A DNA stretch of 36,898 nucleotides from Candidatus Doudnabacteria bacterium (lineage in GTDB: Bacteria > Patescibacteriota > Doudnabacteria > UBA920 > 2-01-FULL-46-14). Positions 1 to 36,898 of the stretch are shown here, piece after piece. Every line of letters begins with the position of its first letter. The first letter of the stretch is position 1. The position numbers and the translations under genes were made by a program. A model generated the notes under the pieces. The model searched no databases. It saw only the letters and a program-made list of their open reading frames with translations, and was not told the origin of the DNA. The stretch lies in assembly GCA_023246055.1 (NCBI GenBank), contig JAHFJD010000006.1, forward strand, positions 1 to 36,898. The letters run 5' to 3'.

Positions 1-422
1 TGTGTGTATGTTCCTGCTGGCTGAGCGTAGAGACGAAAATCTGTCCCAGAGTTGGATGGCGAAATCGTCCATTTGTTGCTGGACGCACTCGGATTGAAAA
101 TGACTCGATACTCTTTTCCTGTTCCCGCAGCTCCGGTAATGTCATATGGTGCTGACAACCACAGCGGATAACAGGGTATACCGCTGCAATCAGATATAGT
201 GCCTGCAAGCCAATTGGAATCCCGCAGTCTTCTGACTGCCTCAATCCCCTCTCTCGCGAAGCCCGAGGCCACATCACTTTGCGAAGCATCGCTAATCCCA
301 CTGAAAGAAAAAATTGCCAAAGATAACCCTGCGACTATACCGGTGACTAACACAGACAAACCGACCAGTGTCTCTATGAGCGTCTGACCCGATTGGGAAG
401 TTGAAATATTAGCGATCTTCAT
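1..422 (-). CDS. Type IV prepilin-like protein, C-terminus truncated by window edge
   Basis: Not in the ORF track because it runs off the left edge. Minus-strand translation from ATG at 422: MKIANISTSQSGQTLIETLVGLSVLVTGIVAGLSLAIFSFSGISDASQSDVASGFAREGIEAVRRLRDSNW...; G-Q-T-L-I-E prepilin cleavage motif plus hydrophobic helix. Confidence 0.85.
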   Translation of the reverse strand, partial: MKIANISTSQSGQTLIETLVGLSVLVTGIVAGLSLAIFSFSGISDASQSDVASGFAREGIEAVRRLRDSNWLAGTISDCSGIPCYPLWLSAPYDITGAAGTGKEYRVIFNPSASSNKWTISPSNSGTDFRLYAQPAGTYT

Positions 423-737
423 ATTTATACCAATTTATACCAAAAAAAATCAAACGCCCCCTCTGTCTCACCTTTTCCCGACAATTTAGTATTCCTGGCA
501 TTCGTCAGTGGGCAGGAACATGAACTTCTCTCCATCTATGATCTCGTATCCAACCTTTCGATTGTTCTGTTTTTTTGATCGAGAAATTTGTAGCACACAC
601 AATAACGTGATCACTAAACAATTCTCTCGTTTTGTCATTCCCCAGGACTTCGCTCACCCCCGCACCCGTTTTCACAATCTTAGAATATAGAATCTTGGTG
701 TTATTATTTTAGTAACCCACAAACAAAATTGATTGCC

Positions 738-1046
738 TTAGAGTCCAAAGTTGGAAATGGAATAACCAGCCACAAAAATCAAACTAAGCCCGATCATCAA
801 CGCGATTGGGATGGAACGCCAATAGCTCTTGGGCGACCGACTATTATGATTTAATAAGAAAACTAAACCTGAGCCAAAAAATCCAATGGCTACGGCTGTC
901 AAAGCAATGTTGTTAAGTGTTGATGTATTTAGATTGAAGTAGTGGCGCTGATCCATGTAGGCAATGCCGAAAGAGAGAAAAAATGGTAAAACTACTAGTA
1001 AACATAGCGTTAGAAAATATTTAGTGTTTGTTGTCATAAATGTCAC
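738..1046 (-). CDS. Small membrane protein (about 3 TM), paralogue of 2388..2684
   Basis: ORF 102 aa, hydrophobic segments, C-terminus SISNFGL comparable to SLSHFGF of the 2388-2684 ORF. Confidence 0.55.
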   Translation of the reverse strand: MTFMTTNTKYFLTLCLLVVLPFFLSFGIAYMDQRHYFNLNTSTLNNIALTAVAIGFFGSGLVFLLNHNSRSPKSYWRSIPIALMIGLSLIFVAGYSISNFGL

Positions 1047-2085
1047 TTAATTGTTAATTTAATAATACCTTTTTCGGTTGAGACTTGCAAAAATCTCATT
1101 CCACTCACCACCTCTTTGGTTAATGTTCCGTTGCTTTTCAGAGTATAAATCGTGGATTGGTTTTTGGGTTTGTTGAGGTCTATGTAAATCACTTGCTTGG
1201 ATTTGAGCCAAAACCCTTGGTCAAAATCCAACAGCGAACCTGATTTCTCCACGAGATTTATGACGAGTAGATTTGGCTGAAAGCTTGATGTCGTCCCGTT
1301 ATACGAAACCGATAAAAGCTTCAGGTTTTTGGTGGTCAGGACCTTGGTCTTTTGAAAGGATAGAATCGTCGTGTTACCGGCATCATCTGTTGCTGTGCAG
1401 CTAGTTTGTGTACATGAGATCACTGGATCTGGGTCGAGATTGTCAGTAGTCTGAAAGACAAAATCTTTGAGCGTTAGATCAAACTGGGTCTGTATTTCTG
1501 GCGCGGATTTGTCTATGTGCAGATTCAGACTCTTGACTACCTCGTCATTGCCTGCTTTGTCTACAGAAAAATATTTGACGGCGCTACTCCCCTCTTGGTT
1601 GATAGCAAAAGGGTCAGAATAAATTTGGTAGCTTTGCCCGTCATCCAAGGAATATTTTGTCACCAAAACTCCAGAATTATCATCTGTTGCAGAAAGGGTC
1701 ACCTGCGCATTGCCTTTGTACCAGCCATTCATTCCCTGGGTGCCGGAAACAACTGCAAGCGTTTCTGGGGGTGTCAGGTCTTGATCCTGCTGGGGACCAA
1801 GATTCGCATTCTCGTGGATAGTTTGAAAATTTCCTGAACCAGCCAAATCGAGGTTGAGGCTTTGGTCAGCGCTCTGATCAGCCACATCAAGTTTGATAAC
1901 ACTCGATGGCGTGATACCGATATCGTTAAATACATGGGTTTCTTTAATGGACCCATTGTCATTGTCTGAAATCAAAAGATCAAAGGTACTGCTAGCCTCT
2001 CCGTTTGCTGTGATCTGATACTCTTGGCCTTCGTCAGTGGGAAGGAAAATAAATTTTTCTCCATCTATGATCTCGTATCCGACCC
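1043..2085 (-). pseudogene. 5'-truncated paralogue of the C-terminal part of the 2694..5735 lipase/beta-helix protein
   Basis: ORF 1043-1975 (310 aa) aligns along its length with the C-terminal third of the 1013-aa protein (ISDNDNGS.KETHVFND..ITPSSVIK; LSATDDNSGVLVTKYSLD.GQ.Y). Homology continues upstream to about 2085 (EIIDGEKFIFLPTDEGQEYQI) and then stops. Confidence 0.7.
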
Positions 2086-2387
2086 CCTCTTCTCGTGTTT
2101 TTTGATCGAAAAATTTGTAGTATATACAACAACAGCGACGTGATCACTAAACAATTCTCTCGTTTTGTCATTCCCCAGGACTTCGCTCACCCCCGCACCC
2201 GTTTTCACAATCTTAGTAGCTTGGTGCTTCTATTTTCATCACCGGAAAAAAATAACTACCTTAGAATCCAAAGTTGAAATAGAATGACCTACTACAAAAA
2301 TTAAGCAAAACCCGACTATTAATGTCATAGGGATAGGGGTATCTCCAGGTGAAGTCATCTCGAAGCCAACGGGTTGAATGAATTATC

Positions 2388-2684
2388 CTAAAACCCAAAA
2401 TGGGAAAGTGAGGTTCCCAGGTATAAAAATAGTGCAAGTCCGATTCCTGTGGTAATACTCAACGTGTACCAAATACTCAATTTTTCTTGTCGATAATTAA
2501 TAAAAGCGATGAGCACACAAAAAATTATAGAGATTAATAACGTATATAGAAATACCGAATTCTCGTTTACATGATTCCATGAATAGCGATTTTTATCTGC
2601 TAAAAAACCGTTCAGAAATGTTACTGAAACAGGGAATAGTACGCCAAACATATACATAATAGATAATTTTGTATTTTGTTTCAT
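2388..2684 (-). CDS. Small membrane protein, paralogue of 738..1046
   Basis: ORF 98 aa, hydrophobic; same position relative to the adjacent lipase-like gene as the 738-1046 ORF. Confidence 0.55.
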   Translation of the reverse strand: MKQNTKLSIMYMFGVLFPVSVTFLNGFLADKNRYSWNHVNENSVFLYTLLISIIFCVLIAFINYRQEKLSIWYTLSITTGIGLALFLYLGTSLSHFGF

Positions 2685-2693
2685 ATTTATTCC

Positions 2694-5600
2694 TTAATAC
2701 TTTGATTTAATACTACCCTTTTCTGTCGAGAGTTGCAAAAACTTGATTCCACTCGCCAATACTTTTGAGAGCGTCCCATTGCTTTTCAGAGTATAAATCG
2801 TTGATTGGTTTTTTGGTTTGTTCAGGTTAATAAATACCACTTGTTGAGATTTTAGCCAAAAACCTTGGTCAAAATCAACAATCACTCCCGATTTTTCAAC
2901 TAAGGTAATCACCAACAGGTTAGATTGGAAATTTGTAATCACGCCGTTATATGAGATTGATGCGAGTTTCAAATTTCTCGTTGCAAGAATTTTTGTTTTT
3001 TGAAAAGTTAATATCGTAATATTACCCGCATAGTCAGATGCAGTGCAATTTGTAGATGTGCACAAAAGCAACGGGGCAATATCGAGATTGTCAATGGCCT
3101 GAAACACAAAATCTTTCGCTATCAGATCAAACTGCGTCTGTATTTCCGGCGTGGTTTTGTCTATGTGCAGATTCAAGATTTTGACCTCTTCGTCATTGCC
3201 GGCTTTGTCCACTGAATAATATTTGACTATTGTACCCCCCTCTTGATTGATGAAAAATGGCCCAGAGTAAACTAGGTAATTTTGACCTCCGTCCAAAGAA
3301 TATTTGGTAACCAAAACTCCAGAATTGTCATCAGTCGCAGAAAGACTCACCTGTACATCGGTCCTATACCAACCGTTTAGTCCCTGGATCCCCGAAGCAG
3401 TCGCCTGTGTTTCAGGCGGCAGCAGGTCCTCGCTTTGATTCCCATTGAGGTCCGCACTGGATTGAACCGTTTGGAAGTCCCCTGATCCACTGACGTCTAG
3501 ATCAATAAATTCGTCAGTGCTCTGATCGCTCACGTTGAATTTGATCACGCTTGAAGGTGTTATAACAACATCGTTGAACACGTGAGTCTCACTGGTCGCG
3601 CCGTTGTCATTATCTGAAATTAGCAGATCAAAGGTTCCTTGAGCCTCACCCTTTCCTACGATTTGGTACTCCTGTCCTTCGTCAGTGGGAAGGAAAATAA
3701 ATTTCTCGCCATCAATGATTTCGTAATCAACGCCGTCAATACCATTCTCTAAACCCCATACCATAGGACCGCTGTGTTTTTCTTGAGAATAAACTTGCAC
3801 TTCAACAGGACTATGCCACTTCAGAGTTTTTCCATTGATATTACAAAACTGGGTTGATTGGCTTACGTTATCAGCTAGCTCGGTATTACCGTTGATAATT
3901 CCGACAATCAACTCTCTCACTCCTTCTGTACTTGGCAACTCACTATGGCTAGCCTTCTTAGCATAGTACTTATGGCTCGCGGGAATATTTATTGCGTCAG
4001 CACTGGCAAGGGGTACAGTTTTATCTCCAGTCGTGTAGCCTATCGAGCCAATACTTTGATTCCCAAAAGCATATTTATATGCAGCCTGCGTGTCTATCTT
4101 GCAACCTGCTATATTGTAAACGGCAATATTGCCAAAATCGATATGGGACAAATTTTTTGCAAAAAAATTTTCTGCTTGTGCCAACAAAATACCGTTTGCG
4201 CCCCGATCCATCAACCAATTTTTGGTTTGATCATAATCGAGCGGAGTTAATCCAGAAAATGAAGAAGGAACTATATAGCCAGAAAAACTATTAAAATAAG
4301 TTTCGCTTGGAAGGATCTGATAAACAGATGGATAATTTCTAGAAAGCAGTTTCATGACTTGATTATTTAGAATGGGTATTTCAAAATTGTATCCAATTAA
4401 AAGCGCCTTTCCGGCTTTCGGTGCTCCCAAATGAGGTGTCCCAACAAAAATCAGTTTACTTATATCCTGCGTGCCCTCGCCAAAGAGATAATCTTTTACA
4501 ACTAAGCCTCCCATACTGTGAGCTACGATATCTATCTTGCTAGATCCGGTAAGTAGTTTGATCTGTTCAATCTTTTTTTGGAGTAAATTAGCACTCTCGT
4601 CTAGATTTAAACGCCAGTCGTAAGGAAATACAAAATAATCCTGGTTAGCAACATATCCATCAGTCTCAAGGCTATCGATTAAGTCTTGAAAAATATCGGT
4701 ATCTGGCAGTAGATCAATATTCATGTCCCTAATAATGTCCCCCAAACTTATAGTATTTGAATTGTCGTTCCCCTCTGTGTTTAAAGCGAGCTCATCCAAA
4801 AGAAAAACATCATTTGTGTCAAACATCCGCCTCAAATCGGGCCAAGAAAGTCGACCATTATAAAACAAATCTGTTCCAGCAATCCCCGGCACGATCAGCA
4901 CTGGCCGCTTGCCTGGGGGCGGCGGTTCGGTGACAACTTCGGTATCAAGCCAGGGATCGAAAAGGACATAATCAGTGACTTCGTTCCCTTGGCCTTGAGG
5001 ATTGGAGGCTAGATTAAATGGCCCGGAAGCATGCCCCCACCAATTTCCCCGCGCGTCAAAAGGAGGTCCCGAGGAGCCCAAAACATTCCTGAAACCAACA
5101 ACGTTGCCTGTGATGTTATTGTTTGAAAATATCACCCCATCAGGAAATGGGACTAATGCCTGCACGCCGTAATAATTATTGCGGATAGTATTGTCTGTCA
5201 TGGTAGCGCCGGCTGACAAATGGGAGAGATCAAAGCCTGTTCCGCAATGTTCAAACAAGCTGTGAGTGATCGTGGGTTTGGAAAAACTACCGAGCATGCA
5301 GTAAGCTCCATACTTCACCTCCACGTGATCGAGCACGTTATTGTCGTTCCCCAGCACCATGCGATGCCATGCGCCCATGGTAGGTAGAGTCGCGTTGCCA
5401 TCGCCATTTGTGTCCCCACCTGCTGCGTCGTCAAAAATTGAAGTAAAAATAATGGGCTGGCCTGGCATGCCCAGCGCACGGATGCTTCCTGACCCAGCGC
5501 CAAACTGTGTATTTTCCTCGAGCTTCACCACAACCCCGGGTTCGATGGTGAGCGTAGCGCCACCCCCGACCCCTGCGTTACCTCCCTTTATGATATAAGG

Positions 5601-5735
5601 GCTCCCGGCCAGATCCCAGGTTTGATCAGAAAAAATGGCGCTGCTGATCTCTGTGGAAGCGGCTGCGGGCCGGACAAAAAAACCGACCAGAAAGACCTGG
5701 GCGGAAAAGAAAATGAGTTTAAATCTGCACGACAT
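2694..5735 (-). CDS. Secreted multidomain protein: beta-helix-like region + LCAT/alpha-beta hydrolase lipase + C-terminal Ig-like/OmpL47-like region
   Basis: 1013 aa; signal peptide; N-terminal 'WDLAGSPYIIKGGNAGVGGGATLTIEPGVVVKLEENTQFGAGSGSIRALG' right-handed beta-helix style; 'KRPVLIVPGIAGTDL...DIVAHSMGGLVVKDYL' hydrolase nucleophile elbow; 'TDDNSGVLVTKYSLDGGQNYLVYSGPF..NQEGGTIVKYYSVDKAGN' repeat-type domain. Confidence 0.8.
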   Translation of the reverse strand: MSCRFKLIFFSAQVFLVGFFVRPAAASTEISSAIFSDQTWDLAGSPYIIKGGNAGVGGGATLTIEPGVVVKLEENTQFGAGSGSIRALGMPGQPIIFTSIFDDAAGGDTNGDGNATLPTMGAWHRMVLGNDNNVLDHVEVKYGAYCMLGSFSKPTITHSLFEHCGTGFDLSHLSAGATMTDNTIRNNYYGVQALVPFPDGVIFSNNNITGNVVGFRNVLGSSGPPFDARGNWWGHASGPFNLASNPQGQGNEVTDYVLFDPWLDTEVVTEPPPPGKRPVLIVPGIAGTDLFYNGRLSWPDLRRMFDTNDVFLLDELALNTEGNDNSNTISLGDIIRDMNIDLLPDTDIFQDLIDSLETDGYVANQDYFVFPYDWRLNLDESANLLQKKIEQIKLLTGSSKIDIVAHSMGGLVVKDYLFGEGTQDISKLIFVGTPHLGAPKAGKALLIGYNFEIPILNNQVMKLLSRNYPSVYQILPSETYFNSFSGYIVPSSFSGLTPLDYDQTKNWLMDRGANGILLAQAENFFAKNLSHIDFGNIAVYNIAGCKIDTQAAYKYAFGNQSIGSIGYTTGDKTVPLASADAINIPASHKYYAKKASHSELPSTEGVRELIVGIINGNTELADNVSQSTQFCNINGKTLKWHSPVEVQVYSQEKHSGPMVWGLENGIDGVDYEIIDGEKFIFLPTDEGQEYQIVGKGEAQGTFDLLISDNDNGATSETHVFNDVVITPSSVIKFNVSDQSTDEFIDLDVSGSGDFQTVQSSADLNGNQSEDLLPPETQATASGIQGLNGWYRTDVQVSLSATDDNSGVLVTKYSLDGGQNYLVYSGPFFINQEGGTIVKYYSVDKAGNDEEVKILNLHIDKTTPEIQTQFDLIAKDFVFQAIDNLDIAPLLLCTSTNCTASDYAGNITILTFQKTKILATRNLKLASISYNGVITNFQSNLLVITLVEKSGVIVDFDQGFWLKSQQVVFINLNKPKNQSTIYTLKSNGTLSKVLASGIKFLQLSTEKGSIKSKY

Positions 5736-5825
5736 ACGAAATCTTTATGACATTATTTTCATGAGCTCGCAAGTGGATAATCCACAATCCTCTTTTCATC
5801 TCATCCTCCCAATCTCACGATTCCC

Positions 5826-5860
5826 CCACAGATTTCATGATCATGAAATCTGTGGGGGGG
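5826..5860. repeat. Perfect palindrome CACAGATTTCATGATCATGAAATCTGTG (core 5827-5854) followed by G7, copy 1
   Basis: Direct reading; a 35-bp string CCACAGATTTCATGATCATGAAATCTGTGGGGGGG is identical at 6504-6538. Confidence 0.95.
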
Positions 5861-5861
5861 T

Positions 5862-6491
5862 TTACAACCCGAACGACTTTACCAGGCTATCGTCTCCCTC
5901 AAATCGCTCGGCTGTTATCAAATGGACATTTGACTCTATGGCCAACTCTTTGCACATGGTATCAATTTCATTTTTACACTGGTAAGGAAGAATGAACACG
6001 CTTCTCTGAAAATGGAAAAAGCCAATCTCTTTCAGTCGTTTACGGAAATAATCGCGGAGATTAGTTTTCTCCTCCGGGATATCAAAGGTTAGAAGCCGCC
6101 ACTTGCCATCCCACTTTTCAGCCTTGGCTATTTTGATCCGATCCAAATCCACCTTGGCCAGTCTCGCTTGTCCCTGTGTTGCGACGGTAAACAGGCCCTT
6201 CCCAGGAAAAGCGATGAAATGTTTACGCTTCAAATACTCTAGACTTCGTTGAACACGTCTCTTATTTACATACTCAAGATGTTTGCGCTGACCTCCGCGC
6301 GCCGCGATATGGTCCAGGATAGCATTAAGCAAGAATTCTGCTGACGAATTGACGGCAGTCTTTCTGGCAGCAAGCTTTAAAATCGTTACAGCCAGAGGTT
6401 CGGGTCTGTATTTCTTATACTTGTACCCGCCTACGGTCGGCCCATATTCGTCAACTATAGGACCAAATCTTTTCTTTCTCTGATAACCCAT
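5862..6491 (-). CDS. PaaX-like / Cas2-like-domain transcriptional regulator family protein
   Basis: 209 aa; N-terminal basic/HTH-like part and C-terminal 'KWDGKWRLLTFDIPEEKTNLRDYFRKRLKEIGFFHFQRSVFILPYQCKNEIDTM', typical of the PaaX C-terminal/Cas2-like ferredoxin fold. Confidence 0.75.
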   Translation of the reverse strand: MGYQRKKRFGPIVDEYGPTVGGYKYKKYRPEPLAVTILKLAARKTAVNSSAEFLLNAILDHIAARGGQRKHLEYVNKRRVQRSLEYLKRKHFIAFPGKGLFTVATQGQARLAKVDLDRIKIAKAEKWDGKWRLLTFDIPEEKTNLRDYFRKRLKEIGFFHFQRSVFILPYQCKNEIDTMCKELAIESNVHLITAERFEGDDSLVKSFGL

Positions 6492-6503
6492 AGTTCTAGT
6501 GTA

Positions 6504-6538
6504 CCACAGATTTCATGATCATGAAATCTGTGGGGGGG
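6504..6538. repeat. Perfect palindrome CACAGATTTCATGATCATGAAATCTGTG (core 6505-6532) followed by G7, copy 2
   Basis: Direct reading; identical to 5826-5860, lies just upstream of the PaaX-like start codon. Confidence 0.95.
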
Positions 6539-6681
6539 ATTTTTGATTTAATGAACTAACCCGCGGCAAGCTGATGAGGTATCAAACGACCACCCCTCCC
6601 TAACCCTCCCCCTCCCTCCTCCGCTAAAGCTGCGGCGGACAGGCAAGGGGAGGGAAAAACAAATATGTATCGAAGTACAAA

Positions 6682-8859
6682 CTACGGAGATATTTCTTCA
6701 AATTCAGGAATGTTGGTGCCGGTTTTCATATTCCACGGTCCCCCGGTGACCACCGCTGACCCGCCATCATAGTAGATAGTAGCCCGACCCTGGTAGAAAT
6801 CCACGGGTTGGAGAGAATTGGAAGAGACCAATACATCAAAATCCAGGTTCCAGTTGGTACCGTCGTTGTTTTTGGTGCCCAGGTTGCGGGCCGAGTTGAA
6901 ACGGATTGGATTGGCGCCGCTCGTGGGTGTGGGAGAGTTGGGAGTATTGGCAGTCACCGTGCCTGACACATAGGGCATGTTCTTGAGGTTTTCAAACTCC
7001 ACATAAACATTGGTGGCAGGAGAAGAACCGGTGTTGGAGATGGTCAGACGAATGGTGACAGTGTCACCAGAGTGGACTGTTTGGCCGACGAACGGCTGGC
7101 CATTGACCGCGAGCCTGGTCAGAGGGCCGGAGATCTGGGGGGTACAGGGGTCATTGGAAATGACGTTCGAGAACACGGCCGAGGACTCGCCTGATGCATT
7201 CCAGGCGGTTACCGCATAAGAGTAAGTATTGCCAGTGGCTGGGTTGTCGGTAAAAGTATTGTCATTTGTAGGGTTGGTGCCAATCTGATCGTATTGAGCG
7301 AGGTTGGAGCTGCCTTGCTGGTTCGGTTTGTTGCGGTAGAGGCGAAACTCGGTTTCATTGGCAGAGTTGTCATTCCAGGTCAGGTCTACGACTGTGCCAC
7401 AGGGATTGTTGATGGACAGGTTAGTGGGAGGATTGGGAATGGATGGAATATATGCTCCTTCATAGTAGCCTTGATAATACCCTTGGGAATAGTAGTAGCC
7501 TTCGCTGTAGTAATATCCTTCGGAATAATAACCACCCTCATATACTCCCTGATAGTAGCCCTGATAGTAGCCTTGGGAGTAATAATACCCTTCGGAATAA
7601 TAACCACCCTCATATACTCCTTGATAATAACCTTGATAGTAGCCTTCGCTGTAGTAATACCCTTGATAGTAGCCTTGGTAATACCCTTGGGAGTAATAAT
7701 ACCCTTCGGAATAATAACCACCCTCATATACTCCTTGATAGTAGCCTTGATAGTAGCCTTCGCTGTAGTAATACCCTTGATAGTAGCCTTGGTAATACCC
7801 TTGGGAGTAATAATACCCTTCGGAATAATAACCACCCTCATATACTCCCTGATAGTAGCCCTGATAGTAGCCTTCGGCATAGTAATATCCCTGATAGTAG
7901 CCCTGATAGTAGCCTTCGGCATAGTAATATCCCTGATAATAGCCTTCGTAATATCCTTGATAGTAGCCCTGATAAACTCCCTGGTAATACCCTTGGTAAT
8001 AGCCTTCGTAATATCCTTGATAGTAGCCCTGATAAACTCCCTGGTAATACCCTTGGTAATAGCCTTCGTAATATCCTTGATAGTAGCCCTGGTAGTATCC
8101 CTCATAATACCCCTCGTAATAGCCTTGGTAATATCCTTGGAAATAACAATTAAACGAGCACAGAAGTTGACTCTGAACACCATACGTCTGGTTGGCTGCG
8201 CAAATGCCCACGCTGGAATCACAGGCATAACAAATTCCGGGGTGCACACATTGGGACCTGTCCGGATCGCCGGGAAATAAACATTGGTCCTGCGTGCAAG
8301 AGTTGGGATCGCTACAATCAGAATCTGACAAACATTGGATCGGCAGCTGTTCGCAGAACGAATTGCACGATCCGGCATAATTACAAACCCCTTGAGTATA
8401 AGGATTGCCATCATTATTGCAATCTGCGTGAGAAGAGCAAGCAACAGGTTTAGGATCATGACTGCAGTAAGCGGACGGAGTACCAGCATTTACACAATTT
8501 TCAAGAGTACAGGAATTACCATCGTCAGAGCAGTCTGCCGGGGAGTTGCACGCCACAGCGGGTGGAGATGGCGGTACAGGCCGTACAGGCGGTACAGGCG
8601 GTACAGGGTAAGGCAGATCGTTGCAGGCACAACCGTCCCCGGTATAACATCCCTGGGAATCGTAACCGCCTTCTACGCAGACTCCGCCATATGGGCATCC
8701 GCAATCAAAAGGATCGCCAGGGAATCCTGCGCAAAATCCACCTATCCCTGGGTTGCCCTCTGGGCCATCACATACAGGGTCAGCTTTTGCCGGCGAACTA
8801 AAAAGCAGCCCTGCAAATAAGAGGACCAGTAAAACCGTGAGGTAGCGGAGTTTAGACAT
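6682..8859 (-). CDS. Secreted Cys-rich + Tyr/Gly/Gln-rich (YYQG/YYEG) repeat surface protein with fibronectin-III-like domain, copy 1
   Basis: 725 aa; signal peptide MSKLRYLTVLLVLLFAGLLFSSPAKA; Cys-rich 'CNSPADCSDDGNSCTLENC' modules; several dozen G-Y-Y-[QES] repeats; FN3-like 'PPTNLSINNPCGTVVDLTWNDNSANETEFRLYRN'; C-terminal DUF11-like region. Confidence 0.9.
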   Translation of the reverse strand: MSKLRYLTVLLVLLFAGLLFSSPAKADPVCDGPEGNPGIGGFCAGFPGDPFDCGCPYGGVCVEGGYDSQGCYTGDGCACNDLPYPVPPVPPVRPVPPSPPAVACNSPADCSDDGNSCTLENCVNAGTPSAYCSHDPKPVACSSHADCNNDGNPYTQGVCNYAGSCNSFCEQLPIQCLSDSDCSDPNSCTQDQCLFPGDPDRSQCVHPGICYACDSSVGICAANQTYGVQSQLLCSFNCYFQGYYQGYYEGYYEGYYQGYYQGYYEGYYQGYYQGVYQGYYQGYYEGYYQGYYQGVYQGYYQGYYEGYYQGYYYAEGYYQGYYQGYYYAEGYYQGYYQGVYEGGYYSEGYYYSQGYYQGYYQGYYYSEGYYQGYYQGVYEGGYYSEGYYYSQGYYQGYYQGYYYSEGYYQGYYQGVYEGGYYSEGYYYSQGYYQGYYQGVYEGGYYSEGYYYSEGYYYSQGYYQGYYEGAYIPSIPNPPTNLSINNPCGTVVDLTWNDNSANETEFRLYRNKPNQQGSSNLAQYDQIGTNPTNDNTFTDNPATGNTYSYAVTAWNASGESSAVFSNVISNDPCTPQISGPLTRLAVNGQPFVGQTVHSGDTVTIRLTISNTGSSPATNVYVEFENLKNMPYVSGTVTANTPNSPTPTSGANPIRFNSARNLGTKNNDGTNWNLDFDVLVSSNSLQPVDFYQGRATIYYDGGSAVVTGGPWNMKTGTNIPEFEEISP

Positions 8860-9233
8860 TACGTTTTGGACAAAATTTCAACTTTCGTTTTAATTTTACC
8901 GTTATCAGTTTCCTGCGTAATTTGAGCTTGATATTTTGCATTTTCAACTTCTTTAAGAGAAAATAAATCGTTGTATTCTCCACTAAGTCTTGTCCACGAA
9001 GCTTTAAAAAGCAAAAAATTGTATTTTTGGCTTAATTTTGGAATCGTCTCACCCATGTAAAGTTCAATTAGGTAGCCTGATTTTTCGTGTTCATAGGTAA
9101 GTTTTTGAAATTTTACATTTTTCGCTCCCTCCAGAATAAAAATTTTGAGTTCTTCAGGCAAACTGCTTTGTTGAATTGCCGAAAATGGCTTAGCATGCGG
9201 GCTTTGGCGCCTTCCAAAGTTGAGGGGGGCGGG
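6692..9233. repeat. ~2542-bp direct repeat, copy A (partner 14261-16802)
   Basis: Constant offset of 7569 bp; all ORFs in several frames on both strands are reported with identical translations. Left boundary at atttcttcaaattc, right boundary in ttgaggggggcggg. Confidence 0.9.
7444..8148 (-). repeat. Codon-phased minisatellite encoding (G-Y-Y-[QES])n, copy 1
   Basis: 12-bp-period repeats such as TGATAGTAGCCC/TGGTAATACCCT on the + strand. Confidence 0.9.
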
Positions 9234-9514
9234 GACGTCAACGACGAACATTCCCAGATATTATAGTAGCAACCATTCGCGTCTACATTGGTTGTGCCTG
9301 CGGACGTATAGCTCGCCCCTGCGCAAGCTGCACAGGAATTGTAAGAATCCCCGCACAGACCAGGATTCGCTTCGCATGGGGCTCCGGATGAGCAAAAAGG
9401 CACAGCAGCGCAAACCTGGGCCTGAACAATAACAGTCGGCACGGCAAAATACAGAACCGCCAAAACAGTCGTAAAAATAAAAAAGAGAGAAAATGAATCA
9501 ATTTTTGATTTCAC
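8859..9514 (-). pseudogene. Secreted Cys-rich protein with apparent -1 frame disruption (ORFs 9113-9514 and 8859-9251), copy 1
   Basis: 9113-9514 encodes signal peptide + Cys-rich domain + 'PPPSTLEGAKARMLSHFRQFNKAV'; the remaining conserved-looking sequence 'LPEELKIFILEGAKNVKFQKLTYEHEKSGYLIELYMGETIPKL...' is in the -1 frame. Confidence 0.55.
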
Positions 9515-9540
9515 AGCAGGATTTTAAGACCTCTAGATTA

Positions 9541-10591
9541 GCTCTATACTTTGAATTACGAAACTTCAAATATCCCTTGAAATATCATATACTTCCTTCT
9601 GCCGTTAACATTTGACGGCAAGAGTAAATATTTGATCTGCTGAAATGACAGAAATTCAAGTCTTTGAATCAATCAGGCAGACAGTAGTTCTCATCTCTAA
9701 ACAATTACGTTTCAGTAAGTTCCTAAAACACGTCGGTCGAAAGTTAGCCTTAAGCATTGAAGACAGTATTGCCCTGGCTCTGTTCAAGCAGAAACAAAAC
9801 ATTGAAACCAAAAAGTCAGTCTACGAAATCTTCCAGCCCCCCTGCTCCTACAAAACCCTGGTGGTGAGCATGAACCGTTGGTTTAAGCTGGCGGTCCTTG
9901 TCCTGTCCCTGCTTCTGAAACACAATCGCAAATCCTCCCATCCCATCAAGCACACTGACTCCACAGATATCCCGGTCTGCTTGAGCAAGAATGCCCGGCA
10001 TCACCAGACCATGAAGGACTATGCGTCCTGGAGCAACACCGGCCAAGGCTACTATTATGGCCTGAAACTGCACTTAACCGCGGATTTGAATCGGAATGTC
10101 CTGGCCGTGAAATTCACGACAGCTAATGTGGCTGACCGCAAGGTCTGTATTCCCTTAAACCGGGATCTCATGGGAATATTCGTGGCTGACAGCGGGTATG
10201 TGTCCGCGGAGTTGGAAAAGAACTTCTACATTGCAGGAAAAAGGTTGATTCTCATTAAGCCCAAGAAGAACATGAAGAAGCTGGCAACAGCTTTTGACAC
10301 TTGGGCTTACTCGACCAGAATGCTGATCGAGATCAACTTCCGCAATCTCAAGCTCTTCTATGGGCTTATCACCAGTTTACCACGTTCAATGGCTGGGTAT
10401 CTGGCTAACTATACCTACAGTCTGCTGGCTTATCTTCTAGCGTAATCGTGTCCTCGGTATTCGCCGGGGATTAGAGAAATCAAAGAACAATCCGTTAACT
10501 AACCTGCAACTTTGGACAATTCAAGGTGTTTTTGCATTGCCCAAGATTAGAGGCTATTTGGCTGGGGAGTTTCGTAATTCAAGGCTCTATA
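9541..10591 (+). mobile_element. IS982-family-like insertion sequence with TIRs and probable 8-bp TSD
   Basis: Inverted ends ctTTGAATTACGAAACtt (9549-9566) and gaGTTTCGTAATTCAAgg (10567-10584); flanking direct repeat GCTCTATA at 9541-9548 and 10584-10591; transposase between. Confidence 0.8.
9645..10445 (+). CDS. IS982-like DDE transposase
   Basis: 266 aa; 'HTDSTDIPVCLSKNARHHQTMKDYASWSNTGQGYYYGLKLHLTADLNRNVL...GIFVADSGYVS...IEINFRNLK' pattern of IS982/DDE_Tnp_1. Confidence 0.85.
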   Translation: MTEIQVFESIRQTVVLISKQLRFSKFLKHVGRKLALSIEDSIALALFKQKQNIETKKSVYEIFQPPCSYKTLVVSMNRWFKLAVLVLSLLLKHNRKSSHPIKHTDSTDIPVCLSKNARHHQTMKDYASWSNTGQGYYYGLKLHLTADLNRNVLAVKFTTANVADRKVCIPLNRDLMGIFVADSGYVSAELEKNFYIAGKRLILIKPKKNMKKLATAFDTWAYSTRMLIEINFRNLKLFYGLITSLPRSMAGYLANYTYSLLAYLLA

Positions 10592-10718
10592 GTAACATAA
10601 ATGAGACTCCTTGACAAAATGATAAACTGATTCCATAATGTTACCATCATATATTGCGGAGTCTTAGACTTACGAATAGTCAATTCTCCCAAAATATAGA
10701 TAGCCAAAAGGAGGGCTT

Positions 10719-12167
10719 ATGAAAAAACAGATTTTTCTAGTATTGTGCCTTCTTCTCGTTGTTCTTGTTCTTTCGAAAACCGGCCACAGTCAGCAGTCAA
10801 TCGCGGTTGACTCTGTCCCGGTAGATCCCTCGGCATCCATTATCGCAGTTTCACCGGACAAGAGATCCATTTATGTTGGAGAGCGAGACTCGGGACTGAA
10901 AGTTATTGACCTTGGAACGAAAAGCGTGATAACCACCATCCCGCTTACTCCCGCAAGACTCTCCGGGTACTCGATCTGCACAAGCGAAGTGCTGGGAATA
11001 GTCGTCGCGCAACCAGGCAATCAAATCAGCGGGGGAATCGTGAGGAATGGAATTGAGCTCACGGTTATCGACCATAAGGATTTTACTATAAAAAGTAAGG
11101 TCTTTGTGGAAAATCAGGTGGCCAGTTCCACGAGGTGCGCTTTGTCCGCCAATAACAAACATTTTTACCTGCTTGCGACCCTTAACGGATTCGATATAAA
11201 CAGGGGAGTCTATGGGACCGAGGATCGTCTCATTGTCCTCAACGATGCTCTCGAGACCGAGGCCCGACTGCGGATCCCGGATATAAACATCATAATGGGT
11301 GCCGCGACCTCTCCAACCGAAGACAAGTTGTACATCGTCGGCTCGGACATGGAGGGCGCGACTGGGCCCAATGCCATCAATGCCAAAGGCGGGCGCCTGG
11401 TAGTGGTTTCCGAAAACCAGGTGAAAAAAAGCATCCAGCTAAAGACCTCGGGTGCGCCGTGGGGCGAAGTTGTGTTTAGTCCCGACGGCCGGTACGCCTA
11501 CATCTCTGCCTGGGATGGGTTAAACCCTGCTGAACTCGCAATTGTCGATACTCGCAGCGAGGAAATCGTAATTGTGCAATCTTTAGCGGGAACTTTCAAG
11601 TTTCCGACCTCGGACGAATCATCAGCCTGGTACAGTTCCGGGAGTGCAATAAGGGGCGTACTATTTATCGTGCTAGATCTCACGGATCCCCAAAAAATTA
11701 TCGCGTTCAAGGCGATTCGCGAAAATTCGCAGGAAACATTCGTGAGTTATCAGGGCATGCCAAGCAGCTTTGCAGTCGTCCCCTTTGGAAAGGACGACCA
11801 ACTCGTCTGGCTAACCCCGGGAAAACTGAACGTTCTTTTGAGTCCCAATCCTGGGCTCGAGCTCGCGAACACGACAAACCCTTTCAGGTCAGGATTCCTT
11901 GTTGGAGATTCCTGGCAACTGTCCCTCCGGGGTCTGCGGAGTGATGCGCGCCAGCCAATATACCTGCACCTCTGGAAAGACGGACAGAATCTCGGCATCT
12001 CTGGAGCGTATGGAGTAACAGATGCCCAGGGAAACTGGACCCTGAAAGGAGCATTCCAGGAGGATGCGGCCGGCTCCTGGAAAATCGTGGGAGTGATGTA
12101 TGGACCGGACGGTCCAGAGCAATCCCACCCTATCGAGATAACCATCTCGAAGGCTAATAGGGAATGA
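10719..12167 (+). CDS. Secreted YVTN/SMP-30-like beta-propeller protein with C-terminal Ig-like domain
   Basis: 482 aa; signal peptide; 'IIAVSPDKRSIYVGERDSGLKVIDLGTKSVITTIPL', 'VVFSPDGRYAYISAWDGLNPAELAIVDTRSEEIV' blades; RBS aaggagg upstream. Confidence 0.75.
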   Translation: MKKQIFLVLCLLLVVLVLSKTGHSQQSIAVDSVPVDPSASIIAVSPDKRSIYVGERDSGLKVIDLGTKSVITTIPLTPARLSGYSICTSEVLGIVVAQPGNQISGGIVRNGIELTVIDHKDFTIKSKVFVENQVASSTRCALSANNKHFYLLATLNGFDINRGVYGTEDRLIVLNDALETEARLRIPDINIIMGAATSPTEDKLYIVGSDMEGATGPNAINAKGGRLVVVSENQVKKSIQLKTSGAPWGEVVFSPDGRYAYISAWDGLNPAELAIVDTRSEEIVIVQSLAGTFKFPTSDESSAWYSSGSAIRGVLFIVLDLTDPQKIIAFKAIRENSQETFVSYQGMPSSFAVVPFGKDDQLVWLTPGKLNVLLSPNPGLELANTTNPFRSGFLVGDSWQLSLRGLRSDARQPIYLHLWKDGQNLGISGAYGVTDAQGNWTLKGAFQEDAAGSWKIVGVMYGPDGPEQSHPIEITISKANRE

Positions 12168-12264
12168 AAAGCCTGAATCACCCTTACCCTTGCTATTCAG
12201 AAAATGAAAAGCCTGGGTGAGGGGTTTTTTTATCCGCAATAGTTGTTAAATACTGTGCTGCTTA

Positions 12265-12420
12265 GTTCTCGGGCCGCGTTGCGGCCTCTCGAACTTTCAC
12301 TACCTGGTGAGTCCAGGAAAGAAAAGTGAAACGGTTTATTGTAGAGATTGCCACGTCGTCCCGATTTGGTTCCGGGACTCCTCGCAATGACAGGTCTTTC
12401 GCTTCTCTTTTATGGGTTTG
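12265..12420. repeat. TA-associated intergenic repeat R1
   Basis: Shares 43 bp GTTCTCGGGCCGCGTTGCGGCCTCTCGAACTTTCACTACCTGG with 17790-17832 and ends in CTTCTCTTTTATGGGTTTG just before the HicA stop codon. Confidence 0.85.
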
Positions 12421-12427
12421 GTAAGTG

Positions 12428-12667
12428 CTAGTAATTGTTCATTATCTCTGTTGCATCATAGCCAAGAGCTTCGGCTGATTTCAAAATTTCTTTAAGTTCT
12501 CCCTTTTTCAAATGATACTGGATGGTGATAAACTTACCGGTTTTGGGATCAATCACTTTGATGTGACTGCCGCGGCCGCCTTGTTTGTGAATAGAAAATC
12601 CGACTTTTTTCAGAACCTTGAGAATGCGCTTCTGTGAGACATCAGACGGCAATTTAGGTGGTAGCAT
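12428..12667 (-). CDS. hicA: HicA-like toxin
   Basis: 79 aa; 'ILKVLKKVGFSIHKQGGRGSHIKVIDPKTGKFITIQYHLKKGELKEILKSAEA' HicA/YcfA dsRBD-like pattern (GSH); overlaps HicB-like ORF. Confidence 0.85.
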   Translation of the reverse strand: MLPPKLPSDVSQKRILKVLKKVGFSIHKQGGRGSHIKVIDPKTGKFITIQYHLKKGELKEILKSAEALGYDATEIMNNY

Positions 12668-12995
12668 ACACTGACTTTTGTTCAGCTGTCAGCGGCAGAT
12701 TGGAAAGATTGATAATTTCCGCATTGCAATAGCGGGCAGGAATGTCGAACGCCGTAAAGATTGCGTCCTTGATATTGCCGACCAGTTCTTCTAAATTTTT
12801 TCCAGAAGTAATAATTGATCCTTTGGGGTAGTCTACGGATTTGGCCAAAAAATACTCTTGTCCGTCTTCAGCAATCCTCTGAATTTGAAAATTAATTCCT
12901 CGATGACGGAGCTCAATGATCAAAGTGCTAAGTCTTTCATTAGCGATCTGCTCACTCACTAAACTTGCCTTTATCTTGTCTATTATGCGGCTCAT
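12654..12995 (-). CDS. hicB: HicB-like antitoxin
   Basis: 113 aa; 'AEDGQEYFLAKSVDYPKGSIITSGKNLEELVGNIKDAIFTAFDIP' HicB fold; partnered with hicA. Confidence 0.8.
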   Translation of the reverse strand: MSRIIDKIKASLVSEQIANERLSTLIIELRHRGINFQIQRIAEDGQEYFLAKSVDYPKGSIITSGKNLEELVGNIKDAIFTAFDIPARYCNAEIINLSNLPLTAEQKSVYATT

Positions 12996-13038
12996 TTTTT
13001 AATTTAATTATTGTTGACACCAATCCTATTGTGCCCCC

Positions 13039-13049
13039 ACTCTAGCATA
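13039..13049 (-). promoter_or_regulatory. Putative -10-type element TATGCTAGAGT upstream of hicB
   Basis: Same motif occurs upstream of the MNT gene at 18656-18666 and in variant form at 14151-14159. Confidence 0.45.
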
Positions 13050-13080
13050 AACTAGGGATATTGTCCAGGTAAGCTACGCA

Positions 13081-13227
13081 AGCCAAGTAGTAGACCAGTC
13101 TGACTGGACACTACCTGGCGAGCCAAGGAAAGAAAAGTCAAGTCCTTTTCACCCCTCCCACCCCCTCTTGCATCTCCCCCTCACGAGGGGGAGAGAAAGG
13201 GACTAACTTCTCTTTTATATGGGTTCG
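13081..13227. repeat. TA-associated intergenic repeat R2
   Basis: Shares AGCCAAGTAGTAGACCAGTCTGACTGGACACTACCTGGCGAGCC, CCCCCTCTTGCATCTCCCCCTCACGAGGGGGAGAGAAA and ACTTCTCTTTTAT(AT)GGGTTCG with R3. Confidence 0.9.
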
Positions 13228-13229
13228 GG

Positions 13230-13688
13230 TTATTCGATTTTTAAATTAAACTTTTCCGGATGTTCCAACAGTTGCTTGATATACTTGAGAAATTGCTCAA
13301 AATCCATCAAGTGATGTATTAAAATTTCCTGAATTTCCTGCGGCGTGATGTCCGCATAAAAATGAGTCAAGCGATTACGGTAACCAGCCATGTCAGTCAG
13401 CTGATTTTGTGCGAAACCAGCATCTACAATGCCCAGCTCTCCCATTTTTTTGGCAATATCCTTATATTCAGTCGCCCTGCCACCCGGCATTCGGGAGAGA
13501 ATATGCGAACCGATATGAAATACCCCTTCGAGGGCGCGGCGCAAATAAAATTGTGCCTTTATAAAGTTATCTTCTTACATAAACTCCAGCTCGGGCAAAA
13601 TAGCTAACCTTTGCAGTTTTCCTAGATCATTTTGAATGCCGTCAATACGAGGCAGAATGGATTGATTTTTAATGGCATTTTCGACCAT
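13230..13688 (-). pseudogene. HepT-like HEPN toxin gene interrupted by an in-frame TAA
   Basis: ORF track gives only 13230-13544, but the same frame continues upstream: MVENAIKNQSILPRIDGIQNDLGKLQRLAILPELEFM-TAA-EDNFIKAQFYLRRALEGVFHIGSHILSR...; HEPN motif YRNRLTHFY. Confidence 0.7.
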
Positions 13689-13689
13689 G

Positions 13690-14088
13690 CTATATGCGGT
13701 GCAAAAGAGCTCGATTAAATTGCTTTAGCAGCGGATGGAAATCGGCGTACTGCAAAACAGTGTGATCCTCAAATTTCAAACGAGCTTGAGACTCGGCCTC
13801 AAATATTACTTTCCCATGGGACACGACATCAAATTTCAGCTCCAAACTGGCAGTATTCAAAAAAATTATATCTAAATTTTTTCCTGGCAGAAGTTCAGTA
13901 AAAAATTCGTATAACCTATTATATAATTTGTTTTTGTTAATCCCGTTTATTCTTTTGCTCATTAGCACGCCAATATCAAAATCACTGTCGGGTAGGCTAA
14001 AACCCTCCACGGATGAACCGAAGACGTAAATGGCCGAAACTTCCAATTTCTCTAATTGCTTTTTTTGTGGTAAAGTCAATAATTTCAT
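13690..14088 (-). CDS. MNT-type minimal nucleotidyltransferase (antitoxin-like)
   Basis: 132 aa; 'IYVFGSSVEGFSLPDSDFDIGVLM' GSx9DxD motif; directly upstream of the HEPN gene. Confidence 0.85.
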   Translation of the reverse strand: MKLLTLPQKKQLEKLEVSAIYVFGSSVEGFSLPDSDFDIGVLMSKRINGINKNKLYNRLYEFFTELLPGKNLDIIFLNTASLELKFDVVSHGKVIFEAESQARLKFEDHTVLQYADFHPLLKQFNRALLHRI

Positions 14089-14138
14089 AATAAAACGGCT
14101 ACTATCTGCTGTTTAATTTTTTCAATCTCTTGGGTCAT
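14085..14138 (-). other. 17-codon leader ORF (MTQEIEKIKQQIVAVLL*) overlapping the MNT start by ATGA
   Basis: Translation by hand; near-identical DNA to the first codons of the other MNT gene (MTPEIEKIKQQILPIL, start 18643). Confidence 0.6.
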
Positions 14139-14250
14139 GTTTGTGCCTCAACCCTAGCAGACCAGCCTGGTTTTGTCAATCTCCTCTAGGAATTTTTGTT
14201 AATTTATTTTTTTGTATTTCCATTTCCACTCCCAGTCTGATTAGCTCCTG

Positions 14251-16428
14251 TTATGGGGCAATTTCTTCAAATTCAGGAATGTTGGTGCCGGTTTTCATAT
14301 TCCACGGTCCCCCGGTGACCACCGCTGACCCGCCATCATAGTAGATAGTAGCCCGACCCTGGTAGAAATCCACGGGTTGGAGAGAATTGGAAGAGACCAA
14401 TACATCAAAATCCAGGTTCCAGTTGGTACCGTCGTTGTTTTTGGTGCCCAGGTTGCGGGCCGAGTTGAAACGGATTGGATTGGCGCCGCTCGTGGGTGTG
14501 GGAGAGTTGGGAGTATTGGCAGTCACCGTGCCTGACACATAGGGCATGTTCTTGAGGTTTTCAAACTCCACATAAACATTGGTGGCAGGAGAAGAACCGG
14601 TGTTGGAGATGGTCAGACGAATGGTGACAGTGTCACCAGAGTGGACTGTTTGGCCGACGAACGGCTGGCCATTGACCGCGAGCCTGGTCAGAGGGCCGGA
14701 GATCTGGGGGGTACAGGGGTCATTGGAAATGACGTTCGAGAACACGGCCGAGGACTCGCCTGATGCATTCCAGGCGGTTACCGCATAAGAGTAAGTATTG
14801 CCAGTGGCTGGGTTGTCGGTAAAAGTATTGTCATTTGTAGGGTTGGTGCCAATCTGATCGTATTGAGCGAGGTTGGAGCTGCCTTGCTGGTTCGGTTTGT
14901 TGCGGTAGAGGCGAAACTCGGTTTCATTGGCAGAGTTGTCATTCCAGGTCAGGTCTACGACTGTGCCACAGGGATTGTTGATGGACAGGTTAGTGGGAGG
15001 ATTGGGAATGGATGGAATATATGCTCCTTCATAGTAGCCTTGATAATACCCTTGGGAATAGTAGTAGCCTTCGCTGTAGTAATATCCTTCGGAATAATAA
15101 CCACCCTCATATACTCCCTGATAGTAGCCCTGATAGTAGCCTTGGGAGTAATAATACCCTTCGGAATAATAACCACCCTCATATACTCCTTGATAATAAC
15201 CTTGATAGTAGCCTTCGCTGTAGTAATACCCTTGATAGTAGCCTTGGTAATACCCTTGGGAGTAATAATACCCTTCGGAATAATAACCACCCTCATATAC
15301 TCCTTGATAGTAGCCTTGATAGTAGCCTTCGCTGTAGTAATACCCTTGATAGTAGCCTTGGTAATACCCTTGGGAGTAATAATACCCTTCGGAATAATAA
15401 CCACCCTCATATACTCCCTGATAGTAGCCCTGATAGTAGCCTTCGGCATAGTAATATCCCTGATAGTAGCCCTGATAGTAGCCTTCGGCATAGTAATATC
15501 CCTGATAATAGCCTTCGTAATATCCTTGATAGTAGCCCTGATAAACTCCCTGGTAATACCCTTGGTAATAGCCTTCGTAATATCCTTGATAGTAGCCCTG
15601 ATAAACTCCCTGGTAATACCCTTGGTAATAGCCTTCGTAATATCCTTGATAGTAGCCCTGGTAGTATCCCTCATAATACCCCTCGTAATAGCCTTGGTAA
15701 TATCCTTGGAAATAACAATTAAACGAGCACAGAAGTTGACTCTGAACACCATACGTCTGGTTGGCTGCGCAAATGCCCACGCTGGAATCACAGGCATAAC
15801 AAATTCCGGGGTGCACACATTGGGACCTGTCCGGATCGCCGGGAAATAAACATTGGTCCTGCGTGCAAGAGTTGGGATCGCTACAATCAGAATCTGACAA
15901 ACATTGGATCGGCAGCTGTTCGCAGAACGAATTGCACGATCCGGCATAATTACAAACCCCTTGAGTATAAGGATTGCCATCATTATTGCAATCTGCGTGA
16001 GAAGAGCAAGCAACAGGTTTAGGATCATGACTGCAGTAAGCGGACGGAGTACCAGCATTTACACAATTTTCAAGAGTACAGGAATTACCATCGTCAGAGC
16101 AGTCTGCCGGGGAGTTGCACGCCACAGCGGGTGGAGATGGCGGTACAGGCCGTACAGGCGGTACAGGCGGTACAGGGTAAGGCAGATCGTTGCAGGCACA
16201 ACCGTCCCCGGTATAACATCCCTGGGAATCGTAACCGCCTTCTACGCAGACTCCGCCATATGGGCATCCGCAATCAAAAGGATCGCCAGGGAATCCTGCG
16301 CAAAATCCACCTATCCCTGGGTTGCCCTCTGGGCCATCACATACAGGGTCAGCTTTTGCCGGCGAACTAAAAAGCAGCCCTGCAAATAAGAGGACCAGTA
16401 AAACCGTGAGGTAGCGGAGTTTAGACAT
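14251..16428 (-). CDS. Secreted YYQG/YYEG-repeat surface protein, copy 2
   Basis: 725 aa, identical to 6682-8859 except the residue before the last (IAP versus ISP), where the repeat boundary falls. Confidence 0.9.
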   Translation of the reverse strand: MSKLRYLTVLLVLLFAGLLFSSPAKADPVCDGPEGNPGIGGFCAGFPGDPFDCGCPYGGVCVEGGYDSQGCYTGDGCACNDLPYPVPPVPPVRPVPPSPPAVACNSPADCSDDGNSCTLENCVNAGTPSAYCSHDPKPVACSSHADCNNDGNPYTQGVCNYAGSCNSFCEQLPIQCLSDSDCSDPNSCTQDQCLFPGDPDRSQCVHPGICYACDSSVGICAANQTYGVQSQLLCSFNCYFQGYYQGYYEGYYEGYYQGYYQGYYEGYYQGYYQGVYQGYYQGYYEGYYQGYYQGVYQGYYQGYYEGYYQGYYYAEGYYQGYYQGYYYAEGYYQGYYQGVYEGGYYSEGYYYSQGYYQGYYQGYYYSEGYYQGYYQGVYEGGYYSEGYYYSQGYYQGYYQGYYYSEGYYQGYYQGVYEGGYYSEGYYYSQGYYQGYYQGVYEGGYYSEGYYYSEGYYYSQGYYQGYYEGAYIPSIPNPPTNLSINNPCGTVVDLTWNDNSANETEFRLYRNKPNQQGSSNLAQYDQIGTNPTNDNTFTDNPATGNTYSYAVTAWNASGESSAVFSNVISNDPCTPQISGPLTRLAVNGQPFVGQTVHSGDTVTIRLTISNTGSSPATNVYVEFENLKNMPYVSGTVTANTPNSPTPTSGANPIRFNSARNLGTKNNDGTNWNLDFDVLVSSNSLQPVDFYQGRATIYYDGGSAVVTGGPWNMKTGTNIPEFEEIAP
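15013..15717 (-). repeat. Codon-phased minisatellite encoding (G-Y-Y-[QES])n, copy 2
   Basis: Same as 7444-8148. Confidence 0.9.
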
Positions 16429-16802
16429 TACGTTTTGGACAAAATTTCAACTTTCGTTTTAATTTTACCGTTATCAGTTTCCTGCGTAATTTGAGCTTGA
16501 TATTTTGCATTTTCAACTTCTTTAAGAGAAAATAAATCGTTGTATTCTCCACTAAGTCTTGTCCACGAAGCTTTAAAAAGCAAAAAATTGTATTTTTGGC
16601 TTAATTTTGGAATCGTCTCACCCATGTAAAGTTCAATTAGGTAGCCTGATTTTTCGTGTTCATAGGTAAGTTTTTGAAATTTTACATTTTTCGCTCCCTC
16701 CAGAATAAAAATTTTGAGTTCTTCAGGCAAACTGCTTTGTTGAATTGCCGAAAATGGCTTAGCATGCGGGCTTTGGCGCCTTCCAAAGTTGAGGGGGGCG
16801 GG
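16428..16802 (-). pseudogene. Copy-2 C-terminal segment ('LPEELKIFILEGAKNVKF...') joined to a different N-terminal region
   Basis: Identical to 8859-9233; upstream DNA differs from copy 1. Confidence 0.5.
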
Positions 16803-16868
16803 AGCCGGACCGGTGGGGGCTGTATGTGTGAGGTGTTTGTTGAGGTGGTGGTTGGGCCAGGCGATTTT

Positions 16869-17153
16869 TTAACAGCCGTAAAATTTTTTGCTATTGCAAA
16901 AAATAATCAGGCAAATGGCTAACCCGGAGATTAAAAATATCATCCGGCGTTTTACAAATGGGTGTCTGATAACATTGTCAAAATGGGGTTTGGGAACCTG
17001 TATAGGCTCGTTTTCGGCCTGTATTGGTTTTTGATCCTGCATTTTGGTTTCAAGGTTAGATGACGGTAAGTAAATCATGCCATAATAAGCAATTTTTATC
17101 AAATTGATTGATAAAAAAAGAAGGTGTGGACGATCCACTACCTTCATTGCCAA
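16869..17153 (-). CDS. Small single-TM protein upstream of repeat copy B
   Basis: 94 aa ending FVKRRMIFLISGLAICLIIFCNSKKFYGC; a frame change would extend it into a Pro/Thr linker (VKKSPGPTTTSTNTSHIQPPPVRLPPPSTLEGAKARML). Confidence 0.4.
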   Translation of the reverse strand: MAMKVVDRPHLLFLSINLIKIAYYGMIYLPSSNLETKMQDQKPIQAENEPIQVPKPHFDNVIRHPFVKRRMIFLISGLAICLIIFCNSKKFYGC

Positions 17154-17707
17154 TTCTTTTTTATGCCTTGCCGAACATATTCCTCATAGCGATCGGCGTT
17201 TTCGCCGGAAAAAATCCCCTTACCTCGAAAATATTGCAGAAATTTTTCCTCTGTCCTCAACGCTCCTACCTCATCGCGATGCCCTTGTGCATGCCAGGCC
17301 CGTTCGTGAACAAGCAAACTCGCGAGAATGATGACCTGGGTAACGTGCTCTCCCGGTATCTTTCCGAGCTTCATAATATTTTTCCAAAACTCGGTGTCTT
17401 GCCGTATGTATACTGGCAAATAGGGATACTGGTCAGCGTGGTAGCAAATAAAGCCATTAAAGTATTTACCCTCATCATAGGCCCCAGGATGGATGGCTTC
17501 GTGCTCTTTGGCCCATCGCTTGAAATCGGCGATTAATACTACCATGCTAACGTCCAGCTTGATGTCCGTCTCCCGACTGAGTAGATCTATCGCTGCTTTC
17601 AGTGCCACCGGTAGTTCATTGCCGGTCAGAGTGTTACGATCGGCTACTCCTAAAGAGGTGGCCGAGAGAAGAGCCAACAAAATCACGATTGCGATAATCT
17701 TCTTCAT
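17144..17707 (-). CDS. Exported zincin-like protein (HERAWH)
   Basis: 187 aa; signal peptide; HExxH motif in 'ILASLLVHERAWHAQGHRDEVGALRTEEKFLQYF'. Confidence 0.6.
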   Translation of the reverse strand: MKKIIAIVILLALLSATSLGVADRNTLTGNELPVALKAAIDLLSRETDIKLDVSMVVLIADFKRWAKEHEAIHPGAYDEGKYFNGFICYHADQYPYLPVYIRQDTEFWKNIMKLGKIPGEHVTQVIILASLLVHERAWHAQGHRDEVGALRTEEKFLQYFRGKGIFSGENADRYEEYVRQGIKKNWQ

Positions 17708-17754
17708 ATGCCCTCCTTTGGGCTTTTTTGATACTTGGTTCGCTCTGTTGCAAA

Positions 17755-18006
17755 CCAGGTAGTGGAAATTCGAGATATCTGCGCGCTTGGTTCTCGGGCC
17801 GCGTTGCGGCCTCTCGAACTTTCACTACCTGGCGAGCCAAGTAGTAGACCAGTCTGACTGGACACTACCTGGCGAGCCCAGGAAAGAAAAATCAATTTTG
17901 GTTTTCCACCCCTCATCGTGAGGAGGGGCTGGGGGAGGTTAACCCCCTCTTGCATCTCCCCCTCACGAGGGGGAGAGAAATCTTTTACTTCTCTTTTATG
18001 GGTTCG
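17755..18006. repeat. TA-associated intergenic repeat R3 with large nested inverted repeat
   Basis: Arms CCAGGTAGTGGAAATTCGAGA (17755-17775) and TCTCGAACTTTCACTACCTGG (17812-17832) are complementary at 19/21 positions and enclose GGCCGC-GTT-GCGGCC; shares blocks with R1 and R2. Confidence 0.9.
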
Positions 18007-18360
18007 CTATCCAGTTTGCTTTAATATCTCCACAATTTGCTTTTTTAATTTTGGTAAATCTTTCTCAACCACATCCCAAACAATTTTATGGTCAGTTCCA
18101 AAATACTCATGGATTAATAAATTTCTCATGCCGGCAACTTCGGCCCATGCGACCTCCGGATATTTTTGTCTAAAACTTGCCGGTATACTGCTTGCAGCTT
18201 CCCCGATTATTCCAATTCTTCTTTCCACTGCATCCTGCAATTTAAAGGATCTGAAAAAATCTTCTGCCGAACAGCCCTTAGTATAACTTTCAATCAAATC
18301 AATCGCTTCAGCAATGTCCAAAAGGTAATCCTTTACTCTCTGCTCATGCTTATCCCGCAT
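18007..18360 (-). CDS. HepT-like HEPN toxin (DUF86)
   Basis: 117 aa; 'AGMRNLLIHEYFGTD' Rx4HxY motif; follows MNT gene. Confidence 0.85.
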   Translation of the reverse strand: MRDKHEQRVKDYLLDIAEAIDLIESYTKGCSAEDFFRSFKLQDAVERRIGIIGEAASSIPASFRQKYPEVAWAEVAGMRNLLIHEYFGTDHKIVWDVVEKDLPKLKKQIVEILKQTG

Positions 18361-18643
18361 AAATCTGAACTGCTTCAGCTAAAACTCTCTCTTTTATCCT
18401 CGGTTTAACGGAATTGTAAGTCCCCACATCTACTTTTTTTTTCAAAGCTTTCTCTAAATCCAATTTCAATCCAACCAGATCAAACAGACTTGTCCCTTCC
18501 GGCAATTCTACCAAAATATCCACATCGCTGTCAGCAGTCGCTTCCCCTCTGGCCACCGAGCCGAAAAGAGACGATCTCAAAACTCCCGCTTCTTTGAGAA
18601 TGGGCAGGATCTGCTGTTTAATTTTCTCAATTTCTGGGGTCAT
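18350..18643 (-). CDS. MNT-type nucleotidyltransferase antitoxin
   Basis: 97 aa; 'SSLFGSVARGEATADSDVDILVELPEG'. Confidence 0.9.
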   Translation of the reverse strand: MTPEIEKIKQQILPILKEAGVLRSSLFGSVARGEATADSDVDILVELPEGTSLFDLVGLKLDLEKALKKKVDVGTYNSVKPRIKERVLAEAVQIYAG

Positions 18644-18655
18644 GTTTGTGTCCCA

Positions 18656-18666
18656 ACTCTAGCATA
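18656..18666 (-). promoter_or_regulatory. Putative -10-type element TATGCTAGAGT
   Basis: Conserved in TATGCTAGAGTTGGGACACAAACATGACC upstream of the MNT start codon; variant at 14151. Confidence 0.45.
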
Positions 18667-18681
18667 AAGGATTGAATTTGT

Positions 18682-20172
18682 CTAGGACGGAGTTGCGGTT
18701 AATGGTAAAAAACACGCGGTACGGTAATTTTCTGGAATCAGGCCGCAAAGCTCGATAATCTTTTCATCATTGTAAACCCAATGCAGTGCGTTAAACAAAT
18801 AACCAAAGCATTGCCATTGCTCTTCCGCACTGAACTTTCTGGAAAGACAATACGCAAAACCCTTCAAATGCTCTTGCCCCGGATGTCCGTGCGCGACCAA
18901 TCCGCCAGCAACTCCGCGGAAACAGCTTTCCTGCCATTGTGCTTTAAGCGCGCGGCAGACGGCAATGTAATTTTCTATCTCATCATTTACCAATGATTGA
19001 GTAACCGAGCCCGCAACAAAAGCGTTGATTATGATTTTGGCTGCATTCTCATCCTTGATGACAGAAATGTACCTCTTGATCACTGGGGTTAAATCAGCAA
19101 TTTGTCGGACGTAACGGGTGAGCGGCATCGCCAGTTCATATAAACAAGCTTGGAGGTGCGATTCATTCGCTTGCTGCTCGCAAAAAGAGAAAGGGTGCGC
19201 TTCGTCAGGTTTTAACCCGTATTCTTCGCTATACGTCCAGATGGCGATCACGTTGAATACTCCATCCAAACATTGCCGCACATCCGTTTCCATAGTTGAA
19301 ACCTGATCGCAGACGGTTAAACCGTTAGCAATCATCGCTTGCGCATCTCCCCATTGCTTTTCGCTTAAAGGTTCCGGTACCAGTCCGTGCCCTGCAGCGT
19401 GATAACAGGACTGTCTGATTTCAGGAATGGTTTTATTGTATTTTTTTTCCAGAAAGTCGCAGGTTTCATACACGACCTGCGGGTCAGGATTGTCTTCGAT
19501 CATATGCCCGATAAAACCATGATAAAATCCGTAATTGCAATAGACAGTCTCGGGCGGCAGTTCTAATTTCTCAAGTTCTTGAGACTTGCGGTACTCGGCA
19601 TAGGCGAAATCTCCGATCGTATGCGCGTGTTGGTGGCAACTGGTAAGAATAAAATCGGGGTCAGAAGCATAAATTTGGGTAAAAACTTGAAATGCGTATT
19701 TCACTCCTTTTTGCAGTAACGCGTCATTCAGCATATCCTCCCAACACTGTTCCTTTTTTTCCAAAGGCAACTTCCGCAAATCACTGCAAACGGAAATGAC
19801 TATTTTCTCGTTTTCTCCCACGACATTAATACGACCGATAAAATAGGCGGATAAATGATCGTGATAAAGCCACTCCCCTTCCTTATCAAACTCAAACGAC
19901 CAGGATTCGTGAGGCGGAATGGGCCGCTTCGGATCAAACTCGGGATAAGCTTTGTGTAAAGGATGAGAATTGGAAGCCGGCCAGAAAGGCTCTCCGTTAG
20001 TTGTGACAAACTCTACCACGTCTCCTCGCCTGATGGTTAGCTCTTTGGGATAAAAACCATCTTCTCGAAGTTCTACCCTTCGGTTTCCGCCCTGCGAGTT
20101 TTGAAAATAGCGATAACCAAAACCAGCCGCCAAAATCAAGATAACCAAAAATGCCACTAATCGCCGACGCAT
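18682..20172 (-). CDS. Exported fusion: His-rich cupredoxin domain + Cys/His-rich helical domain (paralogue P1)
   Basis: Start refined to ATG 20172 (MRRRLVAFLVILILAAGFGYRYF). 'FWPASNSHPLHKAYPEFDPKRPIPPHESWSFEFDKEGEWLYHDHL' cupredoxin; then 'CHQHAHTIGDFAY', 'CNYGFYHGFIGHM', 'CYHAAGHGLV', terminal 'LCGLIPENYRTACF'. Confidence 0.8.
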   Translation of the reverse strand: MRRRLVAFLVILILAAGFGYRYFQNSQGGNRRVELREDGFYPKELTIRRGDVVEFVTTNGEPFWPASNSHPLHKAYPEFDPKRPIPPHESWSFEFDKEGEWLYHDHLSAYFIGRINVVGENEKIVISVCSDLRKLPLEKKEQCWEDMLNDALLQKGVKYAFQVFTQIYASDPDFILTSCHQHAHTIGDFAYAEYRKSQELEKLELPPETVYCNYGFYHGFIGHMIEDNPDPQVVYETCDFLEKKYNKTIPEIRQSCYHAAGHGLVPEPLSEKQWGDAQAMIANGLTVCDQVSTMETDVRQCLDGVFNVIAIWTYSEEYGLKPDEAHPFSFCEQQANESHLQACLYELAMPLTRYVRQIADLTPVIKRYISVIKDENAAKIIINAFVAGSVTQSLVNDEIENYIAVCRALKAQWQESCFRGVAGGLVAHGHPGQEHLKGFAYCLSRKFSAEEQWQCFGYLFNALHWVYNDEKIIELCGLIPENYRTACFLPLTATPS

Positions 20173-21368
20173 CTTTCCCTCCATGACTGCGGGAGCAAGG
20201 TGCAATATTCCCTTTGCTCAACCGTTCCGGGATGAAAAATCTTTTTTGCTTGAGATGTCATTTCGCCGAGGCATTGCTCCTCAAAACCGGCCATTCGAGC
20301 TATTTCGCAAATACTCAAGGCTTTATGGACAAGACGGGGATCGATTTGCAACATGCGAAACGCACCAAAAGAATAGCATCTCCCCTGGACTTTTGTGGGC
20401 AAAGCCCGACAAAGTTTATCGTATTGGGCCACATCACTGTGATCCACCACCAGCACGACAGCAGCCATGCTTAGCGTTGTCTCTATGCATTTTTGCAGAA
20501 TCAGATCGGTTTTTGCGTATGCGCAAAACTCGATGATGGTCCGAGGGTTGATGAGGTGCTGCGGGTCGCTCGCATTGAGCATCTGATCCTTGAACATGGC
20601 CCAGGACTCGCTCATACACGACTCCCAATACAAACCGCTATATCGCCCGCATAATTCATCGCGGGTTTTCTTGTCTCTCGGTGCCACACCTGCGATCAAA
20701 GCAAAGTCCTCGGGCTCCAGGGGTTGATACAAGATCATAAACACTCCTTGGGAACACGTCTGCACGTAGTTTCGGCCATCGCTCTTTTGCCCGACATACT
20801 CACACAGGGCCAGTGACCGATCAATATCCGCACCAGTGATAAACATAAATAGATGCCCGAGGCCGTGATAACACATAGATCGTTCGTCCTCTACCGGCAC
20901 CCAGTTGTTTCTCGGTTCGCAAAGGTTCGGCAGTTCAGGCTCTAACGCCGCTAACTGATCCTCGTTTAGGACTTCGTCCTTGAATCTTTCCATCATCGCT
21001 CCATGCAGACAACCGTTATTGCACGTTGTGGTCGGGCAGCGAGTGATTACGTCTTTCCAAGCCTCCGGTGATTTTTCTGCTTCCCGGAATGAAAGCTTGT
21101 GAGCCAACACATGACAATACAGGAGCCTTGGGTCTTGGTCCTGGACGATCTTGGTCACCTCAAAAGCTTCTTCCATGGAGAGAGAATCCATGAGTTTGGG
21201 AATCTCCTGCTCATAACAGGTTACGGGATAGGAAAAATTCGTGCATCTTTGCATTACAACGCTCGCCAGCTCGCGAATGCTCTGCGGTCGCTTAAACTGC
21301 AGACTCACCCCAGCAAGCAGCATCAATCCCAGAACGACAAACGGAAAAATCTTCTTAATTTTAGACAT
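20157..21368 (-). CDS. Exported Cys/His-rich protein, type A (P2)
   Basis: Start refined to MSKIKK. 'YCHVLAHKLSFRE...RCPTTTCNNGCLHGAMMERF...MCYHGLGHLFMFITGADI...CSQGVFM'. Confidence 0.8.
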   Translation of the reverse strand: MSKIKKIFPFVVLGLMLLAGVSLQFKRPQSIRELASVVMQRCTNFSYPVTCYEQEIPKLMDSLSMEEAFEVTKIVQDQDPRLLYCHVLAHKLSFREAEKSPEAWKDVITRCPTTTCNNGCLHGAMMERFKDEVLNEDQLAALEPELPNLCEPRNNWVPVEDERSMCYHGLGHLFMFITGADIDRSLALCEYVGQKSDGRNYVQTCSQGVFMILYQPLEPEDFALIAGVAPRDKKTRDELCGRYSGLYWESCMSESWAMFKDQMLNASDPQHLINPRTIIEFCAYAKTDLILQKCIETTLSMAAVVLVVDHSDVAQYDKLCRALPTKVQGRCYSFGAFRMLQIDPRLVHKALSICEIARMAGFEEQCLGEMTSQAKKIFHPGTVEQREYCTLLPQSWRERCVGD

Positions 21369-21397
21369 ATTATTGAAATAATTATACCATAATAACA

Positions 21398-22993
21398 ATG
21401 AAGCTTTATGATTACATTTTTTTATTGCTGCTTGCCGCCGCTTTATTTGTCAGGATTTCTTATTTTGACTGGCCGCTCGGCGAGGGCGGAGCTGACTCCA
21501 GCCGTGATTATATAATCGCCAGCAAGATCCTCAACGATAAAGCCAGGCCTGGGTTTGGTCCCGACTCTGGGTTTGGTACTTACAACAGTCCTTCGTATTA
21601 TTATCTACTGGCATTTTTTTTATGGATAAGAAATGATTTTATCTTTTTACAATACGTTAACATCCTACTCCAGACGGCCGTCATCCTCTTGCTGTACGCG
21701 CTTACCAGAAGCGCGTTTGGCCAACCCGCTGCATTGCTCACCACTGGTCTGTTTGCCTTTTCCGAACCGATCATCAGGCAATCGCTTCATGTCTGGCAAC
21801 CTTACGTGATGCAATTTTTTTTCTATTTAGCAATATTGTTTCTACTCCTAGCCTACCGCAAACAAAATTATCGATACTTATTGTCAAGTCTGGTCATGAT
21901 AATTGTGGCCGGATCCTTGCATCTGTCGGCATTCGCCATGTTTCCTCTCATTTTCATTGCAAACCTATTTCTGCTTAAATCCTGGAAAGCCAGCCTTGAT
22001 CACTACATCGGCATCGTGGCCGCCGCGGGATCCAGTTTTTTGCTACTGTTCGGGACAATTTTCTCTAGTATCGGGTTCAGCCGGCCGGCTATCAAAACGA
22101 ATATCAGCGAGGTGCTGTGGCATCTTCCTTTCTGGCAGAAACTAATTTCCGAATTTTACAGCCTCCTCACCTTACCATTTAAAATGATCCTGTTTTCATT
22201 CGGCAACTCGCGTCACGATAACCTGGATATCAAGTACCTCGTAATCCTGGGGGTATTGATCTGCGGTTATTGCTTTTTCCAGAAATCACGGGAAAAACGC
22301 ATGATCCTAATGACTGTTTTGGGCTTGCTGATACAACCGGCTTTTTGGCTTTCTGTCGCTACCGCCAGCTCTCCCGAGATCGGCCTGAATATTCAGAGCC
22401 ATCATTTCACTCCCGTCTTCGGGCTCCTGTTCATCCTGGCGATTGTTCCGATTGCGGACATGCTTTCGCAAAATCGGTTCGCCACCATGATCGCCATAAT
22501 TCTCCTCTTTTCCCAAATCGTCTGGCCGGGCATGATCTCAGCTCAGGCCTGGGCCTCAAACCCAAAACACAAGCAAAATTATCAACATCTTGCGCAAGCC
22601 GCGCACGCCATAGAGGAGAAGGTCAATGAGCTGCATACAGAACAGCACCTGGAAAACTTTAGATTTTTTCAGCTAACCGTTTATCGCAGCGGCTCGAATC
22701 TGGTTTCCGACATGCTCTTCTGGAACGTTTTGGAGCAAGACATGAAATATCCCTTCGTGTATATCACACAACGTGGAGAACATATCATCAATGACGATCA
22801 ATACATCTTTTTGGTGTGTTTGGAGCATCAGGATATTCCTTATCCCGCAAAACAATGCCTGCAAGACTTTCGAGAGGCAAAGCATATACAAAATGTAAAC
22901 GACCGGAGTAATTATGCAGTCTTGGACAAGATTTATTCCGAATCGCCTTTCACTATTTTCCTGACCAAAAAGACCTCGATCTCTGGCCCTTAA
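21398..22993 (+). CDS. GT-C-type (ArnT/PMT-like) membrane glycosyltransferase
   Basis: 531 aa, about 10 hydrophobic segments, acidic loop after TM1 'DWPLGEGGADSSRDYIIASKIL'. Confidence 0.65.
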   Translation: MKLYDYIFLLLLAAALFVRISYFDWPLGEGGADSSRDYIIASKILNDKARPGFGPDSGFGTYNSPSYYYLLAFFLWIRNDFIFLQYVNILLQTAVILLLYALTRSAFGQPAALLTTGLFAFSEPIIRQSLHVWQPYVMQFFFYLAILFLLLAYRKQNYRYLLSSLVMIIVAGSLHLSAFAMFPLIFIANLFLLKSWKASLDHYIGIVAAAGSSFLLLFGTIFSSIGFSRPAIKTNISEVLWHLPFWQKLISEFYSLLTLPFKMILFSFGNSRHDNLDIKYLVILGVLICGYCFFQKSREKRMILMTVLGLLIQPAFWLSVATASSPEIGLNIQSHHFTPVFGLLFILAIVPIADMLSQNRFATMIAIILLFSQIVWPGMISAQAWASNPKHKQNYQHLAQAAHAIEEKVNELHTEQHLENFRFFQLTVYRSGSNLVSDMLFWNVLEQDMKYPFVYITQRGEHIINDDQYIFLVCLEHQDIPYPAKQCLQDFREAKHIQNVNDRSNYAVLDKIYSESPFTIFLTKKTSISGP

Positions 22994-24195
22994 CCCCGTT
23001 TAACCAGACATTGTTTCCCATATACCGGGGGCAGGTCATTGCACAGTTTCAAAAAATCCGCGGAGTTGACAGGGACATTGTATTCCGCGAAATTGACAAC
23101 AATTTGATAACATTTGTCTGCGCTTTGCGGATTTTTTGCAAGCTTGCAAAAAGCCACCGCCCGATCCACTAAATGAAGACCCCCGTGCAGCATGGCATTG
23201 GACATATCCCCAAAACATTGCCCTTGCTCCACGAGAGGGAACCCCTGACAATAATCGGCCAATTGCCCCGCATCGTAATTTGCCCCTTGAGCGCGCACAT
23301 AAAACATCATGCTATAACAGTGGTCCCGACTGGAAGCTCTGGCTCGGGAACAGTACTTCATGGTGCCGGAAGCAGTCTCGATCTCGTCCCGAAACAAAGA
23401 AAAACCTTCGGCCCAACACGCATCCTGCCAAGCTGGCTGCGCGAAACTGTGGCAAAATGCTAGAACGTCCTCCTTCTTGGTGGGGGCGACAGTTGCAGCC
23501 AGGGCCCGGTCGTCCGTATCAAGCGGTTGAAAGATTTGCATAAAAGCGCCCTCATAACACAAATTTTGAAAATCCTGACCAGTCCTTGTAAATGCCACGG
23601 ACCGGCACAATTCCAAGGCTTTCGGCATCTTTGCTCCAGTCATATAAACCGTCAAATGTCCTAGGCCATGAAAACATTCGGATTGTTCGAGGCCGGTAAT
23701 GCTCCATTTGTCGGTTCTGTCGCAGACCCCGATTAATTCCTGCTTGGCAATTTCAATCTGCTCATCCGTAAGGACCTCCCCTCGGAATCGCTCTTGCGCG
23801 GCCCCGTGCAAACAGCCGTTGGAGCAGATTCCTGTGGGGCAGCGATGGATCACCTCTGACCACTTGCTGATATCTTTTGCGGTTTCCTTGGCAGCGAGAT
23901 CATGGCCCAGGACATGACAGTAATTGTAGGTCGAGTCAGCGCCTTGAACGAGTTTTGCCACGGCAAATGCCTCCTCCATGGAAATTCGCTCCATGAGTTT
24001 CGGAATTTCTTTCTCATAACAAGTCGGATGGTAGTTGCTCCGTTGGCAGTTTTCCAAGACTGCGCGGGCCAGTGCTTGGATTGAGAGGGTCTCCCTCTCC
24101 TGCGATTTCTTGCCAGGACCAAAAAACCAAACAACAGCGAGTATACCCGCGAGTAAGATTAGACCAATATAACTGGATTTAGCTTTGAATTTCAT
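22990..24195 (-). CDS. Exported Cys/His-rich protein, type A (P3)
   Basis: 401 aa; 20 Cys counted; 'YCHVLGHDLAAKE...RCPTGICSNGCLHGAAQERF...ECFHGLGHLTVYMTGA...CYEGAFM'. Confidence 0.8.
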   Translation of the reverse strand: MKFKAKSSYIGLILLAGILAVVWFFGPGKKSQERETLSIQALARAVLENCQRSNYHPTCYEKEIPKLMERISMEEAFAVAKLVQGADSTYNYCHVLGHDLAAKETAKDISKWSEVIHRCPTGICSNGCLHGAAQERFRGEVLTDEQIEIAKQELIGVCDRTDKWSITGLEQSECFHGLGHLTVYMTGAKMPKALELCRSVAFTRTGQDFQNLCYEGAFMQIFQPLDTDDRALAATVAPTKKEDVLAFCHSFAQPAWQDACWAEGFSLFRDEIETASGTMKYCSRARASSRDHCYSMMFYVRAQGANYDAGQLADYCQGFPLVEQGQCFGDMSNAMLHGGLHLVDRAVAFCKLAKNPQSADKCYQIVVNFAEYNVPVNSADFLKLCNDLPPVYGKQCLVKRG

Positions 24196-25196
24196 AAATT
24201 CTGCAGACTCCCCTCAAGCACGCATTGATTTCTTTGTTTTTCTCTTAACCCTTTATTGCAAAGGATTTTCGCCTGCTCGTGGAAATTTGCACCGGCATCA
24301 AAAAACCCCCAATACCCGCCGCCCCGGCAGGATATTTGAGCGGCCTCTCCAGACATTTCACCACAGGCTTGTAGCACAGCTTCGGTTTCAAAATTTCCAG
24401 CTGACACTGCGCTTACTCCAATGCCGATGAAACAAATCTGGCGCAAATCTGATTCTGTCAAAGTTCGACAATATTCCCCCATTTCCGAATAATTTAATGA
24501 AAGACCTTTGTCCCACCATTCAGCTTGGGCATATACGCAAGAAAGGTGGAATCTATCAGGAATCTCAAAACAGGGACTGAATGGCTGGGTTTTATCAAAC
24601 TGTCGCGACTGTCTGCGTCCTCCGTTTTCATCGACGAATGTCGGAAAATTATATTCCATGAATACACCGCTCTGGCAACCAAACAACGGTTTCTGCCATT
24701 TCATTTTAGCACAAACGTTTAGAGCCTGCGATAAATCGTGACTAAAATATTCCACGAGACCATGACCGATGCCATGCTGACAACCTTGGCCGCCTAGACC
24801 AAATTTCTGAATACAGGCCTCGTCGAGCTGGGGGACGATCTCCAGTCCCTCACCCATTATTGCGGAAAGAAAAAACTGATGAAAACATCCAAAACCAAAC
24901 GCACTATCACAAACCGTTACTCCTTTTACTCCTTGGACTTCATACAGGGCCTGGCCGAAAGCGTGAGCTTGTATGTGCTGCTCTTCGACATTTTCCTTGG
25001 CCGTCTCCTGTTTAAAAATTTGGTAGGCCTGTTCTGGTCCTTGCCGTTGTATCTGCGAAGCCCAATCGGTTAAGGTGATCGGTTGTGGTCCTGGCACATG
25101 TACTTTGGATTGCAACGCAAACCCAACTCCGATCATCGACACTATTGCTACTAAAGAATAAAGGTAAGCTGTTACTTTTTGCTTCCGGAACTTAAT
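24192..25196 (-). CDS. Exported Cys/His-rich protein, type B (P4); proposed ATT start
   Basis: ORF 24192-25328 is open upstream, but AGGAGG lies 9 nt before ATT at 25196 (IKFRKQKVTAYLYSLVAIVSMIGVG signal). 'QHIQAHAFGQALY...CDSAFGFGCFHQFF...GCQHGIGHGLVEYF...CQSGVFMEYN'. Confidence 0.7.
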   Translation of the reverse strand: MKFRKQKVTAYLYSLVAIVSMIGVGFALQSKVHVPGPQPITLTDWASQIQRQGPEQAYQIFKQETAKENVEEQHIQAHAFGQALYEVQGVKGVTVCDSAFGFGCFHQFFLSAIMGEGLEIVPQLDEACIQKFGLGGQGCQHGIGHGLVEYFSHDLSQALNVCAKMKWQKPLFGCQSGVFMEYNFPTFVDENGGRRQSRQFDKTQPFSPCFEIPDRFHLSCVYAQAEWWDKGLSLNYSEMGEYCRTLTESDLRQICFIGIGVSAVSAGNFETEAVLQACGEMSGEAAQISCRGGGYWGFFDAGANFHEQAKILCNKGLREKQRNQCVLEGSLQNL

Positions 25197-26181
25197 GAGC
25201 GCAGCCCTCCTGCATTGATCCTGGTAAATCCCTGCATAACTGCAACTTCTTTTGTGAAAGTGTCGCGGGGAAACTAGTTGCTGCTTCGGCTTTACAAAGA
25301 ATCCGGTCGGCTTGATTTGGCATGGCATTGCATGCGGTAATAATTCCAGAGAAATCGTAGTTAAAATTTACTCCCAAGCTGTAGCCCAGACTGCGAATGC
25401 AAATATCCCCGAGTTTCGACGTCGGCGCTTGTCGGCACAATTCTCCAACTTTATGAAAATCTCTTTGAAAAACATTTTTCCACCAATGCGGCTGCTCGTT
25501 ATAACAAGCGGGAAGATATTTTTCCGGAAGCGAACGACACGGCTCCTGCGGATCAGAGTCGCCCAAACGGCGACCCGAATCCATGGAACCCGAAGGATCA
25601 ACCAAAGTTTGCCGGTTGTACTCCATAAATACGCCATTTTTGCATCCACCAATTTCATTTATATCCGAAATCGTATCGCAGACAGCCAAGGCTTTCAGAA
25701 GATTCTCTCGATCGTACCCGAGGTAACCGACAAGCCCGTGACCGATGCCATGCTCGCATATCATATCTCCTTCTCCAAATTTCTGCTTGCATACTGAATC
25801 GAGCTCCGGGATCACTGCCAAGCCCTGATCTGTGATCACCTCACCGATAAAACTGTGATAACAACCGAAATTGAAAGCCTCGTCGCAGACCGAAATCCCT
25901 GAAAATCCCTGCTTATCATAGAGCGCGATTCCAAACACGTGCGCGATATAATGCTGCTGCCCAAGGTCGGGAATTCCGGCTGTCTCTGATTTAAATTCTA
26001 AATATGCTTGTTCTGCGCCGCGCTCCGTTATCACCCCGCTCCATTTTTTGATCTCGGTTAAAAGAGAGTCATTACCGCTCAAGCGGGCTTGGTGTATGGT
26101 AACATTCTTATGGAAAAACCAAAACAGACCTCCCAAGATCAATAGCATCACGATCACAGCAACTTTCGTGTCATAATTCAT
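25192..26181 (-). CDS. Exported Cys/His-rich protein, type B (P5)
   Basis: Start refined to MNYDTKVAVIVMLLILGGLFWFF. 'QHYIAHVFGIALY...CDEAFNFGCYHSFI...ICEHGIGHGLVGYL...CKNGVFMEYN'. Confidence 0.8.
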   Translation of the reverse strand: MNYDTKVAVIVMLLILGGLFWFFHKNVTIHQARLSGNDSLLTEIKKWSGVITERGAEQAYLEFKSETAGIPDLGQQHYIAHVFGIALYDKQGFSGISVCDEAFNFGCYHSFIGEVITDQGLAVIPELDSVCKQKFGEGDMICEHGIGHGLVGYLGYDRENLLKALAVCDTISDINEIGGCKNGVFMEYNRQTLVDPSGSMDSGRRLGDSDPQEPCRSLPEKYLPACYNEQPHWWKNVFQRDFHKVGELCRQAPTSKLGDICIRSLGYSLGVNFNYDFSGIITACNAMPNQADRILCKAEAATSFPATLSQKKLQLCRDLPGSMQEGCAH

Positions 26182-26206
26182 AAGACAAGCCCTGACGCGC
26201 TGTCTC

Positions 26207-27421
26207 TCAACCGCGTTTCGCCAGACACTGCTCCTCGAACGGATTAGGCAACTCATTGCACAGCTTTACAAAATCAGCCGAGGACACCGAAATATTGTAC
26301 TCGGCAAACTCCACGATGATGCCATAGCATTCTTTTTGCTCTTCGGTGTTCTTAACCAAACTGCAGAAAACCGGAGCCCGATCCATTAACCTCCTTCCCC
26401 CATGGATGATGGCGTTGGCCATATGACCAAAACAAGAACCGCTCCTTGATCCCGTCAACGCCGAGCAATAAGCTGACAGTTTTTCGGGGTCATAGTTCGT
26501 CCCCTGGGCGTAAGCGTAAAACAACATACGGTAGCAGTGCTCGCGCTCTGCCTCATCGGCTTTCGAGCAATATTCCACCGTACCGTCAGCCGTATTGACC
26601 TCTCCGCGGAACAGTGGAAACCCTTCGTCCCAGCAAGCGTTCCGCCAGGTTTGCTTTTCAAAACTCTGACAATAGGCAAACAGCTCATCTTTGCTCTTCG
26701 GCCCGATGCCCTCGATCAGCGCAAAGTCCTCCGGCTCGAGGGGCTGGAAAAGCTGCATAAAAGCCCCTTCATGACATAAGCTTGTTTGATCACCTCCCCC
26801 GCTCGTATATGCAACCTCGTCGCAAATCTTCATGGCCTTAGGAATATCCGCTCCAGTTATATACATGATCACATGTCCCACGCCGTGGAAACATTCGGCT
26901 TGTTCAAGACCCGTCAACTGCCACTGGGGAGTAGGATCACAAACGCCTTTAAGCTCATGCCGGGCGATGTCCTGCTGTTCGGGAGTCAAAACTTCGCCCC
27001 GGAATCGCTCTTGCGCGGCCCCATGTAAACAGCCGTTGGAGCAGATTCCTGTGGGACAGCGCTTAATGATTTCTGTCCACTTGCCAGTCCCTTTGTCGAA
27101 CTCCCGAGCAGAAAGTTTATGTCCCAAAACATGACAATAATTGTAGGATGGATCATTGTCCTGGATGATAGTCGCGGCCAGAAAAGCGTCTTCCATGGAA
27201 ATTTTATCCATCAGTTTGGGAATTTCTTCATCATAGCAGGAAGGATGATGCGGCGTACCGGCACATTTCGCCAAAACCTCTCTGGCCAGCGACCGCAAGT
27301 CCGGCGCGGTTGGGGTTTGTTTTGGCCCCCAAAAAACCACAGCAACGGCAATGGCCACAAGCAGAATCGCGCGAGGCAGCCAAGATTGCCAAGATTGATT
27401 TGCAAACAATTTAAAAATCAT
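26207..27421 (-). CDS. Exported Cys/His-rich protein, type A (P6)
   Basis: 404 aa; 'YCHVLGHKLSARE...RCPTGICSNGCLHGAAQERF...ECFHGVGHVIMYITGADI...CHEGAFM'. Confidence 0.8.
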   Translation of the reverse strand: MIFKLFANQSWQSWLPRAILLVAIAVAVVFWGPKQTPTAPDLRSLAREVLAKCAGTPHHPSCYDEEIPKLMDKISMEDAFLAATIIQDNDPSYNYCHVLGHKLSAREFDKGTGKWTEIIKRCPTGICSNGCLHGAAQERFRGEVLTPEQQDIARHELKGVCDPTPQWQLTGLEQAECFHGVGHVIMYITGADIPKAMKICDEVAYTSGGGDQTSLCHEGAFMQLFQPLEPEDFALIEGIGPKSKDELFAYCQSFEKQTWRNACWDEGFPLFRGEVNTADGTVEYCSKADEAEREHCYRMLFYAYAQGTNYDPEKLSAYCSALTGSRSGSCFGHMANAIIHGGRRLMDRAPVFCSLVKNTEEQKECYGIIVEFAEYNISVSSADFVKLCNELPNPFEEQCLAKRG

Positions 27422-28383
27422 AAATTCTCGGCAAGGTTACCTTCTTTTTCGCACCGGGTACGATTTTGTAGATCCAAATCCTCACACATTAATTTTGCCA
27501 CGTCCTTAAAGCCCGCGTCAAGCCACCCCCAATAAGCTCCGACCCGGCAAAGAAACTGGGAGTCCGGGTCGTCAATTTCCCGGCAGGCCGCCAAAACTTT
27601 CTGCGCTTCAAAATCGTTGGCCGAAACCGCGCTGGTCCCAAGACCCGTCAAACAGATGTTCGCAAGTGCCGGCTCATCTAGCCTCCGGCACAGCCCTGCC
27701 GCTTCGGTATAGCTCATGACCGTGCTTTTATCCCACCACTCGGCTTGGGCAAACATGCAAGCCACACGGAATCTCTCCGGGATGGACAAACACGGGGCAA
27801 AAGGTTCAGCGGGATCAAAGTTTCGCGTCCCTTGCTGGCTTTCGTTTTCGCCCAGCAGAGTGGGAAAGTTGTGTTCCATAAACACCCCGCTTTGGCAACC
27901 AAACAGCGGTTTGTCCCAGTGCATTGTTCCGCATATTTCCAAAGCTTCTGTTATAGAATGATTGAGAAAATCCGCAATTCCATGGCCGACTCCGTGCTGG
28001 CAACCCTGACCGCCAAATCCGAATTTCCGGATGCAGGTTCCATCCAAATCGCGGACTATAGAAAGACCGTGGTCGGCAATGGCGCCCAGGAAAAACTGAT
28101 GATAACACCCAAACCCGAAACTGCTATCGCAAACCGTAACTCCGTCTATACCCACAGTCTGATAAAGCGCCTGGCCGAACTCATGAGCCGCCGTATGCTG
28201 CTCCCCAAATGGCAGGGTCGCATTCCGGTCCTTAAAAATTTGATATGCTGTCTCGGCTCCCTTTTCCGCGATCAGCCGTTTCCAATCGTCCGGCGGCGCC
28301 TCCTGCCGGTCCCGTAAAGGAATTGCCCCTGCCAGAAAGGCTAAACCGACAAGGACCATAACGCCGTAAAAATATCTTCTCAT
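27418..28383 (-). CDS. Exported Cys/His-rich protein, type B (P7)
   Basis: 321 aa; 14 Cys counted; 'QHTAAHEFGQALY...CDSSFGFGCYHQFF...GCQHGVGHGIADF...CQSGVFMEHN'. Confidence 0.8.
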   Translation of the reverse strand: MRRYFYGVMVLVGLAFLAGAIPLRDRQEAPPDDWKRLIAEKGAETAYQIFKDRNATLPFGEQHTAAHEFGQALYQTVGIDGVTVCDSSFGFGCYHQFFLGAIADHGLSIVRDLDGTCIRKFGFGGQGCQHGVGHGIADFLNHSITEALEICGTMHWDKPLFGCQSGVFMEHNFPTLLGENESQQGTRNFDPAEPFAPCLSIPERFRVACMFAQAEWWDKSTVMSYTEAAGLCRRLDEPALANICLTGLGTSAVSANDFEAQKVLAACREIDDPDSQFLCRVGAYWGWLDAGFKDVAKLMCEDLDLQNRTRCEKEGNLAENL

Positions 28384-28403
28384 TTAACGCCGTGTTATTC
28401 ATA

Positions 28404-29621
28404 TTAATTGATTTGCAAATTACTGCGACATTTTTCTTGGTAACTAGCCGGGATTTCGCCGCAAAAATTTTTCCGATAGGATGGATCAGAAATATAAAAA
28501 CCAACGGCCCCGATGAGGTTTTCCAGACAAGCAGAGCGGTCAGCTTCATTCGGAACCGAAGTACAGAATCTAATAGCCACGCTCCGATCGTTTTCCCCCC
28601 CCCAAAAAAGTGAATTTACCGCGGAGAGGATGCAGGCTTTTGCGTCGTCCCCGTCTGCCGCGAGGGAGCACCAATCAGAGACCGTTGTCAATTGCTTGTC
28701 CGTTATCCGGGTAAATGATTCTTTTCGGATATCCCGGCCACGGACGAGCACCACGAACTCCTTGCCAAACCCGCCAGCGCACAGATTACGGCCGACTTTG
28801 TCAGAAGCAGACATCTGGGCGCAGAATTTAAAGGCTTTGCGAAAATCTTCAGGGCCGGGATTGCCCAAATCAGCACCTGCGGCCTCCAAGAGATAAGGTG
28901 TAATATAGGCGAGGCAGAAAGGACGGGCGGTAGCGCTGATAAAACTCCGTTGACAAAGAGAAGCCGGCTCGCTAGGGTCCAGATACTTTTTACGTTGCTC
29001 GGTCCAGAGCTGGCGATCGTGAAAACCACCGCCGGTAATTTCCATAACCATACCCCCCACGCATTCACCCGTTTCCCGGGATCCGGTTTTTTCGCACAGT
29101 TGCACGGCCTTTTCCATATCGTAACCAACGGAAGCCAAAATTCCATGCCCCAGACCATGAAAACACATCATATAAGCACCACTGCCGCCAGGAGCTTTAT
29201 GGCAAGCCTCGGCGATTTCCGGCAGGGCTTGTTCGCCCTTGTCTAAAAACAATCCGATGACTATGGAATGGGAACAGGCGTTGCGAAAATCATCGGTACA
29301 GGCCGTGATCCCCCCCAATCCTTCCTGCTCATACAGCTTATCTCCCAGCGCATGGCCCAAAAGGTGCATGTCCAGATTGCCGGGGATTTCCGAGTGTATC
29401 ATTACTGCAAATGCGTATCTTGCCCCCTTCTTATCAGCCAGGTCCTTAAAATATTTCTCCACCACCTCCAACTTTCCGGGCAGGCTTTTAATCTCTGCCA
29501 ATTCCGGATAACTGCCTGATTGGTTAGCTTTCGGAAAATGGTCCCGCAGATATACTCCTGCCAAAACCAAATTCAGAAGTATAAAAAATCCCAGCAAACT
29601 CGATAATTTATTTTTGTCCAT
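28404..29621 (-). CDS. Exported Cys/His-rich protein (P8, divergent)
   Basis: 405 aa; 'MHLLGHALGDKLY...CTDDFRNACSHSIV...MCFHGLGHGILASVGYD...CVGGMVMEITGG', terminal 'FCGEIPASYQEKCR'. Confidence 0.8.
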   Translation of the reverse strand: MDKNKLSSLLGFFILLNLVLAGVYLRDHFPKANQSGSYPELAEIKSLPGKLEVVEKYFKDLADKKGARYAFAVMIHSEIPGNLDMHLLGHALGDKLYEQEGLGGITACTDDFRNACSHSIVIGLFLDKGEQALPEIAEACHKAPGGSGAYMMCFHGLGHGILASVGYDMEKAVQLCEKTGSRETGECVGGMVMEITGGGFHDRQLWTEQRKKYLDPSEPASLCQRSFISATARPFCLAYITPYLLEAAGADLGNPGPEDFRKAFKFCAQMSASDKVGRNLCAGGFGKEFVVLVRGRDIRKESFTRITDKQLTTVSDWCSLAADGDDAKACILSAVNSLFWGGENDRSVAIRFCTSVPNEADRSACLENLIGAVGFYISDPSYRKNFCGEIPASYQEKCRSNLQIN

Positions 29622-29622
29622 G

Positions 29623-30096
29623 CTAATCAGTTACCAGAAAAAAACCGACTGTGCCAGTGGAATTGTCGCAGCCGAAACCATACAAACCGGGTCCATGGGC
29701 GAACTCTGGAGTAACTACTGTGTCGCCCGCCGCCTTGATCTCGTATGTAGTGGTCAAATCAAGACCGATGACATGAGGTCCGCCATCAGGATTTTTCACC
29801 GTAAGCGAAGAACCGCGTTTGATCCGGACCGCGATCGGCGAGGGGCGGCAACTGCCGATCTCTAAAACCGAGATATCTTGGGCCAGTTTGACCACCGCCT
29901 CAAAATGACGGCGTTTTTCCTCTTCCGAAGCGTCTGGACCGGGTGTCATAAAAATGTTCTCCGCTGAGAACTTCTGTTGGTTTTGGCTGCCGCTGTCAGA
30001 CGGACGATACTGTTTATACACCAAACCTCCCAAAACTATTGCCACAACCACCAGTATGCCTAGAACAATTTTATAAACCGTAGGAATGCCGTCCAT
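29623..30096 (-). CDS. Membrane-anchored cupredoxin-like protein
   Basis: 157 aa; N-terminal TM; 'SCRPSPIAVRIKRGSSLTVKNPDGGPHVIG...FAHGPGLYGFGCDNSTGTVGFFLV'. Confidence 0.65.
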   Translation of the reverse strand: MDGIPTVYKIVLGILVVVAIVLGGLVYKQYRPSDSGSQNQQKFSAENIFMTPGPDASEEEKRRHFEAVVKLAQDISVLEIGSCRPSPIAVRIKRGSSLTVKNPDGGPHVIGLDLTTTYEIKAAGDTVVTPEFAHGPGLYGFGCDNSTGTVGFFLVTD

Positions 30097-30287
30097 TATT
30101 AGTTTTAACTATTGGAAAATTCCACTTGAAGATTTTATCACATTATCACAGTCATAGCCTTAAAGGCCGTGCCCGTTTGAAACATCAGATGATTAATCTA
30201 TACCGAAATAGCAAATTCATAATTAAGAGCCTACTTTATAACTTGCTTTTTAGATAAAATGTTCAGAATGTTGAGCGAAAGCTTTGA

Positions 30288-30462
30288 AAAACACGGAAGA
30301 GGTCGTCCGAAAACTGTCATTCCCGTGAAGCTTGCCCTCGACCACGATCGGGGGACGGGAATCCAGTTCATTATAAAAGCCTTGATAATCTGATAATTTC
30401 TGGATTCCGGCCGGCGCGGGGGTGACGGAAAATAGGGTTTTCGGACGGTCTCTGAGTGTTTT
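30288..30462. repeat. MITE-like inverted-repeat-bounded intergenic element (~175 bp)
   Basis: Ends GAGGTCGTCCGAAAAC (30299-30314) and GTTTTCGGACGGTCTC (30437-30452) are inverted at 14/16; flanks AAAACAC/GTGTTTT extend the arms. Confidence 0.7.
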
Positions 30463-30526
30463 GAAAAGTTTGCAGCCAAGATTCTGACATTTCAGCCAAC
30501 TTTGAAGTTATGAAACAGGCTCTAAG

Positions 30527-31036
30527 CTATTCTACAACTTGAAATATACCTACAGAAGAATTTTCATCGCAGGCAAACCCATAAACCCCGACACCATGCA
30601 CAAAGCTGGGTTTGATTGATTTCTCAGCATTCGCTTCTATCTCCAAAATTGTATCTTCACCGCTCTTCAGGACGTGTGCTTTGGCATCCATATTTTTGAC
30701 CATGAGATTCTGACCGAGTTTAACTTTCGCTATTGCAGGTGTGCCCCGGCAATTCGAGATACTCATACTCTGCGTATCAATAGCGATTTCCATAACGTTT
30801 TTGGCAAACTCTTTGGCCTTTTGACCAGTAACATCTGTTCCCAGATCGGTTGTCAGCAGTTTCTGCACTTGGGCTGAATTCTCTTCCGAAGAGACCTTTT
30901 TATCAGTAGTGCCTTGGTTTACATTTACAGTCGACGAATTTGGAGAATCTTTTTTATTTCTTCCAACTAATAAAAACCCGACAAATCCCGCGGCGATAAT
31001 TAATGCTATAATGGCGGCTTTACTTTGGTCTGACAT
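30527..31036 (-). CDS. Membrane-anchored cupredoxin-like protein, paralogue of 29623..30096
   Basis: 169 aa; 'NCRGTPAIAKVKLGQNLMVKNMDAKAHVLKSG...FVHGVGVYGFACDENSSVGIFQVV'. Confidence 0.65.
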   Translation of the reverse strand: MSDQSKAAIIALIIAAGFVGFLLVGRNKKDSPNSSTVNVNQGTTDKKVSSEENSAQVQKLLTTDLGTDVTGQKAKEFAKNVMEIAIDTQSMSISNCRGTPAIAKVKLGQNLMVKNMDAKAHVLKSGEDTILEIEANAEKSIKPSFVHGVGVYGFACDENSSVGIFQVVE

Positions 31037-31103
31037 TTTATTTCGTTATTATTAGTTGATTAAGACTAATTTGAGAATAAACCCCAATAAAATAGTTGTC
31101 AAG

Positions 31104-31481
31104 TCAATCCTCGACAACCACACTACCTCGCAGATTTGGCATAAGGTGATCGTGAAACTTCCAGGTGCCGGTTTTATCGAATACAAAACTCCATTCCGCC
31201 CCCGGCGCGACAGGCTGGCGCGGATCAAACTCGGGATATAGGCCATGAGTCGGATGCAGATTGGAAGCGGGCCAGCGAGGCTTGGTATCAAGATTTTTGA
31301 AAATCGCCTTTGTCCCTCGCTTGATGACAATGTTGTCAGGTTCAAAAGTTCCGGGTTTCATGGTGATTACGAAGACACCCTTAACCTTGGTTCCATTGTT
31401 ATTACCTGATAAATAATACCCACCGGCCACAATTGCAGCCACGGCAGCAAGGCCAACTAGAATTTTTAGATTCCGTGACAT
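31104..31481 (-). CDS. Membrane-anchored His-rich cupredoxin
   Basis: 125 aa; 'RWPASNLHPTHGLYPEFDPRQPVAPGAEWSFVFDKTGTWKFHDHLMPNLRGSVVV', closely matching the N-terminal domain of P1. Confidence 0.85.
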   Translation of the reverse strand: MSRNLKILVGLAAVAAIVAGGYYLSGNNNGTKVKGVFVITMKPGTFEPDNIVIKRGTKAIFKNLDTKPRWPASNLHPTHGLYPEFDPRQPVAPGAEWSFVFDKTGTWKFHDHLMPNLRGSVVVED

Positions 31482-31482
31482 C

Positions 31483-32229
31483 TCATTTTGTCTTTAGGGC
31501 TTCGTCGATGATTTTCTGAAAATTCGAAAATGGCTGGGAGCCGCGGACCATGGTCCCGTTCACGAAGAACATCGGAGTGCCAGCGACATCGGCCGCTTGC
31601 CCATCTGCTACATCCTTGGCCACTTCGTCTTTAAACTTTTGCGAATCCAAACAGGCAGTAAATTGCGAGGTATTGAGTCCAATTTCGTTCCCCCATTTTT
31701 TGATATCACTTACCTCATACTGGACGGTGGACTCCCCATCTTTATCCTGTTCGGAAAAAAGCTTGTCATGCCAATCCCAAAATTTACCCTGGTCGTCCGC
31801 GCATTCTCCAGCTTCGGCGGAAATCTCGGCCGCCGGGTGCATGGGCAATGGAAAATCCCGATACACGAGCTTCACCTGGCCGCTGTCAATATAATTCTTT
31901 TTTATTTCCGGCAAAGTCTCGCGCCAAAATTTGCGGCAGAACGGACACTGGAAATCCGAAAATTCAATGATGGTTACCGGCGCTTTCGCTTCACCCAAAA
32001 CAGGGTCGTCATCCGCTGAAACAGCGGTATTTTTGACTCTGGTCTCCCCTCCTACTTGCGGAGGGGGCGTAACGGAGGCGACATTCCGATTCGGCATGCC
32101 GAAGGAAATATAAATTGATACGGCAATAATCACCAACCCAGAAAAAATCGCTTGAGGGATGCCGAATTTAGGAGTTAGGGATTGGGGGGTGGATGATGGA
32201 AGAGGTGGAAGATTGGATTGGTCGTCCAT
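31483..32229 (-). CDS. DsbA/BdbD-like thiol:disulfide oxidoreductase, TM-anchored
   Basis: 248 aa; 'VTIIEFSDFQCPFCRKFWRETLPEIKKNY...GTPMFFVNG' CPFC active site. Confidence 0.9.
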   Translation of the reverse strand: MDDQSNLPPLPSSTPQSLTPKFGIPQAIFSGLVIIAVSIYISFGMPNRNVASVTPPPQVGGETRVKNTAVSADDDPVLGEAKAPVTIIEFSDFQCPFCRKFWRETLPEIKKNYIDSGQVKLVYRDFPLPMHPAAEISAEAGECADDQGKFWDWHDKLFSEQDKDGESTVQYEVSDIKKWGNEIGLNTSQFTACLDSQKFKDEVAKDVADGQAADVAGTPMFFVNGTMVRGSQPFSNFQKIIDEALKTK

Positions 32230-32352
32230 GATTATTTAATATTACATGAATCTTTGGCCACGGGTCAAATTGTGGTAAAATACACCCACAACCTCTCCCT
32301 TTGCAAAGACTGGGGAATGAGAGGGGGCCCACAATTAACGAAAGAACACTAC

Positions 32353-32886
32353 ATGAATTCTCTATTCTCTATTCTCTATTCGATATTCTCTCGTCGCTTA
32401 CTGCTTACTGCTTACTGCTTACCCCTAGATACCGCCTATGCTCATTGCGACTACCCTTGCGGGATTTATGACCCGCACGCGGCTCAAATCGGAGCGCTCA
32501 CAGTGATTCGCATGATGGATCTCATGGCTGAACTCGAAAAAGAACATCACGATCATGATATAGAATTTCGCAACTCTATGATCAGGGCTGTGAACATCAA
32601 AGAAGAGCATGCGGAGCTTGTGAAGCGCGAGATTCGCGTCATTTGGGGCGACTATTTCAAACCGGAGCTTGCCCAAAAATACCCGGAATTGTCAAAGTTG
32701 GTTTATGAGATCATGTCACTGGCATCCAAAACCAAACAAACCGTAGAGCGCGCTACGGCCCAAAAACTCCTCGAGAGAATTAACCGGTTCGCGGAAATTT
32801 TTTGGGAAACCAAAGGGAAACAAACCAAGCGTGTAAAAGCTCCGTATAAACCGGAAGCAGAAATCATCGTACCTGTTCTCGAGTAA
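32353..32886 (+). CDS. sodN: Nickel superoxide dismutase precursor
   Basis: Start refined to ATG 32353; leader ...PLDTAYA then 'HCDYPCGIYDPHAAQIGALTV', 'KEEHAELVKREIRVIWGDYFKPELAQKYPELSKLVYEIM', 'IFWETKGK'. Ni-hook HCxxPCGxY present. Confidence 0.95.
   Translation: MNSLFSILYSIFSRRLLLTAYCLPLDTAYAHCDYPCGIYDPHAAQIGALTVIRMMDLMAELEKEHHDHDIEFRNSMIRAVNIKEEHAELVKREIRVIWGDYFKPELAQKYPELSKLVYEIMSLASKTKQTVERATAQKLLERINRFAEIFWETKGKQTKRVKAPYKPEAEIIVPVLE
32357..32423 (+). repeat. Two heptanucleotide tandem repeats in the Ni-SOD leader: (ATTCTCT)5 and (GCTTACT)4
   Basis: Direct reading: 32357-32391 (one divergent unit, attcgat) and 32396-32423. Confidence 0.95.
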
Positions 32887-32891
32887 ATTTC

Positions 32892-33224
32892 ATGACGTGG
32901 CCAATCAAGATAGTTAAAATCAGTGGGCACAGCATGCAACCAGCACTGCGGCACGGCCAGGTTGTATTAGTCAATCGATGGGTCTATTTATTCAGCAAAC
33001 CTCAAATCGGAGATATAACTTTATTCCGCAATCCAAAAAACACGAAACAACTCTTCTGTAAACGGATTGCCGCGATCAATCGGGAGAAAAAAGAAGTCTA
33101 CATGGTCGGCGATAATGCGCAAGATAGCCTCGATTCCCGCCAGCTGGGGACAATCAAGCTTCAACAAATAGTAGGTCGGGTTGCCTCGCTGTCGGCACCC
33201 TTGCCTAATAACTTATGTATATAG
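32892..33224 (+). CDS. sodX: S26-type signal peptidase-like protein, nickel-type SOD maturation protease
   Basis: 110 aa; 'ISGHSMQPALRHGQVVLVNRW' catalytic Ser, 'FCKRIAAI' Lys, 'VGDNAQDSLDSRQLG' box; immediately downstream of sodN. Confidence 0.9.
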   Translation: MTWPIKIVKISGHSMQPALRHGQVVLVNRWVYLFSKPQIGDITLFRNPKNTKQLFCKRIAAINREKKEVYMVGDNAQDSLDSRQLGTIKLQQIVGRVASLSAPLPNNLCI

Positions 33225-35022
33225 AGGCCGTGCTGTTAGATTGCCCGTTCTGAGTACCATAAGTGGGCGGCATGGTGCCAAAAGTTTGGAATTTCCATCT
33301 GAATTGTCCACTCGCGCCGGGGCCTATTTTGAGGTCATTCTTTGCTGGCGAATTACCATTTGTATTATATACAAGCCAATAAGTAGTGTTGGGATTTAGA
33401 GTGGCTGTTATTGGAATAGTGTTCCAGGTGTTAGCAGTAAGGGTTCCAATTGCCGTGCTGGCGATAAGTGCTCCGGGGTTACCTCCGCTATCAGAATAGA
33501 GAGCCATCTGGAATTGATCTCCAGGAGAAGGGCCTACCGGAGAAGGGATATAAACCGACATAGACACGGCCGATCCCGCTTGGTTAGGCATGGTGAAGCT
33601 AAAAGCGTTCAGATAATTGGAATCGTCAGTATCTGTACTGGGAGCAATAGTATTGTTACCAAGAATATTTACAGGTGCAAGAACCCAAGACACATGCGAC
33701 ACCGCTCCTCCGCCATTCTCATAGTATTCTACCTTGACGCGATGGGTGCCGGAGGTCAAAGAGATGTTTTTGGTGTAGGTGGTGGGGGGTTGGTCAATCC
33801 ATTTGTCGATTTGTAATGTATTGTCCACATAGACTCTGACGCCATCATCTGCGGTGGTGGTAAAAGTATAAGTTCCTGTAGTGGAGAAGCTGAAGTCTCC
33901 TTCCCATCTTGCGGAGAACAGATCGACGGGAACTGTAGGGTCAGGGGAGCCACCGCCCCAGTCAAAGTTGATCGTGGAATCAGTTCGAGTCAGTAGCAGA
34001 GTATTAAAGTTCATGCCGCTGTAGTAACAGCCGAAGAAGGAGTTTGAGCCGATAGTGGCACAAGAAGGAGAGGCAGGGTTTACATTAACGATAATATCAT
34101 CAGTCGAGGTCAATTGACTGTCACTAGCGCTTAATCGCAACACATAAGTACCAGAGGCAGAAAAACTCGCGGTGGTAGAAAGTGCGCTGGCATTGCCAAA
34201 ATTCACGGTGTCAGGACCAGAAAACTTTGACCAAGTAGTCGTGAGTATACTGCCAGAGGGTAAACTGTCATCACTAGCACTCCCAATCAGACTTGCTGTG
34301 GCTGGCAAAGTAATGGTTTGGTCTATGCCAGCATTGACAATAGGTGGTTGGTTCGGTGGAGGTGGTGGAGGTGGTGGAGGTGGAGGTAAAATCCCTGTCT
34401 GAATACTGATTTTTCCGGAAACCCCATCAATAATCATATTTTTACTTAAACCAGTGGCTTGTAGAAGTTCTGCTGATACGATCTGGTATGGTAAACCATT
34501 GACGAGAATAGCGCCGTAGGGTGCGGTAATTCTAATTACTGCCGAGGTTACCGGGACCCCATTCACAGTCAGGGAACCCAATGTGACTCTACCTGCAAAC
34601 GCACTATATGGCGCGTTTTCCAAGAGGGCGATGGTGCCATTGATGTCCGAATCGATCCGATAGGTCCCTGAACCCACGGTAAGCGTGATCTGATATGCAT
34701 CAGCAGCCTGGCCTTGACCGGGAACTATTTTCCCATTGAGAATAAATGTCTGAATTTCCCGCAATTTGGAGATCGTATCAAAACGAGCGCCATTAATTTC
34801 CTGGGTTGTTCGCAAGGTCTTGAAACTCACTGCTGCTCCGATGGACAAGATGACAGTGATCGCGCTAACCACGAGGAGCTCAATGAGAGTGAACCCCTTC
34901 TCGGAAGTTCCAAATTCCAAATTCCAAATTCCAAACAAATTCCAGTGGCTCAATGACCAAATATTTTGGATTTTAAATTTAGCTCTTTTTTGTAATTTGT
35001 AATTTGTAATTTGTAATTTCAT
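33205..35022 (-). CDS. Prepilin with PKD-like and PA14 domains (putative pilus-tip adhesin)
   Basis: 605 aa; 'EKGFTLIELLVVSAITVILSIGAAVSF' prepilin; Pro11 linker; 'PPIVNAGIDQTITLPATASLIGSASDDSL'; PA14 'WEGDFSFSTTGTYTFTTTADDGVRVYVDNTLQIDKW...HRVKVEYYENGGGA'. Confidence 0.85.
   Translation of the reverse strand: MKLQITNYKLQKRAKFKIQNIWSLSHWNLFGIWNLEFGTSEKGFTLIELLVVSAITVILSIGAAVSFKTLRTTQEINGARFDTISKLREIQTFILNGKIVPGQGQAADAYQITLTVGSGTYRIDSDINGTIALLENAPYSAFAGRVTLGSLTVNGVPVTSAVIRITAPYGAILVNGLPYQIVSAELLQATGLSKNMIIDGVSGKISIQTGILPPPPPPPPPPPNQPPIVNAGIDQTITLPATASLIGSASDDSLPSGSILTTTWSKFSGPDTVNFGNASALSTTASFSASGTYVLRLSASDSQLTSTDDIIVNVNPASPSCATIGSNSFFGCYYSGMNFNTLLLTRTDSTINFDWGGGSPDPTVPVDLFSARWEGDFSFSTTGTYTFTTTADDGVRVYVDNTLQIDKWIDQPPTTYTKNISLTSGTHRVKVEYYENGGGAVSHVSWVLAPVNILGNNTIAPSTDTDDSNYLNAFSFTMPNQAGSAVSMSVYIPSPVGPSPGDQFQMALYSDSGGNPGALIASTAIGTLTANTWNTIPITATLNPNTTYWLVYNTNGNSPAKNDLKIGPGASGQFRWKFQTFGTMPPTYGTQNGQSNSTASIYISY
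34907..34934. repeat. Heptanucleotide tandem repeat (ATTCCAA)4
   Basis: Direct reading; in the prepilin leader coding region. Confidence 0.9.
34989..35016. repeat. Heptanucleotide tandem repeat (TTTGTAA)4
   Basis: Direct reading; encodes MKLQITNYKLQ at the prepilin N-terminus. Confidence 0.95.
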
Positions 35023-35069
35023 AGAGAATCAATCACCGGCCAACACGCAGGTGGAATATTTAATACTCA

Positions 35070-35834
35070 CTAAGTTAAACCGAGCAACCTCAAGTACCAG
35101 CCTACCATCTCGTCTCCCCACAGCATAGCAATAAAAGCAGCGAGCGTTAAAAATGTGCCGAAAGGCAGGCGATCGCCGAGCCCTTTAGCACCGAATGCCA
35201 ACAAAATCACGGCCACCACGGCACCCACAATATAGGCCAGAAAAAAAAGCACGGTGGTGGCAGGCCAAGGAATCAAAAATCCTAGAAACACGCCTAGTTT
35301 CACATCGCCAAAACCGATCCACCGCCCCCGTGAAATCACATAGAGCAGTCCGAAAAATCCGGAAAGGGCTAGTGCGCCCGAGAGCCCATTCCAAAAATTA
35401 TGTCGCCAAACCTGGAAAATAACCGCCAAAACCACTCCCGGCACGAGAACTTTGTCCAAGATCAAATAGTGCTTGAAATCGTAGACGAAAATAATGATTA
35501 AGAAACAAGTAGTAAGTAGTAAGTGGTAAGTGGTAAGTGAAAGCCCGTTTTGCGAATATACTAGAGTAAAGGCTAAGGCTGTCACAAGCTCAACCGCAGG
35601 GTACTGCCAAGAGATTGGCTTGTTGCAATACCGGCACCTGCCTCCGAGGATAAAAAAGCTCGCCACAGGGATGAGGTCGCGGAAGCCCAGTGCGTGTTTG
35701 CATCGGGGGCAGATAGAATGTTTTTCTGTGATCGATCTACCAGCATGAAGCCGGTAAATAACCGCATTCAGAAAACTGCCGATGATCAGCCCAAAAACAA
35801 AAATGCCAGGGATCAATTGAGAAGCGAATCCCAT
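35070..35834 (-). CDS. pilD: Prepilin peptidase (A24)
   Basis: 254 aa; 'CPRCKHALGFRDLIPVASFFILGGRCRYCNKPISWQYPAVE' zinc-binding loop; 'DVKLGVFLGFLIPW'. Confidence 0.9.
   Translation of the reverse strand: MGFASQLIPGIFVFGLIIGSFLNAVIYRLHAGRSITEKHSICPRCKHALGFRDLIPVASFFILGGRCRYCNKPISWQYPAVELVTALAFTLVYSQNGLSLTTYHLLLTTCFLIIIFVYDFKHYLILDKVLVPGVVLAVIFQVWRHNFWNGLSGALALSGFFGLLYVISRGRWIGFGDVKLGVFLGFLIPWPATTVLFFLAYIVGAVVAVILLAFGAKGLGDRLPFGTFLTLAAFIAMLWGDEMVGWYLRLLGLT
35508..35539. repeat. Heptanucleotide tandem repeat (AGTAGTA/AGTGGTA)4+
   Basis: Direct reading; inside the prepilin peptidase gene, encoding SLTTYHLLLTT. Confidence 0.9.
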
Positions 35835-36307
35835 GACACCGGCTGATTGCTAGTATCAAACGCACTGCCATCCTCATTCAAATGATATGCGGCGTTTTTG
35901 TTCTCAATGAAAAAATCTATGCGGTAACTGGGATACACCAAAGGATTACCTGCACAAGAAGACGGAATCCCAGTGCCAGTTGCAGCATAGGTGTATTGGT
36001 ATAAGGGCACTGCCGGATCGTTGGGTACTCTGGTAAAAGCACTGGTGCAGCTGACGAGCTGGCCTGGCACCCAAACCGATGACGGCGGATATCCCCCCCC
36101 TTCATTTAAATATAGATCAAAACCAAGCTTGACCTGCTTCATATCAGTGATCCTGCGCGCATCGCGGGCTCGGATTCTTGAAATATTAAGCGCGGCCAGC
36201 ACAATCGAGGTTAAAAGTCCGATTATCGCGACCACCACCAAAAGCTCAATCAAGGTAAACCCCGTCTTGGAGGTGGGAGGTGGGAGGTGGGAGGTGGGGC
36301 TTTTCAT
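35813..36307 (-). CDS. Type IV pilin
   Basis: 164 aa; 'SKTGFTLIELLVVVAIIGLLTSIVLAALNISRIRARDARRITDMKQV'. Confidence 0.9.
   Translation of the reverse strand: MKSPTSHLPPPTSKTGFTLIELLVVVAIIGLLTSIVLAALNISRIRARDARRITDMKQVKLGFDLYLNEGGGYPPSSVWVPGQLVSCTSAFTRVPNDPAVPLYQYTYAATGTGIPSSCAGNPLVYPSYRIDFFIENKNAAYHLNEDGSAFDTSNQPVSWDSLLN
36269..36296. repeat. Heptanucleotide tandem repeat (GGAGGTG)4
   Basis: Direct reading; encodes the Pro-rich prepilin leader. Related units restart at 36883 at the window end. Confidence 0.95.
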
Positions 36308-36320
36308 GCTAAATTCTTAT

Positions 36321-36340
36321 TTCTGACTTCTGACTTCTAT
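36321..36340. repeat. Heptanucleotide tandem repeat (TTCTGAC)~3
   Basis: Direct reading; intergenic between pilin genes. Confidence 0.8.
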
Positions 36341-36402
36341 TTTTAAGCTCATCACCTTCCCCCCAGTGAGACTGGGGAGAAAATGTTTTCTCAAAAAACT
36401 AA

Positions 36403-36898
36403 TTACTGGATTCCTGAAGATTTTGCAGTGTGCACTCCCGCTGTGAGTCCGCCAGTCGCAGCCCCAAGACAGAACGTTATGCGGTAGTTCGCAGCGTCGT
36501 TTCCTGCTGTATCATCCGCTGTATCAGCAGCATTTCTCCCGATGTATGTGTACGAATTTTGTGCGGCGGTGCATGATCCATCGACCGGAGTGGGAGCTGC
36601 GGAAGTGCGTTCCATATACGTGGTTCCGGCAAGCGTGATGCTCCACCCATTGGTTGAGCTCAAACCTTCCGCATCCAAAACAGTTGCAGCTGCCGGCGTC
36701 GGATAACCGTTTTGGTCGTTGTAATAAAGCTCCAGAGCAGTCATCATTTGTCTCGCGTCCGCCAGTCTCTTGGCGTCTCGAGATTTGGCGCGTGAGGTAT
36801 TAAGTGAGGCCAGCACCACAGATGCTAGAAGCCCGATAATCGCAATCACCACCAGGAGTTCAATCAAGGTAAACCCCGTCTTGGAGGTTGGAGGTGGG
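36403..36898 (-). CDS. Type IV pilin, 5' end beyond the window
   Basis: Frame continues past the listed start to the window edge: PPPTSKTGFTLIELLVVIAIIGLLASVVLASLNTSRAKSRDAKRLADARQ. Confidence 0.9.
   Translation of the reverse strand, partial: PPPTSKTGFTLIELLVVIAIIGLLASVVLASLNTSRAKSRDAKRLADARQMMTALELYYNDQNGYPTPAAATVLDAEGLSSTNGWSITLAGTTYMERTSAAPTPVDGSCTAAQNSYTYIGRNAADTADDTAGNDAANYRITFCLGAATGGLTAGVHTAKSSGIQ

Follow-up and report, generated by a model that had tools for sequence, protein, structure and literature searches.

Uncultured Patescibacteria with tiny genomes carry a previously undescribed operon of predicted exported, disulfide-stapled proteins with five nearly invariant histidines, often encoded near secreted proteins full of tyrosine repeats, which suggests a bacterial metal system, probably a copper system, that chemically modifies or cross-links the cell surface. 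The operon was analysed in a window of 36,898 nucleotides from Candidatus Doudnabacteria bacterium (contig JAHFJD010000006.1, assembly GCA_023246055.1), the whole stretch of DNA under study. While the protein family itself is new, its proposed function is tentative; the metal, the clustering of the histidines in space and the activity are all inferred.

Eight tandem paralogues lie on the minus strand at 18682-29621, and the preliminary description of these genes held up on inspection. They belong to a family without a match in Pfam, NCBIfam or the PDB, by sequence or by fold, and about 100 relatives were found, all in Patescibacteria-type genomes; the scan of the genome collection used a profile built from a subset of the family. 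The ordered signature is HxxxH, (N)xGCxHG, CxHGxGH and CxxGxFM followed by repeated Cys pairs. Over 99 family members the five His are conserved in 97-99 of 99 while the median pairwise identity is 19%, far beyond chance. Of 269 well-filled alignment columns only 17 are at least 95% identical, namely five His, ten Cys and two Gly. The final position of CxxGxFM is less constrained (Met in 71 and Asn in 18 of 99). A hydrophobic N-terminal segment is present in 94 of 97 proteins, in agreement with export, and a ninth, single-copy relative lies elsewhere in the genome (G000:C47 in our labelling, in which G and L numbers denote the genomes and loci examined).

Four subfamilies can be distinguished, which recur in the conserved order cupB-III-II-I-IV, and in L069 a natural fusion joins III and I. 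In the window, all on the minus strand, P8 (28404-29621) is the subfamily III protein, the conserved first core gene of the operon, and has Val for the Phe of CxxGxFM. P7 (27418-28383), P5 (25192-26256) and P4 (24192-25328) belong to subfamily II, the true starts of P5 and P4 probably lying inside their ORFs, and P6 (26207-27421), P3 (22990-24195, about 57% identical to P6) and P2 (20157-21398) belong to subfamily I. P1 (18682-20205) is a subfamily IV protein and, as a correction to the preliminary description, a fusion in which an N-terminal cupredoxin-fold domain (19822-20085) precedes the five-His core; here the Met of CxxGxFM is replaced by Asn, as is mostly the case in the fused subfamily.

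Cys totals are even in 88 of 90 proteins, so the Cys look fully paired and the His are the candidate metal ligands. Cys pairs are lost together (96-127, 285-296, 319-330, 353-365 and 388-399), and the spacing of the covarying pairs is 11-16 residues, which corrects the spacing first proposed; they are mostly staples between the A and B helices of a repeat, with one cross-brace (96-127) between repeats 1 and 2 that ties the segments of H97 and H133 together. A confident AlphaFold2 model of P6 (m0bce4e06d691; pLDDT 95.2, pTM 0.92) is an alpha-alpha solenoid in which the B helices of three successive repeats carry His 97 and 101, His 133, and His 179 and 183, respectively, and repeat 4 presents Met222. 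Searches of structure libraries with this model revealed no fold relative in the PDB (no match at E <= 0.001, best TM about 0.25) or among viral proteins, where only weak Sel1 hits were obtained (E 8e-3, TM 0.18), and a search of viral contigs found no relatives.

Upstream of the core genes on the same strand lie the three small proteins that were first described as membrane-anchored and cupredoxin-like. Only one of these, cupA (31104-31481), matches Pfam Cupredoxin_1 (PF13473; E = 6e-9, over the curated cut-off); the other two (29623-30096 and 30527-31036) have no confident Pfam match and are referred to as cupB-type proteins. The cupB-type protein at 29623-30096 is small and anchored, with conserved C...P and HGxGxYGYxCD-like motifs and two conserved Cys, and recurs just upstream of subfamily III in several genomes. 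CupA is a membrane-anchored cupredoxin-fold protein with an invariant WPASxxHPxH...HDH motif but without the type-1 (blue) copper ligand set of His, Cys, His and Met: alignment to amicyanin places Asp at the copper Cys, and this Cys is absent from all 36 aligned cupA domains, whereas HPxH...H[DN]H is invariant. Copper binding by these domains therefore does not follow automatically. The cupA domain is fused to the core in 21 proteins, the domain fused in subfamily IV having likewise lost the blue-copper ligands while keeping HPxH...HxH, and cupA co-occurs with the family at the genome level (17/21 versus 89/359, p = 3e-7). The first gene of the operon in the window encodes a DsbA-like thioredoxin-fold oxidase (Thioredoxin_4; 31483-32229), as first described, but DsbA is linked in only a minority of other loci. 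The divergent Ni-SOD and S26 peptidase genes are likewise as described.

The strongest partner of the arrays was not noticed in the preliminary description. Secreted proteins with Tyr/Gln/Gly repeats (YYQGYYEG, YYSQSSYYSQ) accompany the arrays, with a strong signal in 10 of 18 array genomes versus 10 of 329 others (p about 1e-9), although this test is not corrected for phylogeny and the background was read from one DNA pattern. Locally, such genes were found at 9 of 24 array loci versus 0 of 24 other core loci (p = 0.0016), often within about 7 kb. They lie near the array in the window and in G021, L056, L058, L059, L060, L062, L064, L069, G214 and G339, but are missing or undetected in G043, G395, G403 and G404; the single-copy clade S keeps the five His without a nearby Tyr protein, and a few genomes without arrays have the pattern. 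The window contains two identical copies on the minus strand. The copy at 14251-16428, 2.25 kb from P1, encodes 725 amino acids with a signal peptide, a Cys-rich N-terminal part, a (YYQG/YYEG)n tract at about 14959-15711 and an Fn3/DUF11-like C-terminal part, and is a candidate substrate; the second is located at 6682-8859 (tract at about 7390-8142). The same YYSQ/YYGQG tract sits in otherwise different scaffolds, as expected of an enzyme substrate.

Our preferred, though tentative, reading is that of an exported multi-protein metal enzyme system that oxidatively modifies, and probably cross-links, tyrosine-rich tracts in secreted or surface proteins of the same cell. The analysis itself establishes the positions of the His and of Met222 (or Asn), the covariation and parity of the Cys that together with the model underlie the predicted stapled solenoid, the conserved operon order with its III-I fusion, and the genome-wide and local association with the YYxQ/YYxG tracts. 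Everything beyond this is inferred: that the ligands cluster into two adjacent sites (3 His, and 2 His + Met/Asn), most likely holding two copper ions; that the four paralogue types form a physical complex; that the His-only cupredoxin domains supply or relay the metal or present the substrate; that DsbA or VKOR makes the many disulfides; and that the tyrosine tracts are modified by a reaction dependent on copper and O2. It is important to point out that a terminal oxidase is present in only 2 of 22 genomes searched, so that O2 use is not assured and the arrays are not an oxidase accessory; multicopper oxidases are sporadic. In its boldest form, which is somewhat less likely still, this would be a new class of bacterial metalloenzyme (all-alpha, disulfide-stapled, with five His and probably two copper ions) that cross-links or hydroxylates tyrosine tracts in the cell's own secreted proteins, a convergently evolved counterpart of the plant BURP cyclases and a dedicated surface-protein tyrosine chemistry in Patescibacteria. 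In such tiny genomes, 9-12 kb given to one exported, putative metalloprotein operon is a large investment in something undescribed. If the core proteins modify tyrosine tracts, they add a new fold to the few copper-type systems able to cross-link peptide side chains and offer a genetic handle on how these cells build surface structures; the Tyr-repeat partner turns a vague metal/redox guess into a directly testable enzyme-substrate pair.

Chemical precedent is provided by the plant BURP-domain copper peptide cyclases (AhyBURP, ArbB2), which have Cys next to the metal His, disulfide staples and His-only sites proposed to hold two type II copper ions, and which use O2 to cross-link peptides containing Tyr, Trp, Gln and Gly (PMC11253845, PMC12186524). 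BURP, however, is a beta-barrel/beta-sheet fold with four Cys-His motifs, whereas the model of the bacterial family is an all-alpha solenoid with five His, the proteins occur in paralogue arrays and the presumed substrate is encoded separately; none of 70 members scanned against Pfam matched BURP. The motifs C96-H97, C131xH133 and C177xH179, with their covarying Cys pairs, are analogous to, but are not, four CH motifs. The candidate ligand set of 3 His plus 2 His + Met resembles CuH and CuM of the peptidylglycine/dopamine monooxygenases PHM and DBM (His242, His244 and Met314 at CuM; PMC6123673). PHM is made of beta-sandwich domains; its motif spacing differs, Met is replaced by Asn in the fused subfamily, the model is all-alpha, and no sequence match (in the same Pfam scan) or fold match was found. 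Tyrosinase and other type-3 copper proteins share HxxxH pairs on helices, with tyrosine as the suspected substrate, but have six-His CuA/CuB motifs, while only five His are invariant here in a different order, spacing and fold, and no tyrosinase match was detected by the Pfam scan. EfeO is an exported protein with an N-terminal cupredoxin joined to an all-helical, His-containing M75 imelysin domain (PMC9174327), the same layout as P1, yet neither a Peptidase_M75 match in the same Pfam scan nor an HXXE motif or any invariant Glu was found, and no EfeU/EfeB-type genes were noticed in the arrays. Literature searches for a described Patescibacteria cupredoxin or Cys-rich system returned nothing matching.

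Alternatively, and unlikely on present evidence, the core proteins and His-only cupredoxins could buffer, store or deliver copper or another metal outside the cytoplasm without catalysis, as periplasmic copper-resistance proteins do. The invariant His sites without any invariant acid or other catalytic residue, the HPxH/HxH motifs of the cupredoxin domains, CopC and weak CopD domains near one core gene (L066) and a Cu-ATPase in the window genome speak for this view, as do small AHG-type neighbours whose likely mature N-terminus is His, as in CopC; the model of the latter is a generic Ig-like sandwich with modest matches, so only the predicted N-terminal His remains as a hint. However, Cu-ATPase is common throughout the phylum (233/380) and thus not informative, no transporter recurs in the arrays, and neither the Tyr-repeat partners nor the four conserved paralogue types are explained. 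Equally unlikely is a non-enzymatic surface assembly, in which the core proteins would be structural or adhesive subunits whose His-bound metal, together with the Tyr tracts, forms a metal-coordinated matrix, holdfast or host-contact layer. This would fit the multi-copy, exported and anchored proteins, the Tyr/Gly/Gln repeats in secreted scaffolds with Fn3/DUF11-like or Ig-like domains, the FG-GAP/ASPIC genes beside some arrays and the pilin genes in the window; yet adhesins usually diversify, whereas five His and the main Cys pairs are frozen here over deep divergence, and clade S and the cupredoxin fusions do not need such a role.

A role in heme binding or electron transfer, with His and Met as axial ligands of b-type heme, is improbable. 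The Sel1-like protein COA7 is a Cys-rich helical repeat protein whose repeats are tethered by disulfides with pairs 8-11 residues apart, and is described as heme-binding (PMC12114033). Like Sel1-like solenoids (Hcp proteins, COA7), the family is predicted to consist of alpha-alpha repeats with an intra-repeat disulfide, His and Met are conserved, and the model shows a weak structural resemblance to viral Sel1 proteins, but no Sel1 hit was obtained in the 70 members scanned, there was no sequence hit to PDB proteins, no five-His signature is known for Sel1-like proteins, and no good fold superposition was found. Moreover, five invariant His with two i,i+4 pairs fit metal chelation better than axial ligation, there is no CXXCH, and no heme or cytochrome genes recur in the arrays. 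An oxidant-defence system working with Ni-SOD, suggested by its position beside this one array, is very unlikely, since Ni-SOD lies beside no other array examined and, across 380 genomes, does not co-occur with the family (3/21 versus 26/359, p = 0.21).

The preliminary interpretation, an extracytoplasmic metal/redox system for copper handling or for superoxide, peroxide or other oxidant chemistry, is thus supported only in part. An unrecognised, exported, disulfide-stapled and helical core family with a multi-His signature is borne out; of the outcomes named beforehand as contrary, no strong hit to a characterised non-metal family appeared, and the neighbourhood of core paralogues with HxH cupredoxins recurs widely. 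A partnership with Ni-SOD is not supported, and superoxide or peroxide removal has no specific support. Finally, carbamoyltransferase, SGNH, HTTM-like and TPR genes neighbour the arrays, but recur in only 3-5 loci or hits each and were not made part of the system.

The window is the 36.9-kb contig C54 of genome G000, a 1.16-Mb genome of 67 contigs, where eight paralogues (P1 to P8) occupy the − strand at 18682-29621. A profile built from these sequences recovers the eight and a ninth, single-copy relative on another contig, and finds matches in 13 of 60 relatives and in 21 of 380 genomes across the phylum. Named relatives of the core proteins come from MAGs called Colwell-, Giovannoni-, Yanofsky-, Taylor-, Kaiser-, Nomura- and Gottesmanbacteria, and the assignment of the window to Patescibacteria rests on these kin and on the small genome; beyond the Patescibacteria, this picture rests on a single scan of named genomes and a single scan of viral contigs, the latter of which returned no relatives. 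None of the core proteins has a meaningful match in Pfam or NCBIfam (70 members scanned) or, by sequence, to solved structures.

Across 99 core units with a median pairwise identity of 19%, 269 alignment columns are well filled, and only 17 of these are at least 95% identical: five His, ten Cys and two Gly. In the numbering of P6 the His are 97, 101, 133, 179 and 183, each of which is kept in 97-99 of the 99 units, while no acid, Ser or Tyr is invariant. Position 222 is Met in nearly all non-fused members, but mostly Asn (or Ser, Thr, Asp) in the subfamily fused to a cupredoxin-fold domain.

Counting from just upstream of the core, the total number of Cys is even in 88 of 90 proteins (binomial p about 7e-24, a value that is only indicative because the sequences are related). 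Furthermore, Cys pairs vanish together, perfectly so for 96-127, 353-365 and 388-399 and almost so for 285-296 and 319-330. Sequence alone therefore says that the Cys are structural and oxidised, which fits export, as 94 of 97 ORFs start with a hydrophobic segment, and it also leaves the His as the only shared candidates for metal ligands. The 96-127 pair couples the residue next to H97 to the segment just before H133, so that at least those His should be close, an inference that is drawn from covariation.

An AF2 model of the P6 core, computed with 70 sequences, reaches a pLDDT of 95.2 and a pTM of 0.92 and is all-helical, with about nine alpha-alpha repeats. In this predicted structure all five His fall in the B helices of repeats 1, 2 and 3, and Met222 in that of repeat 4. 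Neighbouring B helices pack side by side in a solenoid, and a His cluster is therefore likely, although this is inferred from the repeat architecture rather than from distances. Foldseek finds no PDB match at E <= 0.001 (best TM about 0.25) and only weak hits to viral Sel1-repeat proteins.

The phylogenetic tree separates subfamilies I (P2, P3, P6), II (P4, P5, P7), III (P8) and IV (P1, fused to the cupredoxin-fold domain cupA) with SH-aLRT values of 97-100, in addition to a single-copy clade found outside arrays. Arrays in many lineages keep the order cupB-III-II-I-IV(-IV)-cupA, with variations, where cupB denotes a small anchored protein. In L069, one of the array loci, types III and I are one polypeptide, which, with the conserved order, argues for several paralogues acting together; the same locus also encodes, at 12456-14594, a core domain fused to an alpha/beta-hydrolase (esterase-like) domain. 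Single-copy core relatives sit beside secD/secF-like genes at two loci (L042 and L044) in two genomes of one family.

cupA is a Cupredoxin_1 domain that is fused to the core in 21 proteins of the first survey, and all 36 aligned domains share WPASxxHPxH and HxH. In an alignment against amicyanin the copper Cys corresponds to Asp and the other type-1 ligands are missing; cupA is therefore not a blue copper protein, and a His-only site is likely. Genomes with the core have cupA in 17 of 21 cases, compared with 89 of 359 genomes without it (p = 3e-7, not corrected for phylogeny). Small exported proteins with a conserved AHGxG motif also occur near arrays at loci L058 (e.g. 15877-16419), L061, L063, L065 and L040 (HQTG in L040); their predicted mature N-terminus is His, as in CopC or LPMOs, and AF2 gives an Ig-like beta sandwich.

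Other candidate partners are not linked to the core. Ni-SOD occurs in 29 of 380 Patescibacteria genomes and does not co-occur significantly with the family (p = 0.21); in the window (32218-32886 and 32892-33224) its Ni-hook HCDYPCGIY follows AYA, and a small S26 peptidase ORF lies directly downstream. Cu-ATPase is common everywhere (233/380). Haem-copper oxidase was found in 2 of 22 genomes searched, with full subunit I genes in two small Patescibacteria genomes (G021:C1:820133-821482 and G043:C15:13864-15207). DsbA-like genes lie near five core loci and VKOR near one. A carbamoyltransferase, an SGNH hydrolase and an HTTM-like membrane gene pair do recur beside some arrays (L058, L067, L068, L069 and L036).

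The window also encodes, twice, an identical 725-aa exported protein (6682-8859 and 14251-16428) with about 250 residues of YYQGYYEGYYQG repeats. The two copies of the gene are 7569 bp apart with a DDE transposase gene (9645-10445) between them, reflecting a recent duplication, perhaps by the element, or an assembly effect. Ranking all ORFs in the loci by Tyr density put such proteins at the top, and every one came from a locus with array-type core genes: 9 of 24 such loci (some of which are neighbours in one genome) against 0 of 24 loci with only single-copy-type cores (p = 0.0016). A DNA pattern for three spaced Tyr-Tyr pairs, admittedly a crude search, was then run on whole genomes, and by the rule of at least 4 hits on one strand with at most 2 for a reversed-pattern control, 10 of 18 genomes with array-type cores qualify against 10 of 329 others (Fisher p = 1e-9; 1e-8 without the window genome). 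It is important to bear in mind that the counts were read by eye, that the rule was set after seeing them, that one of the ten background genomes (G029) carries a heptamer repeat that does not look coding, and that the association tests treat genomes as independent, all of them uncultured MAGs and many fragmented. Conversely, the pattern misses YYTP-type proteins in genomes G214 and G339. YYTP/YTTP-repeat proteins with repeated Cys-rich modules are found beside or inside the arrays in two genomes of family f93 (L073:6542-9322, and L070:9940-12000 with L071:1-840).

Extended flanking sequence placed the Tyr-repeat gene near the array at loci L058, L060 and L062, within about 4-7 kb, and in L069 it lies at the contig end beside cupA. 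The same tract (YYSQ, YYGQG, YYQG, YYEG) sits in scaffolds that otherwise differ, such as Fn3/DUF11-like, Ig-like, CARDB-like or a TPR-like start (scaffold names assigned by eye). A recurring tract in different carriers, beside a recurring exported metalloprotein candidate, is what an enzyme and its substrate would look like.

The analysis establishes disulfide stapling and export, as far as sequence can show them, together with five invariant His in three consecutive repeats, a conserved multi-paralogue operon, the cupredoxin fusion and the Tyr-repeat association. By contrast, two adjacent metal sites (3 His; 2 His + Met/Asn), copper as the metal, oxygen or another oxidant, the oxidation or cross-linking of Tyr, and indeed metal binding, activity and complex formation as such, are inferred. 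The inference leans on a chemical parallel: plant BURP cyclases use Cys-His motifs stapled by disulfides to hold two type II copper centres and cross-link Tyr, Trp, Gln and Gly in short peptides with O2 (PMC11253845, PMC12186524), and PHM binds its CuM with two His and a Met (PMC6123673). Neither is homologous to the core family by any test that was run. Alternative readings (ALTERNATIVES) remain possible, namely metal storage or delivery, a metal-bonded structural matrix and, lastly, haem binding like that of COA7 (PMC12114033).

The surroundings of the array in the window include a HepT-like/nucleotidyltransferase (MNT) toxin–antitoxin pair next to P1 (18007-18643), type IV pilin-like genes and a prepilin peptidase beyond the Ni-SOD genes (33205-36867), and a 1013-aa protein with LCAT-like hydrolase and beta-helix parts (2694-5735).
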